Below, piece by piece: positions 1 through 64,000 of a stretch of DNA of 64,000 bases (positions are counted from its first letter, which is position 1; every line of letters starts with the position of its first letter). The translations under genes and the position numbers were made by a program. The stretch covers positions 2,110,501 to 2,174,500 of the forward strand of contig NZ_JAFEJA010000002.1 of the NCBI RefSeq assembly GCF_016919245.1, written 5' to 3'. The stretch comes from Streptomyces zhihengii. GTDB lineage: Bacteria; Actinomycetota; Actinomycetes; Streptomycetales; Streptomycetaceae. The notes below the pieces were generated by a model. That model was given only the letters and a program-made list of their open reading frames with translations, searched no databases and had not been told where the DNA came from.

Positions 1-44
1 ATGAACTGCTGAAGTCCACGGACGACGGAGACAACGAATCATGA
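1..44 (+). CDS. 3' end of an upstream gene (partial)
   Basis: The third reading frame is open from the window edge and ends at TGA 42-44, giving the tail ELLKSTDDGDNES. This stop overlaps the next start codon as ATGA, the usual sign of translational coupling in this genome. Thirteen residues do not allow a family call. EACC1-type genes are usually beside an effector gene, so the missing upstream gene may be that effector; this is inference from context. Confidence 0.5.
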   Translation, partial: ELLKSTDDGDNES

Positions 45-406
45 TCATCGAGTTTGTCGGAACGGACACCGAAGCCGCCGGGAAGAGCATCAGCGAGCTG
101 GCCGCGAGTTGGGGCTACCCCGCCGAGCCCGTCCGGGCAGGGGAACCCGTGAAGGATCCGGACGCCAAGGCCGTCGATCCGATTTCGCTGACCGCCCTCA
201 TCCTGTCCATCCCCTCGGCCATGCTCGCCGTCGCGGACATCACCGACCGAATCCGTAAACGGCGCCGCGCCGGCGAACTCATCGAGCGCGCCCGAGAACT
301 CCAGACGCAACAATCGACGGCACGCCTTGTCCTCGAAGACCGCTCCGTCGACCTCGCCACGCTCACGTCGGACCAACTCCTCGACCTCATCACCGACGAG
401 CCGTGA
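41..406 (+). CDS. EACC1-like effector-associated protein
   Basis: A 121-residue protein. A short N-terminal alpha/beta-like part is followed by the phrase VDPISLTALILSIPSA and a hydrophobic stretch at about residues 48-66, then a basic and acidic helical tail. From memory this matches 'effector-associated constant component 1', a small protein encoded beside caspase-like, trypsin-like or NTPase effectors in actinobacterial conflict systems. The start ATG overlaps the stop of the upstream gene, so the two are probably one operon whose effector lies outside the window. The family call rests on remembered sequence character, not on an alignment. Nothing that looks like an effector follows downstream. 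Confidence 0.55.
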   Translation: MIIEFVGTDTEAAGKSISELAASWGYPAEPVRAGEPVKDPDAKAVDPISLTALILSIPSAMLAVADITDRIRKRRRAGELIERARELQTQQSTARLVLEDRSVDLATLTSDQLLDLITDEP

Positions 407-663
407 ACTACCCAGACAGCCGCACGGCACCCACGCCCGCAGCCGGCTGACCAGCCGTCGCACGCCGCAGCCGTACCCCTGCGTCACCCCTGGCCGGCGG
501 ACCACACCGGCCCGGGGTGACGGCTCCAGCGTTCGGGGGGCGAGGCACAGGGCTCCTTCTGAGCTGGCGGCGTTGACCGCGAGTTGGACGGGCCTGAATA
601 AGGTCGAAGCTCCTGGTAGGCGGGTTCTCGACCAAGATCACCCGCGTCTGCCAGGAGCTTCGC
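407..663. other. Spacer with left end of a decayed IS
   Basis: No gene is seen. Around 608-660 there is an imperfect inverted repeat (GAAGCTCCTGGTAGGCGGG facing GTCTGCCAGGAGCTTCG), directly before the transposase relic. It may be the terminal repeat region or leader hairpin of that element. Confidence 0.4.
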
Positions 664-1385
664 GTGCTTGTCTACCCGTCGGCGATTGATCTGTCCAGCC
701 ACAGCATGCGGTACCTGACAAGGCGGCTGAAGGCAGGAGATCGGTACGCGTTGGCGGCACCTTCCCGCCTCGCGACAGGCCCTGCTTGCCCTGGCCCACC
801 CACGGTGCACACCTACGTCCAGCTGGCCGCCGGGTTCGGCGTCGGGAACGCGACCGTTTGCCGCTAGATTCGTGAAGTCGTCGAGGCCCTGGCCGGTCTC
901 GCCCTGTACCTGGCTGGGGCGATGCGGACGATCCAGGAGAAGGCGTTTGTCATCCTCGAGCACCTTGCTGCCGATCAACCCATCGCCGTCGACACCCACA
1001 AGCGGCACGGCATGAACGTGCAGGCCCTCACCGCTCCATTCGGACGGCTGCGCTGGGTCTCTCAGGTGCTGTCCGGCTCGGCTCACGACCTGACCGCCGC
1101 CAGGCAGCACGGGATCATCGAAGCCCTCACCGGAGCAGGACTCAGATGCTGGGCGAACAAGGCGTATCAAGGCGCCGGCGGGCCCGGCCGGGTCCCGCTT
1201 CGGGACCGACGCCTCAAGCAGTGGCAACGTCGTTATCACAGCACCCACGCCAAGACCTGCTGCCTCGGCGAGCAGGCCACGGCCACCCTGAAGGGCTGGC
1301 GCCTCCTGCGGAGCTCCGCTGAAGAACCAACCGCACCACAGCGATCATCCAGGCCGTCCTCGTCCTTCACCACGCGTCAGAGTGA
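664..1385 (+). pseudogene. IS5-like DDE transposase relic
   Basis: The reading frame breaks several times, but the parts are recognisable in order. An N-terminal stretch (SAIDLSSHSMRYLTRRLKA) leads to a helix-turn-helix part (HTYVQLAAGFGVGNATVCR). A TAG stop follows at 865, then IREVVEAL and MRTIQEKAFVILE. After an internal deletion come HKRHGMNVQALTAPFGRLRW, SAHDLTAARQHGIIEAL and a tail AIIQAVLVLHHASE in another frame, ending at TGA 1383-1385. This is the plan of Streptomyces IS5-superfamily (DDE_Tnp_4-type) transposases. The stop, the deletion around 955-1000 and the frameshift near 1315 make it non-functional. Confidence 0.75.
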
Positions 1386-1814
1386 GGGTGGAAAAGCCTC
1401 AGTGCCAGAGGTGTGCCGCACAACAGAGGCCAAACGAATGGGGTATCCCCCTTGGCTGGCGAGGAGACCGCCAGCGAGACCGTGGCCGCCACGTAGACGC
1501 CACGACTCGCCTGGCCCCCGAACCGGCCTGACCTCCTGCACGGTTCCCCGACCTCGGCTCCAGATTCTGGCCCTGGCATCGCTCGCGATGCCAGGGCCGG
1601 TCCATGTTGGGAGCGCGCGCAATCCCGATGCCGCCCCGAGCAGGTGCCGGGGATGCCGCCCTTTCACCCTGCCGCTCCGGCCCTCGGCCCCTGTACCGGG
1701 CCTCTTCTCGTTGTTTGCCGATCGCCCGACGACAGTGAGCCCGCCTCCTCGTCCGGGGCTGGGGGAGGGGCCGCAGGACTCCTCCCAGCCCTCCTGACCG
1801 ACAGAAAGAGACCG
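1386..1814. other. Intergenic stretch, no gene seen
   Basis: About 430 bases without a convincing gene. It holds the outer end of the transposase relic and a short palindrome around 1578-1594 (CATCGCTCGCGATG). A purine-rich AGAAAGAG at 1803-1810 can serve as ribosome binding site for the gene that follows. Confidence 0.4.
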
Positions 1815-1958
1815 ATGATGTCCACCCCCGCAGGTTTCAGTGCGGCTGCCCGCGGCTTGGCCGGAGCTCTGCCCCACAACCCGGCACGCCGCGGCGACGT
1901 TCCCGCAGTGGAGCGCCTTCTCCTGGTCGAGCTTGCCGGTACCCGCATGGAGGATTAG
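1815..1958 (+). CDS. Small orphan protein (47 aa)
   Basis: Starts MMSTPAGFSAAARGL and ends GTRMED. A purine-rich AGAAAGAG lies just upstream, and the stop is two bases before the GTG start of the next gene, which suggests a two-gene unit. The middle (DVPAVERLLLVELAG) looks like an amphipathic helix. I do not recognise the family. Support is codon use, the RBS and tight spacing only. Confidence 0.4.
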   Translation: MMSTPAGFSAAARGLAGALPHNPARRGDVPAVERLLLVELAGTRMED

Positions 1959-1960
1959 CT

Positions 1961-2413
1961 GTGTCGAACATGCAGGAGCGCGGCCGGCTCGGAGACATTT
2001 TGCTGCGCGAGTTCAACACCTACGTTGCCGCCCCGGTCGAGGCCGGGCACGACTGGGAGGTCGTCTGGTCCGCAGCCGTGTGGCCGGAAGGCGACCGCCT
2101 CTACTGGCTCCGCAGCCGGTTCCTGCTTGCGAGAGAGTGCGCGTCCATGGTCGGCCACCAGTTTTCCGACTCAGCGATCACCAATCTCGGCCGCGAGTAC
2201 GTGGAGTACCGCGCGCTGTTCCCCGCTGGACCGCCGAGACTGTGACCTCCGTCAAGGTCGCGGTCAGTGCGCAGTTGGTCGCTGGGCGGCTGATCCACGT
2301 CCGCGTCATCCCCTACCGCGACTCGGTATACAGCCTCGGACCGGAGCCACATCGACGACGTGCTCTGGACGCTCGGCAGAGCCACCCCCGCACGTCGGCG
2401 CCTCGCCTCTTGA
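1961..2413 (+). pseudogene. Orphan gene broken by two frameshifts
   Basis: The GTG start at 1961 gives 94 residues (SNMQERGRLGDILLREF through REYVEYRALFPAGPP) before a stop at 2243-2245. Coding-like sequence continues at once in the next frame (ETVTSVKVAVSAQLVAGRL then HVRVIPYRDSVYSLGPE) and returns near 2347 to the first frame (THIDDVLWTLGRATPARRR), ending at TGA 2411-2413. The three pieces join into one plausible protein of about 150 residues. Two compensating one-base changes, or two sequencing errors, would explain this. Alternatively 1961-2245 is a complete short gene. Family unknown. Confidence 0.5.
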
Positions 2414-2685
2414 CCGGCCTACCGCACACCCGAAAGCCTGCCCCTGGACACAACCATGGGGCGGGCCCTCGGCGTTGTCACCCCCGGTTGCCTCGTGTCG
2501 TCCCGATCCCGGTTCGGTCTCTTACCCGGGTGTTGTGGGGCTTGGTATCGCCCAGGCGAGCGTGTGGGCCATCGAGAACGCTGCTCCCGCCCCCGGCCCA
2601 GCCGTGGGGTGGGTCGAGCTCCGCCGGTGACAGCCAGGCGGATGCGCTCTCGTACACCTCACGCCGCCCCTGCAGAGGAGTTCCC

Positions 2686-3270
2686 ATGCCCGCGCCCGCC
2701 CACGCGACGGCCGCCGCTCCGCATACCGCCCCGGCCACGCCCGCCTGCCCGGTCCGCTCCGACAGCCCCCGCATCGCGGCCGCCGACTTCTTCACCCTCG
2801 CCCGCACCGGCCGCACGCAGACCACGCTGCCGCCCTTCCGTGACGGCGACAGCGCCAGCTGCCCGCTGGGCAACGAGTGGATGCGCCACGACGGCTGGTG
2901 GATCGTCCCCGGGGGGCCGGGCAGCCTTGTCCTGGACGACCGAACGGTCACCGGCTGGTGGCACACCCGGCACCAGCCGGGCCACCGGTTCGCCCTGGTC
3001 CACCGGCTTGCCCCTACCGAGACGAGTCTGATCACAGGCGACCGCTACACCAGCCGCAGTCGCCCTCTGAGCCTGCGTGACGGTGCGTTCACGTACACCG
3101 AGACGGTAACCGGGCCATGGTTGCGCCAACTGGCCCGACAGATCACCCGCACCCGCACCGTGAGCGTCCACCTCGAACTGCCCACCGGCGTCGTCACCCT
3201 CCACTCGCGGCTCGTCGGTGACGTGTTCTTCCACCCTGCCGCAGCTGCCACACCTGCCCTCTGCGCCTGA
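2686..3270 (+). CDS. Orphan protein, 194 aa
   Basis: A strong GAGGAG lies six bases before the ATG. After an Ala/Pro-rich N-terminus comes a compact region with many Trp and His (EWMRHDGWWIVPGG, VTGWWHTRHQPGHRFALVHRL) and beta-strand-like alternation up to the C-terminus (TVSVHLELPTGVVTLHSRL). No signal peptide, membrane segment or catalytic motif is evident. It lies in a block of single orphan genes, each with its own upstream region. I do not recognise the family. Confidence 0.65.
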   Translation: MPAPAHATAAAPHTAPATPACPVRSDSPRIAAADFFTLARTGRTQTTLPPFRDGDSASCPLGNEWMRHDGWWIVPGGPGSLVLDDRTVTGWWHTRHQPGHRFALVHRLAPTETSLITGDRYTSRSRPLSLRDGAFTYTETVTGPWLRQLARQITRTRTVSVHLELPTGVVTLHSRLVGDVFFHPAAAATPALCA

Positions 3271-3326
3271 CCACCACACCCCGGGCCGCTGCCTCGCAGC
3301 GCTCCACACCTTGGTTTCAGGGCACG

Positions 3327-3353
3327 GATACCGGCCCGGGGGAATGGTGGCCA
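3327..3353 (+). promoter_or_regulatory. Shared upstream element, copy 1
   Basis: ACCGGCCCGGGGGA followed by ATGGTGGCC. It is close to the elements at 37404-37430 and 37984-38009, with more diverged arms. The recurring core ACCGGCCCGGGGGA upstream of separate genes suggests a promoter part or operator; function not shown. Confidence 0.45.
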
Positions 3354-3861
3354 CCGCCGTCCCCCCGGGCCCACCGCACGCCCGTCCCGTCCTCGCCAGC
3401 GCCTGTTGCCGCACGACTTTTGAGGGAGCCGTCATAACGGTCACGCTCCCCGCCCACCAGACCCGCTCGCCCGCTATGCCGACCGGTGTCGACGCTCCGC
3501 CAGCCCTCGCTTAAGAACCACACGGTCGACACCGCCCGCCCGCGCCCGTCCCGGCGGCACCGCGCCGGCCCGTCGCTCAAGACACGCGTGACCAGAGGGG
3601 AGTGGAGCTCTGTGGCCAGCAGGACGCCACCCGCCCCAAGGTCACAGCGTTCCGGGGCGCACGGCCGCACCGCCCCGCTCCCGAAGCCCGATCGCCCGAC
3701 ACTGCCCCGCCAGATAGGACCAGGACACCCCCGACCCTGCGGGCCCCCCTGCCCTTTGCGCCTCTTGCCTCACCCCATGTTCGCTCCAGCTGCCCGGAGA
3801 GGGCGGTGACCACCCCACCTGCCCCCTCGGGCCGCAGCCGCGCAGCGCCCGGCATGTTTTC

Positions 3862-3889
3862 GTCGACCCCGCACGCGCGGGGATGCTGC
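3862..3889 (+). repeat. Solitary CRISPR-repeat-like sequence
   Basis: Twenty-eight bases beginning GTCGACCCCGCACGCG and continuing CGGGGATGCTGC. It differs at three positions from the best repeat of the decayed array at 22518-22729. No second copy lies at the 61-base spacing on either side, so this is one isolated repeat, not an array. Confidence 0.5.
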
Positions 3890-4305
3890 CTTGTGGCCGG
3901 GCTCGCCCAGCGGCCGGCCAGGGCGGGGCACCTCTGTACGACGGCCTTCTCGTGTCCCCGGGCGGGGGCGCGGGGTCGGGTGTTGGCCCGGGGGAGACAT
4001 GAGTGTTGCCCCGTTAACCCATTGCCCGGTCACGGTCCGGCCGTACCCCGGGCCCGGCCAGTCTTGGTGTGGGCCCGCCCCCGAGACGGACCGGAAGGCA
4101 CCCCGCCATGCCCAGCCCCAACTCCCACGCTGCACCGGCACCCCAGAAAGGTGAAGCAGCGCCCCACCCCGACGTCCCCCGAGGGTCTCGTGATCCGTAC
4201 GGTGCCCGGACGAGGTCGATGCGTTCTTCGACCTGATGCTGCTGGTCGACCCCCACATTTTTGCCGATCAACTTCCCAATCTGAAGGACACGATCGTCGC
4301 GGCCG
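3890..4305 (+). repeat. Direct repeat, copy A (of 6260-6690)
   Basis: Runs parallel to 6260-6690 through the intergenic leader (TGTACGAC, CTCTCGTG/TTCTCGTG, GGTCGGGTGTTGG, CCGTACCCCGGGCCCGG) and into the first third of a GNAT gene (GAGGGTCTCGTGATCCGT, GAGGTCGATGCGTTCTTCG). Identity is high but interrupted by small indels. The repeat shows a partial duplication of the GNAT gene with its 5' region. Confidence 0.8.
4108..4305 (+). pseudogene. Truncated GNAT acetyltransferase copy
   Basis: Same start as the intact gene at 6483 (MPSPNSHAAPAPQ), but a deletion and frame changes break it after about 25 codons. The encoded pieces EGLVIRT and DEVDAFFDLMLLVDPHIFADQLPNLKDTI match residues 33-70 of the intact paralogue in shifted frames. 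The acetyl-CoA-binding part is missing and similarity stops near 4305, about 110 bases before the next GNAT gene. Confidence 0.75.
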
Positions 4306-4418
4306 GCAGAAACCTGGCTCTTGGTGGCCTCAATTCCGGTGAGGTGCCGTGCGCGCTGTGGACCGGTGTAGCCGACGCCTGTTTCCTTGCCTTCCGCTCG
4401 CAGTCCTAGGGTGTCCCC

Positions 4419-5066
4419 GTGACCGATGACGGCGTAGGAGCAGTGACTGATTTTGCTGTGCGTGGGGATGGGCAGGCGGTGGCCGCGCTCGGAGCGCTCG
4501 CCCTGTCCGGTGCGGCTGCCGGGCGGTCGGCGGCGTCGCAGCCTCTGGCTGCCGCGATCGACGAGTACGGCGGCCGCATCCCGTTGCCCTACGGGCACGG
4601 GCACTGCTGGGTCACCAGGACCGGGGCGGGCCCGGTCGCCGGAATGCTGTATCTCACGCCGCCCATCCGGTGGCTCGAGGGGCATTCCCCCGCGCTGCGG
4701 CCACGCCTCGCGCGTGCCGTGGCGGAGATCGAACTCCTCGCTGTCGACCCCGCTCACCGCCGTCGCGGCACCGGCTCCGCCCTGCTGCAGGCGGCGGAGA
4801 ATGCAGCGCTCAGTGACGGGGTGCATTTGATGCTCGCCAAGGTACAAATCGGCGCCCTTCCGCTGATGCGCTGGTATCGCAGGCGGGGATACCTTCTCGC
4901 CGGGCAGGGCGAGCCCGTTGTCTTCGCCACCCAGGGCGGAATGTCATCCTGCGACGACGGCGGGGACGGGTTCCAGCTCGCCGTGAAGGCCCTGCAGCCC
5001 GGGGTGACCGTCCGCAGGACCAGCAGCCGCGGCACGACACTGCTCGTCGCGCAACAGGACGCCTGA
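4419..5066 (+). CDS. GNAT family N-acetyltransferase
   Basis: A 215-residue protein with GTG start. The acetyl-CoA pyrophosphate-binding loop is VDPAHRRRGTGSALL at about residues 109-123 (R/Q-x-x-G-x-G/A pattern), followed by the usual beta-bulge and a RWYRRRGY motif. GNAT enzymes transfer acetyl from acetyl-CoA to an amine; the acceptor cannot be told from sequence. The C-terminal extension AVKALQPGVTV is shared in form with the GNATs at 6483 and 38394, so the three are probably one paralogous family. It follows the truncated GNAT copy directly, so the duplication may have placed the genes together. Confidence 0.85.
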   Translation: MTDDGVGAVTDFAVRGDGQAVAALGALALSGAAAGRSAASQPLAAAIDEYGGRIPLPYGHGHCWVTRTGAGPVAGMLYLTPPIRWLEGHSPALRPRLARAVAEIELLAVDPAHRRRGTGSALLQAAENAALSDGVHLMLAKVQIGALPLMRWYRRRGYLLAGQGEPVVFATQGGMSSCDDGGDGFQLAVKALQPGVTVRRTSSRGTTLLVAQQDA

Positions 5067-5202
5067 GACCGCGCTCCCGGAGCGCCCGCCTGCCACGTGA
5101 CGCCATGGGACGGCAGATCCGCACCGCAAAGCAGCCGGGCAGGGCACGAGCACTCAGGTCATTCTCGCTCGCACACCCGGGCAGGGCTGCCACACTGCAT
5201 CC

Positions 5203-5237
5203 GTGCCTGGCAGGCCGTACACGGACCCGCCAGGCAC
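5203..5237 (+). promoter_or_regulatory. Hairpin upstream of DUF6283 gene
   Basis: Perfect 9-bp inverted repeat GTGCCTGGC / GCCAGGCAC with a 17-base loop, between the GNAT gene and the DUF6283 gene. It may end the upstream transcript. A TATGAT at about 5264 could be the -10 box for the next gene; no clear -35 is seen. Confidence 0.4.
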
Positions 5238-5325
5238 ACCCCGGGGCCCGCCTGCCGTAGCGGGCTTATGATGCTGAGGCGCAGAGTAGGGCCACCTGCA
5301 CATCACACCGTCGAAGGGCCTCTTC

Positions 5326-5877
5326 GTGTCTGACTCCAATCCGCCGAAGCGGGCGCCGGGGGACATGCACGGCGTGCCGGTGCGCGGACCTGCGCCGCGT
5401 CCCTGTGAATCGTGCCCCTACCGCAGAGACGTGCCCTCGGGAATCTGGGCGCACGAGGAGTACGCGAAACTCATCCGCTACGACGATCCCACCGGTGTCC
5501 AACCGAGCGGACTGTTCCAATGCCACCAGACGGACGGCGGTAGCGCGGCACGCCGGGTGTGCGCGGGCTGGGCGGGCTGCCACGGTCCCGAGCTGCTCGC
5601 TCCCAGAACAGCCCTGGCCTTCGGTCGTATCGACGCCGACACCTTCGCCGAGATCGTCAACTACCAATCGCCCGTCCCGCTGTTCGACTCCGGCATGCAA
5701 GCCGCGCAACACGGCCAGGCCAACATCACGCGGCCAGACGACAACGCCCAGCGGCAGATCGACAAGATCACCCGCACACGCGGCGACCTCACCCCCGGCG
5801 TGCCGCCCCCAGCCCCCACTCCCGCCACGCGCTCTGAGACAACCGGCCGCCGCGACGTTGACCCTGCAGGCGCATAG
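5326..5877 (+). CDS. DUF6283-like cysteine-rich protein
   Basis: A 183-residue protein with GTG start after GAAGGG. The N-terminal half carries the pattern PCESCPYRRDVPSGIW, then EYAKLIRYDD, LFQCHQT and CAGWAGCHG: two CxxC-like cysteines plus C/H pairs that could bind a metal. I recall this arrangement from DUF6283 proteins of actinobacteria and their phages, whose function is unknown. The tail from about residue 130 is low-complexity and Pro/Thr-rich. It stands alone with its own promoter region. Confidence 0.7.
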   Translation: MSDSNPPKRAPGDMHGVPVRGPAPRPCESCPYRRDVPSGIWAHEEYAKLIRYDDPTGVQPSGLFQCHQTDGGSAARRVCAGWAGCHGPELLAPRTALAFGRIDADTFAEIVNYQSPVPLFDSGMQAAQHGQANITRPDDNAQRQIDKITRTRGDLTPGVPPPAPTPATRSETTGRRDVDPAGA

Positions 5878-5971
5878 CACTGCTACCCAGCGTCGATACT
5901 GCTGCCCTGCAACGTGGTGGTGCTCCATTCGCTCACGCCCTTCGTGACCGCTGAGAAGCCGCTTCACTTGA

Positions 5972-6196
5972 TCATTTATCCGGAGCCTGCGCCGGGCGCA
6001 CCGGGTCCGTCACGCCCGGGCCGGTCGTGACGGGACTGATGTACAGCTGTGGTCTGCTGACGGCTGCCGGATTCGGCAGCCACGTCGTCGGCTGAACCGC
6101 ACCCGCCTGATGCCGCCGCACTGTCGCCGCCTGGCCGTTGGCTCCTGTCGCACCGGGCTGCAGTGTTCCGCGCGGCGGGGCCGGCACTAGCGACAT
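5972..6196 (-). CDS. Doubtful small Pro-rich ORF (74 aa)
   Basis: ATG with an AAGG about ten bases upstream. The product is low-complexity (MSLVPAPPRGTLQPGATGA at the start, VTDPVRPAQAPDK at the end). The C-terminal half has some natural-looking sequence (VSRPQLYISPVTTGPG). There is no family, and the composition could be chance in GC-rich DNA. Listed only because nothing else explains this stretch. Confidence 0.22.
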   Translation of the reverse strand: MSLVPAPPRGTLQPGATGANGQAATVRRHQAGAVQPTTWLPNPAAVSRPQLYISPVTTGPGVTDPVRPAQAPDK

Positions 6197-6217
6197 ACGG
6201 TTGCCTTGGACATGCCC

Positions 6218-6250
6218 TTGCCTCCCTCTTGCCTCCCTCTTGCCTCCCGC
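6218..6250 (+). repeat. 11-bp tandem repeat (x3)
   Basis: TTGCCTCCCTC repeated three times; the last unit has one change. Confidence 0.8.
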
Positions 6251-6259
6251 CTTCACCCG

Positions 6260-6690
6260 GTGCAGGGGCCGCCGCGCGTGGACCAGCGGCCGACGTAGGC
6301 GTCGTATCCCTGTACGACCGGCCCTCTCGTGCCGCCCGGGCGAGGGCGTGGTCGGGTGTTGGACCGGGGGAGACGTGGGTGTTGCCCGGGTAACCCGTCG
6401 CCCGGTCACGGTCCGGCCGTACCCCGGGCCCGGCCAGTTTGGTGTGGGCCCGTTCCCGAGAAGGACCGGAAGGCACCCCGCCATGCCCAGCCCCAACTCC
6501 CACGCTGCACCGGCACCCCAGCGATGTGAAGCAGCGTCCCACCCGGCACCCGGGTGTGCATCCACCCCGGCATCTGTGGAGGGTCTCGTGATCCGTGCGG
6601 TGCGCCCTGACGAGGTCGATGCGTTCTTCGACCTGACGCTGCTGGTCGACCTTCACATGCCCGCCGATCAACTCCCCGCCCTGAAGGACA
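6260..6690 (+). repeat. Direct repeat, copy B (of 3890-4305)
   Basis: The copy that leads into the intact GNAT gene. It contains ACCGGGGGAGACGTGGGTG near 6363 and the palindromic stretch CCGTACCCCGGGCCCGG near 6417, both also in copy A. Confidence 0.8.
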
Positions 6691-7178
6691 CGATCGCAGC
6701 GGCACTCACCGATGTCCGCCCGCCGTTCTCGCACGGCCTGAACCACTTCCTGTTCGCCACCCTCGACGACCAGCCCGTCGGCGCCGTACACGTCGGCCCG
6801 GCCCGCTGGATGCTCGACCGGAGCATCCCCGCCCGCATCCGGCGCACCCTCGTCGAGAAAGTCAGCAGCATCGACACGATCGCCGTCCACGACGACCACC
6901 GTCGCCAAGGCATCGCCACAGCGATCCTCGCCCGGGTGGAAAGCGACTTCGCAGCCGCCGGATACCGAGCACTCGCCCTGCGCCACGAACACCGCATGCG
7001 GCACTTCTTCACCGCACACGGCTTCACCAGCCTTCCGCGCCTCGCGGTGGACCTCGGCCCGGCCGGACTGTTCACCGAACACGACCGCGAGTGGAAGTAC
7101 GCAGTCAAACCCCTCGACCCCGCCATCACCTTCACCACACAACGGGGCCTGCACGTCCTGTCCGGCCTCCTGAACTGA
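6483..7178 (+). CDS. GNAT family N-acetyltransferase
   Basis: A 231-residue protein with GGAAGG upstream of the ATG. The first ~30 residues are low-complexity, then EGLVIRAVRPDEVDAFFDL opens the GNAT fold. The CoA-binding loop is VHDDHRRQGIATAIL at about residues 138-152, followed by MRHFFTAHGF. The tail WKYAVKPLDPAITF matches the C-terminal extensions of the GNATs at 4419 and 38394. The substrate is unknown. This is the intact parent or sister of the broken copy at 4108. A strong terminator follows at 7199-7235. Confidence 0.88.
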   Translation: MPSPNSHAAPAPQRCEAASHPAPGCASTPASVEGLVIRAVRPDEVDAFFDLTLLVDLHMPADQLPALKDTIAAALTDVRPPFSHGLNHFLFATLDDQPVGAVHVGPARWMLDRSIPARIRRTLVEKVSSIDTIAVHDDHRRQGIATAILARVESDFAAAGYRALALRHEHRMRHFFTAHGFTSLPRLAVDLGPAGLFTEHDREWKYAVKPLDPAITFTTQRGLHVLSGLLN

Positions 7179-7198
7179 CCCGGCCCCCCGGCCCACCC

Positions 7199-7235
7199 GG
7201 CCCGGCGCCCCGCCCACACGGCAGGGCGCCGGGCC
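7199..7235 (+). terminator. Terminator after GNAT gene
   Basis: Perfect 12-bp arms GGCCCGGCGCCC / GGGCGCCGGGCC, 13-base loop, 20 bases after the GNAT stop codon. Confidence 0.7.
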
Positions 7236-7540
7236 GTGCCACTGCCGACCGCTCCTCCACCCCACCAGCTGCCAGCCCAGACGGTGCGACACCGCCCGGC
7301 ACTCCGCCGCGCGCCTCCGGCCCCGGGGCTTCCATCGTCCACCCGGCCACGGCCGACAGGTTGCGGGGCTATCCCGCCCGCGGGCCAGAGTCGGCGCAGC
7401 CGGAACACGCCCGCCACGAACCCCCGTGTCGTGAGCTGCGAGCGACCGGCTCCGGCCGGGCCGCGCCTGGAACGCGGACCATCCCGCCCCCGCGCGGCCC
7501 GGCCCCGCCCGTCACCACCTCGAACCAGGAGCGCAGCATC
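7236..7540. other. Leader region, no gene seen
   Basis: About 300 bases of GC-rich DNA. GTCACCACC near 7510 resembles one arm of the shared upstream element but lacks the CCGGGGGA core. The ribosome binding site GGAGCG lies just before the ATG at 7541. Confidence 0.4.
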
Positions 7541-8761
7541 ATGTCCTTCCCCTCCACCCGCCCGACCGGCTGGCGTGCCCCAGCTCCTTTGACGCTTCTG
7601 GACTGGCAGCGCCGTCAGGAGGCTTTCACCCGATCCAATCTCACCGAGAACATGCTCGAACTCAGCTTCCGCAACAGGAACTGGAACGTTGCTCCTCTCG
7701 TCGCAGGCCAGCTGTCGTCGAAGCTGCTGATGATCACCGAATCCGACCGGCTGCAGCAGGCACGCACCTACAGCATCGGAGCGAACGCGACCGCTCTCGC
7801 GGTCGCCGCCACCGCCGGATCAGCCCCGCGCGAAGCGATCAGCAGCCACCGGCCCCCAAGCCCTGCAGGACTGATGGTCTTCGCCGATCCCATCGGTTCC
7901 GACATCGAGACCTACCGCACCACCAGCGGCGAAACCGTGGTAATCCACACCCCGATCGTGGCTGCATCATGGTCCCTGTGGGACGGGGACCAGGACACCC
8001 ACCACGGCATACCAGTGACCTGGCTCCGCCAGGCACACCACGGCGATGTCCTTCCCTACCCGCCACGCTTCTGCGGCATCTGGATGACGTTCTACGCCCC
8101 GCGTACCGGCGACACGATCGGCGTCGATCCGGGCCAGCCCGTCGCCGTCGGACCTGACGGCACTGTGATCACCGCCGCCGAAGCCCACCAGGCCGACACA
8201 GCGTTCCGTCAGAACAACCGCGAGCACTGGGGCCCGCTGTCCTGGCACAACGAGCTCGTCCTGCCCGAAGGCGAGCTGTTCGGCACGTCGCAACCAGGCA
8301 CACCGCAGCACTGGGCCGCAACCGTCTACACCGTCTGGCAGGTGATGGAACAGACCGGCAAAGCACAGCTCACCGAGACCGCGCGACACGCCCTGCCTCC
8401 CGCCGCCCGCAAGAAACTGGCCAGCAAGGCAAACACACAGCGGACGCGCCGCGTGGGCGACGGAGCCGTCCGCGTCGTCGACCTCGCGGCCACAGCCCGC
8501 CCGGCAGCCCGAGACGCCGAACGGGACAACGCCGCCTCAGACGGCCGCCGAACCGTTCAGTGGTCATGCCGCTGGCCTGTTCCGCCCTACCGCCGCAACA
8601 CCTGCCAGAACCCCTACCTGCACCACAAACTCGGTGACGACGCCCTCGAACACCACACGCACCGCGAAGAAATCATGCCCATGAGCATCAAGGGCCCCGC
8701 CGACAAGCCCCTCCGCATCCGCGGAGGGACCACCTTCACCTTCGATGCCCCCTCCGCCTGA
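7541..8761 (+). CDS. Orphan protein, 406 aa (plasmid/phage-type)
   Basis: Starts MSFPSTRPTGWRAPAPL. Residues 20-290 look like a globular alpha/beta protein (LLMITESDRLQQARTYSIG, PVTWLRQAHHGDVLPYPP, FCGIWMTFYAP). A Lys/Arg/Ala linker follows, then a C-terminal module with VRVVDLAATARP, WSCRWPVPPYRRNTCQNP and IKGPADKPLRIR. In my recollection this last pattern (VVDL, then W..RWPV..H/YRRN..., then IKGP.D.PLR) is common at the ends of actinobacterial plasmid and phage proteins of unknown role. A strong terminator follows. Function unknown. Confidence 0.7.
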   Translation: MSFPSTRPTGWRAPAPLTLLDWQRRQEAFTRSNLTENMLELSFRNRNWNVAPLVAGQLSSKLLMITESDRLQQARTYSIGANATALAVAATAGSAPREAISSHRPPSPAGLMVFADPIGSDIETYRTTSGETVVIHTPIVAASWSLWDGDQDTHHGIPVTWLRQAHHGDVLPYPPRFCGIWMTFYAPRTGDTIGVDPGQPVAVGPDGTVITAAEAHQADTAFRQNNREHWGPLSWHNELVLPEGELFGTSQPGTPQHWAATVYTVWQVMEQTGKAQLTETARHALPPAARKKLASKANTQRTRRVGDGAVRVVDLAATARPAARDAERDNAASDGRRTVQWSCRWPVPPYRRNTCQNPYLHHKLGDDALEHHTHREEIMPMSIKGPADKPLRIRGGTTFTFDAPSA

Positions 8762-8830
8762 CCACACCCCCGTGCAGAGCAGCCCACCTTCCTCCACCAC
8801 CGCACCCCCACGAGCCGCCCGCCCCTGAAC

Positions 8831-8866
8831 GGCCTCGTGCCCGGACATCCGTCCGGGCACGAGGCC
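8831..8866 (+). terminator. Terminator, 15-bp stem
   Basis: Perfect arms GGCCTCGTGCCCGGA / TCCGGGCACGAGGCC with a 6-base loop, 70 bases after the stop of the 406-residue gene. Confidence 0.85.
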
Positions 8867-9255
8867 ACCTGCGCTTTCCGCTGCCCGCCGCGCCCCACGT
8901 GCCTCAGGGCCGCAGCGCTCCCTGCGATCTGTGCCTCAGCCCCCTTGCGTTGAGCTCCCGTTGACGTCCGCCGGCCCCACCCCCGGCCCAACCCACAGGA
9001 GCGCAACCCGCCCCCGGGTGCGAGGAGCGGGTTGCGCCCACCCTCTCCGGCCGGGGTTGCGGAGCTTGCCCCCGCCCCGGGCAGTGTCGGTTCTGCCGGA
9101 AGGTGCTCCCACACCCACTGCCCACCCCCCGGGGGTGGGGCGTGGTCGAGCCCCCGGCCGCCGGGCCGCCCCCCACCCCCTCCCTCAGAGGGCGGCCCGG
9201 CACCCCCGCCCCTCGGCCACACAGCATCCCTGGGCGCCGAGTATGGGAGCTGTCC
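8867..9255. other. Leader region with palindrome
   Basis: No gene seen. A near-perfect palindrome CCCACCCCC-C-GGGGGTGGG lies at 9122-9140, about 115 bases before the next start. A related half (ACACCCCGGGGGTGGGC) lies at 36536-36551 before another orphan gene. The RBS GGGAG is at 9245-9249. Confidence 0.45.
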
Positions 9256-9717
9256 ATGCCCACGGCCCTCGAGCAGTGGCGCGCTGCCGCCCGCCACGCC
9301 GCTGAAACCGACCGGCTCATCGTCCGCCTCAACCAGGTCGCCTACCGGACAGCGGCCATCAGCCGCATCCTCGACAACCCCGACGCGACCGCCGACCGTC
9401 ACCACCCGCATCCCGCGCGGATTCACGGCCACCGCCCGGCTCCTCACCCCCTGGGCGTTGCCGATCACGCAGAAACCCCCTGCGCGCTCAGCTTCCTCAC
9501 CACCGCCGAACGCGCTCTGACCGCCCCCAGCGCTCGACTGCTCACCACCGCCGACTCGGCCCGCGCAGCAGCCGCCTGCGCAAGCGACGACGACCTGCGC
9601 AACCTCCTGTTCACCGACATCGTGGGCCGATGGCGTCACCTCATCGGCGCGACCCACCGGGGCTGGACCCACGTACACGTCGTCAGCGAAGCCGTCCTGG
9701 ACCTTGTCGCGGCGTGA
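9256..9717 (+). CDS. Orphan protein, 153 aa
   Basis: GGGAG precedes the ATG. The N-terminal 40 residues (EQWRAAARHAAETDRLIVRL) and C-terminal 75 (TTADSARAAAACASDDDLR, IVGRWRHLIGATHRGWTHV) look like helical coding sequence. The middle (DRHHPHPARIHGHRPAPHPLG) is odd in composition and might reflect two compensating frameshifts. No known motif. It belongs to the run of small single-gene units in this part of the window. Confidence 0.55.
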   Translation: MPTALEQWRAAARHAAETDRLIVRLNQVAYRTAAISRILDNPDATADRHHPHPARIHGHRPAPHPLGVADHAETPCALSFLTTAERALTAPSARLLTTADSARAAAACASDDDLRNLLFTDIVGRWRHLIGATHRGWTHVHVVSEAVLDLVAA

Positions 9718-9857
9718 GGCCGTCCCGGCGTCCGTACTTCGGCCCGGGGACCGGTGGGCTCGCATGGTGAGGCGCTGTGTATTCGCGGTCGCACCGGATG
9801 GACATGACGCAGGGTGAAGCTGCAGGCGGACGACGGCCTGTCCGACATGTTCGCGCG

Positions 9858-10200
9858 GTGAGCTATACGAAGGCGGGAGCCGCCGAGGCGGCCGAGTCGC
9901 AAGTCCGGGACATCTTTGAAGGGCATCTTGTCGGCGACATCGACGACGACTTCGGGCTGGAGCGGCGAGAGGCTCGCCGCCCTACGCATCCTCCTTGTGG
10001 CTCCTGGCCCCCGCAGCGGCAGTTGGGCCTACATGACGGCAGGGTCCTGGGCCGCGGCGGAGCGAGACGGTCACGGTTTTGAGTCCGTCATGACCGCGCC
10101 TGTCCGCGACCAGCGGTACGTCGAACTCATGGCGATGATTGCCCGATACCACTGCGGAGAGCATCGGCCCGTCCTGGGAGCACAGCATGCCGATCAGTGA
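9858..10200 (+). pseudogene. Suppressor-of-fused domain relic
   Basis: The GTG at 9858 gives SYTKAGAAEAAESQVRDIFE in one frame up to about 9967. The frame then changes, and LLVAPGPRSGSWAYMTAGSW, AERDGHGFESVMTAPV and QRYVELMAMIARYHCG follow. This order is what I recall from bacterial SUFU-family proteins, which are ~200 residues or more and often act as immunity or helper proteins of toxin systems. Here the frame is broken once and the C-terminal half is gone. A transposase fragment starts eight bases after the last codon. Confidence 0.6.
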
Positions 10201-10207
10201 GGACTTT

Positions 10208-10330
10208 CAGCGTTGCCGCTGCAGAGTGAGGAGGGTGGCGGCGATGGCCGACATACGGTTGGGGCTGCAGCGGGCTTTGCGGAGGATCCGCCAGGACTTG
10301 AGGCGGGCGACATCACACCATCCGGCCGCG
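10208..10330 (-). mobile_element. IS5-like transposase 3' fragment
   Basis: On the minus strand this encodes KSWRILRKARCSPNRMSAI and a tail LLTLQRQR ending at TGA 10210-10208. It matches the end of the relic at 20190-20700 (SWRIFRIARCSPSRITAMAA). Only the last ~35 codons remain, so it is a dead remnant that borders the SUFU relic. Confidence 0.7.
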
Positions 10331-10775
10331 CTAGTGACCGTGAGACCCGAAGCGCAGTCGATACCGTTGACACCCTGATCCGATGCTCACCATGCGTCGT
10401 GACGGGGCTTCAGATCAGGTACAGCGCAGCTTCGTGATCATGTTGTCCAGGACAGCTCGTGTGGCCTGCGCGATGATCGTTGCCCGTGGACCTGGTCCGG
10501 TGCCCGGCCGGCCCCAGGATGTGGGGCCGGCCGCGGGGTGCCGGGGATGCCCGCGCACCTGTCACCTGGACGGAGTCCGCGCCGTAGGGGTTGGCCGGTA
10601 CGAGCCTCCTGCCGGGGATCACCCGGACGCCATGACGATGACAGGGCGACGTCCTCCCGGCGACAGGCCGGGCATCATCACGCACATGTCGAGCGTGATT
10701 CACTCGACCTGTAGGGAGCTAGGGAGCTTTCGGCGCGTGACCTGTGCGTGGCGCGCATGATTCGGGGAGTTGGCC
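10331..10775. other. Upstream region of AsnC-type gene
   Basis: About 445 bases without a gene. A perfect hairpin CGGCCGGCCCC / GGGGCCGGCCG lies at 10505-10533. GGGGAG at 10764-10769 is the RBS for the regulator. AsnC-type proteins usually bind their own upstream region, so operators may lie here, but no site is evident by eye. Confidence 0.45.
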
Positions 10776-11222
10776 GTGGATGCGATCGACCGCCACATAC
10801 TGAACATCCTCCGCAAGGACGGGCGAGCGCCCGTGTCGGAGATCGCACGTGCTGTGGGACTCTCGGCGGCACCGTGCGCTCGCCGCATAGAGCGCATGGA
10901 GAGGGAGGGGGTGATCCGCGGCTACACCGCAGTCATCGAGGACAGCCAGGCAGGCATGCTTCAGGCGTTCATCGAGATCCGCCTGCTCGGGGCTACCGAC
11001 AGCGACGAGATCCAGGGCATCGCCGAGAGCATCCCGGAGATGGAGGAGAGCCACAGCATCGCCGGCACCTCCGACGCCCTGCTCAAGCTCCGAGTCCGGG
11101 ACGTGAAGCATCTTCAGCAGGTGATCAACGCCGTACGCCGGACCGGCAAGGTGGAGGGCACCAAGACCTTCATCATCATGAACACCTGGACGCGGGCGAC
11201 CGAGCAAGCTGTCACCCCGTGA
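10776..11222 (+). CDS. Lrp/AsnC family transcriptional regulator
   Basis: A 148-residue protein. Residues 2-60 form the AsnC-type winged helix (DAIDRHILNILRKDGRAPVS, ARAVGLSAAPCARRIERME, GVIRGYTAVI) and residues 65-145 the RAM ligand-binding domain. These regulators sense amino acids or similar small effectors and bind DNA as dimers or octamers. I chose GTG 10776 over TTG 10770 because GGGGAG ends at 10769, giving normal spacing only for the GTG. No partner gene is adjacent: the next gene is convergent. Its target is unknown. Confidence 0.93.
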   Translation: MDAIDRHILNILRKDGRAPVSEIARAVGLSAAPCARRIERMEREGVIRGYTAVIEDSQAGMLQAFIEIRLLGATDSDEIQGIAESIPEMEESHSIAGTSDALLKLRVRDVKHLQQVINAVRRTGKVEGTKTFIIMNTWTRATEQAVTP

Positions 11223-11383
11223 CCGCGAAACGGCATCCCCAGGATCGGAGGCCTTCCGCCTGCCGGCGGCAGGCTTGTTCAGCCGAACAGGGTTCCGCCG
11301 CCACGCCTCGGGTCCGGGACAGAGCGGCAGGTCGCCCGGGCCACTATTGGACCCGGGCGGGCTCCCGCAGCCGCCTGGGTGGC

Positions 11384-14107
11384 TCACTCACGTGTTGGAG
11401 TGACGGTGTGTGCGAGCTGGAAGCGTGAGTGGAGGCCGAGTTTCCGGTAGACGCGGGTGAGAGTCGCTTCGACCGTCTTGACGCTGACGGTGAGGGCGGT
11501 GGCGATGTCGCGGTTGCTCGCTCCGGCGGCGGCGAGTTCGGCGCAGCGCTGCTCGGCGGAGGTGAGGAGGGGGTGGGCGTTGTCGTCTGTGGGGGCGGCT
11601 TCCAGTCGGCTGAGGGTGCGCGCGGCGGCTTCGGCCCAGGGGTGGGCCTGGTGGGTGGTGAAGAGGTCGATGGCGCTGTGCGCGGCGGTGCGGGCGCTGG
11701 CGCGTCTGCGTCCGCGTCGTTCGGTGTGGCTGAGCGCCAGCAGGGTCCTGCCGCGTTCGAGGGGGAGGTGGCGAAGGCGGTCGGCCGCGTCGTTGAGGCG
11801 CCGGGCCGCGGTGTCGTAGTCGCCGCGGGCGGCGTCCAGAAGCGCCTGGGTGCGTTCGAGCGGAGGAAGGACCGTGTGACGGCCGAGATCGATCGCTGTG
11901 CGGCGAGTCTCGTCCAGGAGGCTCTGCGCCTGGCCCAGGTGGCCGAGGGTGACGAGGGTCTCGGCGAGTTCGGGATGCCAGCGCAGGACGGACGGGTCGC
12001 GGACCTGCTGGAGTCCCTCCAAATACCGCACTTCCTCCAGGGCCTCCAGGGCTTCCTTGGGACGGCCGGTGACCAGAAGAAGGTGACCAAGGGCGAAGAG
12101 GTTGCGGGAGAGGAAGACCTTGTTGTCCTCCTGCCGGGCGGTGTCGACTCCGCGGCGTGCGTGGAGGAGGGCGATGTCGGTGCGACAAGCGGTGCCCTCG
12201 ACGAGGGTGGAGGTGTAGCACGCCGGTGCGGGTGACAGGGAGGTCTCGTCGGTCAGTGCCTGGGCGCGGTGGGCGTGTTCGAGCGCCCTGGCGCACCGTC
12301 CGGCGCGGAGTTCGGCCTCGGCGAGGCTGCGCCGGATGTCCACGGTCGCCTCGGTGTCTCCGGTCCGCTCGGCTTCGACGAGCAGGGGAAGCAGCGCGGT
12401 ACGGGCCTCCTCGGGGTTGTCATCGAAGAGGGCGTGCCGGGCGGCGAGGTGCTGGGGTGTGCCGTTGGCCGGGACGGAAGCGGCGCGTGGCAGGGACAGG
12501 GCTCGGCTGAGCGTGGTCTCGGCGTCGGGGTGTCCGAGGACGCGTTGGAGACGGGCCTGCATCGTGAGGGCCATGGCGGTGGTGGTCATGTCACCGGCGC
12601 TCTCGGCGAGGGCAGTGGCACGTCCGGCCAGGTCGCACGCCCGGCGGGGATCGCCCTCATTGACGTTGGCCCAGATGGACTTGCGGATGAGGAGTTGTGC
12701 CGTGAGGTCGGGTCGTCCGGCCGCCGCGTGAAGTGCGTCGGCGAACAGTTCGTCCGCGCTGTGCAGGTACTGGCCGCTCGCGTCGATCAGGGCAACAAGG
12801 GCGTCGACGCGCTGGTCCGGGGTGGTGTCGTGGCTCAGGACAAGGCAGGCGGCGGCCCGGGCGCGGGGGAGGTCGCCGTAGTGGGCGGCGTCGCGTACGG
12901 CGGTCAGGGCCCGCTCGGTGAGCAGGTCGCCATCGTCGTGCGGGGTGCGCTGGGCGGCGAGGAAGGAGAGCTCTGCCGCGAGTGCGTGGTCGCCGCGCTG
13001 CCGGGCGCGTACGGCAGAACGGGCAGCGTGGAGAGCCGACTGCGGGTCGTCGGCATCGGCCGCCAGCGCGGTGTGCCGGTCACGGCGGACGCTGTCACGA
13101 CTGGCCTCGGCCAGCCGGGCGTGGAGGAGCCGGCGCGCGTGACCCGGCAGCCGCGCCACGAGTTCGGTGCCGATCGCGGAGGCGGTGAACCGCACCGTCC
13201 CGTTGGGCTGCCCGATCTCGAGCAGCCCCGCTGCCTCGGCCTGGGCGAGGAGGGCCTCGGCTGCCGGGCCGGCGAGGCGGCCGAGCAGTTCGAGGCCGGG
13301 CCGATCATCGAGTGCGGCGAACGTCAGCAGTTCCTGTACCTGGGCCGGTACCTCGTCCAGCCACTCGCCCACCAGCCGACGGGCCGTAGGCGGCAGGGCC
13401 GACTCCCTTCCACCGTCCCGGTCCGGTAGGGGACGCGAGGCGTCGGCCAGCGCCAGGGCCAGGGCAGGGTTCCCGCCGCTGCGGGCATGGATGCACGTGA
13501 CCTCGCGGAGGGCAAGCCGGTACGGGGAGAGCAGCATCGCGACCTGAGAGGCCGTCAGGGGCGGAACGCGTACCGCGTGCGTGTCCTCCCCGCACCAGTG
13601 GCCTCCGGCCTGCGGGCGCCAGGTGCGCTCGGCCGCGATGACGGGAAGGTCCGGGGTCGCGCGCAGTGCCCAGTCCAGGACGGCAGCGCTGGCCGGGTCC
13701 AGCCACTGGGCGTTGTCCACGACCAGGGTCATGGGTGGCGCCTCCCGCAGGAGGACGGCGGTCTGCCGTCGCAGCCGCAGGGCCCGGCCGGCGTCATCCG
13801 GAAAACCCGGCCGATCGGCGGCGTCGTCGAGTGCAGCCGTCAGCTCCCGCGCTGCGGGCAGCGCCGGTAGAGCCAGCGCGAGTTCGAGGAGCCCGGCGCC
13901 GGGGACCCGGGCGTCCTGCGGACGGGGGGCCAGACGCAGAACGGGCAAGCCCAGCCGCTGCCCCAGGGCACCGGCCGCGGTGGTCTTGCCGCTGCCAGGC
14001 GGCCCGAACAGGACCACCCGGCGGGCGACGGGCCCGTCTTCCGGCACGACCGGCAGCACGGCACCGGCCTCGTGGGACGCGTTGATCCACATCGCAGAGT
14101 CTGGCAT
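11384..14107 (-). CDS. LAL-type LuxR family regulator with ATPase domain
   Basis: A 907-residue protein. Walker A GPPGSGKTT lies at residues 35-43, a Walker B-like strand TLVVDNAQWLDPAS near residue 130, then a long helical repeat region (LRRQTAVLLREA, ARHALFDDNPEEARTALLPL) typical of TPR-like LAL middles. At residues ~845-905 is a LuxR helix-turn-helix (LTSAEQRCAELAAAGASNRD, TVSVKTVEATLTRVYRKLGL). LAL regulators are ATP-dependent activators, often of secondary metabolism or secreted enzymes. It is divergent from the M4 protease gene across a 177-base gap, so the protease is a natural target candidate. Confidence 0.93.
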   Translation of the reverse strand: MPDSAMWINASHEAGAVLPVVPEDGPVARRVVLFGPPGSGKTTAAGALGQRLGLPVLRLAPRPQDARVPGAGLLELALALPALPAARELTAALDDAADRPGFPDDAGRALRLRRQTAVLLREAPPMTLVVDNAQWLDPASAAVLDWALRATPDLPVIAAERTWRPQAGGHWCGEDTHAVRVPPLTASQVAMLLSPYRLALREVTCIHARSGGNPALALALADASRPLPDRDGGRESALPPTARRLVGEWLDEVPAQVQELLTFAALDDRPGLELLGRLAGPAAEALLAQAEAAGLLEIGQPNGTVRFTASAIGTELVARLPGHARRLLHARLAEASRDSVRRDRHTALAADADDPQSALHAARSAVRARQRGDHALAAELSFLAAQRTPHDDGDLLTERALTAVRDAAHYGDLPRARAAACLVLSHDTTPDQRVDALVALIDASGQYLHSADELFADALHAAAGRPDLTAQLLIRKSIWANVNEGDPRRACDLAGRATALAESAGDMTTTAMALTMQARLQRVLGHPDAETTLSRALSLPRAASVPANGTPQHLAARHALFDDNPEEARTALLPLLVEAERTGDTEATVDIRRSLAEAELRAGRCARALEHAHRAQALTDETSLSPAPACYTSTLVEGTACRTDIALLHARRGVDTARQEDNKVFLSRNLFALGHLLLVTGRPKEALEALEEVRYLEGLQQVRDPSVLRWHPELAETLVTLGHLGQAQSLLDETRRTAIDLGRHTVLPPLERTQALLDAARGDYDTAARRLNDAADRLRHLPLERGRTLLALSHTERRGRRRASARTAAHSAIDLFTTHQAHPWAEAAARTLSRLEAAPTDDNAHPLLTSAEQRCAELAAAGASNRDIATALTVSVKTVEATLTRVYRKLGLHSRFQLAHTVTPTRE

Positions 14108-14284
14108 CGGGCCATGGTGCGCCCACGGGGCCTCCCCGTCCAGGTCAAGGGATTGCCCTGATGTCGGCTGCCTCCCGCGTCCCTAGCCTCATGGCCACAG
14201 CCGAGCCAACCACTGCTGAACGCCCCCCGCACCGTAGATGACGTTTTGCGGCATTTCCCCGACAGGCCCGGCGGAAGGATTGCA

Positions 14285-16459
14285 ATGAACCGCAAGAACG
14301 CCCTGGCAGCCGGTGTCGCGGCAGCCCTCGCCCTGGGCTCCGTGACCATGGTGGCCACCCAGTCCACCGCCGCGGGTCCCCGGCCCACCGCGGCCGCCGG
14401 TACCTCCGTCGCCCAACCCGGCGCCGGGTTCCGGGCGATGACGGCCGACGCGCGGAGCGAGGCGATACGCACGGCCGGCAGGAACGCGGCCGCCACCGCC
14501 CGCGAACTCGGCCTGGGCCCCGACGAGCGCCTGGTGGCCAAGGACGTGCTGATCGACGCCGACGGCTCCCGGCACGTGCGCTACGACCGCACCTACAGAG
14601 GCCTGACGGTGATCGGCGGCGACCTGGTGGTCCACCTCACCGAAGGCGGCACGATCACCGGCTCGAACCTGGCGCACCAGGGCGCGATCCGGATCGCCGG
14701 CACCACCCCGAAACTCACGGCCGACGACGCTTCCGCCAAGGCCGTGAAGCACGCCAAGCACGTGAAGAAGGCTAAGGCCGGCAGCAAGGACAGCACCCTG
14801 GTGGTGTACGCGGTCGGCAAGATCCCCGTCCTCGCCTACCGCTCGACCGTCACCGGCGAGGGCGAGACCGGCCCCACCTCGCGGGAGGCGGTGATCGTCG
14901 ACGCCACCACCGGCGCGGCGCTGGACCAGTACGAGCTGCACCAGAACGTCACGGGCACCGGCAACGGCGTCACCGTCGGCCAGGTCTCCATCGAGACCAC
15001 CCAGACCGCCGGCGGCTACACCCTCACCGACCCCGCGCACGGCGGCACGATCGTCTACGACTCGTACAACAGCCCCCAGTCGAACCCCAGGCAGAACGCC
15101 CGGCCCTTCTCCAAGACCACCAACTCCTGGGGCAACGGCACCAGTTCCAGCCGCGAGAGCGCCGCGGTGGACGCCTCCTACGGCCTGGCCAAGACCTGGG
15201 ACTACTACAAGAACTCTTTCAACCGCTCCGGCATCCGCAACAACGGCAGCGGCGCCCCCGCCTACGTCCACGTGGACACCGGCCTGTTGAACGCCTTCTA
15301 CGACGACGACTGCTTCTGCATGTTCTTCGGCGACGGCTCCTCGCAGAACAGCAACACCCCGGTCACCACGCTCGACGTGGCCGCCCACGAGATGAGCCAC
15401 GGCGTCACCGCCGCCACCGCCAACCTCACCTACTCCGGCGAGTCCGGCGGCCTCAACGAGGCCACCAGCGACATCTTCGGCACCATGGTCGAGTTCTCCG
15501 CCGGCAACACCGGCGACCCGGGCGACTACTACATCGGCGAGAAGCTCAACATGTCCGGCGGCTACATGCGCCGCATGGACAACCCCGCCGCCGACGGCAA
15601 CTCGCTGTCCTGCTGGACCTCCGGCGCCGGCTCGGTGGACGTCCACTACTCCTCCGGCATCGGCAACCACTTCTTCTACCTGGCCGCCGAGGGCACCGGC
15701 ACGAAGACCATCGGCGGACGCTCGCACACCGGCACCACCTGCAACAACGACACCTTCAGCGGCATCGGCAAGGACAAGGCGGCCGCGGTCTGGTACCGGG
15801 CGCTGTCCACCTACATGACCTCCACCACCAACTACGCCGGCGCCCGCACCGCCACCCTGCAGGCAGCCGCCGACCTGTACGGCAGCAACTCCCAGGAGCG
15901 CTACCTCGTCTCCAAGGCGTGGGCCGCCGTCAGCGTCGGCACCGCACTGCCCGACCCCGGCACCGGCACCCCCACCCCCTCCCCGACCGATCCGACTCCT
16001 TCGCCGACCACGCCCCCCAGCGGGAACGCGCTGATTAACGGCAGCTTCGAACAGGGCACCAGCGGCTGGACCCAGAGCGACAGCATCATCACCAACTCGC
16101 CCCTGCAGGCCGCACGTGACGGGTCCTGGTACGCCTGGATGATGGGTTATGGCGCCGACGCGATCGAGTCCCTGTCCCAGTCGAACGTCGCGGTGCCCTC
16201 CACCGGCACCCCGAAGCTCACCTTCTGGCTGAAGGTCTCCACCCAGGAGACCGGCTCCATCGCCTACGACACCCTCAAGGTCAACGTCAACGGCACCACC
16301 TTGGCCACCTACTCCAACGCGAACGCGAGCTCCGGATACGTCCAGAAGACCGTCGACCTGTCCGCCTACAAGGGGCAGACGGTGAAGCTGGAGTTCGCCG
16401 GCACCGAAGACACCTATCTGTCCACCATCTTCCTGCTCGACGGCATCACCATCGGCTGA
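14285..16459 (+). CDS. Secreted M4 (thermolysin-like) metalloprotease
   Basis: A 724-residue precursor. The signal peptide MNRKNALAAGVAAALALGS ends near residue 31. An FTP/PepSY-type propeptide runs to about residue 240. The zinc motif HEMSH lies at about residues 368-372, and the third ligand is in GGLNEATSD some 20 residues later. After the catalytic domain, a Pro/Thr linker (TPTPSPTDPTPSPTTPP) leads to a C-terminal beta-sandwich-like domain (NALINGSFEQGTSGWT to the end) that may bind substrate or be removed. Family knowledge: a neutral extracellular endopeptidase. All key motifs are present, so it should be active. Confidence 0.95.
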   Translation: MNRKNALAAGVAAALALGSVTMVATQSTAAGPRPTAAAGTSVAQPGAGFRAMTADARSEAIRTAGRNAAATARELGLGPDERLVAKDVLIDADGSRHVRYDRTYRGLTVIGGDLVVHLTEGGTITGSNLAHQGAIRIAGTTPKLTADDASAKAVKHAKHVKKAKAGSKDSTLVVYAVGKIPVLAYRSTVTGEGETGPTSREAVIVDATTGAALDQYELHQNVTGTGNGVTVGQVSIETTQTAGGYTLTDPAHGGTIVYDSYNSPQSNPRQNARPFSKTTNSWGNGTSSSRESAAVDASYGLAKTWDYYKNSFNRSGIRNNGSGAPAYVHVDTGLLNAFYDDDCFCMFFGDGSSQNSNTPVTTLDVAAHEMSHGVTAATANLTYSGESGGLNEATSDIFGTMVEFSAGNTGDPGDYYIGEKLNMSGGYMRRMDNPAADGNSLSCWTSGAGSVDVHYSSGIGNHFFYLAAEGTGTKTIGGRSHTGTTCNNDTFSGIGKDKAAAVWYRALSTYMTSTTNYAGARTATLQAAADLYGSNSQERYLVSKAWAAVSVGTALPDPGTGTPTPSPTDPTPSPTTPPSGNALINGSFEQGTSGWTQSDSIITNSPLQAARDGSWYAWMMGYGADAIESLSQSNVAVPSTGTPKLTFWLKVSTQETGSIAYDTLKVNVNGTTLATYSNANASSGYVQKTVDLSAYKGQTVKLEFAGTEDTYLSTIFLLDGITIG

Positions 16460-16488
16460 CCGATCCCACCCACCGCCAGTGCTCCCGT

Positions 16489-16517
16489 GGCCGGAGCCCC
16501 GCTCGGGTGCTCCGGCC
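16489..16517 (+). terminator. Terminator after M4 protease
   Basis: Inverted repeat GGCCGGAGC / GCTCCGGCC with an 11-base loop, about 30 bases after the stop codon. Confidence 0.65.
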
Positions 16518-16807
16518 GCAGAAGCCACCGCATGCGCGGGGGCGGCCCGGTTCCCGCTCCGCGGGATTCCCGGTGTGTTCAACCGCCCAACCTGCCTGCC
16601 GCATGCATGACAGGTGTGATCGTGAGTGTCTTTCCTGCCAGTCACACCACCTCATACGGGGAAGAGAGAGCGTTCACTCGTCCCGGTCTTCCCGTCAGTC
16701 ACCGCCCGGTGCCAGGCGGTTCGGAGATTCCCGCCCCCAGCGCACGCCGCAGGCGAGCATCCGTGCTCGTCATCTCCGGCGTGCGTGGAATTCCATGAGG
16801 AGAGTCC
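16518..16807. other. Upstream region of subtilase gene
   Basis: About 290 bases with no gene. GAGGAGAG at 16797-16804 is the RBS of the following GTG start. I see no clear promoter boxes or operator. Confidence 0.4.
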
Positions 16808-19794
16808 GTGTCACTCCTGCCGCGCAGAACGTCGCGCAACCGGCGAGCCGCCCTTGCCACCCTGCTCACCAGTGCCCTTGCCGCGCTCAGCCTTCCCCTC
16901 GCCACGGCCGCCACCGCCGTTCCCGCCGCCTCCCCGATCGCCGAATCCGCCACGGGCACCTACCTGGTCACCCTCGCCGACGAGCCTCTGGTCACCTACG
17001 ACGGCGGGGTGGGTGACCTCCCCGCCACGAAGCCCGCCGAGGGCGGCAAGCTCGATGTCGCATCGGCCGCCGCCAAGCGGTACCGCACCCACCTGACGGA
17101 CCAGCAGAACCGCGTCGCCAAGAAGGTCGGCGCCACCGTCCGCCAGCACTACGCGGTCACCACCAACACCTTCAGCGCCCGGCTCGACGCTCGCCAACTG
17201 GTGCGCCTCGCCCACACCGGGAACGTCGTGCACATCGCCCCCGACCGCTTCCACCACGCCACCGACGACCGGAACTCCACCGACTTCCTCGGACTCTCCG
17301 GCCGCACGGGACTGTGGAAGGCCCTCGGCGGAACCGCCGAAGCCGGCAAGGGCATCGTGATCGGCGACATAGACACGGGCATCTGGCCCGAGAACCCCTC
17401 CTTCGACGCCCCGGCCCTGAGCTCCCGCAAACCCGGCACGAAGGACCGCCACCGCCCCTACCGCGTGGGCACGACCACCGTGATGCACAAGGCGGACGGC
17501 GCCACCTTCAAGGGCACCTGCCAGACCGGCGACAGCTTCACCGCCGCGGACTGCAACGAGAAAGTCATCAGCGCCCGCTACTTCGGCAAGGCATGGTTCG
17601 ACGCCGTTCCGGAGTCCAACCGGGGCGGATACGTCTCCCCGCGCGACAGCCAAGGCCACGGCACCCACACGGCGTCCACCGCGGCCGGCAACGCCAACGT
17701 CCGCGCCACGGCCGGCGGTGAAAACCTCGGCACCGTCTCCGGCGTGGCCCCCGCAGCCACCATCGCCGTCTATAAAGCCCTCTGGCAGAGCAAGGACGGC
17801 CAGGCGGACGGCGGTCTGACCAGCGACATCGTCGCCGCCATCGACCAGGCCGTCGCCGACGGCGTGGACGTCATCAACTACTCACTCGGCGCCGCGTTCG
17901 AAAGCGTGTACAACGACCCGGCGCAGGTCGCGCTCCGCAACGCCGCCGCGGCCGGAGTGTTCGTCGCCACCGCCGCGGGCAACTCCGGCCCAGGCGCGTC
18001 CAGCCTCTCCAACACCGCGCCCTGGACCACCACGGTCGCCGCCGGCACCATCAAGTCGCACACCGGCACGGTGACCCTCGGCAACGGCGCGAGCCACACC
18101 GGCATCAGCACCACCGTGCACCGGCAGGTCGGCCCCGCCCCGCTCGTCCTGGGCTCCGCGGTCCGGGTCCCCGACACGACATCTACGCGGACTACTGCAT
18201 GCCGAACTCCCTCGACCCCGCCCGCACGGCCGGGAAGATCGTCGTCTGCGAACGGGGCGTCAACGGCCGCCCCGACAAGTCCGCCGAGGTCAAGCGGGCC
18301 GGCGGCATCGGCCTCGTCCTGGTCAACCCCGGCAACGAGAGCACGGACGGCGACCTGCACAGCCTGCCGGCCGTCCACCTCGACCACGCGGCTGCGCCCC
18401 CCGTGCGCACCTACGCCGCCACGAGCGGAGCCACCGCCACCCTCACCGACGGAGGCACCTCGCACGTCTACCCGCAGGTGGCCGGCTTCTCCTCGCGCGG
18501 CCCCTCGCTCGTCGGCAACGGCGACCTGCTCAAGCCCGACATCACCGCGCCCGGCGCCACGATCCTCGCGGCCGTGTCCCCGGTCGGCAACAAGGGCCGC
18601 GACTTCGACTACTACTCCGGCACCTCCATGGCCACCCCGCACATCAGCGGCCTCGCGGCGCTCTACCTCTCGGAGCACCCCACCTGGTCCCCGATGAGCA
18701 TCAAGTCGGCCATGATGACCACCGCCACGCCGACGAAGACAGCGGACGGCGAGAACAGCGTCGACGCCTTCGCGCAGGGCGCCGGCGAGGTGGACGCACG
18801 GGCCATGCTGCGGCCCGGACTCGTCTACGACTCGGGCGAGCGGGACTGGCTCGCCTACCTCGAAGGCTCCGGCGTGGACACCGGAACCGGCATCAAGGCC
18901 ATCGACCCGAGTGACCTCAACTACCCGTCCATAGCCATCGGCGACCTGTTCGGCAAGCAGACCGTCACCCGCACCGTCACTGCGACCACGGCCGGCACCT
19001 ACCGCTCCCGGGTGGACCTCCCCGGCATCAAGGCCACGGTGAGCCCGCCCGTACTGCACTTCACTCACCCCGGCCAGAAGCGCACTTTCACTCTCACCCT
19101 GGACGTGACCTCCGCGCCCGCGGGACGCGTCGACACCGGGGCCCTCACCTGGACCTCTGGCCGCACCACCGTCCGCAGCCCGATCGTCGTCACCCCGCAG
19201 ATCGTCCGCGCCCCCGCCGAGATTGAGGGCTCCGGCTTCAGCGGCTCGAACATATTCTCGGTCACCCCGGCCACCAGCACCCTGACGGCCACCGCCTACG
19301 GACCGGTCACCTCGCCGGTCACCGAGGGCACCCTGACTCAGATGCAGGAGGTCTCCTACGACGCCGCTATCCCGTCCGGCACTAAGGCGTCGCAGATCAC
19401 GGTCCGCTTCGACGCGGTGGAGGACACGATCACGGGCGTCCTGTGGGGCAACAAGGTCGGCGGGGTCCTCCAGGACGTCCAGATCGCCGTCCCCGATAGC
19501 GACGGAGTGGTCACCATCACCGTGCCGCATCCCACGGCCGACGCCCTCTTCGTGTCCCTGGTCGCGATGGGGGCCGACGGGGAGACCGTCACGCCGTACA
19601 CCTATCAGGCGAACCACATCACCGCGGACAGCCCCATCACTGGCAAAGTCACGGTCACGCCCGACCGGGCCCGCGTCATCCCCGGCGTGCCGACTGACCT
19701 GACCGCCGCCTGGTCCGGCGTCCCGGCGCACACCCGCTCCGGCGCCTGGATCGAGTACGGCAACGGGGCAGGCACCTTCCTGACCCTCAGCTGA
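16808..19794 (+). pseudogene. Secreted S8 subtilase, one frameshift
   Basis: The GTG start and an N-terminal signal region (RRAALATLLTSALAALSLPL) are followed by an I9-type propeptide. Catalytic Asp is in GDIDTGIWPE (about residue 187) and His in GHGTHTAS (about residue 283). Near 18165-18177 the frame changes: the text runs VGPAPLVLGSAVRVPD in the first frame and resumes DIYADYCMPNSLDPARTAGK in another. The second part holds a PA-like insert, catalytic Ser in YSGTSMATPHISG and an Fn3-like C-terminus. One lost base (or two gained) separates the Ser from Asp/His. The whole would be about 995 residues. A sequencing error is possible because the rest is undamaged. Confidence 0.85.
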
Positions 19795-19810
19795 GTCCCG
19801 GCACCCACCA

Positions 19811-19844
19811 GCGGGGGCGGCACGCACACGCGTACCGCCCCCGC
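19811..19844 (+). terminator. Terminator after subtilase
   Basis: Perfect 10-bp arms GCGGGGGCGG / CCGCCCCCGC with a 14-base loop, 17 bases after the subtilase stop. Confidence 0.75.
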
Positions 19845-19849
19845 ACGTG

Positions 19850-19997
19850 CCCACCACTCGAACCGCGAAGTTTCGCCCACGCCCCTGCGCACGATCTCCA
19901 GCTCGCCGTTGGAGAAGCAGTCGCCGTAGCCGATGGCGACGCCTACCTTGTGGTCCAGACGTTTCTTGATCTTCCAGCCTAACTCGATCTTCAGCAT
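19850..19997 (-). other. Possible N-terminal gene fragment
   Basis: A minus-strand ATG at 19997 gives KIELGWKIKKRLDHKVGVAI then GYGDCFSNGELEIVRRGVGE. The natural-looking, lysine-containing sequence stops resembling coding DNA near 19850, close to the subtilase terminator. Just upstream, an adjacent frame reads NRVIKYDAPFDAP. It may be the remains of a gene cut by neighbouring rearrangements. Family not recognised. Confidence 0.3.
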
Positions 19998-20189
19998 GGG
20001 GCGTCGAACGGTGCGTCGTACTTGATCACTCGGTTCGGTAACCGCCGGACGCAGAAACGGCCTTCACCTGAAAATGCGCTCCGGCCACGGAACACACACG
20101 TTCAGCGCGAAGGCCGTGAGGATGAGTCCGCAGCATCACTACGCCCGACGAGATCGGGCCTTGACCCCTGATGCCGAACACACGGGACA

Positions 20190-20700
20190 CCAAGCCTCTT
20201 CAGCTTGACGCTCCAGGGTGACGACGGCTGCGGCCATGGCTGTTATGCGGCTAGGGCTGCAGCGGGCTATGCGGAAGATGCGCCAGGACGTCAGCCTTGC
20301 GACGCTTCATTCGATCGGTGCTCACGCCGCCGACAGGTCTGGTTGATCGTCCGCTGGGCCGGGATGAGGTCCCGGTTCGGAAGCCGTCTGATCGGTGTCG
20401 TCACCCAGGGGCCGGCACCGATGTAGGCGCGGTCGGCGAGGACGGGGACGCCCTGGCGTTCGCTGCGGTGAGCGCGCGCCGCCGTCAGGCCGTGGGCGTG
20501 GCCGGGCAGAACGGGTGAGATCCCCAGCAGGTGCCGGTGGGGGCGGCCACGACCTGCACGTTCACGCCGTGACGGCGGTGCCCCCTGGCAATCGCCCGGC
20601 TGTCGCCGACCCGGTCGCACTCGGCGAGTGTCCCGGCGAGCGGAACGTAGTCCGGATCGGCCTCGCGCAGGACCCGCAGGAGGCCCGGCGCCCGGCCGGA
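20190..20700 (-). mobile_element. IS5-like transposase relic
   Basis: Minus-strand pieces in order across at least three frames: DPDYVPLAGTLAECDRVGDS, HRRHGVNVQVVAAP, then LPGHAHGLTAARAH, RQGVPVLADRAYIGAGPWV, NRDLIPAQRTIN, and last SWRIFRIARCSPSRITAMAA near 20260-20200. This is the C-terminal two-thirds of a DDE_Tnp_4-type transposase, with its frame broken repeatedly. The fragment at 10208-10330 comes from the same transposase type. Confidence 0.7.
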
Positions 20701-20881
20701 CCGGCATCGGGGCATGGACGGCGCCCCGCGCTCCGACACCTGCCACAACGCCGCGGGCGCATGTCGCGGGACCGTGAACTCGCGCTCCCGCGAATTGTGT
20801 TGTTCCAGCTCCGGGTGCGCCTCCACTGCCCGATACTTTTCCGGGCGGCGTCGCCGTGGCGTCGCGACGAGGGGGGACATC

Positions 20882-22378
20882 ATGTCGCAGCAACCGTTCG
20901 CAGGACCGCCGGGACCGGTCGGCACCGGGGGGAAGCCGGCGCCGCCCACCGACGAGCACATGCGCACCGCCCTGGAGCCGCTCCTGCGGACCCTGCTCAA
21001 CGAGACGATCAAGAGCTGGACCACCCAGACGGCCGCAACCAAGAGCCTGGACGCCCGCCTCGCCCACCTGGCACCGGAGCGCAGGGCGATCTGGATCGCC
21101 GAGATCAAGAAGGTCGTCATCGCCCTGCGCGCGAAGCTGTTACCGCTCACCGCCCAGCTCGCCGAGTCCGTCGACGCGGCACTCGTCAACGCCAAACAGG
21201 TGAAGTACGCCAACCTCACGGACGACCAGGTCGTGGCGGCCGACCCCACCACCCTGTCCATCCTCGACTCGTTCCTGCACGCCACCCCGATCATGGCAGC
21301 CCTCGACATCGCCCTGCACGGGCTCTCCGACGAGGTCACCGCATACGTCACCCGCTCGCAGAGCGTCGAGACGTGGCTGGCCGGCCGCAAGCAGTGGTGC
21401 GCCCAGGAGTACGGCGAACTCGACACCCTTGTCCAGCAGGTCGACGCCACCCTGCACACGATCGACACCCTCCAGCTCGGCCCGTTCCTGACCGTATGGA
21501 CGGGCCCGGTCATCAAGTTCCGCAAGGCCGCCGCGGTCGTGCTCGCGACGCCCCTGGACAACGTCTGGAAGGACGTCGACACGGCGCTCTGCGCGGCGTT
21601 CACGGAGCCCGAGGCCGCACTGAAGCAGACCGTCGGCGCCGTCGTCGACACACCAGGCAGCGCGGCGAACGGCGCCCGGACGCAGCTGTGCGGCAGCGTC
21701 TTCCGCCTCACCGACGACACGCTCCAGCGCCTCGCACCACTCGCGACCATGACGCCACCGCTCAAGAGCGCCTGCACCACGATGGCCACCGACTACGGCG
21801 AGCCCTGGCTGCTGTGCCTCAGCTCCCTGGCCACGCCGCAGGAGTTCACGCAGGTGCTGACGCACTGCGACAACAAATACGTCAAGAAGCCCTTCAGACT
21901 GGTGGCCCCGCCGCTTTGCACGACAGTCCAGCTGTCGAAGGCCTTCAGCGTGCTGGCGACCGTCGCGAACTGGGAGGACGCCTGTATCGCCCTCAACTCC
22001 TCGTGGACCGAAATCCCCGTGCCCGGCGGCGTCACCCCGATGACGTGGATCCGGATCGGCTCGTGGTGGGTCCCCCGGGCCTTCTCGGTCGGCGGCATGG
22101 AGACCGACATGGCGTGCCTCAAGCACATGGCACAGGAACTCGGCCCCACCCTCTCCGAGACCAAGGTGACCCGCTACTTCGCCGAACTGGTCGCCGCCTG
22201 CCGCATGGCCCAGGACCAGTGGGCCACCGCGGGACGGCCCGCGAAGCTCGAATGCTCCGGGATCACCCCCGGCGTCGGCACCTGGAAGATCATCATCAAG
22301 CTGAGCCACGGCAAGCCGCAGATCTTTCACGTGGACAGCCAGTACGAGAAGTCGGCCTGGGTCAGTCAGCCGAAGTGA
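20882..22378 (+). CDS. Unknown protein, 498 aa
   Basis: GAGGGGGG lies just before the ATG. After a Pro/Gly-rich start (SQQPFAGPPGPVGTGGKP) the protein is long and mostly helical, with regular residue use (LLRTLLNETIKSW, AEIKKVVIALRAKLLPLTAQ, AESVDAALVNAKQVK). It has several Cys and Trp in the C-terminal third (SWTEIPVPGGVTPMTWIRIG, MACLKHMAQELGP). No signal peptide, membrane span or catalytic motif is seen. It stands alone between a transposase relic and a CRISPR remnant. I do not recognise the family; its clean frame and codon use say it is a real gene. Confidence 0.75.
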   Translation: MSQQPFAGPPGPVGTGGKPAPPTDEHMRTALEPLLRTLLNETIKSWTTQTAATKSLDARLAHLAPERRAIWIAEIKKVVIALRAKLLPLTAQLAESVDAALVNAKQVKYANLTDDQVVAADPTTLSILDSFLHATPIMAALDIALHGLSDEVTAYVTRSQSVETWLAGRKQWCAQEYGELDTLVQQVDATLHTIDTLQLGPFLTVWTGPVIKFRKAAAVVLATPLDNVWKDVDTALCAAFTEPEAALKQTVGAVVDTPGSAANGARTQLCGSVFRLTDDTLQRLAPLATMTPPLKSACTTMATDYGEPWLLCLSSLATPQEFTQVLTHCDNKYVKKPFRLVAPPLCTTVQLSKAFSVLATVANWEDACIALNSSWTEIPVPGGVTPMTWIRIGSWWVPRAFSVGGMETDMACLKHMAQELGPTLSETKVTRYFAELVAACRMAQDQWATAGRPAKLECSGITPGVGTWKIIIKLSHGKPQIFHVDSQYEKSAWVSQPK

Positions 22379-22517
22379 GCGGCGGGATCGGGTAGGGCTC
22401 GTGGTTCAGGTCGACCCCGACGCGGATCTTCGTCTCCGCGGCGCCGCCCTCACCCAGATGTGGCTCGTCCCGTGGGGCGGCGCGACCACCCGGTGTGCCT
22501 GACGGCGTGTGGGACGG

Positions 22518-22729
22518 GTCGACCCCGCGCGCGCAGGGATGGTCCGGCGCCGCGGGAGTAATCGCCGGTGAGGGCCGTGTCGTCCCCGCACGCGCGGGGA
22601 TGGTCCGGGCCTGGGCCAGACCGACCGGCTGCTCGCCACGTCGGCCCCCGTGCCTGCGGAGATGGTCCGCGCGTTACGGAGCGCGGCCAGCAGTCCGACC
22701 CGTCGGCCCTGCGCGCACGGGGATGGGGT
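22518..22729 (+). CRISPR. Decayed type I-E-like CRISPR array, 4 repeats
   Basis: Repeats at 22518-22545, 22579-22606, 22640-22668 and 22702-22729 are separated by three spacers of exactly 33 bases. The second is closest to the Streptomyces I-E-type repeat (GTCGTCCCCGCACGCGCGGG then GATGGTCC). The others carry substitutions (GTCGACCCCGCGCGCG, GTCGGCCCCCGTGCCTG, GTCGGCCCTGCGCGCA), and repeat 3 has one extra base. No leader or cas gene lies nearby, so the array is an orphan and probably inactive. Confidence 0.82.
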
Positions 22730-22833
22730 CGTAGGGGTGTCATCCTTCCTCTGGTCCGCTGGGCGGTTGGCGCAACTTGCACTCCCTGAACGTCAACGGT
22801 GTAGTTCTGTTACACCTCGGCGATTGTGGTGTC

Positions 22834-23050
22834 CTACTGGAGTTTGAGCATGTCGTGAAACAGGGAGGTACCGGTGGCCAATTCGTCGTAGGTGCCCTGT
22901 TGGACGATCCGGTCGTGGTCAAGAACGACGATCCGGTCCGCGAGCCGGCAGTTGACCAGCCGGTGGGTGATGAACAGTGTCGTCCTGCCGTCGGCCAGAG
23001 CGCGAAGTCGCGACAGGATGCGATGCTCGGCACGGGCGTCGAGCGCTGCC
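22834..23050 (-). pseudogene. ABC transporter ATPase 3' fragment
   Basis: Minus-strand reading gives LDARAEHRILSRLRALADGR, TTLFITHRLVNCRLADRI, VVLDHDRIVQQGTYDELA and an end HDMLKLQ with TAG at 22836-22834. This is the part of an exporter-type ATPase after Walker B: D-loop, H-loop histidine (ITHRL) and the usual VQQGTYDEL end. Everything 5' of the D-loop is missing. The break at about 23050 meets the truncated regulator on the other strand, so a deletion joined the two. Confidence 0.82.
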
Positions 23051-23078
23051 GGCGGGGCAGACCGGCCGCTACCTGACG

Positions 23079-24263
23079 ATGGCGCTCTTCCGCCGCCTGG
23101 GCAGGACCCTGGCCCCGGAGGATCTCGGCCTGCCGGTCCCGGCCGGCTGGGACAATGACAGCATCGGGCTGTCCCTCGGCGACTACCCGCTGGAGGCCCT
23201 GATACCGATCTGGAGGGGTGACTTGGACCGCCGACGCTTCCTGTCCGGCGCCGCGTACTCGGTGGCCGCCGCCGTGCTGCCGCTGGAGCACGTCACCGAC
23301 ATCGCCTCCCGCGCGGCCAAGGCCCGCACCGGCGCCCGGCTCGGGCATGCGGACGTTGCCGCGGTACGCGACATGGTCGCGATGTTTGCAGTGATGGACG
23401 AACGACACGGCGGCCAGCATGGCCGGTCCGCACTGGTGCAGTACCTCCTGTCGGATGTCGCGACCCTGTGCCGGGGACGCTTCAGTTCCGAGGACGACCA
23501 CCGTCACATGCTGTCCGCCGCCGCCGTCGGTGTGCACCAGGCCGGTTGGCGAGCGTACGACGGCGGGGAGCAAGGCCTGGCGCAGCGGTACTACCTCCAG
23601 TCGTACGCCCTGGCCCGCGAGTCGGAGGTCACCGGTCACGCCGCGTTCGTCATGAGGACCATGTCGCAGCAGGGCATGAAGCTGCACCGCCCAGAGCACT
23701 GCCTCGCCCTGGCCGCTTCCGCCGTCGACAAGGTCCACGGGCGGGTCGACACCCAGACCGATGCGCTGTTCGCCGTCACCCACGCCCACGCCCTTGCCAA
23801 GGCCGGCCAGAGGAAGGAGGCGGTGCGCGAGGTCGAGCGTGCTCGCACGGCCCTCAGCTCGGCGAAGGGCGACGACGTTCCGTTCTGGGCCCTGTCGTGG
23901 GGGCCGCCCGCTGCCACTGTTCACAGCCGGACGGCGAAGGTCTTCGAAACGCTGGGAGACCGGCGCCGGGCCGCGGCAATGTACGGAGCGGCGGCGACGA
24001 GCCGGCCACCGGGCACGCACGCGCGCATTGTTGCCCTGGACCTGGTCGCGCAGGCCGAGATGCAGGCCGCAGAGGGCAGCATTGAGCAAGCGTGCGCCAC
24101 CTGGGGCCGGGCCATGGACCACATGGATGGCGTTCAGTCGGCCCGGACTCGCAAGGCCGTGAGCACCATGCGCCGCGACCTGTCGCGCTTCCGCTCCCGC
24201 GGTTTGCGATGCGCCGCCGATCTCGACGATCGTACCCGCGACTTCCTTTCAGCTCGCCGCTGA
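23079..24263 (+). CDS. TPR-type regulator lacking its HTH N-terminus
   Basis: A 394-residue product from ATG 23079. It begins inside what is normally the middle of a Streptomyces XRE-like regulator: RRLGRTLAPEDLGLPVPAGW, LEALIPIWRGDLDRRRFLSG, then helical TPR-like repeats to the end (RSALVQYLLSDVATLCRGRF, LAQRYYLQSYALARES, AATVHSRTAKVFETLG). The intact relative at 31938 has a DNA-binding N-terminus before the equivalent 'RR-T/F-L' segment. Here that part has been replaced by the ABC fragment junction, and there is no ribosome binding site before the ATG. It is probably a remnant, although the remaining frame is clean. Confidence 0.7.
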   Translation: MALFRRLGRTLAPEDLGLPVPAGWDNDSIGLSLGDYPLEALIPIWRGDLDRRRFLSGAAYSVAAAVLPLEHVTDIASRAAKARTGARLGHADVAAVRDMVAMFAVMDERHGGQHGRSALVQYLLSDVATLCRGRFSSEDDHRHMLSAAAVGVHQAGWRAYDGGEQGLAQRYYLQSYALARESEVTGHAAFVMRTMSQQGMKLHRPEHCLALAASAVDKVHGRVDTQTDALFAVTHAHALAKAGQRKEAVREVERARTALSSAKGDDVPFWALSWGPPAATVHSRTAKVFETLGDRRRAAAMYGAAATSRPPGTHARIVALDLVAQAEMQAAEGSIEQACATWGRAMDHMDGVQSARTRKAVSTMRRDLSRFRSRGLRCAADLDDRTRDFLSARR

Positions 24264-24313
24264 CCCTCGGCCCCGGCCCGGAGGCACTACAGACCGGGCG
24301 CGCGGGCCTGTAA

Positions 24314-25249
24314 CTACTGCTTCACCTGCTTGACCTTCTTGGCCATCCCTTCGGCCGCTCGCTCGATGAGGGCGATCGTGGTGGCCCGGTCGTAGGCGTT
24401 CTCCTGCGCCTTACGGAAGGCGTCGGCGCTGGTGATGGCCGCCCCGGATCGGGTCTCGTAGTACGGGCAGAGGCCGTACCCCACGATCATGCGGTTCGAT
24501 CCGACCGTCACCAGCGCCGACGTGTGAATCAGATCCAGCATGCTCAGCTTGGAGGAGTCGAGCACGCGGATCCGCAGACGACTCTCATCCTCCCGCTTCA
24601 TCAGCTCCACGAGGTGGTGGAACTGTTCCGCCGCCGCGGCCGGTCCGCCTACCGGGCGGCTCAACAGGTACTCGTCGATCAGTACCGTTCGACGCTGCTC
24701 GGGATGACGTTCTACCGTGCGCACCCAGGACGGCATGCCCACGTCGTGGCCCGCGGGACCTGCGGACTGGTCGGAGTCCTGAGCGTCACGGTGGCTGCCG
24801 GGCCGCAGGTCCGAGGGAATGCGCGTGGTGGCGTGCTCAATGAGTTCGCTGGCCGAGAGCAGCACGGCAACGTAGCGGGCATCGGCTTCCGCCCCTGCGA
24901 CGTCTGCCCAGTGATCCCATCGGTCGCGTTGAGTCCACCCCTGGGGGGCCGGTGTGAACTGGGCTGGAGGGAGGGAACGCAGCAGATAGCGGCGATCCTT
25001 CTCGGCGACGGAGTACACGTCCAGCAGTGCCTCCAGCCGTTCCGGTTTCAGCGGACTCTCGGCTCTCTCGACGCGGGAGATGGTGGACGTCGCGACGTGG
25101 TCGTGGCGGCCGGACCTCCGCTGGCTCATCCGGTGAGCCCGGCGCAGAGCCCGAAGGTAGACGCCGAGGACGATCCGAGCGGGTGGTGCGGAGTCGGCGA
25201 CGGACAACGGTGCGGAAGCGCCGCGTAGAGGGAATTGCAGAACGGTCAC
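24314..25249 (-). CDS. XRE family regulator with DUF5753 domain (A)
   Basis: A 311-residue protein from GTG 25249. Residues ~25-95 form an XRE-like helix-turn-helix (LGVYLRALRRAHRMSQRRSG, TSTISRVERAESPL, RLEALLDVYSV). From about residue 110 comes the DUF5753-type C-terminal domain (RWDHWADVAGAEADARYVAV, RTVLIDEYLLSRPVGG, LRIRVLDSSKLSM). The start overlaps the stop of the upstream gene as GTGA, so the two regulators are translationally coupled. DUF5753 regulators often accompany secondary-metabolite or abi-like loci in Streptomyces. A much earlier start is possible but lies inside the other gene. Confidence 0.88.
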   Translation of the reverse strand: MTVLQFPLRGASAPLSVADSAPPARIVLGVYLRALRRAHRMSQRRSGRHDHVATSTISRVERAESPLKPERLEALLDVYSVAEKDRRYLLRSLPPAQFTPAPQGWTQRDRWDHWADVAGAEADARYVAVLLSASELIEHATTRIPSDLRPGSHRDAQDSDQSAGPAGHDVGMPSWVRTVERHPEQRRTVLIDEYLLSRPVGGPAAAAEQFHHLVELMKREDESRLRIRVLDSSKLSMLDLIHTSALVTVGSNRMIVGYGLCPYYETRSGAAITSADAFRKAQENAYDRATTIALIERAAEGMAKKVKQVKQ

Positions 25250-26142
25250 GGTGCGGCCGCCCTCTCCATGCGCTCTGCCGCCTTCGTCAGGTAGTAGATG
25301 GCGTTCTCCTCCTCTGATACGGCCCATAAGTGGCTGTTGAAAGCCGCCCGTGCGCGGCCTACTTCGACGGTGCGGGTCTCGTACCAGTAGCCGCTGGCGC
25401 CAGCCGCCACCCACTGGCCCTCGATCAGCATCAGGTGCGCGTGTTTGAACACAATCGGGGGCAGGTGCGGGCGCGGGACCAGGACACGGATCGTTGCGAG
25501 GCGCTCCTGCACGATGCTCACCAGGTACCGAAGCTGCTCAGCCATGACCAGCGGACCGCCGACGGGATACTCCAAGGCGTCCTGGCCAAGCAGGAGGATC
25601 AGCTCGGGTCGGCGTCCACGTCCCGCAAGCCTGTAGGGAGGCGTGTGCGCAGCGGTGCGCCCTCCGCATGCAGCTCGGGTGTAGGCGGGTGTTCGATAGG
25701 GCGGGGGGATGGACAGGTTGGTGTGGCTCAGGACGGTGGTGGCGGAGTCCCACATCAGCCAGTGCCGCAGAGCAGCACCGTGGCCTGTGTCGGTCCAGCG
25801 GTCCCACATGGTCCGCTCACAGCGCTGATCGGCAATCTGCTCCGCTTCCTCCCGGCCGGCCGTTACCGGCGGCAGGCCGCGGCTCAGCATCTCGACCGCC
25901 TCGTCTGGACTCTTGACGTTGTACAACCGCAGTAATGCGGTCAGGCATGCCCGGTCACGGGGCGGCAGGCCTTCCTCCCACTGGGACACGACCTGGTGGG
26001 GGACTCGCAATCGCTGGGCGACCGTTTCGAGGGTGAGCTTGCTTTCACGCCGCAGGTGCCGCAGCCATCGGCTGGTGACGAGCTGCGCCGGGGACGGGAC
26101 CGCGGCCGTGCGAGGTGAGGCGTGGTGCGGGGCGCTGGGCAT
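25246..26142 (-). CDS. XRE family regulator with DUF5753-like domain (B)
   Basis: A 298-residue protein. AAGGAC lies eight bases before ATG 26142. The HTH is at residues ~20-85 (LVTSRWLRHLRRESKLTLET, RLRVPHQVVSQWEEGLPPRD). The C-terminal domain resembles DUF5753 (MWDRWTDTGHGAALRHWLMW, ILLLGQDALEYPVGGPLVMA, IRVLVPRPHLPPIVFKHAHL). The order of domains is as in its coupled neighbour, so the pair is an old duplication. Upstream, 310 bases of hairpin-rich DNA separate it from the methyltransferase gene, so it may have its own promoter or read through. Confidence 0.85.
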   Translation of the reverse strand: MPSAPHHASPRTAAVPSPAQLVTSRWLRHLRRESKLTLETVAQRLRVPHQVVSQWEEGLPPRDRACLTALLRLYNVKSPDEAVEMLSRGLPPVTAGREEAEQIADQRCERTMWDRWTDTGHGAALRHWLMWDSATTVLSHTNLSIPPPYRTPAYTRAACGGRTAAHTPPYRLAGRGRRPELILLLGQDALEYPVGGPLVMAEQLRYLVSIVQERLATIRVLVPRPHLPPIVFKHAHLMLIEGQWVAAGASGYWYETRTVEVGRARAAFNSHLWAVSEEENAIYYLTKAAERMERAAAP

Positions 26143-26289
26143 GGGAAGTCCTTGTGCAGTTCTGCGAGGGAAAGGGCCTGCCTGCCCCCGAACGTCCTGT
26201 TGGGGGGACACGGTGCGTTCGGGGCAGGGCTGGAGCCGTACCAGTCCAGGCGAGACGGTGCGTCGATCGCCGGACGGGTGTGAAGTCGA

Positions 26290-26430
26290 GCCCTGGTGCC
26301 GACGCCTGATCCGGCGCCGGCACCAGGGGTGTGCCCGTGTCAGGCAGCTATGGGTAAGCCCGACACGGAGATCTAGGGGCTCATGCCGAGGCGCTTCTCG
26401 AACGCGACATGAGGCGTCGACACGGACTGA
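26290..26430 (-). repeat. Duplicated hairpin cassette with coding relic
   Basis: Minus strand, 5' to 3': codons for STPHVAFEKRLGMSP and a stop, then a hairpin (CCGTGTCGGGC facing GACACGGGC), then a longer hairpin (CCCTGGTGCCG / CGGCACCAGGG, 26291-26328). The same order (TPHAAFEKRLGGTL, stop, two hairpins with the same stem sequences) follows the gene at 28788. The region is therefore a partial duplicate of the 3' end of that gene plus its downstream structures. Confidence 0.7.
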
Positions 26431-26454
26431 AGCAGCGGAAAGCGGAGCCGAAGG

Positions 26455-27597
26455 CTACAGCCTGGCCGTCCAGTTTCCGCGGGTGAGGGTGGTCTCGCCG
26501 TCGGGGGTGATGGTGACACGGGCGCCGTACACGGGAAGTTCGCCGACCCAGTTGAGGCGGTCGAGGATGTCCTCGAGGGGGTCCCACAGGCGGCGTGGGC
26601 CGCCCTGGTACACGGTGGCAACCTCGCGGGGGGCGGGGGAGTGGGCGCGGACCCATGACCCGTCGGCGTGTGCCATCCAGACCGTGTGGCTACGGTCCGG
26701 GTACCACCGGTGGCGGTGCTCGATCCCGGGCGTGTGGAGCTGGAGCATGGAGCGGATGCTCCATGCCTCGGGCACGAACACGAGCAGGTGACGGCTCACG
26801 CTTGCTTCGCCGTCGCCGTGCTGTGCGGCGTCCCAGACGGTCGCCGGGATGGTCTCCTCGTAGTCGGCGCCTTGGCGGGCGGCCATGAAAAATGCCGGTT
26901 CGAAGGCGGTCCGTCCCACGGCGCCGCCGTCCGGGGTCTTGTCGGCGTAGAGAGTCAGCCCCGTCCCGGTGATCGTGGTGACCAGCCGGCCGTAGGGCCG
27001 CAGGGCTTCGAGCCAGGCGGGCGGGATGCTCGGTACGGCCACGGTGGACACGATCCGGTCGTACTCGCCCGGGAGCGGCCCCTGGGTGAGGTCGCAGACG
27101 GCAGTCTCGGGACGCAGCCCGATAGCAGCGAGCCGGTCGGTGGCGGCTTCCACGAGGTACGGGTCGACGTCGACGCTGGTCACCATGCCTGCGCCGAGTC
27201 GATGGCAGGCGAGTGCGGTGCCGTAGCCGGTGCCGGTGGTCACCAGCGTGCGGCACCCGTCGATCAAGTCCGCCTGCCGATACATTCCGACGATCAGGCC
27301 CGGCTCCGTCGAGGACGACGTCGAGACGCCGGAGGTGACCACGGTGCCGGGTTCGGCGTGGTCCGCGTGCACGGCCCCGACCCGCGTGACCAGCGTGGTG
27401 TCGCTGTACGCGGCGGCGAGCCACGCATCGGGGTCGGCCGCACCGTCGCGCACGACCCGCCCGCCGGCCTCCTGGTCCCGTTCGAACCACCGGGGCACGA
27501 ACACATGCCGGGGGGTTTCCGTAACGGCCGCCTCCCAGGGGGATCCCGGCCGGGCGACCTTCGCGCCCAAGCGCTGGGCGTCTGTCTCCCAGTCCAT
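26455..27597 (-). CDS. PCMT-like SAM-dependent methyltransferase
   Basis: A 380-residue protein; GGAGAAG precedes ATG 27597. Residues ~15-40 (VTETPRHVFVPRWFERD) and ~85-115 (TSGVSTSSSTEPGLIVGMYR) resemble the PCMT substrate region. SAM motif I is TTGTGYGTALACHRLG, then VTSVDVDPYLVEAA. The C-terminal ~120 residues (GPRRLWDPLEDILDRLNWVG, GARVTITPDGETTLTRGNW) form the extension typical of actinobacterial PCMT homologues. In some RiPP pathways such enzymes methylate Asp side chains. The radical SAM gene ends 26 bases upstream, so the two are one operon. A role in modifying a peptide is inferred from context only. Confidence 0.85.
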   Translation of the reverse strand: MDWETDAQRLGAKVARPGSPWEAAVTETPRHVFVPRWFERDQEAGGRVVRDGAADPDAWLAAAYSDTTLVTRVGAVHADHAEPGTVVTSGVSTSSSTEPGLIVGMYRQADLIDGCRTLVTTGTGYGTALACHRLGAGMVTSVDVDPYLVEAATDRLAAIGLRPETAVCDLTQGPLPGEYDRIVSTVAVPSIPPAWLEALRPYGRLVTTITGTGLTLYADKTPDGGAVGRTAFEPAFFMAARQGADYEETIPATVWDAAQHGDGEASVSRHLLVFVPEAWSIRSMLQLHTPGIEHRHRWYPDRSHTVWMAHADGSWVRAHSPAPREVATVYQGGPRRLWDPLEDILDRLNWVGELPVYGARVTITPDGETTLTRGNWTARL

Positions 27598-27623
27598 GCT
27601 GCTTCTCCTCTTCCTGACCGTTG

Positions 27624-28487
27624 TCAGCTCATGGGGCCGCAGGAGCCGCCGCCGGACGAGCTGTCGTCCGAGGGCCCGCAGTCCGGCCCGCACGGGTCCG
27701 CCGAGTCCCGGACCGGGACGCTCTTGCGGGCCTGCTGCCACGCGGGGCTGGTCAGAACTGACGCCAGCGGCGTCTCGCGGACGTTGCCCGCGGTCAGGAA
27801 GCGGCCGATTTCGCAGACGGACACCTCACCGTTCGGCAGGACGGCCGCCTTGCGATCGCCGCAGCGCCCGCACAGCGACGACGTGGACGGCAGAAGGCCG
27901 CCGGAGGCGCGCCCGACCGCGCGGACCTTGTCGACGGAGGCGGTGACCCCGAGGGCCTCCATCTCGGCGCGTGCCTGCTCCGCCCGCTGGCCGTTCCCGT
28001 GGTCGACGATGGCGACGCGCAGCTTCACGCCGCGCATGAATGCTTCGCGGATCGCGGCGCGCGTGGCCGCGTGAGACCCGTCCCGGCCGGTGATCGCATC
28101 GTGCTGCGCGGGGTCATCGCTGTGGTAGGTGGTCGCCACGCGTACGCGCGGGTCCTCGAAGAGGCTCCAGTGCTCGTCACGGACCTTGTAGAGGTTCGAG
28201 TGCACCCGGACATTCAGGCCTGCGTTCAGCGCGTGCTCGACGAGTTCGGTGAAGGCCGGGTGCAGGGTGGGCTCCCCGCCGATGAACTGCACGCTGCGCG
28301 TACCGAGGGCGTGGGCCTCGTCGATGAGCCGGTGCCAGTTGTCGGCGGTCATGCTGCCGTGGTCGCGGGTCGGGCCCGCCTCGGCGTAGCACTGGCTGGG
28401 GCAGGTGAACTGGCACCGGGCGGTGAGTTCGAGCGAGAGGACGTCGAGCGGGGTGGGGGAGGGGCGGTGTATGTCCAGCACGGTCAT
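27624..28487 (-). CDS. Radical SAM enzyme with SPASM-like C-terminus
   Basis: A 287-residue protein; AAGGAG lies before ATG 28487. The iron-sulfur motif is C25-QFT-C29-PSQ-C33 (CX3CX3C), one residue longer than the usual CX3CX2C. SVQFIGGEPTLHPAF supplies the SAM-binding GGEP. The C-terminus has CGRCGDRKAAVLPNGEVSVC, then a Cys/Gly/Ser-rich end (PCGPDCGPSDD, GGGSCGPMS) like an auxiliary-cluster SPASM domain. Such enzymes make radical modifications, often on peptides. The partner is a methyltransferase 26 bases downstream. I recall actinobacterial proteins with CPSxCYAEAGPT, so this spacing may be a subfamily trait. Confidence 0.85.
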   Translation of the reverse strand: MTVLDIHRPSPTPLDVLSLELTARCQFTCPSQCYAEAGPTRDHGSMTADNWHRLIDEAHALGTRSVQFIGGEPTLHPAFTELVEHALNAGLNVRVHSNLYKVRDEHWSLFEDPRVRVATTYHSDDPAQHDAITGRDGSHAATRAAIREAFMRGVKLRVAIVDHGNGQRAEQARAEMEALGVTASVDKVRAVGRASGGLLPSTSSLCGRCGDRKAAVLPNGEVSVCEIGRFLTAGNVRETPLASVLTSPAWQQARKSVPVRDSADPCGPDCGPSDDSSSGGGSCGPMS

Positions 28488-28787
28488 TGGTTGCTCCTTG
28501 CTCGTCCGGCCCAGGATGCCGGGCCGGGGCGGAAGGTGTGGGCGGAACGGTCCCATCGGCCGTGGGTGATGGGCCCGGCGCGGGGAACGCCGCCGTGGGG
28601 GAACACGATCGGGTGGTGCCCCGCGCCGGAAGTGGCGCCTGTCCGGCGGCCGGGGACGGGCCGTCGACCCGACCGCCGGACAGGAGTTGTGGGGCCCCTG
28701 GTGCCGGAGCCGGATCCGCTCCGGCACCAGGGGGTGCGCCCGTGTCGGGCAGCTACGGGGGGGGGAGGGCCGCCCGGACACGGGGAT
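28488..28787 (-). promoter_or_regulatory. 300-base leader with stacked hairpins
   Basis: Between the 180-residue gene and the radical SAM gene there is no supportable ORF, but at least three strong stems: 28739-28784 (CCCGTGTCGGGC / GCCCGGACACGGG, one bulge), 28695-28733 (16-bp perfect CCCCTGGTGCCGGAGC / GCTCCGGCACCAGGGG) and 28638-28684 (CCTGTCCGGCGG / CCGCCGGACAGG). A weaker one lies near 28510. The first probably terminates or attenuates the upstream transcript. The whole could set the ratio of upstream to downstream gene products. No precursor-peptide gene is visible here. Confidence 0.65.
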
Positions 28788-29330
28788 CTAGAGGGTTCCG
28801 CCGAGACGCTTCTCGAACGCGGCATGCGGCGTCGGCTCCGGCTGGTGCAGGGCGAGCGTCTTCCACAGCGGCATGCCGGGAACCAGACGGTCGCTCCTGG
28901 ACGGCCGGTACCAGTAGGGCCCGGGAACGGAAGGCCATGACGTGGAGTCGAGCGACGGAAGCGTGATGCGGCACGGGGCGCCGAGGCAGACGGCATGGGT
29001 GTGCTGCGGCCACCGTTCGGCCGTGCCCGGCGGGACCAGCCAGTAGAAGGATCCGTCTCGGGTGTCCTCGATGACCGGTCCGCACCCGCCCTGGATCTCG
29101 TCCATGACGTCGACAGCGGCGCGAGCTTTGAAGCTCGAGCTGGTGACCACGACGTCGAAGAGGTTGCCGCCCAGGCGCACGATGGTGTCCTCGCGCCTGG
29201 TGACTGCCAGAAGATTGCGGAGCAGCTCAGCAAGGTCGGCCATGTCGGCGGCCGGCTCGCTGGGGCCACCCGCCTCCCGCACGAGCCTGTTCATCATCTG
29301 CCCGGCGTCGGGCGTCGCGGTGACGGTCAC
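28788..29330 (-). CDS. Unknown protein, 180 aa, coupled to HATPase gene
   Basis: Starts GTG 29330, overlapping the stop of the HATPase gene as GTGA. The N-terminal half is helical (DMADLAELLRNLLAVTRRED). The middle reads CGPVIEDTRDGSFYWLVPPG, then ITLPSLDSTSWPSVPGPYWY and a basic end TPHAAFEKRLGGTL. From memory, actinobacterial proteins with 'GPVIED...FLVPPG' occur beside regulators and HATPase genes; their function is unknown. Its last codons and the hairpins after it are partly duplicated at 26290-26430. It could act as a peptide carrier or regulator in the radical SAM locus, but the sequence does not show which. Confidence 0.75.
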   Translation of the reverse strand: MTVTATPDAGQMMNRLVREAGGPSEPAADMADLAELLRNLLAVTRREDTIVRLGGNLFDVVVTSSSFKARAAVDVMDEIQGGCGPVIEDTRDGSFYWLVPPGTAERWPQHTHAVCLGAPCRITLPSLDSTSWPSVPGPYWYRPSRSDRLVPGMPLWKTLALHQPEPTPHAAFEKRLGGTL

Positions 29331-30208
29331 AGGTCCACCGGCCCCGCCTGGAGCGTGGCGCGCACGGTCTTGCCCGCGCTGCTGGGGAACCAGGTCACTT
29401 CGGCGCCGTGACTCTTGGCCCCCCACAGGCCGCGGCCGAGTTCACCGCTCACGGCCTTGTCGAAGGCGGGGAAGTCGGGGGTGTCGTCCTCGACGTCGAC
29501 GAGCAGTTCATCGTGCTCCGTCAGCCGGAGCGCCACCCTCACCGACCGTCCGCTCCCCGCGGGTAACCCGTACTCGAAGGCGTTGGTGACGAGGACGTAC
29601 AGCACGTCCGTGGCAAGGTGGACGGGGCCGGGCCAGGCCAGGATCGTGAGCGCGGATCGTGCCCAGACGCGGGCGGACCCGGACGAGTTCGGGTTGGCGT
29701 CGAATTCCATGGTCTTCTCGCGCACGATCTGCGGGGTGGCCATGTCGGATGTTCCTTCGGTCAGGGGAAGGGTGCACCAGACCGTCGTTCGGTCTTCGCT
29801 GACGCCCCAGGCATCGGCTACCGCGTCGACGATGAACAGGCCGCGGCCGTGCTCGGCGTCCGGGCTCGAGGAGCCTGGCAGCGGACAGCGGGGCGTTCCA
29901 TCGTTCACCTCGATCTTGAGGTGGCTGTCCAGGTGGGCAACCCGCACGTTCACCGTAGGGCCGGATGCGTGACGGAGGGCGTTCGTCACGAGCTCGGTGA
30001 GCAGCAGCTCCGCGGCGTCGACGAGTTCGTGCCGGTTCCAGTGGTGGAGAGCTGCGCGAAGCGTCCGGCGGAGCTGGTGCGGCCGCCTTCTGTCCGCCTC
30101 GGACATGCCACCGGTGACGGGATCGGGGCGGCGCTCAATTGACATCTCGAGGGCTGGCTGCCTGAGCGGCCGCTGTCGGACTCCGGCAGCCTTGGGATGC
30201 GTTGTCAT
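29327..30208 (-). CDS. Tandem double-HATPase (anti-sigma-kinase-like) protein
   Basis: About 293 residues. Two HATPase_c domains lie in one frame. The first (residues ~50-155) has the N box LLLTELVTNALRHAS, then DGTPRCPL and GRGLFIVDAVADAWG. The second (~160-290) has VLYVLVTNAFEYGLPAGSG, VEDDTPDFPAF and GRGLWGAKSHGAEVTW. Single-domain versions are RsbW/SpoIIAB-like serine kinases or anti-sigma factors in Streptomyces. ATG with GAAGGA at the start of the second half (MATPQIVREKTM) suggests it was, or still is, a separate start. The N-terminal start is uncertain: 30208 or 30145. An IS4 element sits 16 bases upstream and probably removed the native promoter. Confidence 0.82.
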   Translation of the reverse strand: MTTHPKAAGVRQRPLRQPALEMSIERRPDPVTGGMSEADRRRPHQLRRTLRAALHHWNRHELVDAAELLLTELVTNALRHASGPTVNVRVAHLDSHLKIEVNDGTPRCPLPGSSSPDAEHGRGLFIVDAVADAWGVSEDRTTVWCTLPLTEGTSDMATPQIVREKTMEFDANPNSSGSARVWARSALTILAWPGPVHLATDVLYVLVTNAFEYGLPAGSGRSVRVALRLTEHDELLVDVEDDTPDFPAFDKAVSGELGRGLWGAKSHGAEVTWFPSSAGKTVRATLQAGPVDL

Positions 30209-30223
30209 CACGGGGTCTATCCC

Positions 30224-31721
30224 CAATGCCGTGTAGTTAGGGGTGCCGTGGGCGGTGTCAAGGGGCGGGCGTCAGGATGTGGACGCTGATCGTGGCCCTG
30301 TAGGTGGTGCGGTCGACGGTGCCTCTGGCGTTGTATCTCGAGATGGCCCGTTTCACGACGCGTGGACGGGTGCGGACACGGCGGTCGGGCATGAGGGCGG
30401 CCAGGATTCGGCGGCCTATGGTGCCGACGAGGTCGATCACGGCGCCACTGAACACGCCTGCGGCCTGGATGACCAGATCGCGGGCGGTGTTCAGGGCGAT
30501 GGAGAAACTCGCCCGGTCGGGGTCGGTCCCGGGCCGGCTGGCGGTGGCGTCCGCCATCGCCAGCCGCAGGACCTGGTAGGTGACCAGCACTGCGAAGACT
30601 TCCTGGGCGACACCGGCGGGAGTGCGGGCACGAAGGACCCGACCGCCGAGGATCGTCGACTTGATCTCCAGATAGGTGGTCTCGATTTCCCACCGCTCGT
30701 GATACAGCCCGATCAGATCGCCGGCGGGGTGGGTGAAGGGGTCGGTCAGGGTTGTGACCAGCCGGTATGCGCCGGTGCGTCGTCCCTGTGATGTGCTGAT
30801 GGTGATCTCGCAGCAGACAACACGGACCGGAACGGGTCCGATCCGGGAGAGCCAGGAGCCGTCGGGGAAGCGTCGCAGGACCGGCAGTCTGCGGTTCTCC
30901 TTCACCCGGACCAGGACGTGTGCGCTCCTCAAGGTGACTGCTTCGATCAGGGCCTGGACGGCGAAGTTCCGGTCCAGCAGGACGATCATGTCTTCCCGCA
31001 GGCTTCGGACCAGGCGTGGAGCGTAGGTGGTCTCACCGTCGGTGGCCGGACCGAATACCGCGTCCATGACGGTTCGGGTTCCGCAGGCGACCAGGATCAG
31101 AAGCCGCAGTGAGGGGTATCCCGCGCCGCCATTGTTGCAGCGGTGCCTGGTGAACTCGGCCTGGTTCGCGGGGCTGTCCGGCACTGCCATCAACGTGCCG
31201 TCGATGGCGCAGACGAGCAGTCCGTGCCACCGCGTTCCGGCGATCCCGAGTCCCGCGGCCGGTCCACGAAGCAAGTCGAACAGGTGACGCAACGGTCGGG
31301 TCCCGAGCCTCTTGCGGGCCTGGGCCAGCGCGCCGGCCGTGGGAGTCGCCGTCGGCAGTCCGTCCAGGCCGGCCGTCAGCCGCTGCCACACCTGCTGCCA
31401 TCCGAGCCCCGGGAACAATGCCCCGCCCAGCAGCAGATACACCACCACGCGCGAGGGAAGGTCCCGTATCCGCTGCTGGGTTCTGCCGGTATCTGCCAAC
31501 ACCTCATCGACCATCTCGAACGGGACAATCCGTGTCAGCTCGCCGAGATGGCCGGGGGCAAACGCCCCTGCCGCAACCGCTACTTCGCGAGAAATGACAG
31601 ACTTGGCGGCCAACGGAGCTCCTGCTGAACAGTGATCTTGGTCGACACGGTTCTAGCAGGAGCTCCGTCACTTCATCAGCCTGCTTGACAAGCAGCCCAG
31701 AGCCCTAACTACACGGCATTG
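30224..31721 (-). mobile_element. Intact IS4-family insertion sequence
   Basis: The terminal inverted repeats CAATGCCGTGTAGTTAGGG are identical over 19 bases at both ends (30224-30242 and the complement at 31703-31721). They are flanked by the direct repeat GGTCTATCCC (30214-30223 and 31722-31731), a 10-base target duplication. Length is 1498 bp with one transposase gene. The perfect ends and duplication indicate recent insertion. Confidence 0.92.
30258..31613 (-). CDS. IS4-family transposase
   Basis: A 451-residue protein. The N-terminal IS4-type domain (RIRDLPSRVVVYLLLGGALF, GWQQVWQRLTAGLDG) is followed by the DDE catalytic core: Asp in LVCAIDGTLMAVPD, Asp in MIVLLDRNFAVQAL, and Glu in the YREK signature YHERWEIETTYLEIKS. 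All are present and the frame is intact, so it should be functional. It catalyses cut-and-paste transposition of its own element. Confidence 0.95.
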   Translation of the reverse strand: MAAKSVISREVAVAAGAFAPGHLGELTRIVPFEMVDEVLADTGRTQQRIRDLPSRVVVYLLLGGALFPGLGWQQVWQRLTAGLDGLPTATPTAGALAQARKRLGTRPLRHLFDLLRGPAAGLGIAGTRWHGLLVCAIDGTLMAVPDSPANQAEFTRHRCNNGGAGYPSLRLLILVACGTRTVMDAVFGPATDGETTYAPRLVRSLREDMIVLLDRNFAVQALIEAVTLRSAHVLVRVKENRRLPVLRRFPDGSWLSRIGPVPVRVVCCEITISTSQGRRTGAYRLVTTLTDPFTHPAGDLIGLYHERWEIETTYLEIKSTILGGRVLRARTPAGVAQEVFAVLVTYQVLRLAMADATASRPGTDPDRASFSIALNTARDLVIQAAGVFSGAVIDLVGTIGRRILAALMPDRRVRTRPRVVKRAISRYNARGTVDRTTYRATISVHILTPAP

Positions 31722-31731
31722 GGTCTATCCC

Positions 31732-31937
31732 TCCAGCGTGGGGTTGCCCAGCCCTCGCAAGTGACAGGACTGGAGTTCCTCCGTGCGGGAGCCATCGGTC
31801 CGGCGCCGCATGAACAGACAACTCCGCCTGGCCGGTCGCTGGTTAGGGGATGCTGTGTACGATTCCGATGAATCGCCTAGGGGGTTTTGACCTTCGCTTT
31901 ACTTCGCTCGATGCACTCATAGGGCTACCTTGCGTGG
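31732..31937. other. Former divergent promoter region
   Basis: About 200 bases between the IS4 element and the TPR regulator. TTGACC at 31888-31893 is a possible -35 box on the plus strand; no good -10 box follows. Before the IS insertion this region would also have driven the minus-strand HATPase/radical SAM genes. Confidence 0.4.
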
Positions 31938-33212
31938 ATGGAAAGCGAGCGCAACGTTGCCCTCGAAGCATGGATGGACGAGCACCAGTACAGCGCCAAC
32001 GGCCTTGCCATAGCGATCAATGCAGGGCTGGAGTCCCTCACGGGCAAGGTAGGTACCTACGACGGCCGCCACATTCGCGAGTGGCGCTCTGGACGGGTCC
32101 GTTGGCCCAATACGGCCACCCGGCGAGTCCTCTCCGACCTCTCCGGAAGGTCGCCAGTCGACTTAGGGTTCGTGCCACGGGGCCGAACCTCGCCGGCAGC
32201 CGTACCGCAGGAGGATTCCATGCACCGTCGCACCCTCGTCACGGGCGCCGTTTCAACCGCCATCGCTGCCGCAGCTCCATGCGCCGCGTCGACCCGCAAG
32301 ATCGGGATGAGCGACGTCGGGCGCCTGCAGCAGAAGTTCACCGCCGTGATCGCCAGCGACCACAAGCACGGAGGGCAGCGCGACATTGAACAGCGCGCAG
32401 CGACCCTCGCCGACACCGCTTTGAACCTCCAGAACTCTGGGACCGCCACTCAGCGCGTCCGCAGCAGTCTCTACGCCAGCGCCGCCAGCTTCCGTTCATC
32501 CGCAATGTGGGCGGCCATCGACGGCCGCCGCTTCAAGGACGCTCTCATCCACATGCGCGAAGCCCAGGCGCTCGCAGAGCTTTCCGGCGACCAGGCGATC
32601 AAGTTCCGTATCTGGTCCCACGCCGGCACGCTCTACCGCCACATGGGACGCCCCACGGACGCGCGAGCCGCCAATGATGTCGCCAGGAACCTGCACATCA
32701 CTCGCCGTGACCCGATGTTCGCGTCCCTGGGGATGGCCCGGCAAATGGCCATCCAGGGCGTTTCCCACGAGCTGCGCAGCCTGCCCCGCACCTTCGGTCA
32801 GGCACGTGAAGCCATGAGTCGTGCCAGTACAGACGCCTACCGTCCCGTGTGGCTCCTCGCCTTCTGGGACGAAGCAGAACTTCACTCTCTGGCCCTGAGC
32901 GCCTACCTCGCCGCCGGCGACTGGCCGACCGCTGAATACCACGCACACCAGTGCCTCGCATCGCTCCGCCCTCACATGCAGCGCTCACGCGCCATCGCCA
33001 CCAGCCGCCTCGCGCACGCCCAGCTCGCTCAAGGTGACACCGACGCTGCCACCCACACCGCCATGGCCGTCAACGCCGAAGCGGCTACCCAACACCCACG
33101 GGTGTCCCGCATGCTTCAGGAGTTCGGTGCCGCGCTCCGCGCCACAGCACCGGGCAGTAGGAATGCGCGCGCATGGACTGAGCACACAGCCGCCTGGAGG
33201 ACACCCGCATGA
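31938..33212 (+). CDS. TPR-containing XRE-like regulator
   Basis: A 424-residue protein from ATG 31938. Residues 1-75 look like a DNA-binding head (NGLAIAINAGLESLTGKVGT, HIREWRSGRVRWPNTATRRV, GRSPVDLGF). Then comes a segment reading MHRRTLVTGAVSTAIAAAAP, and from residue ~115 a TPR-like helical domain (SLYASAASFRSSAMWAAIDG, IKFRIWSHAGTLYRHMGRPT, HAHQCLASLRPHMQRSRAIA). It is a family relative of the truncated protein at 23079. Its stop overlaps the GNAT start as ATGA, so it likely works with that enzyme. It once faced the radical SAM operon divergently. Confidence 0.8.
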   Translation: MESERNVALEAWMDEHQYSANGLAIAINAGLESLTGKVGTYDGRHIREWRSGRVRWPNTATRRVLSDLSGRSPVDLGFVPRGRTSPAAVPQEDSMHRRTLVTGAVSTAIAAAAPCAASTRKIGMSDVGRLQQKFTAVIASDHKHGGQRDIEQRAATLADTALNLQNSGTATQRVRSSLYASAASFRSSAMWAAIDGRRFKDALIHMREAQALAELSGDQAIKFRIWSHAGTLYRHMGRPTDARAANDVARNLHITRRDPMFASLGMARQMAIQGVSHELRSLPRTFGQAREAMSRASTDAYRPVWLLAFWDEAELHSLALSAYLAAGDWPTAEYHAHQCLASLRPHMQRSRAIATSRLAHAQLAQGDTDAATHTAMAVNAEAATQHPRVSRMLQEFGAALRATAPGSRNARAWTEHTAAWRTPA

Positions 33213-33745
33213 CCTCGACCCCCGCCATCGAACTCCGCTCGTTCACCGACATGGAAGCTGCCCGCGGCGACCTCCTCGACGTATACGCCGAAGTCCGCGC
33301 TCCGCTGCTCCACCTCGCAAACTACGCGGTGAGTGCCTTCGGTGAACGTCTGGACCGGCACGGCGCCGAGGACGGCTTCCAGGCCCTCCTCGCCTATGAG
33401 GGCGAGCACCCCGTGGGATACGCCTACGGCAATCGGATCGAAGACGGGGATCGCTACTGGCAGCGCACAGATCCGACCCCTGGCGAAGAGTTCACGGCGG
33501 GAGCGGTTGTCGCACTCAAAGAGATCGGAGTCCGGCCCGCTTGGCGTGGCATAGGCCTGGCGCGTCGCATCCATGACGCCTTCCTGGCCACCAGGAATGA
33601 GCCTTACGTGACGCTCATGGTCAACAAGACGGCTGGTGACGGAAAGGTCCACGCCCTCTACAGGTCGTGGGGGTACGAGGACCTCGGTCATAGCCAGCCC
33701 TCGCCGGCGTCACCCCGCCTCACCGTGATGATCCGAGCCGTCTGA
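33209..33745 (+). CDS. GNAT family N-acetyltransferase
   Basis: A 178-residue protein coupled by ATGA to the TPR regulator. The CoA loop is VRPAWRGIGLARRIHDAFLA at about residues 110-129, and later ALYRSWGYEDLGHSQPSPAS is the usual C-terminal motif. It lacks the AVK-x-L-x-P tail of the other three GNATs and is a different subfamily. The substrate is unknown. The coupling suggests a regulator/effector-enzyme pair of the type often seen near Streptomyces antibiotic-resistance or self-regulation loci. Confidence 0.87.
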   Translation: MTSTPAIELRSFTDMEAARGDLLDVYAEVRAPLLHLANYAVSAFGERLDRHGAEDGFQALLAYEGEHPVGYAYGNRIEDGDRYWQRTDPTPGEEFTAGAVVALKEIGVRPAWRGIGLARRIHDAFLATRNEPYVTLMVNKTAGDGKVHALYRSWGYEDLGHSQPSPASPRLTVMIRAV

Positions 33746-33995
33746 CGTTCGCGAACGGGTCCTTCGACGCATCCTTGACGGGCCGGACGTACACGCCCGC
33801 TCCTACGCCCGGTACGGGCAGCCGGAAGCAGCCGACGCCGCCACGTCGACCGCGCTCAGGCTGATGGAGGACGTGCACTCCACCCGTGTCAGCGACCGGC
33901 TCCGCGAACTGGGGGTCGAACTGGACCCCAAGGCCCTGGGAACCGCGGTCCTCGACAGCAGGGACCGCATCCGCACCGCCCTGCAGGCAACCTGA
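33741..33995 (+). pseudogene. C-terminal relic of a TPR regulator
   Basis: Open frame without a start: RVLRRILDGPDVHARSYARY, ALRLMEDVHSTRVSDRLREL, LDPKALGTAVLDSRDRIRTA, ending at TGA 33993-33995. The phrase VHSTRVSDRLREL is typical of the ends of Streptomyces TPR-type regulators. Only about 80 codons remain. Confidence 0.6.
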
Positions 33996-34373
33996 CCTTT
34001 GCTCCCCACGGGCACAGCGGCACGGCCTCCTCCACCGAGCTGCGCCCCCGAGCTGGAAGTCTCGAGGGCACAGCGGGAAGCGGAGCCGGACGCTACAGCC
34101 TGGCCCCGGCCATCCGGACACTCAACAGCACCGCCGACACCTTCATGTGGACCGACCTGAGCCTGCTGCTCTTCACCCCGCAGATGCGATCCGCACGGAT
34201 CAAGTCGACTACGACCGTCTCGCCCTCTTCCGGCGTCCGGAACCGCGCCCGGCCCTCCTCGAAGGCCAGCCCCCGCTTCCGGCAGAACCCGTCATACCCG
34301 AGATGATCCGACCCAGATCGCTCCTTCTGACCACAGCCAGCCGTAAAGTGACGGGGACGAGAGAAGATGCACC
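33996..34373. other. Intergenic region with a short dispersed repeat
   Basis: About 380 bases without a clear gene. 34068-34105 (CAGCGGGAAGCGGAGCC then GGACGCTACAGCCTGGCC) is nearly the same as 26432-26469 (CAGCGGAAAGCGGAGCC then GAAGGCTACAGCCTGGCC) at the end of the methyltransferase gene. A plus-strand stretch near 34100-34190 (LAPAIRTLNSTADTFMWTDL) looks coding-like but has no start. Confidence 0.5.
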
Positions 34374-34961
34374 ATGGATCCCCGCATACCCCGCCTGCGT
34401 CGCAAGCTGGCCGCGATCCCCTTCCAGCCACTGCGCAGCCACTCCTTCGGAGAAGAGCAACACCAGTTCGGCCTCGGCCCAAAGCTGACGGCAGCACGCG
34501 TTGCTGCGTTTGAGGCCGAGCGCGACATCGTTCTTCCCGAAGCATATCGGCAGTTCCTCACGAACATCGGGGGCTCAGGCGCGGCCCCTTTCTACGGCCT
34601 TGTGCCGCTGGAGCGGTGTTCCTTGCTGGTCATGAATCCGCGCGAAGAAGCAGGGAAACCCCGCGGCTTCAGCCGCGCGGGCGCCGGGGCACATGAAGGC
34701 GACCTCTTCCTCCACATCATCGAGATGGGCTGCACTGACGTATGCGTCCTCGCGGTGACCGGCCCACTCACCGGCCGCGTCCTCATTGGTAACGGCGACG
34801 GGTACTGGGGCCCCAACGTCTCCTCCGCCACCGACTTCCTCGACTGGTACGAACGCTGGCTCAACCACATGAGCGCCGGACGCGACAACCGCGCCTTGGA
34901 ACTCACCTCGCCTCGACTACGTGCCCATCCGAACCGCCATCGCATGGCCCCGAAGATCTGA
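34374..34961 (+). CDS. SMI1/KNR4 (SUKH) family protein
   Basis: A 195-residue protein. The SUKH signature begins at residue ~38: AARVAAFEAERDIVLPEAYR, then FLTNIGGSGAAPFYGLVPLE. Later LFLHIIEMGCTDVCVLAVTG and NVSSATDFLDWYERWL complete the fold. SUKH proteins are commonly immunity proteins against polymorphic or contact-dependent toxins. No toxin gene is adjacent, so this may be an orphan immunity gene. The last 25 residues are basic and disordered. Confidence 0.88.
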   Translation: MDPRIPRLRRKLAAIPFQPLRSHSFGEEQHQFGLGPKLTAARVAAFEAERDIVLPEAYRQFLTNIGGSGAAPFYGLVPLERCSLLVMNPREEAGKPRGFSRAGAGAHEGDLFLHIIEMGCTDVCVLAVTGPLTGRVLIGNGDGYWGPNVSSATDFLDWYERWLNHMSAGRDNRALELTSPRLRAHPNRHRMAPKI

Positions 34962-35049
34962 CTCTCCGCAGCCGCTGCACGGAAAGTGAGCCAGAACCCG
35001 AGTTTCGACGGTGCCCGCGTGCGGCGTGGGCGGCTGGATCGCCGTGTGG

Positions 35050-35832
35050 TCAGCCCAGTACCTGCACCGCGTAGAGCGAGCCAACGCCGGTCGCCAGGGC
35101 AGCCAGCAGGAGGCGCAGCACGGTTTCGGGCAGGCGGGGCTGGAGGAGCGCGCCGAGGTATCCGCCGAGGAGTCCGCCCGCCCCGCAGGAGAGGCCCAGG
35201 AGCCAATCGGGGGCGACGTCGCCCGCTGTGGTCAGGGCGAGCAGTGCGTAGGTGGCCGCGCCGACGATGGAGGTCACGAAGGTGGCGGCCAGGGCTGCGG
35301 GTGCGACGGCAGCGACTGGGGTTCCGCGGCCGACGAGGATGGGGCCAAGCAGGGAGCCGCCGCCGATCCCGTAGATGCCCCCGATGACGCCGACGAGGAG
35401 GGCCAGCGTTCGGGTGGCGCGTGGCGAGGGTGGGCGTGGGTCACGGGCCGGGACCGGACGTACGGTTCGCAGCCCCAGCCACAGCCCGAGCGGCAACAGG
35501 AGCGCTGCCACGAGCAGGCGGAAGACGCGCGGCCCGGGGACGGCGAAGACGCGGATCAGGGCGCCCAGGACGACGCCGGGCAGGGTCCCGGCTATCAGCA
35601 GACGGGTCAGCGGCCCCCCGAGGCGACCGGCCCGCCAGTAGCGGAGGAGAGCGCCGGGGCCGGCCACGACGTTGTAGAGCAGGTTCGTCGGTGTCACCGC
35701 CGGGCTTGGGACGCCCAGCACGCTGACCTGGACCGGCAGTAGGAAGACTGCTCCGGAGACGCCCACGGGCGTTGTGGCCGCGGATATCAGCAGCCCCGAG
35801 GCGAAACCGAGCAGCCCCATCGACCAGTCCAC
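35050..35832 (-). CDS. TauE/SafE family permease
   Basis: A 260-residue membrane protein with about eight hydrophobic segments (GLLGFASGLLISAATTPVGV, LIAGTLPGVVLGALIRVFAV, TLALLVGVIGGIYGIGGGSL). The IGGIYGIGGGS repeat is typical of TauE/SafE permeases, which are thought to export sulfite or organosulfonates. I chose GTG 35832 because GGGAGGGG lies six bases upstream. It is a single gene, convergent with the SUKH gene. The actual substrate is unknown. Confidence 0.9.
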   Translation of the reverse strand: MDWSMGLLGFASGLLISAATTPVGVSGAVFLLPVQVSVLGVPSPAVTPTNLLYNVVAGPGALLRYWRAGRLGGPLTRLLIAGTLPGVVLGALIRVFAVPGPRVFRLLVAALLLPLGLWLGLRTVRPVPARDPRPPSPRATRTLALLVGVIGGIYGIGGGSLLGPILVGRGTPVAAVAPAALAATFVTSIVGAATYALLALTTAGDVAPDWLLGLSCGAGGLLGGYLGALLQPRLPETVLRLLLAALATGVGSLYAVQVLG

Positions 35833-36082
35833 GACAGCCCCTCCCGCGATCCGCCTCCGGAGCGGGTGGAGGCTCCGGCTCAGGTGCCTCCCGTTCCCAT
35901 GAACATCGACCCCGCCCTGATTCAACCGCCTCCCGAAGCGGTGAACAACTGCTGCCCAAACTCAGGTACTGGTCCAACTTCTGTGGTGTGCCTACTTCCT
36001 GTGCCTATGGGTTACGCAGGTTGGCCGCGCGAGATCGTCTGGAAACTGACGCCGACCGGGTTCGGGCTGATGGTTTTGGGCT
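35833..36082. other. Intergenic, no gene seen
   Basis: About 250 bases between the divergent TauE promoter side and an ISL3 relic; nothing clear. Confidence 0.4.
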
Positions 36083-36505
36083 GTGCGCGAGCTCCGGCCG
36101 GAAAGCTGCTCCTCCTGGCGGACCAAAGGATCCGGTTGGTGTCGGGTGCAGGACGATGGCGAGGCGATCCGAGTCGGTGTCAGATGCCGGACGGACGGTG
36201 CTCGATGCCCGGGCTACGGAAGCTGGTTCGGGCGGGTGCACGGCTCATGCATGCGGTTTCCCGCTGACGTCCCCGTGGCGGGACGTCGGGTGGTGCTGCG
36301 GCTTCGTGTCCGGCGCTTCACGTGCGAAGTCGTCTCGTGCGGTCGGCGCACGTTCGTCGAGCCATGTTTCCCTGTGCAACGGCACCGGTCCGGGCGCCCA
36401 ATCCATCCGCTGCCTCACCCGCAGGAAGCCCAGTTCACCGCCGAGACCGCCCGCACCCGGAACAACACCGGCTACGACGTCACCGTCGCCCACAACGGTC
36501 GGTAG
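36083..36505 (+). pseudogene. ISL3-family transposase N-terminal relic
   Basis: Residues from about 36150 to 36370 read CPGYGSWFGRVHGSCMRFPA, VAGRRVVLRLRVRRFTCEVV, SCGRRTFVE, which is the zinc-finger N-terminus of Streptomyces ISL3 transposases (one cysteine of CPGCGS changed to Tyr). After 36375 the similarity stops and an unrelated tail (FTAETARTRNNTGYDVTVAH) runs to the stop. The catalytic core is absent, so the element is dead. Confidence 0.68.
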
Positions 36506-36675
36506 CCCCTCCCGCCACCCCATGTGCCCGCCCTACACCCCGGGGGTGGGCACACGCATTCTTCTCGCCCGCCCTGCACGCGCCGCGCCCAGCGCGGGGT
36601 GGGGCGTTGCCCAGCTTGCCACCACACCCAACAGGGTCCACCCACCATCCGAGACCCCCTGCTGGGAGCAAACCC

Positions 36676-37275
36676 ATGCCAGACGCCACCACCACCGCCC
36701 GCCTGTTCACCACCCGCGCCGACCTCGACCACCGCCTGACCACCACCGGCACCTGGAAGAACCTCCACACCGCCATCCACCACTCCGCCCCGCGCATGAC
36801 GAGCTACCCCCACCCGCACGAAGGCGAGCCCGTGTGCGGCTTCAGCTTCACCGAAGACACCCCGCGCCCCGGCCCTGCCCGCACCACCGGAACCATCCTC
36901 ATCACCCCCGACGGCCACGCCACCATCCGCGCCCACCAACTCCCCGGCCACCGCTGGCTCACCGCCCTGCGCCACCTCGGCGACCTGACGCCTCACGCCC
37001 TTCGCCCCGACGCCCTCACCACCCCGGCCCACCCCACCCCCGACCACTGGGCGCTGCGCCCCCACGTCACGAACCACAGCTTCTCCGGGCACCTGAACCT
37101 GCCCGACGATGCTCACGCCCAGATGCTGACCGAACACCCCGACCCCTTCGGCAACGTCACCGCCATGCTCACCATCGCCCCCGACACCCCGCAGGCATTG
37201 ACGGCTGCCTGGACGCACGCCACCGGCTTCTGCCACGTCCTCCTGACCGGCACCCCCGCCCCCGCACAGCCCTGA
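36676..37275 (+). CDS. Orphan protein, 199 aa
   Basis: GGGAG before ATG 36676. Thr/His/Pro-rich but regular sequence (ARLFTTRADLDHRLTTTGTW, PVCGFSFTEDTPRPGPARTT, GHRWLTALRHLGDLTPHAL, NHSFSGHLNLPDDAHAQM). It has no signal peptide or known motif. The upstream palindrome-like ACACCCCGGGGGTGGGC at 36536 resembles the one before the gene at 9256. It opens the second accessory-gene block. A terminator follows. Family unknown. Confidence 0.65.
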   Translation: MPDATTTARLFTTRADLDHRLTTTGTWKNLHTAIHHSAPRMTSYPHPHEGEPVCGFSFTEDTPRPGPARTTGTILITPDGHATIRAHQLPGHRWLTALRHLGDLTPHALRPDALTTPAHPTPDHWALRPHVTNHSFSGHLNLPDDAHAQMLTEHPDPFGNVTAMLTIAPDTPQALTAAWTHATGFCHVLLTGTPAPAQP

Positions 37276-37344
37276 CACACATGCCGCACCCCGCGGGGCG
37301 GGCGGCGCCCGGCGCAGATCCGATGCCGCCGCCCAGGCCGCTCG

Positions 37345-37368
37345 CCCCCGCCCCCAGACGGGCGGGGG
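37345..37368 (+). terminator. Terminator after 199-aa gene
   Basis: Perfect arms CCCCCGCCC / GGGCGGGGG with a 6-base loop. Confidence 0.65.
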
Positions 37369-37403
37369 TGTTGCGGGCGTAGCGGGCCGCGGCCGCAAGG
37401 TCG

Positions 37404-37430
37404 GGTCACCGGCCCGGGGGAGTGGTGACC
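37404..37430 (+). promoter_or_regulatory. Shared upstream element, copy 4 (best)
   Basis: Seven-base inverted arms GGTCACC / GGTGACC around the core GGCCCGGGGGAGT, about 75 bases before the start of the next gene. This is the most symmetric copy and suggests a dimeric regulator site. Confidence 0.5.
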
Positions 37431-37502
37431 ACCCCCACCCCCCGGCCTGCTCAACCCACCGCCCCGGCTTCCTGCCGCCGTCCAGATCTGCAAGGAGCAG
37501 CC

Positions 37503-37838
<336 letters not shown>

Positions 37839-37882
37839 CCCGCCACCACCCTTTGGCCCTCCCGCACAAGGGGACCGCTTCC

Positions 37883-37913
37883 CGGCCCCGCGCCCTTTTC
37901 GGGCGCGGGGCCG
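37883..37913 (+). terminator. Terminator, 13-bp stem
   Basis: Perfect arms CGGCCCCGCGCCC / GGGCGCGGGGCCG, loop TTTTC. Confidence 0.85.
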
Positions 37914-38393
37914 CAGCGTTCACAGCCCCCAGCCCCACACCCCGCCGGTGCTGGAGGGGTTGCCTGGTGCGGCCGCAGGACCGAGTCACCGACCGGGGGA
38001 GTGGTGACCACCTCTCGACCGCCCAACTCCCGGCCAGCGGCACGCAACTTGCCGCGCCGCCTCCCGCCAACCGGAAGGCGACCCGCCCCGTACTCTGCAC
38101 CGCCACCTCATCCCGACCCCACGCCACACGCACCAGCGTCGCGCCCCTGGGCCTGCCGACCACTCCATCTGCCTCGCCCTGCCCGACCTCACCCCCGGCC
38201 AGAGCCCGCACGCCGAAGCCGCTCACATCCTCTCCCTCGCCCCGCCCGCCACCAGGCCACCCACGGCCCTCGGCTTGCGGCGCTTACCCAAGCCACAGCG
38301 ACGGTCACGCCACCCGCCGCCCCCTGCACCAAGACAGGTCACCGGCGGCGTGCACCCCACCCACCCGGCTCTTCGTGAAAGGCCCCTGCCGTC
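37914..38393. other. Upstream region of GNAT gene
   Basis: About 480 bases. It contains shared upstream element copy 5 (37984-38009) near its 5' end; no gene is seen between that and ATG 38394. A GAAAGG lies 13 bases before the start. Confidence 0.45.
37984..38009 (+). promoter_or_regulatory. Shared upstream element, copy 5
   Basis: AGTCACC-GACCGGGGGAGT-GGTGACC, matching 37404-37430 in arms and core. Confidence 0.5.
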
Positions 38394-39089
38394 ATGCCCC
38401 CTACCGCCCACCAGGACCACACCGCGCGCATAGACGTGGCACCACTGCAACGCCCAGACCACGCCGACTACATCGAACTCCTCGAACTGACCACCGTCAG
38501 CGGCCACCTGCCGCCCGAAGTCCGACACGTCCTCACCCTGCTCGCAGCCCAACCGCCGTCCACCCACGGCACCGCCCTCTGCCTGACCGCCCGGCCACGC
38601 CGCAGCACCCACCCCAAGCCCGCCGGCGCCCTGCTCGCCTCGTTCCCGGACTGGGCCTTCCACCACCCCCTGACCCAGAACAACCCCGCCCTGGCCCAAG
38701 TCCTGTCCCGCACCGTCCTCCTCATCTACGGCGTCGCCACCGCCCCCACCCGCCGCCGACAAGGCATCGCCCGCACCCTGCTCACCGAGGCAGAAGACCG
38801 CGCCCGCACCGCCGGATACGGGATGACCACCCTCCTGCACGCCCCCCACCTCACCGACTTCTACGAACACCTCGGCTACACCACCGCCCACCACGTCACC
38901 ATCGCCCTGCCCGACGCCGCCATGGGACTGACCCAGCCCCAGCCCTGCCTCACGGCCGTGAAAGCCCTCCGGCCCGACATCCACATCCGCAAACTGCCCG
39001 GCGCACCCCTGCCCGTCGTCACCGGCCTCCTGCCCGGCTGGGACCTGCCACCCACCGCACGCTTCGAAGACGGACACCTCATCACCTGA
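38394..39089 (+). CDS. GNAT family N-acetyltransferase
   Basis: A 231-residue protein. The CoA loop is TAPTRRRQGIARTLLTEAED at about residues 117-136, followed by FYEHLGYTTAHHVTIALP. The C-terminal AVKALRPDIHIRKLPGAP parallels the tails of the GNATs at 4419 and 6483, and the length equals that of the latter. The three are probably paralogues spread between the two accessory blocks. The acceptor is unknown. It has its own upstream element and a strong terminator at 39119-39151. Confidence 0.87.
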   Translation: MPPTAHQDHTARIDVAPLQRPDHADYIELLELTTVSGHLPPEVRHVLTLLAAQPPSTHGTALCLTARPRRSTHPKPAGALLASFPDWAFHHPLTQNNPALAQVLSRTVLLIYGVATAPTRRRQGIARTLLTEAEDRARTAGYGMTTLLHAPHLTDFYEHLGYTTAHHVTIALPDAAMGLTQPQPCLTAVKALRPDIHIRKLPGAPLPVVTGLLPGWDLPPTARFEDGHLIT

Positions 39090-39118
39090 CCCGCACCCCG
39101 CCCCGCGCGGGGCCTCCC

Positions 39119-39151
39119 CGGCGCCGGACCGCAGCCAGCGGCCCGGCGCCG
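39119..39151 (+). terminator. Terminator after GNAT gene
   Basis: Perfect 9-bp arms CGGCGCCGG / CCGGCGCCG, 15-base loop. Confidence 0.7.
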
Positions 39152-39391
39152 CCCCGTCCCCGCCCACAGCCGCTGTCGCGCAATCAGCGCCCCATCGCCC
39201 AGCCAAGCGCCCCGCTCCTCCGCCACCCCGGGGCGTGCCGACCCGGCCGCCCACCCCCTGCCCCTCAGACCCCACCGCCAGCCACAGCCCATCCCGGTTG
39301 CCGCCCTAACCCCCCGCCCCCACACCCTGACGCCCGTCGAGCGCCTCCGCGCCCGCCCCGCAGCTACCAACAACCCGAAGGAACACCTGTC

Positions 39392-39994
39392 ATGACCGAC
39401 CCGACCCCCAACGCTGAATCCGCCGAGACGATCCGGATGCTCAACCTCCCCACCGACCAGCGCCCCGCATGGCTCAACGACTACCTCGGCCACATGACCA
39501 ACCCCGAGATCCCCGCCACGAGCACCCACCCCCTGCTCGACCTCGTCATGGCCGACACGGCCCACGGAGAGAAGAAGTGCACGCTCGACTTCCCCCTCGA
39601 CAAGGTCCTCGCCACCGCCGAACACGCCGCCTCCGCCGACCAGCACAAACTCGGCTACGAGGAGAAGGAAGCCGCGCCCCGCCTGTGGTGGGTCAAGGAC
39701 GACGGCACCTACCTCATGAGCAACGGCAAAGACCCCGTCGGCACCCGCGACGAGGACGGCCACCCGCCCCACATGGTCCACGCCACCGGCTGGGGACCGG
39801 GCACCGACGCCCGCTCCATCCTCGGCGGCGACGACTTCCGCGAGTCCCTCAACCTGACGACCCCCCTCGACGACGACGGCGGCGGCACCCTGCTCGACAT
39901 GCTCCGCACCGCCGCCGCCAGCGGCTGCACCCGCTTCAAGCTGAAGGCCACCTTCGACGACCACCACATGGAACTGACCTACATCACCGAGTAG
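39392..39994 (+). CDS. DUF3085-like protein, 200 aa
   Basis: GAAGGA before ATG 39392. The central part reads LDFPLDKVLATAEHAASADQ, then RLWWVKDDGTYLMSNGKDP and HMVHATGWGPGTDARS, the pattern I remember for DUF3085 (helix with 'VL..AEHA', then 'DDG.YLMSNG'). DUF3085 proteins occur on plasmids and accessory regions and have no known function. The C-terminus (RFKLKATFDDHHMELTYIT) looks like a final beta hairpin. It is a single gene with a terminator at 40015-40054. Confidence 0.7.
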   Translation: MTDPTPNAESAETIRMLNLPTDQRPAWLNDYLGHMTNPEIPATSTHPLLDLVMADTAHGEKKCTLDFPLDKVLATAEHAASADQHKLGYEEKEAAPRLWWVKDDGTYLMSNGKDPVGTRDEDGHPPHMVHATGWGPGTDARSILGGDDFRESLNLTTPLDDDGGGTLLDMLRTAAASGCTRFKLKATFDDHHMELTYITE

Positions 39995-40014
39995 CAGCAC
40001 CCCAGCCCCAGCCC

Positions 40015-40054
40015 GGCCCCGCGCCCACCGGACACCCCCGGCAAGCGCGGGGCC
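40015..40054 (+). terminator. Terminator after DUF3085-like gene
   Basis: Perfect 10-bp arms GGCCCCGCGC / GCGCGGGGCC, 20-base loop. Confidence 0.7.
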
Positions 40055-40208
40055 GGCGCGCGTATCCCACCTCCAGCACCCGCCACCCCAGCCCGCGTCC
40101 CACCCCCCGACACCCCGCCACCCACCCTGCTCACACGCCCCCACCACCGCACCTACCGTCGCAAGACATCCGCCGCCACCGGCCACACCACACAAGGGGG
40201 AGCCCACC

Positions 40209-40583
40209 GTGCAGCACCAGACAACGATCAACGAACTCGCCGCCCTGCACGGCCTGTTCACCACCGTCGACCACATCACCGTCCCCGAGACCGACCCCGC
40301 CACCGGCATCACCGAGGAGGTGACCCTCCCCCCGCCACTCATCCGCAGCAAGACCCTGCGCGACGACACCCGCGTCTTCGTCCTCACCCCACCCGGCATC
40401 CACGAGCGCATCCACGTCGCCGACGGCGCCCCCATCACCGTCTACTACCGCGACACCCTCCCCGCCCACCAGGCCACACCCCAGCAGCCGGCCGCCCCCT
40501 GGCCCCAGCCCACCGCCCCCCAGCCTGCCGCCCCGCAGCACCCTGCGCCCCCGCGCCGCCCCGCCGCCCCCTGGCACTCCTGA
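40209..40583 (+). CDS. Orphan protein with Pro-rich tail (124 aa)
   Basis: AAGGGGGAG precedes the GTG start. Residues 1-85 look folded (TINELAALHGLFTTVDHITV, LIRSKTLRDDTRVFVLTPPG). Residues 86-124 are a disordered Pro/Ala/Gln tail. Family unknown. It is the last plus-strand gene before the convergent coiled-coil gene; the terminator at 40602-40637 lies between them. Confidence 0.6.
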   Translation: MQHQTTINELAALHGLFTTVDHITVPETDPATGITEEVTLPPPLIRSKTLRDDTRVFVLTPPGIHERIHVADGAPITVYYRDTLPAHQATPQQPAAPWPQPTAPQPAAPQHPAPPRRPAAPWHS

Positions 40584-40601
40584 CCCCCTCCGCCCGCCCC
40601 C

Positions 40602-40637
40602 GGCCCCGGCCGCCGCCCCCCAACGGCAGCCGGGGCC
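40602..40637 (+). terminator. Bidirectional terminator
   Basis: Perfect arms GGCCCCGGC / GCCGGGGCC with an 18-base loop, between two convergent genes. Confidence 0.65.
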
Positions 40638-40655
40638 GCCATCCGTCCCACACCA

Positions 40656-41279
40656 TCAGCCCGACACCCCCGACAGCGCATCCCCACCACCCGGCCCCAC
40701 CACCCCCCGCACCCCGACCGACGCACCAGCCGGCCGGACCGGGGGAGGAGCCACCACCCCCGGCCCCAGCGCCCGGCCCTCCTCCCTCACCTTCACTCCC
40801 GACACCGCGCCCCGCCGCCGCCCCACCGCGGGGACCGTCGCCCCAGAGGCACCCTTCATCACCGGCTCCCCGCTCTCGGCAGCGCCCTCCTCCCGACCCA
40901 ACCGCCGCAACTCCTTGACCCGATCCGCCCCCACACCCAACCGCCGCGCACACCCGGCCACCGTCTCCCCCCTCTCACCCATCGCCACCACCACCCGCGC
41001 CGCCACCAACCGCACCTCCCGGATCCGCGCCTGCCCCCGCTCACGCACCCTCCGCAACTCCGCCTCCACCTCAGCCGCCACCTGATCCTCGTCCTCCCGA
41101 GCCAACTCGAAATCCGCCGCCAACTCATCGAACTCCACCTCCCGAGCCAGCCGCTCCGCCTCCAACCGCTCCGCAGCCTCACGCTCCGCCGACACCCGCA
41201 ACGCCGCCCGAGCCAACGCCGCCCGACGCCGCGCCACCAACTCCCTGCCACCCCGCGCCTTGCCCTTACTCGCTGCCAT
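40656..41279 (-). CDS. Coiled-coil protein divergent from relaxase (207 aa)
   Basis: GGGAGGTG lies eight bases before ATG 41279. After a basic N-terminus (AASKGKARGGRELVARRR), residues ~20-95 form a charged coiled coil (EREAAERLEAERLAREVEFD, AEVEAELRRVRERGQARIRE). Then comes a helix-turn-helix-like VAGCARRLGVGADRVKELRR and a disordered Gly/Pro/Val tail. Its position divergent from the MobF gene suggests a relaxosome accessory or a regulator of mobilisation. That is inferred from place and architecture, not from a family match. Confidence 0.7.
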   Translation of the reverse strand: MAASKGKARGGRELVARRRAALARAALRVSAEREAAERLEAERLAREVEFDELAADFELAREDEDQVAAEVEAELRRVRERGQARIREVRLVAARVVVAMGERGETVAGCARRLGVGADRVKELRRLGREEGAAESGEPVMKGASGATVPAVGRRRGAVSGVKVREEGRALGPGVVAPPPVRPAGASVGVRGVVGPGGGDALSGVSG

Positions 41280-41729
41280 GTGCCACCTCCCGGCCATCAG
41301 GCCCGCCAGACACGGACCCGCCTGCCGCCAGTCTGAAGACGCCCCCACACCCGCCCCCGCCCCAGCCGCCCACGTCCCACCCCGTAACACTCCTGTCGCC
41401 CCGCCCGGTCCCGCCCACGGGACACGCCGCTCAAGAGGCCCACGATGCTGCGGCCAACGCTGTAGCTCGGGTGCTCCCCGCCCCGGCTGCTCGGCGCCCT
41501 TGCCAGGATGTGAGGGTGTCCGATCGGCGTCGCCGGGGGTGAGTCATGGCCTGCGGTCTGCGGCCGCTGGCGCGCAGCACACCTCTGGCATCAGCGGCCG
41601 CTGCCCGTTGCGCAGGCGGGGATTTCCCGCCCGGCGGGACGCGCGGGGAGATTCTCATCCAAGGGCCTGGGAGGAACCGTCCCGGCGCCTTCTCTGGCTT
41701 TGGCGGGCTGGTCGACTTCCTGTGTGGGA
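41280..41729. other. Candidate oriT/promoter region
   Basis: 450 bases between the divergent coiled-coil and relaxase genes, the usual place for an oriT in MobF systems. I see only short inverted repeats (for example GCGGG-GATTT-CCCGC near 41620) and no recognisable nic core. Both genes must also start transcription here. Confidence 0.4.
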
Positions 41730-44700
41730 ATGACCGGGGCGGCCGTGACGGCCGAGAACTACCGCTACTACCGGAGCAGCGTCGCTGCGGGCGACGGCAT
41801 CCAGGGTGGTGAGCCGGCCGTGTCGTCGAGTGAGCCGGGCGTCCCGGCCGGGGTGTGGGCCGGCCGGGCCGCGGCCGCGATGGGGCTGATGGGGGAGGTG
41901 ACCGAGCCGCAGATGAGGGCGCTGTTCGGCTTGGGCATGCATCCCGATGCCGAGGAGCGAATCGCTGCCGAGCTGGCACGGGGGGCCTCGATTCGCCAGG
42001 CGTTCACGGCGGCGAAGCTGGGTCGGGCGGTGCCCCAGTTGGCCGAGCAGTCACCGCTGGACAAGACGGTCGAGGAGGTTCTCGACCTCGCGGCCGCGCG
42101 GCTGTGCCGGCCGCTGACGAAGTCGGAGCGCCGTGAACTCACTCACCGCACCGCAGCTCTCGCCTTCGAAGCCGAGTACCACCGCAGCCCCGCTGACGGT
42201 GAAGAACTCGGCCGGTATCTCGCGGCGCGGACCGGGCCCAAGCGCCGGGCCGTGACCGGCTGGGACCTGACCTTTGCTTCTGAGGAACTGTCGCTGCTGT
42301 TCGCGCTCGGCAGCCCCGAGGTGCGGCGCATCGCCTTGGAGGTCCTGGAGCAGGCCCGGACGGAAACCCTGGCGTGGCTGGAGAACCACGCGCTCGCCGT
42401 CCGTAGCGGAGCGGGCGGGATCGTCCAGCACCGGGCCGAGCCGGCGCTGATGGCGACGGTCTATCTCCACTATGAATCGCGTGCCGGTGACCCGATGCTC
42501 CACGAGCACGTCGTGATCAGCCCGCGCGTCAAAGGTCCGGACGGGCGGTGGGGGAACCTGGATTCGCGCCTGCTGCTGCGCGAGATCGTCGCCGCCAGCG
42601 AGCTGTTCAACCAGCGGGCCCTGGAACTGCTCTGCGACCGGCTGGGCCTGGCCGCGGAGGAAGTGGTGGTCACACCCGGCAGGCGGCCGGTCATGCGGAT
42701 CGTCGGCATCGACCCGCGGATCCGTGCCGAGTTCGCCAGCCGTGCGGGCGCCGTGCGGTCCATGGCCGAGGACCTGTTCGACGACTACCGGCGCCGCCAC
42801 GGCCGTCAGCCGGACGCCGGCGCCCGGATCCGGCTGCAGCAGCGGGCCACGCTGATGACCCGACCGCCCAAGGGCAAGGCCCGCCCTCTGGACGACCTGC
42901 TCGACACCTGGCGGCGCCGGGCCGTCGCAGCGACCGACCAGGACACCGTCGACCGTCTGCTCACCGCAGCCCAGGCAGCAGCCCTCACCCGCGACCCCCA
43001 GCACCCGGCCGAGGCGAACGTCGACCTCTCCGCGGCCGCTACGGAGGTGCTCGCGGCCGTGGCCGAGCGGCGCACCACCTTCAGGCGCCGCCACGTTCTC
43101 GCGGAGGCCCGCCGCTACCTGATGCGCACCCTGCGCGGGCAGCCAGCCGGGCCCCAGCTCGCCGAGGAGATCACCGACCGCGTTCTCACGCACGGCGACT
43201 GCCTGGACATCACCCCACCCACCATCAACCCGACTCACCCCGACCTCGTCCGTCCGGACGGCAGCAGCATCTACCGGCCCATCGGCTCGGACACCTACAC
43301 CACCCACTCCCTCCTGGCCTCCGAACACCGCCTCCTCGCCGGAGCCCGCAGCCGGGTGATCCCGCCCGTCGCCCACGGCACCTTCCACCGCACCGCCGCC
43401 CTCCACCCAAGCCGAATGGACGCCGGACAGAAGGCCCTGGCCGCGTCCTTCGTCCTCTCCGACCGCCTGCTCCAGGCCGGACTGGGCCCCGCCGGCGCGG
43501 GCAAGACCACCGCCATGCGGCTGGTCGCAGCCGCCGTCGACGCAACGGGCGGCCGCCTGATCCCGCTCGCCCCGTCCTCCCGCGCCGCCCAGGTCCTCGC
43601 CACCGACCTGCAACGCCGCGCCCACACTCTGCACTCCTGGCTGCACCAGCGCGCCCAGGCAGCCGGCGGGCACCCCGTGGAGGCGGAATTCTCCCTGCGC
43701 CCAGGCGACGTCGTCCTCGTCGACGAAGCGGGCATGGCCGGCACCCTGCTCCTGGACCAGGTCCTCGCCGACGCGGCCGCCGCCGGCGCCGTCGTCCGCC
43801 TCCTGGGTGACCCGCACCAACTCGCCGCCGTCGAGGCCGGAGGCGCACTGCGGCTCATCTCCCAGGCGGGCGCCACGGTCGAACTCGACCGCCTGCACCG
43901 CTTCACCGTTTCCGGCGAAGGCGACGCCTCCCTCACCTTGCGCGACGGCGAAGACCCCCGGTCGGCCTTCGACTGGTACCGCAGCAAAGGCCGGATCGTC
44001 GCAGGACGGCACGAGGCGATGTGCGACGCGGTGTTCACCGCGTGGGCGGCCGACACCGGCCGGGGCCTCGCCTCGCTGATGACCGCCGCCGACAACGCCA
44101 CCGTCAACGAGCTCAACCAGCGTGCCCAGAACTGGCACATCTCCCGAGGGGACCTCGACACCAGCAGCTCCATCCCCCTGCGCACCGCAGCGCGCGCCCA
44201 CCCCGGCGACATCATCGTCACCCGTCTCAACCGTCGCCGCATGACCGTGCGCGGCGGGAAGGACTTCGTGAAGAACGGCGACACCTGGACCGTCGAGAAA
44301 ATCCTCGCCGACGGCGCCGCGACCGTCCGGCACACCCAGCACCGCGGCCGCATCACCCTGCCCGCCGACTACCTCACCGCCCAGGCCGAGCTCGGCTACG
44401 CCTCCACCATCCACCGCGCCCAAGGCATGACGGTCGACACCTCCCACGCGCTGGCCTCCGCCCGCTCCACCCGCGAAGGCGTCTACGTCCAGCTGACCCG
44501 CGGCCGGCGCACCAACCGCCTCTACATGGCCATCGACAACGGCGACCACCTCGACGACGTCCTCACCGCCGTCGCCGCACGCCGCAGTGCGCAGCTGACC
44601 GCGACCGAGCAGATCGCCGCCCTGCAGCGCAATATCAGCGCGCCCGGACAGCTGTCAGCCGAGTACGCCGACGTCACCGAACGCGCCACCGCCGCCCGCC

Positions 44701-46421
44701 TCACCGGGGCCCTCGAACAGATCCTCGGCGCCGACCGGGCAGCACAGTTCCTGGCCGCCGACGCCTACCCCGCCCTCGCCCGCGCGCTCCACGACGCCGA
44801 ACGCGCCGGCTTCGCCCTGCCCCGACTCCTCGCCCGCACCGCTCTGGACCGCGGGATCTTCGACGCCGACGACGTGTCCGCCGTGCTGACCTGGCGGCTG
44901 CGCGAAGCCCTCACCGACGCCGAACAGGCCCGCCACACCTTCCGCGACAGCACCCTGGCCGCGCGCTCACAGGCCCAGCTCGACACCCTCAAGCAGCTCG
45001 CCGCCGGTCATCGCACAGCAGCTCAACAAGCGCTGATGGCTACCGACGCCGCCTTCACCCACCTGCCCACCCCCGTCACCACCCGCCAGGGAACCACCCA
45101 TCCCGCCTGGCCCGACCGGCCGCTCGGCCCCCTCACCCGCAGTGAGCTCGCCTCCCAGCTGGCAGCCGTCCGCACCCAACCGCACGATGCGGGCTCCACC
45201 AGCCACCCTCTCTCCGACACCGCCCACGCCACCATCACCGCCCTGACCACCGAAACCCAGCTGCGCCGCGCACTGACCTGGCGCGACCGCGCCCGCGAGG
45301 ACTACCAGCGAGAACGCTCCCCGAACCGCCCCCACACCGCCCACCAGTCGCTCACCGCCGCCCGTCGCCAAGCCGCCGAACGCCGCGCCGCCACCGAGCA
45401 GCGACAGCACTCCGCCCGGGCTGCCGTGGCCCGCGCCGAGGCCGTCACCGCCCGGATCGACGCCGAGCTGCGTCTGCGTGAACGCCTGCCCGACCGCATG
45501 CCGCACCCTCGCACCCGCGGCGAGATACCCGACTGGGTCGCCGACTCCCACGCCCTCACCCACCCCGACACCCCCGCCCACTGGCGCACCCACCTCGCCG
45601 AACGCCACCGCACCCTGGCCCGCTCCCTGGCCGACCGCGGTCACACCCTCGCCGGCAACCCGCCCGCCTGGACACGACCGCTGGGCCCGCCTCCCTCCAC
45701 GCACTCACCGCGCCGCCGCCACGCATGGGCCACCACCGCCGCCCTGGTCGAGCTGTGGCGTACCCGCCACGCCATCCACAGCGTCCCCGGACTCGGCCCC
45801 CGCCCGGCCGACCCCGAAGCGGCAGGACACTTCGACGACCTCGACGCACGCATCCACGCGCTGACCGGACGGCGCCGCCCGGCCCTGCACCTGCCGCCCG
45901 CCGGCGCACCCGCCCACCAGGTCCTCGCTGCCGCACTCGGCCACCTCGACACCCCACCACCGGCCAGACCCCAGCCCGCACACCCGGCTCTGCACGACCC
46001 CTCCGGCGTCGCACCCCACACCTACGGCGCCCTCGCCCGCATCGCCCTGTCCGCAGCACTCGCCGGCGAAAGCGCCCCCGAAGAATGGATGGAGAAGATC
46101 ACCCCGCCCGGCAAGGACGACGAGGACGAACAGCGCACCTTCACCGCACTGATCACCACCCTCAGCGACTACCGGCGCCGCCACCACCGTGCCGGACACG
46201 ACATCCTCGGCCCCCGCCCCGAAGGACTCGCAGGCGAGGAATGGGACCACCTCACCAACGCCATCGACCTCTACACCCACGCCTGCGTCGCCCGCCGCCT
46301 CAAGCAGATACGCGAGCGCACCGCCGCGGCCCGGACCGCGCTGAAGCCCCCGACCTTGCCCCTCCACCAGCAGCCCCGGCCCGACAACCACCGCCCGCGC
46401 CCGCAGCGCCCAACCCACTGA
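41730..46421 (+). CDS. MobF-type relaxase-helicase (TraA-like)
   Basis: About 1563 residues. N-terminal TrwC-type relaxase: Tyr cluster AENYRYYRSSVAAGDG near the start and the metal-binding histidines in YESRAGDPMLHEHVVIS at about residue 258. RecD-like helicase: Walker A GPAGAGKTT (about 587), Walker B GDVVLVDEAGMAG (about 661), LGDPHQLAAVE, and C-terminal YASTIHRAQGMTVD (about 890). The last ~550 residues are helical and Ala/Arg/His-rich, with VARRLKQIRERTAAARTAL near the end. It nicks and unwinds plasmid DNA for conjugative transfer. The start is uncertain: ATG 41730, GTG 41724 or GTG 41745; none has a strong RBS. Compared with typical TraA, the conserved opening is short. Confidence 0.92.
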   Translation: MTGAAVTAENYRYYRSSVAAGDGIQGGEPAVSSSEPGVPAGVWAGRAAAAMGLMGEVTEPQMRALFGLGMHPDAEERIAAELARGASIRQAFTAAKLGRAVPQLAEQSPLDKTVEEVLDLAAARLCRPLTKSERRELTHRTAALAFEAEYHRSPADGEELGRYLAARTGPKRRAVTGWDLTFASEELSLLFALGSPEVRRIALEVLEQARTETLAWLENHALAVRSGAGGIVQHRAEPALMATVYLHYESRAGDPMLHEHVVISPRVKGPDGRWGNLDSRLLLREIVAASELFNQRALELLCDRLGLAAEEVVVTPGRRPVMRIVGIDPRIRAEFASRAGAVRSMAEDLFDDYRRRHGRQPDAGARIRLQQRATLMTRPPKGKARPLDDLLDTWRRRAVAATDQDTVDRLLTAAQAAALTRDPQHPAEANVDLSAAATEVLAAVAERRTTFRRRHVLAEARRYLMRTLRGQPAGPQLAEEITDRVLTHGDCLDITPPTINPTHPDLVRPDGSSIYRPIGSDTYTTHSLLASEHRLLAGARSRVIPPVAHGTFHRTAALHPSRMDAGQKALAASFVLSDRLLQAGLGPAGAGKTTAMRLVAAAVDATGGRLIPLAPSSRAAQVLATDLQRRAHTLHSWLHQRAQAAGGHPVEAEFSLRPGDVVLVDEAGMAGTLLLDQVLADAAAAGAVVRLLGDPHQLAAVEAGGALRLISQAGATVELDRLHRFTVSGEGDASLTLRDGEDPRSAFDWYRSKGRIVAGRHEAMCDAVFTAWAADTGRGLASLMTAADNATVNELNQRAQNWHISRGDLDTSSSIPLRTAARAHPGDIIVTRLNRRRMTVRGGKDFVKNGDTWTVEKILADGAATVRHTQHRGRITLPADYLTAQAELGYASTIHRAQGMTVDTSHALASARSTREGVYVQLTRGRRTNRLYMAIDNGDHLDDVLTAVAARRSAQLTATEQIAALQRNISAPGQLSAEYADVTERATAARLTGALEQILGADRAAQFLAADAYPALARALHDAERAGFALPRLLARTALDRGIFDADDVSAVLTWRLREALTDAEQARHTFRDSTLAARSQAQLDTLKQLAAGHRTAAQQALMATDAAFTHLPTPVTTRQGTTHPAWPDRPLGPLTRSELASQLAAVRTQPHDAGSTSHPLSDTAHATITALTTETQLRRALTWRDRAREDYQRERSPNRPHTAHQSLTAARRQAAERRAATEQRQHSARAAVARAEAVTARIDAELRLRERLPDRMPHPRTRGEIPDWVADSHALTHPDTPAHWRTHLAERHRTLARSLADRGHTLAGNPPAWTRPLGPPPSTHSPRRRHAWATTAALVELWRTRHAIHSVPGLGPRPADPEAAGHFDDLDARIHALTGRRRPALHLPPAGAPAHQVLAAALGHLDTPPPARPQPAHPALHDPSGVAPHTYGALARIALSAALAGESAPEEWMEKITPPGKDDEDEQRTFTALITTLSDYRRRHHRAGHDILGPRPEGLAGEEWDHLTNAIDLYTHACVARRLKQIRERTAAARTALKPPTLPLHQQPRPDNHRPRPQRPTH

Positions 46422-46716
46422 ACCCGAACCCCACCACCCTCCATCCCCACCCCCCGGAACACCTGCCGCCACACCCGCACGACCTGCCCCGCCCCGCCGC
46501 CCTCCTCCAACGCAGCCTGGACCCCGCCCCCCTGCACCCGCTGACCCGACCCGCCGCCCGCTGGGGCGGCCGCTCACTCCTGCCGCGCAGCACACCCGCG
46601 GACGCCTGCCTACCCACGGCACACCGCCACCGCCGAGGAAGACGATCAGCCCCACAGCGCCCAGCCAGGACTCGTCCGGCCGATCATGGCTGTAGGCAGT
46701 CGGGCATGATGCCCGG
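46422..46716. other. Intergenic, no gene seen
   Basis: About 300 bases of Pro-codon-like GC-rich sequence after the relaxase. No terminator stands out. Confidence 0.35.
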
Positions 46717-47151
46717 GTGAGCACAATCGTGAAGTTCTTCATGGCGCCGGACGACACGTCAGCGAGCCTGGCCCTCCAGTCCGGCCCGGGACGGGCATTC
46801 GAGTCGCTCTCTTTCGGCAACTTCGATCCCGAAGAAGCCGTGCTCGAGTGGGAATGCCTGCTGGCCGGCGGCACCTTCGAGGAACTGCTGGAAGCCGATG
46901 AGCCTCGCATCGTCGCCGGCCAGGACAACGACGGGCCCGTTGTCTTCGCGCTCTCACCTCGCCTGTCCGCAGCGCTCGCGGACGCCGAGTACGCCAGACT
47001 GCGCGACGTCGCCGCCTCGTGGACCCGGCTGCGTGCGCAGGACGGCGAGGTTATCGGTACGGAAATCGCCGAAGCGATCGTGGGTGATCTCGCTGCTCTC
47101 GTCAGCAGCGCCCGCCGCCAGAACCAGAGCGTCTACTGCTGGGCTGCGTAG
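46717..47151 (+). CDS. Orphan acidic protein, 144 aa
   Basis: GTG start. The product is acidic and looks globular (STIVKFFMAPDDTSASLALQ, RAFESLSFGNFDPEEAVLEW, TEIAEAIVGDLAALVSSARR). Small acidic proteins of this kind are often immunity proteins or antitoxins, but there is no motif to support that. There is no partner on either side: the relaxase ends 295 bases before, and an AraC relic follows. Family not recognised. Confidence 0.6.
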   Translation: MSTIVKFFMAPDDTSASLALQSGPGRAFESLSFGNFDPEEAVLEWECLLAGGTFEELLEADEPRIVAGQDNDGPVVFALSPRLSAALADAEYARLRDVAASWTRLRAQDGEVIGTEIAEAIVGDLAALVSSARRQNQSVYCWAA

Positions 47152-47392
47152 CAGTTCACGCCCAAAGCCAGAGCGATACGGCCACCGCGGTTGCGGTGCC
47201 ACGGAAGACGGTACGTGCTGGGGCACTTCAACGCCCCGCGCGAGTTCTACCGTGCTGCATCCCAACGGCAGCTTCTCGTCGTGCTCTGGTGGGACTGACA
47301 TGGACCGCCTCATCGGCGGCGCGCGTCAGCAGCTCGGTGGCTCTGTTCACGACACGCTGAGTGATGGGCTCCGAGTAGCCGAGCACTGCGGC

Positions 47393-47693
47393 CGTCACGT
47401 TCATCGAGGACAACGTCCACCGCGACATCGACTTCGCCGAGACTGCCGCGGCCGTGTCCGTTACGCCGCGGGTCGTCCAGTCGCCTTCAGCCGCTACGTC
47501 GGCTCCACCTCGCTCGGCCACGGCGGCACGTGCGTCTCGGCCGCGCCCACCTCGACCTCCGCAACACCCATCCCCACAAGCGCCCCTGGCCGTCGCCGCC
47601 CGCTGAGAGTTCTCGCACCCAGGTCGCTTCGCCGCCACTCACCGCGCCGCCTACGGCGTGTCCCCGAGCCTCACCCTGCACGGCACGCCCTGA
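47393..47693 (+). pseudogene. AraC-family regulator relic
   Basis: Pieces of the AraC DNA-binding domain in order over three frames: FIEDNVHRDIDFAETAAAVS and VTPRVVQ, then FSRYVGSTSLGH, then VRLGRAHLDLRNTHPHK, then after a TGA stop FSHPGRF and HRAAYGVSPSLTLHGTP, ending at 47691-47693. In an intact gene these would read as two helix-turn-helix motifs. At least two frameshifts and one stop make it dead. Confidence 0.7.
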
Positions 47694-47754
47694 CCTCGCG
47701 CGCCGGCTTGCCGTTGGCCGGCCACGAGGGCCGTTGTCAGAGGCGACAGGCAAG

Positions 47755-48789
47755 ATGGCGGCCATGAACGTCACTCCTGTCACTCCGCCACGGCCGATCG
47801 ACGTTGCCGCGGTCTTTCCCCAACTGGTGCCGCTGGCCCGTACGGCGACCCGACTGCACCCCCGCCCAGGGGAGCCGACGTGGGACGACAGCTCGATCGG
47901 CGGTCCGCTGCTCTGGCCAGCTGAGGAGCCGTGGCCGCACTGCGAGGAACCGCATGTGGTGGATGGCATCAACCCAGCTCTGTCCCCTGCGGATCTGAGG
48001 CTGGAACGACGGATCTTCGAGGCCTCGCACGGCTGGGACATGACTGTGGAGGAACGAGATACTCTCCTGCGGATCAGGCCCGCTCGGACGTATCCGGTAA
48101 GGCTGGCGGTCCAGGCGTACGACGGCCCCATAGCGATGCTGCCTGTCGCGCAGCTGTACGTACGGGATGTGCCCGATCTGAGCCCGCCGGAGGGCAAGGA
48201 CCTGCTGCAGGTCCTATGGTGCCCCTTCGATCACCCCATCATGCCCAAGACCCGGCTCTTCTGGCGTTTGGCAGCCGCCGTCACCGACATCCTCGACACG
48301 CCCCCCGAGCCGCCCGCAGTGCAGTTCGACGGCTACCTACCGGAACCGTGCGTGCTCGAACCAGAGCAGATCACCGAGTACCCCGACCACCTGGAGCTGA
48401 GCGTAGAACTGCGAGAACAGCTCAAGCAGTGGAGTGTGCCGCAGGCAGCAGAGGAAGACATGGACCCGGACACGTACTACGACTGTGTGCTGTCCAACGC
48501 CCCCGGCTGGAAGGTCGGCGGATGGCCGGCTTGGAACGCCACCGACCCCAGCCCCCAGCACTGCTCCGAGTGCAGCACCGGCATGGAGGTCCTGATGACC
48601 GTCGCCACGTTCGAGGAAGGGGACGATGCCGGAAACAGCTGGTCTCCGCACCCCCACCCAGGTGCTGGACCGTACCCCAGCCACCGCGGCTACAACGCGA
48701 CCGGGGTCCAGATAGGCAGCGGCTACCGGCAGCACCTGTTCGTCTGCCCGGCGGATCCCGAGCATCCGCACATCGAGTTGATGACGTAG
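47755..48789 (+). CDS. DUF1963-family protein
   Basis: A 344-residue protein from ATG 47755 (47764 also possible). The features are those of YwqG-like DUF1963 proteins: GEPTWDDSSIGGPLLWPAEE, then AMLPVAQLYVRDVPDLSPPE and DLLQVLWCPFDHPIM, and in the C-terminal half GWKVGGWPAWNATDPSPQHC, then SECSTGMEVLMTVATFEEGD and HLFVCPADPEHPHIELM. The two cysteine pairs in the last third could bind a metal. Function unknown. Its 3' end overlaps the convergent barstar-family gene by 67 bases. Confidence 0.85.
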   Translation: MAAMNVTPVTPPRPIDVAAVFPQLVPLARTATRLHPRPGEPTWDDSSIGGPLLWPAEEPWPHCEEPHVVDGINPALSPADLRLERRIFEASHGWDMTVEERDTLLRIRPARTYPVRLAVQAYDGPIAMLPVAQLYVRDVPDLSPPEGKDLLQVLWCPFDHPIMPKTRLFWRLAAAVTDILDTPPEPPAVQFDGYLPEPCVLEPEQITEYPDHLELSVELREQLKQWSVPQAAEEDMDPDTYYDCVLSNAPGWKVGGWPAWNATDPSPQHCSECSTGMEVLMTVATFEEGDDAGNSWSPHPHPGAGPYPSHRGYNATGVQIGSGYRQHLFVCPADPEHPHIELMT

Positions 48790-49490
48790 CCCGCCCGCAG
48801 TCCAGTTGCTTGGCTGGCACGGCCCATCATGTGGCCGTCTGAATAGTTGTGGCGCAGGAGCTCAGAGCGAGACCGGAGGATGTCCAGGGCCTCGTGGGTC
48901 GAGCAGCCGAGGTGGTCTCGGAACACCTTGATGCCCTCGATGTTTCTGCCGCTGAGGATCTCCTCGTCTGCGAAGGAGAGCGTGCCGGCCGTCCAAGGCG
49001 CAGACGCGGAATCGCCACCAGGCCAGTCGACGTCGGTCAGGGTGACGAGCAGGCGGCCGTCCGAGAGCGCCACCGCCACGTCAATGCCGCGGGCTACTTT
49101 CTCGATGAAGGCAACGGGTGCCGTGTGGTCCAGGAGGAAGATGAAATGTTGGGCTATACGCTGCCGCCACTCATCGGGCACGCCATCGCCGTCCAGGCGC
49201 AGGTTGGAGCTCCATGCTGCTTGGGCGAGGACCGATACGAACAGCCCGAGGAAGTCTGCATTCAGTAGGTCGTCCGCGTGCTCGATCAGGATCGCGAGGT
49301 CCTGGTTGCCGTGGCCGGGACCGTGCCAGTCGTGGAGGCAGTCGACAAGCGCATCCCAGTTGTAGCCGAAGCTGTCGAGGAACGACAGTTCCCGGGCGAA
49401 GGTACGAAAGACGGACGCCGGATCCCGCAGTTCCCGGCCGTCCAGCCGCACGACCAGACCGTTTGGGCCTTGACCCCGAATCCTGAACAC
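48723..49490 (-). pseudogene. Barstar-family gene, 5' end split by IS3 element
   Basis: The body reads GLVVRLDGRELRDPASVFRT, then FARELSFLDSFGYNWDALVD, a barstar-type signature (RNase inhibitor fold), then ~170 further residues ending NRCCR. The native start lies beyond the IS: 50782-50766 encodes MFVQR plus two bases of the next codon, which joins exactly to this part (MFVQR-NGLVVRL). The element now supplies GTG 49490, giving MFRIRGQGP-NGLVVRL. It lies three bases after the transposase stop, with no RBS of its own. Expression would depend on read-through or reinitiation from the transposase. Annotated from that start. Confidence 0.82.
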
Positions 49491-49493
49491 GGG

Positions 49494-50396
49494 TTATGCG
49501 GCTTGGGCCAGCGTAGTTGGTGTGAGCTGGAGAGCTTCCTCGAAGGCGATCGGTGATCGTTGCCCGAGGTAGGAATGTCGGCGTCGGGTGTTGTAGCGGT
49601 GGAGCCATCGGAAGGCGTCGAGCCGGGCCTCGCGCTCGGTGGACCAGCCTTTCCGTCCCTGCAGGGTCTCGCGTTTGAAGGTGGCGTTGAAGGACTCGGC
49701 GAGTGCATTGTCCGCGCTGGACCCGACCGCGCTCATGCTTCGCCGCGCCCCTGCTGACCTGCATGCTTCAGCGAAAATTCTGCTCGTGTACTGGGCTCCG
49801 TGGTCGGTGTGCATGATCGATCCGGCGAGGCTGCCGCGGGTGCGGATCGCCGCGGCCAGGGCGTCGGTGACGAGGTCCGCGCGCATGTGGTCGGCGATCG
49901 CCCAGCCCGCCAGGCGTCGTGAGGCAAGGTCTATGACGGTCGCCAGGTAGCAGAACTTCCCGCCCTCGATGGGCAGGTAAGTGATGTCGCCGACGTACTT
50001 CGTGTTCGGTTTGTCCGCGGTGAAGTCGCGGCCGATCAGGTCCGGGGCCTTGGCCGCGGCCGGGTCTGGGACGGTAGTGCGGTGCCGGCGACGCAACCGG
50101 ACCCCCTCGATCCCGGACGCCCTCATGATCCTGGCGACCCGCTTGTGGTTGACCACCTCACCGTTCTTCTCGCGAAGCTCGGCAGTGATCCTCGGGACTC
50201 CGTAAGTGCCGTCCGATTCCTGGTGCACCGCCCGTATCCGGGTCGCCAGGCGGGCGTCGGCTGATTGCCGGGCGGCGCGGTCAGCGGCTGTCCGGCGCCA
50301 GTAGTAGAAGCTCGAGCGGCTGACGCCGAGGATGCTGCACAGCCGCTTCACGCCGTGACGGCGCTGGAGGTCGGCGACACACTGGAAGCGGTTCAC
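49494..50396 (-). CDS. IS3-family transposase OrfB
   Basis: A 300-residue protein. N-terminal HTH-like region (NRFQCVADLQRRHGVKRLCS), then the rve integrase core: Asp in KYVGDITYLPIEGGKFCYL, Asp in GSIMHTDHGAQYTS, and Glu in SADNALAESFNATFKRE. The catalytic triad is complete and the frame intact. Its ATG overlaps the stop of OrfA as ATGA, so translation may be coupled as well as, or instead of, made by the -1 frameshift common in IS3 elements. Confidence 0.95.
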   Translation of the reverse strand: MNRFQCVADLQRRHGVKRLCSILGVSRSSFYYWRRTAADRAARQSADARLATRIRAVHQESDGTYGVPRITAELREKNGEVVNHKRVARIMRASGIEGVRLRRRHRTTVPDPAAAKAPDLIGRDFTADKPNTKYVGDITYLPIEGGKFCYLATVIDLASRRLAGWAIADHMRADLVTDALAAAIRTRGSLAGSIMHTDHGAQYTSRIFAEACRSAGARRSMSAVGSSADNALAESFNATFKRETLQGRKGWSTEREARLDAFRWLHRYNTRRRHSYLGQRSPIAFEEALQLTPTTLAQAA

Positions 50397-50698
50397 CAGC
50401 GCGTCTCCCCGGCGAAATACTTCGCCGCTTTGCGCAGGATCTCGCGTTCCTCCTCCAGCTCACGGACCTTCTTCCGCAAAGCGGCGTTCTCCGCCTCCAG
50501 CGGGGCCGGCGGCTGAGAGGGGTCCTGCGTCCGCCGGCCCCGGGGACGACTCACGCCGGCGGCCCTCACCCAGTTCCGCAGGGTCTCCGGATTGATCCCC
50601 AGATCGGCGGCGACCGACCTGATCGTCGCTTCCGGCCGCGACTCGTACAGCGCGACCGCGTCCGCCTTGAACTGCGGCGGGTAGTTCTTCATGACCAC
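50393..50698 (-). CDS. IS3-family transposase OrfA
   Basis: A 101-residue protein. Helix-turn-helix (YPPQFKADAVALYESRPEAT, DLGINPETLRNWVRAAGVSR) followed by a leucine-zipper-like C-terminus (ENAALRKKVRELEEEREILR). It binds the IS ends and is needed with OrfB for transposition. It overlaps OrfB by 4 bases. Confidence 0.94.
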   Translation of the reverse strand: MVMKNYPPQFKADAVALYESRPEATIRSVAADLGINPETLRNWVRAAGVSRPRGRRTQDPSQPPAPLEAENAALRKKVRELEEEREILRKAAKYFAGETRW

Positions 50699-50782
50699 GA
50701 GATGTCCGTTCTCAGATCCTCAGGATCCAGTGTCTCGTGTGTTCAACATCCGGGGTCAAGGCCCTTTCGCTGCACGAACATG

Positions 50783-51341
50783 GCCGTTTCCGACGCCAGC
50801 CATGGGTCGGCTGGGGAGGTGAACACGCCCCATGGAGGGCGGTGATCCGTCAGAGTGGGCTTGGTCGTCATGGGCGAGATCCTTGCACGCCGATTGCTCG
50901 GCGGCAGGGCTATTTGCGGAGGGCAGATCGTGCTTGACGAACATAGCTGAGCAGGCCAGGGGCGATGACATTGGCAAGAGGGTCTTGCGGGGCCAGTGCT
51001 GCAGGACCATCACGTTTCCCCTATTGTGATTTGACTGAGCACCGCAGCTGGCCACTGAGCGTACGGCTCTGGCCGGCCCGGCGCGTTCGCGGTCCATCTG
51101 TGCGCAAGTAGAGTTGGTGGACCTTCCCCTGGCGCGCTCGGCTGTGAGCAGGTAGTTGCCGGGCGAAGCGGCGGGCGCCAACGCCGAAGGCGCCCGCCCG
51201 GCCTCGGCAGATGATCTCCACGCCGGGAGGGCGGTCCCCAGCCAGGCGGCCAGCGGCCCGGCTTCACGGGTGGGAGCACATCGACCACGCGACGATCTTG
51301 GACGCTGTTTGCTGGCGGAGACCAGCTATTCCCGGCGGGCG
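50783..51341. other. No gene seen; terminator and former barstar promoter
   Basis: About 560 bases. The native barstar start (50782) has GGAAAC upstream on the minus strand, so its promoter is probably here. No other ORF looks coding. Confidence 0.5.
51170..51198 (-). terminator. Terminator after 372-aa gene
   Basis: Perfect 10-bp arms GGCGGGCGCC / GGCGCCCGCC, 9-base loop, downstream of the minus-strand gene that ends at 51342. Confidence 0.65.
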
Positions 51342-52460
51342 CTATTCCTCGGCATTGGACCCACGATCGGGAAACGCACGCAGTCTCAACGGGGGCGCCC
51401 GGTGATCGGCGAGCCATCGCATCCGGTTGTCATCCGTCGCCAGCCCGGCGCGTGCGGCCTGGGCCCACTCTTCTCGGTCGAGCACCTCAAGGTAGGTCGC
51501 CCGGAGCGCTTCCTGCTGCGCCGCAGTGCATCCCGCAGCCTCGGGAGGCTCTGTAGTCAGGTGCTGGGCGAGCACCGCGATCGTGAAATAGCGCTCGATC
51601 GTCGGGCTGAGCAGTCCCACATGGCGAGCATGAGCTTCCAGGACCGCTCCCGAATGGGGGTAGTCAGCGAGGGTGAGTCCCATCCCCCCGCAGTCACACA
51701 TCTGATGGAGTAGACGACCGACGTGGTCGACCATCTCGCTGTCAGTGTCGAGGTCTGCCAGTGCCTCATGGAGTTTGGCGACTGTTGCGACGCTGCCGGC
51801 GAAGTATGCATTAAGGAAATCGCCGTCACAGGCTCTGCGAAGCAGCCAAGGTCGGGCAATCGGGTTGTTGAGTCTGCAGAGTGCGTCAACTACATAGACG
51901 CGCCCCCAGCCGGTGACGCGCTCGGCCAACCAGAGCAGGGCCTCGACTCCCCCTGTCTGCTGCTCGAATGCGTGCGCCGCAAGTGGCCCGAAGCGGTTGG
52001 AAAGCAGCCCGATCGTTCGAATCAGCGGGATGTCTTCGGCTGTGCCCACGGCAGCCAGCAGGGCAAGTCCAACGGTGACCGCGCATCGATCGGTCCCGTA
52101 TCGGACCAACCAGCGGCCCGTTTGGCGAACGCGGTCTCTGCCCGCCCGCTCAGCCGCGGCAGCGATGTGCCTGTTTTGGTGAATCGGGACGTAGACGTCG
52201 TGGAAGGCATCGGCCAATTCGCTGGGCAGGGCCGAAACCTTGGCGAAATGCGTGTCCAGGACGAGGGCAACGTCCTTGCCGGCCGAGGGCCGGTCCTCAG
52301 GTGCCTTCGGGCTTCGCCGATGACGGTGCAACTCGTCGTCGGGATATGGTTCCCCGTCGCGCGGAAGCGGCTCCCCTGGAGCCAACTGATGTAGCTGGAG
52401 TGCGTGATCGAACAGCGACGTCGGCGACCCGGGCAGTCCTGTCCCGGTCGTCTCGCTCAT
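51342..52460 (-). CDS. Unknown protein, 372 aa, helical repeats
   Basis: Starts MSETTGTGLPGSPTSLFDHA. From residue ~75 onwards it looks like a series of helices of HEAT-like spacing (VGLALLAAVGTAEDIPLIRT, GPLAAHAFEQQTGGVEALLW, RVYVVDALCRLNNPIARPWL, GSVATVAKLHEALADLDTDS), with no signal peptide or catalytic motif. Such repeats usually bind proteins or nucleic acids. It is a single gene with a terminator downstream. I do not recognise a named family. Confidence 0.75.
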   Translation of the reverse strand: MSETTGTGLPGSPTSLFDHALQLHQLAPGEPLPRDGEPYPDDELHRHRRSPKAPEDRPSAGKDVALVLDTHFAKVSALPSELADAFHDVYVPIHQNRHIAAAAERAGRDRVRQTGRWLVRYGTDRCAVTVGLALLAAVGTAEDIPLIRTIGLLSNRFGPLAAHAFEQQTGGVEALLWLAERVTGWGRVYVVDALCRLNNPIARPWLLRRACDGDFLNAYFAGSVATVAKLHEALADLDTDSEMVDHVGRLLHQMCDCGGMGLTLADYPHSGAVLEAHARHVGLLSPTIERYFTIAVLAQHLTTEPPEAAGCTAAQQEALRATYLEVLDREEWAQAARAGLATDDNRMRWLADHRAPPLRLRAFPDRGSNAEE

Positions 52461-53413
52461 CGGCGGACGGAGGACTCAATTCTCTTGATCATGGATCGAA
52501 GCATGCCACGATAGCAATCGCCGCGACAAGCCCCTCGACTCGGCGGCCGGTTGCATCAAACGCAACCGCCTAGCGCCCCGCGTGTGAGGGCGGTGAAGCC
52601 GCGAGAGTGGCTCTACCGCCTCACCAGCTACTTCACGCCTTCAAGGCGTTCGGAGTACTGGCAGAGACCCCGCCGTGGCCGCCCTCGCGGGTCACGACGA
52701 CGCCGCACTCGATGAAACGGGAGCGGCTGGCGAGCAGCTCCGGCAGGCGCGAACTGCCGCCCCGGCCCTGCGCGACCGCCACTGGCCAGCGATCATTGCG
52801 GCCGGTGCGGCCCTGGACCAGAACGGCAGAGTCAGCGGCGGGATTCCACACCCCCTCCTCTAGACCTCGGCCCTCATCCGCGCAGCACCCTCGCCCCCCG
52901 CCACCGGCACCCGGCCCACCATGGCTCAGCCGTTTCATGGACCGGGCCAAGCAGATCGCAGCCGAGTCCCGGCAACGCGACTCGACCAACCACCTTCCTC
53001 ACGTCACTGCGCCTCTGCGCACGACCGGGCCGAGTCCCTCAACCGCCAGCAACACAACGCCCGGCACATCACGTAAGCCCGGCATCCTCAGCAAGTGCTG
53101 CACCGCCGCATACTGCAGCTTCCTCATGCCAGAAGCCGGGCCCCGAGCGCGGCCTCGCCCGCGCCTGCGGGGGTCACGTGGCGGACCGGCGGGCCCGGTT
53201 GCCGCACCACACGCTGGGACGCGCCCACACGCCCGCCCGCCCGCAGGGAAGGGCCTTTGAAGCGCGCTCCCGGCCCTGTTGGGCTTGCCAACACAGCGGA
53301 TGAGCCCCCCGCTGTCGCCGCCCGCACGCCGCGCGCCAACCATGAGCCCCCGGCGTGCGGGCGGCCCCCTCCCAACCGGCCCCCGGCCCGTTTCGATCAA
53401 GGAACTGAAGCGA
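52461..53413. other. 950 bases without a clear gene
   Basis: Coding-like scraps occur: 52675-52863 (AALDETGAAGEQLRQARTAA, ALRDRHWPAIIAAGAALDQ) and around 53000-53060 (HDRAESLNRQQHNARHIT), but neither has a start with an RBS and they are in different frames. They may be remains of plasmid genes. The hairpin element at 53273-53313 lies before the SapA-like gene. Confidence 0.45.
53273..53313 (+). promoter_or_regulatory. Duplicated leader hairpin, copy 1
   Basis: CCCTGTTGGGCTTGCC, then CAGCGGATGAGCCCCC. GGGCT and AGCCC can pair. About 100 bases before the SapA-like gene. Nearly the same sequence recurs at 54059-54097 before the MFS gene. Confidence 0.55.
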
Positions 53414-53887
53414 ATGACAACTCTGCGCAGCACAGCTCTCACGGCGATGTCGCTGGCCCTGCTCGCCGGCGCTGCCGTCGCCGCCACTGCGACGGAAGCC
53501 ACCGCGACGCCACGGATCAACGCCTGCGGTTCCAGCTACGCGCTCTTGAAGTCGTGGCCGATCCAGGCCCAGTACTGGACCAGCGACGCCGGCAAGACCA
53601 AGGGGTACATCGACGTCTACTACTCCGGCGCCACCGGCAAGAACTGCGCCATTGCCAGGCCCGTCGACGGGGTGCACCTGGCCCGCGGGATCAAGGTCAA
53701 GATCGGCAAGACCGGATCCGGCTGGGCCGGGCTCGACGGCTACCAGGCCAACTTCACCCAGTACGCAGGGCCCGTCTACGTCTCCGCCCGCAACGCCTGC
53801 ATCAGCTTCGAGGGCGGCTTCACCTACAACGCCACCTGGGACTCCTCGAGCGCCTGGAGCAGGTACACCAGCAAGCACTGCGGCTGA
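53414..53887 (+). CDS. Secreted spore-associated-protein-A-like protein
   Basis: A 157-residue precursor with signal peptide TALTAMSLALLAGAAVAATA, cut near ATATP. The mature part starts NACGSSYALLKSWPI and contains YYSGATGKNCAIARP, ANFTQYAGPVYVSARNAC and ends YTSKHCG, with four cysteines that can form two disulfides. The order of motifs (ACGSSY, GKNC, YAGPVYV, C, HCG) matches Streptomyces spore-associated protein A as I remember it. That protein is found on spores; its biochemical role is not known. It is a single gene sharing a leader type with the MFS gene behind it. Confidence 0.82.
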   Translation: MTTLRSTALTAMSLALLAGAAVAATATEATATPRINACGSSYALLKSWPIQAQYWTSDAGKTKGYIDVYYSGATGKNCAIARPVDGVHLARGIKVKIGKTGSGWAGLDGYQANFTQYAGPVYVSARNACISFEGGFTYNATWDSSSAWSRYTSKHCG

Positions 53888-54058
53888 CACAGCCCGAACA
53901 ACCCCCGGCACCAGACGTACACGAGCCTGCTTCCCCGCGGCCTCCTCGCCCCTCGAAGGCGCCGTGTGGCGGACCGCTCAGCCCGATCGCCGCGCCGAGC
54001 ACCGGGACACCGGCACCGCTGCCGCCCGCCCGGAAACAGTGGGGTAACCCGGCCGCAG

Positions 54059-54097
54059 CCCTGTTGGGCTTGCCGACGCAGCGGACAAGCCCCCGCC
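54059..54097 (+). promoter_or_regulatory. Duplicated leader hairpin, copy 2
   Basis: CCCTGTTGGGCTTGCCGACG, then CAGCGGACAAGCCCCC. GGGCTTG pairs with CAAGCCC (7 bp, 13-base loop), better than in copy 1. It lies about 100 bases before the MFS start. Confidence 0.6.
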
Positions 54098-54193
54098 TCC
54101 GCTGCCGCCACCCGCACCCCGAGTGCAAGCCGGGAGCTCCCGGAGTGCGGGTGACATCCCCCAACCGGCCCACGCACAGGAGCAAGGCAACCG

Positions 54194-55459
54194 ATGGCCC
54201 ACGCGCAAGTCCACGACATCCCCCGCCCAACACAGGCACCGAGACCCCCCGCACCCCATCCGCCGGACGACAAGCCCGCCGGCCCCCATACTCCTCCGTC
54301 GTTTCGCACCGTTGTGCGGCACCGATACTGCGGCCGCCTGCTGTTCGCCTCCGTGATCGGCCGCCTGGCCCTGGGCATGATGCCCGTCGCCCTCATCCTC
54401 GCCGCGAAGGCCGACGGCCACTCCCTGGCCACCGCCAGCCTTCTGGCCGCTCTCTACGGCCTGTCCCCGGCACTCGGCCTGCCGCTGCTGGGCCGCCTGG
54501 CCGATCACCGCGGCCTGACCCCACCCATCTGCCTCGGAGCGGCCGTCGTCGCCACCGCTCTGGGCATCCTTGCCCTCGCGGGAACGACCCACATCCCCCT
54601 GGCCGCTGCGTGCGTCCTGCTGGCCGGCGCCGCCTGCCCACCTCTCGAAGGCGGCCTGCGCTCCCTCTGGCCGACCGTACTGCCCGACGACACACACGTC
54701 CGCGCCGCCTACACCCTGGACTCTTCAGCGCAGCAGATCGTCTACGTCACCGGCCCCGCCCTCACCATCGCCCTCGCCAGCTGGCTTTCCCCGGCCGCCG
54801 CCATCGCCCTGGCTGCCGCAGCCACCCTCGCCGGATCCCTCGCCTTCGCCACCGTCCGCCCCACCCGCACCTGGCGCGCCGCGCCCCGCACACCCGACCC
54901 GCTCGGCGCACTGCGACCACCCGCCATGCGCCCGCTGCTCGCCGCGCTGGTCTTCCTCGGCGCCACCGTCGGCGCGCTCGACGTCGCCGGAATCGCCGCC
55001 GCCGAGACACACGACGCTCCCTGGTTGGCAGGCGCCCTGCCCGCGGTCTTCTCCACCGCCGGAGTCATCGGGGGTGCACTGTTCCTTCGCTTCCAGCCGG
55101 CCAACGCGCCCCGTCCCCGCCACCTTGCCCAACTCGCTGCCCTGTACGCGCTGTGCTGGCTCCCGCTGCTCGCCCCGCTGCCCGCCCCCTTGCTTCTGGT
55201 GGCCGCACTGCTGCCCGGAGCCCTGTTCGTACCGGTCCTCACCGTCGCCAGCATCACGCTCACCACGTTGGCTCCCCCCGGCACCTCCACGGAAGCGGTG
55301 GGCTGGCTCTCCAGCGCCATGCGCCTGGGCCTGGCCGCGGGAACCGCGCTCGCCGGCCCCCTCGGAGGCGAATTCACCGTCCCCCTTGTGGCGGCCGCGC
55401 TGTGCACGCTGACGCTCGCCACCCGCATCACCCCACGCCGCGCACCCGCCACTACCTGA
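54194..55459 (+). CDS. MFS family transporter
   Basis: A 421-residue membrane protein. About 40 Pro-rich cytoplasmic residues are followed by roughly 12 hydrophobic segments (LLFASVIGRLALGMMPVALI, LPLAAACVLLAGAACPPLEGG-like; AALVFLGATVGALDVAGIAA; LLLVAALLPGALFVPVLTVA). The A-type motif between TM2 and TM3 reads GRLADHRGLTPP. Such Streptomyces MFS proteins mostly export small molecules; the substrate is not evident. It is convergent with the 55-64 kb operon, so it may or may not serve that pathway. Confidence 0.88.
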   Translation: MAHAQVHDIPRPTQAPRPPAPHPPDDKPAGPHTPPSFRTVVRHRYCGRLLFASVIGRLALGMMPVALILAAKADGHSLATASLLAALYGLSPALGLPLLGRLADHRGLTPPICLGAAVVATALGILALAGTTHIPLAAACVLLAGAACPPLEGGLRSLWPTVLPDDTHVRAAYTLDSSAQQIVYVTGPALTIALASWLSPAAAIALAAAATLAGSLAFATVRPTRTWRAAPRTPDPLGALRPPAMRPLLAALVFLGATVGALDVAGIAAAETHDAPWLAGALPAVFSTAGVIGGALFLRFQPANAPRPRHLAQLAALYALCWLPLLAPLPAPLLLVAALLPGALFVPVLTVASITLTTLAPPGTSTEAVGWLSSAMRLGLAAGTALAGPLGGEFTVPLVAAALCTLTLATRITPRRAPATT

Positions 55460-55522
55460 CCCGCCGCGGGCGGCGACGGCGGCCCCGCTCAGTCGGACAG
55501 AACGGCCCATATGTTCGGCTTG

Positions 55523-57766
55523 TCAGGCGTCGTCCACCCGCACGCGCAGTTTCGTTCCGGACAGCAGGCGGACTGACGGGCCGTCGCGGCGCAGGCAGAC
55601 GATGAGGCGCCGCCCCTGGTAGGCGAGGGGCACGGTGAGTTCCCGCCATGCGGGTGGCAGGCGCGGGGCGAGCGCGAGTGTGTCTTTGTCGACCGGAGTC
55701 GCGCCGAGGAAGCCCTCCACCAGGATCTGCCAGGCGCCGGCGTAGGCCGACAGATGCAGTCCGTTGCGGTAGTCCTCTCGGGGCGTGTAGTCGAGGTTGT
55801 ACCGTGCGGCCCGTGACAGGAAGGCCAGCGCTGCGTCAGCGCGCCCGAGCCGTGCCGCGACGACTCCGTGCGGTGCGGCGCTGAGCGAGGACTCGTGCGC
55901 CGTCCGTGGTTCGTAGTAGTCGTAGGCACGGGCCAGGGTGGCCGGGTCGAACACGTCGGGCAGCAGATGAGCCAGGAGCAGGATGTCCGCCTGCTTCACC
56001 AGCCTGGTGGGGAACGGCTGCAGATCGTCGGCGAGCGCCCGCTCCTCCTCGCTGAGCCGGGCCGAGGGTCCGTGGCCGGGGGCCCGCGGCGGGCAGTCCG
56101 GGAGGGCCGCGTATCCCTCGTGCTGTGCCGGGACCTCGCCGTCCAGCGGCTCGGGGATCAGGACGCTGCGGGCGATTCTGCTCCAGTGCCTCCTCTCCTC
56201 CTGGGTGATCCCGAGGCGCCTGGCCACCGCCGCCGCCTCCGGGGCCGGCAGGCCCTCTGTGCCGTCCAGCAGCGCGAGCGCGTAGACGAGGTTCCAGCGC
56301 AGCATCACGTTGGTGAAGTGGTTGTTGTCGACGTGGTAATGGTATTCGTCGGGGCCCATCACGGAGCGCACAACATGGGCCCCAGTCGCGTCGTCCCAGG
56401 TGAAAACGGATGCCGCGAAGCGGGCCGTCTCCAGGACGAGTTCCGCGCCCCTGGCCGTGAGGAAGCCGGTGTCACCGGTCACCCGGTGGTACCGGTGGAC
56501 GGCGTAGGCCACGTCCGCCGAGTTGTGGAGCACCTCGCGCACGCTCCACTCGGTGATGTCGCGGTTCTCCGGATAGTCGAGCAGGCGGTGGGGGCCGTTC
56601 TCCCGCCCGGCGTCGTTCGCCGCCTCGGGGAACCGGGCCCCGGCGAAGCCGGTCGTCCGCGCGAACTCCCGAGCCTCCGGGAGGTGTTCGTGACGGAAGA
56701 CGAGGTGGGCGCGCGCGACCTCGGGCACCGTCCACGCCCAGAACGCGTCCTTGTGGAGCTCGGTGTCGAAGAACGTCGCCCCTGAGTGGTAGCAGCCGGA
56801 GAGACCGCGCGCCGGTGTGACGGCGGACGTCCTGGCGGGCAGTTCGTGCTGCAGCAACTGGAACTGGCAGTACCGGACGGCCTCCTGCACCTCCGGGTCG
56901 CCGTCGACGGTGATCCCGTGGGCCCGCCATCGGCGGTGCCACTCGGCCCGGTGCTCCGCGAGAAGCTCGTCCGCGCCCGCGCCCCGCACCTCGTCCGCCA
57001 CGTCCTGTGCGCGGCCAGCCTGCCAGACGAGATCGAAGCGGACCTCCGCGGTGCCGCCCCGGGCCTGGGTGTCGAGGACTAGGGTCTGGCCCCAGCGGCG
57101 GAACTCCGTGAGCGGGATCCTGCGCGACACCCGCTCGCAGCGGGTGTCCGCGGTGAGGAGAAGCCGCTCGCCGGTGCCGGTCAGCCGGCAGTCGAGTTCC
57201 ACGGCGTCCCCCCGGTGGGCGACGCCGTCCACGAGGGTGTGGACCATGGCGAGTTCCGGCACCGCACCGCCGAGGTAGGCGTTGCCCCGGGTGTTGTCCC
57301 AGAACACGTCGAGCGCGAGGGAGGAGACTCCCGCCGGGACGCGCAGAGTGCCCGTCATGACGCCGACCGAGGGGCGGGTTGCGTGGACCGCGGTGACGGT
57401 GGTCAGCAGCACCCGGTCGCCGTCCGGTCCGGTCAGCGGGGTGGTCGAGCGGACCACCCCGTCGCGCATGTCCAGTGTCCGTGTGGCCGGGCAGTCGGGG
57501 CGCAGGCGCTCGTACCCCTGTCGCACCCGCAGTCCGAGGGGGTGCGGGAGGTTGACGATCTCACGGTCGACGCCGACGCCAGCGTCGTACACGTCGCGCA
57601 GGAAGAAACCCGGTTCGCTGTGCGGGTCGTCGACGTCGAGCGGCACGCGAAGTCCCTGGTGGGAGTTGGCGAGGTGCAGCAGCGCCTCGGCGTACGCCGC
57701 TTGCCGGGGGCCGGCGGCAGTCACGGGCAGCAGCCAGCCCGCAGGGGTCATTCCGGTGTCGCTCAC
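55523..57766 (-). CDS. Glycoside hydrolase family 65 protein
   Basis: A 747-residue protein. N-terminal beta-sandwich (REIVNLPHPLGLRVRQGYER, VLLTTVTAVHATRPSVGVMT). The (alpha/alpha)6 barrel follows, with GYHSGATFFDTELHKDAFWA-type sequence, WSVREVLHNSADVAYAVHRY (about residue 405, where the general acid Glu lies in GH65) and VMGPDEYHYHVDNNHFTNVM (about 465). GH65 enzymes are phosphorylases or hydrolases of trehalose, maltose, kojibiose and similar disaccharides. The start GTG overlaps the epimerase stop (GTGA), so it is the last gene of the operon. I could not confirm the exact acid residue or substrate. Confidence 0.9.
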   Translation of the reverse strand: MSDTGMTPAGWLLPVTAAGPRQAAYAEALLHLANSHQGLRVPLDVDDPHSEPGFFLRDVYDAGVGVDREIVNLPHPLGLRVRQGYERLRPDCPATRTLDMRDGVVRSTTPLTGPDGDRVLLTTVTAVHATRPSVGVMTGTLRVPAGVSSLALDVFWDNTRGNAYLGGAVPELAMVHTLVDGVAHRGDAVELDCRLTGTGERLLLTADTRCERVSRRIPLTEFRRWGQTLVLDTQARGGTAEVRFDLVWQAGRAQDVADEVRGAGADELLAEHRAEWHRRWRAHGITVDGDPEVQEAVRYCQFQLLQHELPARTSAVTPARGLSGCYHSGATFFDTELHKDAFWAWTVPEVARAHLVFRHEHLPEAREFARTTGFAGARFPEAANDAGRENGPHRLLDYPENRDITEWSVREVLHNSADVAYAVHRYHRVTGDTGFLTARGAELVLETARFAASVFTWDDATGAHVVRSVMGPDEYHYHVDNNHFTNVMLRWNLVYALALLDGTEGLPAPEAAAVARRLGITQEERRHWSRIARSVLIPEPLDGEVPAQHEGYAALPDCPPRAPGHGPSARLSEEERALADDLQPFPTRLVKQADILLLAHLLPDVFDPATLARAYDYYEPRTAHESSLSAAPHGVVAARLGRADAALAFLSRAARYNLDYTPREDYRNGLHLSAYAGAWQILVEGFLGATPVDKDTLALAPRLPPAWRELTVPLAYQGRRLIVCLRRDGPSVRLLSGTKLRVRVDDA

Positions 57767-58788
57767 CTGTGGTCCTTTGCGGCGCGGGTGCTCATGCTGC
57801 GCACGTTGTAGTAGCGGTCGTCGCCCAAGGCGTCGGGCAGGGATCCGTCCAGCAGGGCGGCCGCCACCTCGTCCACCGCCTGGGGGACGTCGCGGCGCGG
57901 CTGGATGCCCAGCAGCCGGGTGAGCCTGGTGGCTGTGAGGCGGTAGGAGCGCAGGTCATCGGTGGCCGTGGTGGTCACGTCGACCGGTTCCCCGAGTCGG
58001 CGGGAGACACGTTCGCGCACCGCGGCGGCGATCTCGGAGACAGTCATGTTCTGCCTGCCCACGTTCAGGGGCCTGCCGTTGAGCGGCCCGAGGGACGGGT
58101 CGAGGACGAGGCGGCAGTACACGTCGACGAGGTCGTCGATGTGCACGTTGGGCCGGTACTGCGACCCGCCGAACACGGTCACCGCCCGCTTCTTCACGGC
58201 CTGGGCAGTCAGCAGGTTCACCGTCAGGTCCAGGCGCTGGCGTGGCGAGACACCGCAGACGGTGGCCGCCCGCACGGCCACCGTTTCGAAGTTGCTGCCG
58301 GTCAGCGGGAAGAGGATGTCTTCCCCGAGCGCCTTGTAGCGGCTGTAGTCGGTGAGAGGGGCCAGCGGCTGGAGTTCATCGACCTCGGGGGCGTCGCACA
58401 CGCCGTAGACGCTGGCCGATGAGGCGTACACGAAGCGACGCACTCCGGCCTCGACGGACAGCCGGGTGACATGGTCGAGGCAGTCGTGGTTGACGGCGCG
58501 GCCGAGCGCCGGGTCGAGGTCGAAGCTCGGGTCGTTGGCCACCGCGGCCAGGTGCACGACGACATCGATGCCGTGTACCGCGTCGCGGAAGCCGTCGGCG
58601 TCGCGTACGTCGGTGGTCACGACTTCGAGGCGCGGGTCTCGGACTCCGGCGAGGCCGTCGCCGAAGAGCTGGGTGTCCATGGCCCGCACCCGGGCGCCGT
58701 CGGCGAGCAGGCGCCGCACGAGGACGGAGCCGATGTAGCCGGCGCCTCCCGTGACGAGCACGGTGGGGGGAGCGGTCGGGTCCGTCAT
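57763..58788 (-). CDS. NAD-dependent epimerase/dehydratase (SDR)
   Basis: A 341-residue protein. The Rossmann glycine motif TGGAGYIG is at residues 13-20, and the catalytic YxxxK is Tyr148-SRY-Lys152 with SS in FVYASSASVYG before it. This is an extended SDR acting on an NDP-sugar or related substrate (epimerisation or dehydration at C4-C6). It is coupled by ATGA to the HAD gene upstream and by GTGA to the GH65 gene downstream. In this operon it probably works on the product of the nucleotidyltransferase. Confidence 0.92.
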   Translation of the reverse strand: MTDPTAPPTVLVTGGAGYIGSVLVRRLLADGARVRAMDTQLFGDGLAGVRDPRLEVVTTDVRDADGFRDAVHGIDVVVHLAAVANDPSFDLDPALGRAVNHDCLDHVTRLSVEAGVRRFVYASSASVYGVCDAPEVDELQPLAPLTDYSRYKALGEDILFPLTGSNFETVAVRAATVCGVSPRQRLDLTVNLLTAQAVKKRAVTVFGGSQYRPNVHIDDLVDVYCRLVLDPSLGPLNGRPLNVGRQNMTVSEIAAAVRERVSRRLGEPVDVTTTATDDLRSYRLTATRLTRLLGIQPRRDVPQAVDEVAAALLDGSLPDALGDDRYYNVRSMSTRAAKDHR

Positions 58789-59516
58789 GTGCTCTCCTTG
58801 CCGGCGGGTACCGCCCAGTCGTCGAGGTCGATTTCGTCCAGGGTGGACACCCGGGGCGCGGTGTCCTCGGGCGCCAGGTGGGCTGTCCGGTCGATGAGCA
58901 GGGCGTCGGCGCCGATCGTGAGGCCTGCCGCGACGCCGTGTTCGGTGTCGTCCACCACCAGCGTCCGCTCCGGGGCTGTTTCCCAGACACGGACGACACG
59001 GCGGACTGCTTCCGCCCGGTCGGCGGGCGGGTGCGGTCCGCCGGCGCCGAGGCTGCGGTCGATCCGGCTGGTCAGCCATGCCGCCCGGGGATGGCCGGCA
59101 AGGAGCCCGCGCAGCAGGGTGCCGGCGTTGCGTGACGCGGTGCAGAAGGCGAGAGGTATGTCGCGTTCGGCTGCCCGGTCCAGCAGGCGTGCCGCGTCGG
59201 GGAAGAGCAGGGTGCTGCCCGCCAGGGCGAGGAAGGCGCTCTGTTTGACCGTGACCAGCCGGTCGACGAGTGCCGGGGTTGGGTCGACGCCCACGGAGGC
59301 GAATGCCGCACGGGCGCCCGCGTCGCGGGGGCGGCCCGCGACATGGCGCTGGTAGGCGTACGCCGTGAGGCCGCCGTGGGTCCAGTTGTCGATGGCGGGG
59401 CCGAGCACCTGCCGCAGCGCCTGGTTCCAGGCCCGCAGGTGCGGGGTGTCGAGGAGGGTGCCGTCGATGTCGAGGACCAGCAGACCGTAGGGGGGCGGCG
59501 TGGAGGAGTCCTTCAT
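58785..59516 (-). CDS. HAD family phosphatase
   Basis: A 243-residue protein. Motif I LVLDIDGTLLDT holds the nucleophile Asp16 and Asp18. A helical cap domain follows (residues ~25-100), then ALAFCTASRN-type motif II, and TLVVDDTEHGVAAG as motif IV. HAD phosphatases of this size remove phosphate from sugar phosphates or nucleotides. It is coupled by ATGA on both sides. Its place between nucleotidyltransferase and epimerase suggests it dephosphorylates a sugar or cyclitol phosphate intermediate. Confidence 0.9.
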   Translation of the reverse strand: MKDSSTPPPYGLLVLDIDGTLLDTPHLRAWNQALRQVLGPAIDNWTHGGLTAYAYQRHVAGRPRDAGARAAFASVGVDPTPALVDRLVTVKQSAFLALAGSTLLFPDAARLLDRAAERDIPLAFCTASRNAGTLLRGLLAGHPRAAWLTSRIDRSLGAGGPHPPADRAEAVRRVVRVWETAPERTLVVDDTEHGVAAGLTIGADALLIDRTAHLAPEDTAPRVSTLDEIDLDDWAVPAGKEST

Positions 59517-59998
59517 CGGGCGGTCCATGCGTGCAGAGCCCGGGTGGACGAGTCGAAGATGCTGCCGTCGGTGGTGAAAAACTTTCCGCCCGTGGCCTCC
59601 AGCGCGTCGCGCTCGGCGGCGACGCGCGGGTCCTCGCCGTCCGCGTAGTCGGCGCCCTTGAAGTAGAAGTCGGGGCGCCAGAGTTCGATCAGTGGGACCG
59701 CGGTCGGGAAGTCGCTCAGGGCGACGTGGTCGACGGCGTCGAGGGCCGCCAGCACCGAGAGCCGTGCGCGGTCGCCGAAGACCGGTCTGCCGGGCCCCTT
59801 GCCGACGTGGCGTGCTGCCGTCACGGACACGAGCAGCACGTCGACCTGTTCGGCGGCCTGCCGCAGATAGTGGATGTGTCCCTCGTGCAGGATGTCGAAG
59901 CAGCCGTGGCACTGTCCGACCGTCATTCCGCGGCGTCCCCATTCGGTGCGCAGCCCGGCGATCAGGTCGGCGGGCAGCACCTTGCCCCTGCGGCTCAT
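59513..59998 (-). CDS. RfaE2-like nucleotidyltransferase
   Basis: A 161-residue protein. The cytidylyltransferase motif is GCFDILHEGHIHYL (residues 32-45, HxGH at 38-41). KGPGRPVFGDRARLSVLAAL and LWRPDFYFKGADYADGED follow, matching the C-terminal domain of HldE/RfaE, which adenylylates heptose-1-phosphate. So it probably makes an NDP-activated sugar or polyol. I chose ATG 59998 because it forms ATGA with the stop of the aminotransferase gene; 60004 is an alternative. Confidence 0.9.
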   Translation of the reverse strand: MSRRGKVLPADLIAGLRTEWGRRGMTVGQCHGCFDILHEGHIHYLRQAAEQVDVLLVSVTAARHVGKGPGRPVFGDRARLSVLAALDAVDHVALSDFPTAVPLIELWRPDFYFKGADYADGEDPRVAAERDALEATGGKFFTTDGSIFDSSTRALHAWTAR

Positions 59999-61371
59999 CG
60001 CCATCCCCGGCCACCCCCGAGCAGCGGGCCGTCCGGCTCGTGCGGCTTGTAGGGCAGTTCGGTGAGCGCGTCGTCGAGCCGGCTGAGCGCCTCGTCGATG
60101 TGCCCGGTGGTGTGCGCGGCGGACACGGTCACGGGCTCGGGGCAGAAGGAGAGCGGCAGCAGGAAGCCGTACAGGTCGAACTTGGTCGACAGCAGCCGGA
60201 ACAGTTCGGTTGCGTAGGGCAGGTTGTACAGGCGGGCGACGTCGGCCATGTTGCGGGGCCGTTCGGACGATCCGATGTGGGCGCCCACTCGGCCGCCGAA
60301 TCCGGAGACGAACGCGGGGACTTTGTGCTGCCCCAACACCTCGCGGACGCCGGTGACCAGGTAGTCGTTGAGCTGCTCGATGTGCTCGTAGAAGCCGGGG
60401 GTGGACAGCTCGCGCAGGGCGGCCAGGGCGCCGACCACGGAGAGGTAGCGGCCCGTGTTTGTCCCGCTCACCTCGACCTGGCCCACCGGTGCGACGGCGT
60501 CCATGAAGTCGGCGTGGCCTGCGATGCCCGCGATGGGCATGCCGCAGCCGAAGGCCTTGCCGTAGCAGGCGAGGTCGGGCACCACGCCGAAGCGCTCCTG
60601 GGCGCCGCCGAGGGCCAGTCGGAAGCCGGTGAGCACCTCGTCGAAGATCAGCAGGGCGTCGTGCCGGGTGGTGACCGCGCGCAGGTGCTCCAGGAATCCG
60701 GGCTCGGGCCCGACGCAGCCGATGTTGAGGCACACCGGTTCGAGGATGACCGCGGCGATGTCGTCCCCGTGCTCTGCGAAGACCTGGTCCACCAGGCCGG
60801 GTGCGTTCCACGGCAGGGGCAGCACCAGTTCGCCGAATTCGTCCGGCAGCCCGGGGGCGCCGGGCAGGCGTTGCAGGAGGCCGTTCTCGCCTGGGGCGGC
60901 CGGCCCCTCGGAGGTGTCGACGTTCCACATGAGCTGGTCATTCAGGCCGTGGAAGTGGCCTTCGAACTTCACCACCAGGCGCCGGCCGGTGACGGCGCGG
61001 GCGATCCGCAGGGCGTACATGGTCGCTTCGAGGCCGGAGTTGGCGAGCCGCAGCTTGTCCGCACAGGGGACGACCGCGCAGAACTCCTCCGCCAGCATGC
61101 CGTGGGTCGCTGTCTCGTACTGGTACAGGAATCCGCCGGCGAGCGCCTTTTGCAGCGCCTCCCGGATCGGCGGCGCGTCATGGCCGAGGAAGCACGAGCC
61201 CCACCCCATGATGAAGTCGAGCAGCTCCCGCCCCTGGTCGTCGCGGATGTACGGGCCGCTCGCGCCGGTGACACGGACCGGCCCCACGGCCGACAGGGAG
61301 TTCCAGCCTGCGGCGACTCCGCCGACCAGGTGCGGTGCCGTCCCGTTCAGCGGACTGTGCGCAGTGCTCAT
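59995..61371 (-). CDS. Class III aminotransferase (GSAM-like)
   Basis: A 458-residue protein. Features: DDQGRELLDFIMGWGSCFLG, NSGLEATMYALRIARAVTGR, EGHFHGLNDQLMWNV, LLIFDEVLTGFRLALGG, and the PLP lysine in LACYGKAFGCGMPIAGIAGH at about residue 272. This is the fold-type I class III family nearest glutamate-1-semialdehyde aminomutase. Such enzymes in secondary-metabolite loci transfer amino groups to sugars, cyclitols or keto acids. The stop is coupled to the nucleotidyltransferase start. The DegT gene ends four bases upstream. Confidence 0.92.
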   Translation of the reverse strand: MSTAHSPLNGTAPHLVGGVAAGWNSLSAVGPVRVTGASGPYIRDDQGRELLDFIMGWGSCFLGHDAPPIREALQKALAGGFLYQYETATHGMLAEEFCAVVPCADKLRLANSGLEATMYALRIARAVTGRRLVVKFEGHFHGLNDQLMWNVDTSEGPAAPGENGLLQRLPGAPGLPDEFGELVLPLPWNAPGLVDQVFAEHGDDIAAVILEPVCLNIGCVGPEPGFLEHLRAVTTRHDALLIFDEVLTGFRLALGGAQERFGVVPDLACYGKAFGCGMPIAGIAGHADFMDAVAPVGQVEVSGTNTGRYLSVVGALAALRELSTPGFYEHIEQLNDYLVTGVREVLGQHKVPAFVSGFGGRVGAHIGSSERPRNMADVARLYNLPYATELFRLLSTKFDLYGFLLPLSFCPEPVTVSAAHTTGHIDEALSRLDDALTELPYKPHEPDGPLLGGGRGWR

Positions 61372-61375
61372 GTCG

Positions 61376-62518
61376 TCACGCCCCCACTTCGTCTCGATGC
61401 GCTCGAAGAGAGCGCCGGTGATGAAATTCGGTGATGCGGTCGGTCACGTAGTCGATCTGTTCCTCCGTCAGCAGGGGATGGAGGGGGAGGGAGAGGATCT
61501 CCCCGCTCTGGTGCTCCGTGACGGGCAGCCCGCCGTCCGCGACGGCGACCCCTCCGGTACGTGCCGCTGGCTGCCGGTGCACGGGGACCGGGTAGTGAAT
61601 CGCCGTCTCGACACCGGCCGCGGCGAGATGGGCCCGCAGCTCGGCCCGCCACGGAGTACGGACGACATAGCGGTGGTAGACATGGGTGCGGTCCGGGCCA
61701 TGTGCCGGCAGGACCAACGGGAGGCCGGCCAGGCGGGCGTCGTACAGGGCGGCGAGCTCCCTGCGGCTTTTTGTCCAGCCGGCGAGCCTGCTGAGTTTGA
61801 CGTCGAGGGCGGCGGCCTGCAGGGGGTCGAGCCGGGAGTTCTCACCCCAGAGGGCCACCGTGTCCCGGTCCGCGAGACCGTGGTTGCGCAGCAGCCTCAG
61901 TCTGTCGGCGAGCTTGGTGTCGTCGGTGACGACGACACCGGCGTCCCCGCACGCCGCGAGGTTCTTGAGCGGGTGCAGGCTGAAGCAGCCGACAGCTCCG
62001 AAACCGCCGACCGGTCTGCCCGAGAAGACAGCGCCGACGGCCTGGGCGCAGTCCTCGATCAGCGGGACGCCGCGCTCGGCGCACAGATCGCGCAGCACGT
62101 CCATCTGTGCGGGCCGGCCCCGCAGATGGACGGCAACCACCACGCCGGTCTCCTCGGTGACCGCCGCCGCGACCGCCTCGGGATCGATGTTCTCGTCCGC
62201 GCCGACGTCGACCAGCAGCGGGCGGACACCCTCCGAGACGAGGGCGCCCACGGTGGCGACGAAGGTGTTCGCCACGGTGATCCCGACGCTGCCGCGCGGC
62301 ACGCCCAGGGCGCGCAGCGCCAGCCGGAGCGCGTCGGTGCCCGAGTTGACCGCGACGGCCTCACGGGTCCCGTGCAGTCGGGCGAACGCGCGCTCGAAGC
62401 GGGGCACTTCGTCGCCGCCGACGAGGACGCCGGATTCCAGGACCTCCGTGAGCCGGGGCAGCAGCTCGTCCATGAGCTCACGGTTCTCCTCCCGTACCTG
62501 GGAGAAGGGCACACGCAT
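61376..62518 (-). CDS. DegT/DnrJ/EryC1/StrS aminotransferase
   Basis: A 380-residue protein; AAGGAG precedes ATG 62518. It has VNSGTDALRLALRALGVPRG, TVANTFVATVGALVSEGVRP, VHLRGRPAQMDVLRDLCAER, EDCAQAVG and the PLP lysine in CFSLHPLKNLAACGDAG at about residue 185. This family aminates keto-sugars or keto-cyclitols bound to nucleotides in antibiotic and O-antigen pathways. It is the first biosynthetic gene after the two permease genes, across a 97-base gap that may hold a secondary promoter. Confidence 0.94.
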   Translation of the reverse strand: MRVPFSQVREENRELMDELLPRLTEVLESGVLVGGDEVPRFERAFARLHGTREAVAVNSGTDALRLALRALGVPRGSVGITVANTFVATVGALVSEGVRPLLVDVGADENIDPEAVAAAVTEETGVVVAVHLRGRPAQMDVLRDLCAERGVPLIEDCAQAVGAVFSGRPVGGFGAVGCFSLHPLKNLAACGDAGVVVTDDTKLADRLRLLRNHGLADRDTVALWGENSRLDPLQAAALDVKLSRLAGWTKSRRELAALYDARLAGLPLVLPAHGPDRTHVYHRYVVRTPWRAELRAHLAAAGVETAIHYPVPVHRQPAARTGGVAVADGGLPVTEHQSGEILSLPLHPLLTEEQIDYVTDRITEFHHRRSLRAHRDEVGA

Positions 62519-62615
62519 GTCGGTTCTCCTTTCACAGCGGCCGGCACGGCTCAAGCGAGCCCTCCGTCCTTGCGGATTCCGGGGCCACCGGGTGGGGCGG
62601 TGCGGACGGCGCGCG

Positions 62616-63407
62616 TCATCGGACCAGCGCCGTGCGCAGCCGTCGCAGGGCGAGGGCCAGAGTGAGGGTCCCGAGGATCAGCAGATAGCCCGCCGCGACG
62701 GCGACGCCGCCGTCGACGACCCCTGTGGCGGGCAGCCGGATGAGCTGGATGGCGTGGTACAGCGGCAGGCATTCGACGACGATCTGCACAGGCCGGGGGT
62801 AGACGCCGAGCGGGTAGAAGGTGGTGGCGAAGAGGAACATCGGCAGCATGAAGAGCTGGACGAGCTGGAAGTCATGCCAGCTCCGCACGAAGGTGACCAC
62901 CGCCAGACCGAGGGACGCGAAGGCGAAGCCGACGAGTAGCGCCCCGGGGAGGACGAGGAGGGCCCATGGCGAGGTCACCATGCCGAAGGCGGCGAGGGCG
63001 GCGGCGAAGACCACGGTGACCGCCGTGCCGCGCAGCAGTGCCCACAGCACCTCGCCGAAGGCGATGTCGCGCACGGACAGCGGGGTGGAGAGGATCGCGT
63101 CGTACGTCCGCAAAGTCCGCAGCTTCGCGTAAAGGTTGAACGTTGTCTCGTCCATTGCGCCGTTCATGGCGGCGGTGGCGAGCAGCGCCGGTGCGACGAA
63201 CGCCGCGTAGCCTCCCTGGTCCGGCCGCAGTCCCGGCACCTCGCCGACGAGTGCTCCGATGCCCACGCCGAGTGAGAGCAGGTAGAGCACCGGCTCGAAG
63301 ATCTCCGCGAGCAGCAAGTGCCAGCTGTGCCGGTAGACGACCAGACTGCGCTCCACGAGCGCGACGGGTCCGGACAGGGCGGGCCACCCCCTGGGGCAGG
63401 CGGGCAC
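62616..63407 (-). CDS. ABC-2 type transporter permease (A)
   Basis: A 263-residue membrane protein with GTG start after AAGGAA. About six hydrophobic segments (FEPVLYLLSLGVGIGALVGE, ALLRGTAVTVVFAAALAAFG, FMLPMFLFATTFYPLGVYPR). The ABC-2 signature near the end is FATTFYPLGVYPRPVQIVVE. It forms half of an exporter with the next gene and an ATPase expected beyond the edge. The likely role is export of the product of this operon, or self-resistance. Confidence 0.9.
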   Translation of the reverse strand: MPACPRGWPALSGPVALVERSLVVYRHSWHLLLAEIFEPVLYLLSLGVGIGALVGEVPGLRPDQGGYAAFVAPALLATAAMNGAMDETTFNLYAKLRTLRTYDAILSTPLSVRDIAFGEVLWALLRGTAVTVVFAAALAAFGMVTSPWALLVLPGALLVGFAFASLGLAVVTFVRSWHDFQLVQLFMLPMFLFATTFYPLGVYPRPVQIVVECLPLYHAIQLIRLPATGVVDGGVAVAAGYLLILGTLTLALALRRLRTALVR

Positions 63408-63417
63408 GGTGTTCCTT

Positions 63418-64000
63418 TCAGCGGTGCAGGCGGCGTGCGTAGCCGCGGTGGGCGAGGACGGTGCCCGCGAGGGCGAGGGCGGCGAGGTAGCCGGCGTGGG
63501 CGGCGGCCGGGCCCGCGGGAGCGGTCCCGAGCGCGACGCCGCGTACCAGCTCGGTGCCGTGGTAGAGCGGAGTGAGCGTGACCGCCCACTGGAGCCAGCC
63601 GGGGAGCTGGCCGACCGCGAAGAAGGTGCCGGAGAACAGGTAGAGCGGCATGGCGACGAACCGGTACGCGCCGTTGAGGCGGCTGGGCCGCTCGACGCCC
63701 ACCGCCCAGGCGCACAGCGGCGCTGCGAACGCCATGCCGACGAGCAGGACGCACGGGAGCAACAGCGCCCCGGTGGCTGGGCCGGTCACCCCGAAGGCGA
63801 GGAGCACGAGCACGAAGGCGAGGGCGCTGACGGCGATCCGGAAGGCGATGAACATCAGGTGCCCGGTTAGGATGTCGCCGGGACTCAGCGGTGTCGCAGC
63901 CGCCGCCGGGTAGGCGCCCCGGGGGCGGGTCGCCTCGTGCACCGGATAGGTAGCCTCCACGAAGGCGTTCTGCATCGCGGACGCGGCCAGCAGCCCCGGA
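63418..64000 (-). CDS. ABC-2 type transporter permease (B), partial
   Basis: The frame is open to the window edge (5' end missing). Hydrophobic segments include MFIAFRIAVSALAFVLVLLA, LLLPCVLLVGMAFAAPLCAW and MPLYLFSGTFFAVGQLPGWL. Its end (FSGTFFAVGQLPGWLQWAVT then LTPLYHGTELVRG) is the ABC-2 signature that permease A also shows. The stop lies 10 bases before the start of permease A, so the two are co-transcribed and probably form a heterodimer. Confidence 0.88.
   Translation of the reverse strand, partial: PGLLAASAMQNAFVEATYPVHEATRPRGAYPAAAATPLSPGDILTGHLMFIAFRIAVSALAFVLVLLAFGVTGPATGALLLPCVLLVGMAFAAPLCAWAVGVERPSRLNGAYRFVAMPLYLFSGTFFAVGQLPGWLQWAVTLTPLYHGTELVRGVALGTAPAGPAAAHAGYLAALALAGTVLAHRGYARRLHR

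Follow-up and report, generated by a model that had tools for sequence, protein, structure and literature searches.

SkfB is a RiPP maturase of the sactipeptide type which acts on a separate precursor, and SkfB-type maturases form thioethers. A genome survey has gathered 249 clusters that pair a radical SAM enzyme (rSAM) with a protein aspartyl O-methyltransferase (PAMT), for which the relevant passages report that no precursor was found (Lee et al., 2023, PMC10787088). The window analysed here, a stretch of 64,000 nucleotides from Streptomyces zhihengii, most likely holds one cluster of this orphan kind, with the same gene pair and the same lack of a neighbouring precursor; those passages propose no substrate, in contrast to the proposal made here. 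We put the probability at roughly 0.6 that the pair constitutes a two-gene RiPP-like system in which the precursor is fused to the maturase: rSAM would modify its own tail, and PAMT would then act on an aspartate of that tail. On this view, the C-terminal tail encoded within the rSAM gene is probably the missing precursor.

The locus and its recurring unit

The preliminary description placed six genes here in a single direction, and their coordinates are confirmed, all on the minus strand, along with GTGA overlaps (29327-29330 and 25246-25249) and a 26-base gap between the two enzyme genes (27598-27623). It had also noted that ATP-grasp and dehydratase genes were lacking; by family matches, the six genes include neither of these nor a tgmA-like gene.

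30258-31613: IS4 transposase (family match)
29327..30208, minus strand: double HATPase protein, matching PF13581/PF02518 in two stretches; relatives annotated 'ATP-binding protein'; apparent regulatory front end, not core
28788..29330, minus strand: 180-aa protein, partner of the HATPase; relatives also precede several RiPP operons
28696..28787, minus strand: two strong terminator-like hairpins 3' of the 180-aa gene (z -6.2)
27624..28487, minus strand: rSAM, 287 aa, with PF04055, SPASM PF13186 and an ordered SkfB-like domain (1-262)
27627..27701, minus strand: C-terminal Cys-x-Pro tail of rSAM, residues 263-287, ADPCGPDCGPSDDSSSGGGSCGPMS; proposed fused core peptide, from low pLDDT and the behaviour of tails in the family
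26455..27597, minus strand: PCMT/PIMT-like PAMT (the methyltransferase, MT), 380 aa, with an extra C-terminal domain (PF01135, TIGR04188)
26373..26435, minus strand: duplicated 3' terminus of a 180-aa gene, read as a remnant (...TPHVAFEKRLGMSP stop), lying downstream of MT (sequence repeat)
26291..26372, minus strand: second copy of the terminator-like hairpins (sequence repeat)
25246..26142, minus strand: XRE/DUF5753 regulator, probably a separate unit
24314..25249, minus strand: second XRE/DUF5753 regulator, overlapping the first (domain match)

Do the six genes form a single system, as first supposed? Graspetide and FxLD-lanthipeptide operons, some of them on plasmids, are likewise preceded by the HATPase-180aa pair, and a second HATPase-180aa-rSAM-MT copy in the same genome (contig C3, 90-95% identity) has no XRE match above 60 bits beside it, both of which speak against that idea. 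The HATPase, 180-aa and XRE/DUF5753 genes rather look like a regulatory front end, partly common to other RiPP operons, and the regulatory genes that lie upstream suggest controlled expression. The 180-aa protein matches no Pfam or NCBIfam family above cut-off. It was rejected as a candidate precursor because a strong match adjoins the pair in the window and the own-genome copy only (another lies 4.8 kb away at L056, and those at L053 and L088 are weak), and because its relatives pair with the HATPase ahead of other operons. Its C-terminal motif AFEKRLG recurs after MT and first looked like a recognition tag; a direct repeat (26291-26435 versus 28696-28850, two pieces at 77% and 79%) is a copy of the 180-aa gene end with its terminator-like hairpins, placed downstream of the methyltransferase, and we read the duplicated motif as a recombination remnant.

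The unit that recurs elsewhere is the rSAM-PAMT pair. MT directly follows rSAM in 60/80 loci of other genomes, which exceeds chance, although the fraction is biased upwards, since these loci are the 80 top-scoring of 321 matches from an alignment headed by the window's enzyme. MT itself matches PF01135 (38.0 bits, cut-off 20.3) and shares 51% identity with a PAMT that is annotated next to tgmA/tgmB. The published PAMT C-terminal motif is WXXXGXP, and the looser pattern xxxxGx(1,2)PxxG is found near the C-terminus of 89/98 MTs, with W at the first position in 27 and L in 57. The earlier suggestion that the pair modifies a peptide and has no precursor gene nearby is supported by this conservation, by the likeness to the tgmA/tgmB-linked enzyme and by the published precursor-less pairs. 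Its expectation of synteny holds for the adjacency of rSAM and MT but not for the 180-aa protein or a short conserved ORF, which was not found. Enzymes occurring alone or in unrelated contexts, which it had set against its own proposal, are found in part: 60/154 distinct rSAM relatives have no adjacent MT. Many of those viewed in detail carry other partner genes, and none was seen at L049, L054, L130 and L222. If the radical SAM enzymes are taken to modify themselves, the second enzymes comprise PAMT, APH-like kinases with or without an AAA ATPase, and a ~115-aa protein.

The family was present in 73/392 sampled genomes of the window's genus, and a phylum-wide search at E 1e-45 found it in 4/396, its own genome being included in both counts; from the latter we take it to be sporadic. 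The 154 relatives stem from a first sample of 110 loci (104 distinct; L037, L038, L068, L125 and L142 dropped as broken or tail-less) and a second of 62 new distinct sequences, of which seven were dropped: L218, L223 and L227 for a short core, L220, L221 and L224 for a tail in another frame, and L225 for being merged with MT. The table giving 24/25 for MT-bearing and 12/32 for MT-less relatives still included L220 and L221, which were removed later. L237 and L248 are manual additions, the latter with only 8 identities, and L235 was not counted because its tail end equals that of L106.

The enzyme and its C-terminal tail

rSAM exceeds the cut-offs for the Radical_SAM domain (PF04055, 51.4 versus 29.5 bits) and for SPASM (PF13186, 31.0 versus 21.5 bits). 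The SPASM motif consists of CX9-15GX4C, then CX2CX5CX3C and a last C. Its first half is present in the window's enzyme as C209-X10-G220-X4-C225, but its second half is absent by reading, the tail being CX3CX12C. The cluster motif is C25-X3-C29-X3-C33, that is, CX3CX3C and not CX3CX2C. This one-residue insertion, a second point for enzymologists, occurs in 33/94 MT-bearing and 0/60 MT-less relatives, against CX3CX2C in 58/94 and 60/60, with three further enzymes showing other spacings. The spelling CX3CX3C appears once for NifB in passages of a paper that elsewhere write CX3CX2C (PMC9692996), and passages of another use it for peptides (PMC3132745). By both profile and fold, the closest solved structure to the ordered domain is SkfB; BlsE, viperin and MoaA are similar in fold as well. 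A defence system was considered and rejected, PADLOC having yielded only weak matches to viperin and mad2 models. In the predicted structure, pLDDT falls below 50 at residues 263-265 and 267-287, and C266 is the sole tail residue that escapes this.

Nearly all rSAM relatives terminate in a Cys-x-Pro tail of 10-99 residues with 1-11 cysteines; the second sample demanded two tail cysteines and the first did not, and the figure of 150/154 is partly set by this choice. Two members, L125 and L142, have no tail although their sequences show no obvious break, which counts against a fused core peptide. Cys-x-Pro motifs contain 651/680 of the tail cysteines, compared with 113 after shuffling. Near-identical tails occur on enzymes that are 49% identical and differing tails on enzymes that are 71-75% identical, and 3/154 tails hold tandem duplicated units. 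Tail similarity correlates with enzyme similarity at a Spearman coefficient of 0.34, lower than the 0.47-0.62 of five internal segments but, as a point against the cargo reading, higher than the 0.20 of the N-terminal 16 residues. An Asp-Ser/Gly (D[SG]) motif is found in 90/94 tails with PAMT and 19/60 without. We regard the tails as cargo-like, because they are swapped, tandem-duplicated and predicted to be disordered, and because D[SG] tracks the presence of PAMT. The last association follows phylogeny and may reflect shared ancestry: MT status changes about three times on the enzyme tree, and three independent pairs (one on well-supported branches) are too few for significance, so that we rejected it as independent evidence.

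How might such a tail be matured? We envision that the SkfB-like domain (1-262) bears the flexible Cys-x-Pro tail as a core peptide and acts on its residues, either in cis or between copies, most likely by cysteine cross-linking with thioether formation. The downstream PAMT would then methylate an aspartate of the tail, in most cases one followed by Ser or Gly, and might thereby convert it to aspartimide or isoaspartate within the constrained peptide. The product might be released by a host protease, or the tail might remain attached; as a point against, the neighbouring genes show no conspicuous protease or exporter family.

Alternative accounts of the tail

Alternatively, the tail may belong to the enzyme proper, its cysteines ligating an auxiliary iron-sulfur cluster of SPASM/twitch-like type while the real substrate is another molecule acted upon in trans. 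This main rival, which we hold to be rather doubtful, would account for a Pfam SPASM match extending to residue 270, for the invariance of C206, C209, C225 and C266 across 73 sequences and for the pLDDT of C266, and it is consistent with short tails that have two cysteines only (L130, L131, L049). It is harder to reconcile with the broad range of tail lengths and cysteine numbers, with tandem units and the swapping of whole tails, and with low pLDDT in the rest of the tail; one cluster would need only the four invariant cysteines, leaving the others unexplained.

An ordinary RiPP system, with a separate precursor that lies elsewhere or was missed and a tail that merely binds precursor or MT, appears improbable. 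RiPP precursors can be remote, the described PAMT systems have a separate one in the passages that cover them, and a family of ~74-aa small proteins lies ~1.1 kb upstream in 8/81 loci. However, no small-protein family near the rSAM loci exceeded these 8/81, as grouped by BLAST clustering, which is weak for very short peptides; and among 6-residue words in the 700 bases to either side of 70 MT-bearing loci, the commonest, mostly Arg/Pro/Gly-rich, recurred in at most 6 loci upstream and 7 downstream. The 249 published pairs likewise argue against a separate gene, as far as the passages on them go, and duplicated and swapped tails would be left unexplained. A free-standing Cys-x-Pro peptide gene was also sought and rejected: 80 loci gave 30 matches, all but one of which resemble chance frames by eye; the exception, at L103, is a cassette that lies in frame ahead of the rSAM core. 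That the pair instead modifies a metabolite, or the HATPase or 180-aa protein for regulation, is very improbable: the further fold resemblances and the frequency of HATPase and XRE-type genes near family loci would fit, but the 180-aa protein rarely adjoins the pair, and PAMTs with an extra C-terminal domain are known, from the passages describing them, to act on peptides.

Relation to described systems

Taking the tail as the substrate, the orphan rSAM-PAMT clusters would become a simple mass-spectrometry question, and genome mining aimed at small stand-alone precursor genes would overlook systems of this sort. More broadly, we lean towards a family of radical SAM enzymes, widespread in actinobacteria, that modify themselves, with an exchangeable, sometimes multi-copy Cys-x-Pro core tail and a second enzyme matching the tail type; this would be a new RiPP architecture without a separate precursor, would account for the orphan clusters and, if true, would offer a single-gene platform for producing modified peptides. 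The literature searched, which takes in few subscription journals, yielded no description of a radical SAM enzyme of this kind with a fused substrate.

The enzyme resembles SkfB over its whole ordered domain, the match beginning at model residue 8 and SkfB residue 100, and the N-terminal part of SkfB has no counterpart in it. Its likeness to sactipeptide and ranthipeptide maturases is this similarity to SkfB only, and thioether formation would follow by analogy. Graspetide (tgmA/tgmB) and FxLD lanthipeptide operons share a related PAMT and, on some plasmids, the same HATPase-180aa front end. The window's MT stays below the cut-off of the graspetide-associated model (TIGR04188, 257 versus 380 bits, over nearly the full length, 8-369) and of the FxLD model (TIGR04364, 72 versus 320 bits), and the ATP-grasp enzyme of the one system and the dehydratase of the other are absent from the six genes. 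Pamtides and imiditides, as far as the passages on them go, likewise employ a PIMT-like enzyme with an extra C-terminal domain and a conserved substrate Asp, as proposed here, but there the precursor has a gene of its own and an rSAM is lacking, whereas the window has an rSAM and no precursor gene was found (PMC10787088, PMC13001092). Borosins offer a parallel in architecture: in the passages on OphMA the core peptide is fused to its own modifying enzyme, there an N-methyltransferase (PMC11285071) and here a radical SAM enzyme that carries the tail in the same gene and, we infer, modifies it. If so, maturase-core fusion, known from borosins, would extend to radical SAM enzymes.

A radical SAM and methyltransferase pair in a six-gene locus

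Six genes run on the minus strand throughout, and the positions, overlaps and gap claimed for them in the preliminary description were confirmed in the sequence. Family searches gave the following assignments:

29327-30208, minus strand: double HATPase
28788-29330, minus strand: 180-residue protein, no family match in these searches
27624-28487, minus strand: radical SAM enzyme with a SPASM match, 287 residues
26455-27597, minus strand: PCMT-like protein aspartyl methyltransferase (PAMT), matched across almost its full length by the RiPP-specific TIGR04188 at 257 bits, below the cut-off of 380
25246-26142, minus strand: XRE/DUF5753 protein
24314-25249, minus strand: XRE/DUF5753 protein
30258-31613: IS4 transposase by family match, directly upstream of the six genes

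The two enzyme genes are flanked by a direct repeat (26291-26435 and 28696-28850, 77-79% identity), in which the final codons of the 180-residue gene and two strong terminator-like hairpins (z about -6.2 each) recur after the methyltransferase gene. Most simply read, a recombination event where a 180-residue gene ends brought the pair in; such an entry, as proposed, would explain why it now stands before an unrelated XRE pair. A second set of HATPase, 180-residue, radical SAM and methyltransferase genes lies on contig C3 of the same genome (90-95% identity), with no XRE match and without the second 180-residue-end motif. A fragment and a third, more distant enzyme pair (about 58/51% identity) are also present in this genome.

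Conserved synteny with a short ORF alongside would have supported a peptide-modifying system, and the synteny is seen: among 80 loci of other genomes (44 titled Streptomyces), the top-ranking of 321 hits to an alignment headed by the window enzyme, the methyltransferase gene directly follows the radical SAM gene in 60, and 20 have no adjacent methyltransferase gene. The short ORF did not follow suit, the sole small-protein family (about 74 residues, cysteine-poor, about 1.1 kb upstream) reaching just 8 of 81 loci. Clustering of 1,093 called ORFs from these 81 loci placed the radical SAM enzyme in 76, the methyltransferase in 62, XRE-type regulators in 28 (by eye), NsdA-like TPR proteins in 19 and HATPases in 13. 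Regulators near 28 loci exceed background, because DUF5753 matches number 31 in the 9.73 Mb of the window genome, the one genome that supplies the base rate (about 0.04 per 12 kb).

On a Streptomyces plasmid, a radical SAM-PAMT pair is immediately preceded by a HAD-like gene and by one annotated haaN (cyclophane-containing RiPP N-acetyltransferase; L136:6446-6919); at locus L225, a shortened radical SAM enzyme is fused in frame to the methyltransferase, and the same genome has two more copies.

The Cys-x-Pro tail as a candidate substrate

The gene pair is already known as an orphan: in the portion of their paper available, Lee et al. (2023) describe 249 two-gene radical SAM and PAMT clusters for which a neighbouring precursor or substrate gene was not findable (PMC10787088). 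The available part of a 2026 review of aspartimide RiPPs contains neither 'radical' nor 'rSAM' (PMC13001092). PAMTs have a C-terminal domain and, for the most part, cyclised or hairpin peptide substrates. What is new here is a proposed answer to what the pair modifies. We favour, with a probability of roughly 0.6, a fused substrate, namely the radical SAM enzyme's own C-terminal tail (residues 263-287).

Confident order in the predicted window enzyme stops at residue 262, beyond which the chain is rich in Cys-x-Pro. In the AlphaFold model (73 sequences), pLDDT is below 50 at residues 263-265 and 267-287 and above 50 at C266, with the body mostly above 90; for L114, a relative without an adjacent methyltransferase gene whose longer tail is of a type common to several relatives, the model (48 sequences) places residues 256-294 below 50 and the body again mostly above 90. 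Across 154 distinct relatives (99 from a first sample, 55 from a second that required two tail cysteines), tails span 10-99 residues (median 40) and carry 1-11 cysteines, of which 651 of 680 lie in C-x-P, against 113 expected by shuffling. Two or more C-terminal C-x-P units were seen by eye in relatives on a Paraburkholderia plasmid and a Rhizobium plasmid and in the 18 IMG/VR loci. Five loci tail-less as called (L068, L220, L221, L224, L228) have a tail in another frame or past a stop; no tail is visible in L125 and L142.

In its swapping, tandem duplication, low pLDDT and constraint, the tail behaves as cargo. Its identity correlates with enzyme identity at a Spearman coefficient of 0.34 (4,753 pairs), compared with 0.47-0.62 when any of five segments inside the enzyme is taken instead and 0.20 for its first 16 residues; at one extreme (L072/L094) tails are 93% and enzymes 49% identical, at the other (L041/L066) enzymes 71% and tails 27%. 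Tandem duplicated units occur in three of the 154 (L106, L080, L195) and in L237, a viral-contig locus added by hand, with 14-20 identities observed against maxima of 7 across 4,760 shuffles of tails of at least 30 residues and 12 with C and CxP fixed. In 23 close pairs, pN/pS is 0.26 for the tail and 0.25 for the core, which marks the tail as functional.

Separately, a MAG titled Acidobacteriota has an in-frame Cys-x-Pro cassette upstream of the radical SAM core (L103:2111-2170), as if a tail unit had been relocated to the N-terminus. Two copies in Streptomyces apricus SUN51 (L075/L070) differ by a 16-residue tail deletion between similar ACxP units, which leaves one cysteine.

Tail type, cluster motif and partner gene

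Asp-Ser and Asp-Gly are classical aspartimide-prone contexts. One or the other occurs in the tail of 90 of 94 relatives with a PAMT and 19 of 60 without, in a tree on which methyltransferase status changes about three times, so that with three independent pairs significance is out of reach. Relatives without the methyltransferase include a clade with AAA ATPase and APH-like kinase partners and tails such as CDPxCGPxCGPACxPSCWPTGxGPCxPxGGCxPNY, a clade whose partner is an APH-like kinase and whose tails finish in ECxPGxPxSxCxPR, and a clade with a protein of about 115 residues and the almost fixed tail CTPPQFLPMCGPCGPCVPSVGHCDP. In Pfam searches the AAA match was above cut-off and both kinase matches just under, and the 115-residue protein had no match. 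The near-fixed tail recurs in many genomes (L168, L171, L174, L185-187, L190, L192, L198, L202, L204), and the 115-residue gene lies directly downstream of the radical SAM gene where inspected (L186, L187, L202, L246); this clade looks like the maker of one defined product.

The window enzyme's cluster motif, CX3CX3C (residues 25-33; 28389-28415), is one residue longer than usual and is found in 33 of 94 relatives with the methyltransferase versus 0 of 60 without; in L041 its first Cys is replaced by Tyr. A literature search for this motif in radical SAM enzymes gave a lone use, for NifB, contradicted within the available text of the same paper (PMC9692996).

Mobility and related operons

At the thresholds used, the family turned up in 73 of the 392 genomes sampled from the genus and in 4 of 396 sampled across the phylum; both counts include the window genome. 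Matches of at least 40% identity occur in 25 of the 30 plasmid records listed, and 18 loci lie in IMG/VR contigs, so the family is mobile. The neighbourhood includes a conjugation gene, as the TrwC-like protein indicates:

41700-46421: TrwC relaxase/helicase-like protein, 1573 residues
49494-50698: IS3-like transposase; of two neighbouring ORFs, a pair by eye, one carries rve and HTH_21
922-1797: DDE_Tnp_4 transposase gene
55523-62512: glycosyl hydrolase 65, NAD-dependent epimerase and DegT/DnrJ aminotransferase genes, perhaps a sugar-metabolite cluster

On plasmids, the HATPase and 180-residue genes also precede other RiPP operons. Relatives of the 180-residue protein were found in 21 plasmid records, and in four of the eight neighbourhoods inspected no annotated RiPP maturase lay close to them, one of these having a radical SAM gene about 4 kb away. 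The remaining four each differ: one has a different radical SAM enzyme with a small protein (L258), one tgmB, one an FxLD methyltransferase, FxLD peptide and dehydratase, and one tgmA, tgmB and a PAMT. In L258 the gene group behind the 180-residue relative (4985-6288) comprises a radical SAM gene without a Cys-x-Pro repeat tail, a 59-residue peptide ORF and a GNAT gene, and is possibly a separate RiPP.

On the graspetide-linked plasmid (tgmA/tgmB), the PAMT is 51% identical to the window methyltransferase and the HATPase 54% identical to the window HATPase. In the available part of a graspetide survey, HATPase and HTH-DUF5753 genes likewise figure among the genes often found nearby (PMC8939145).
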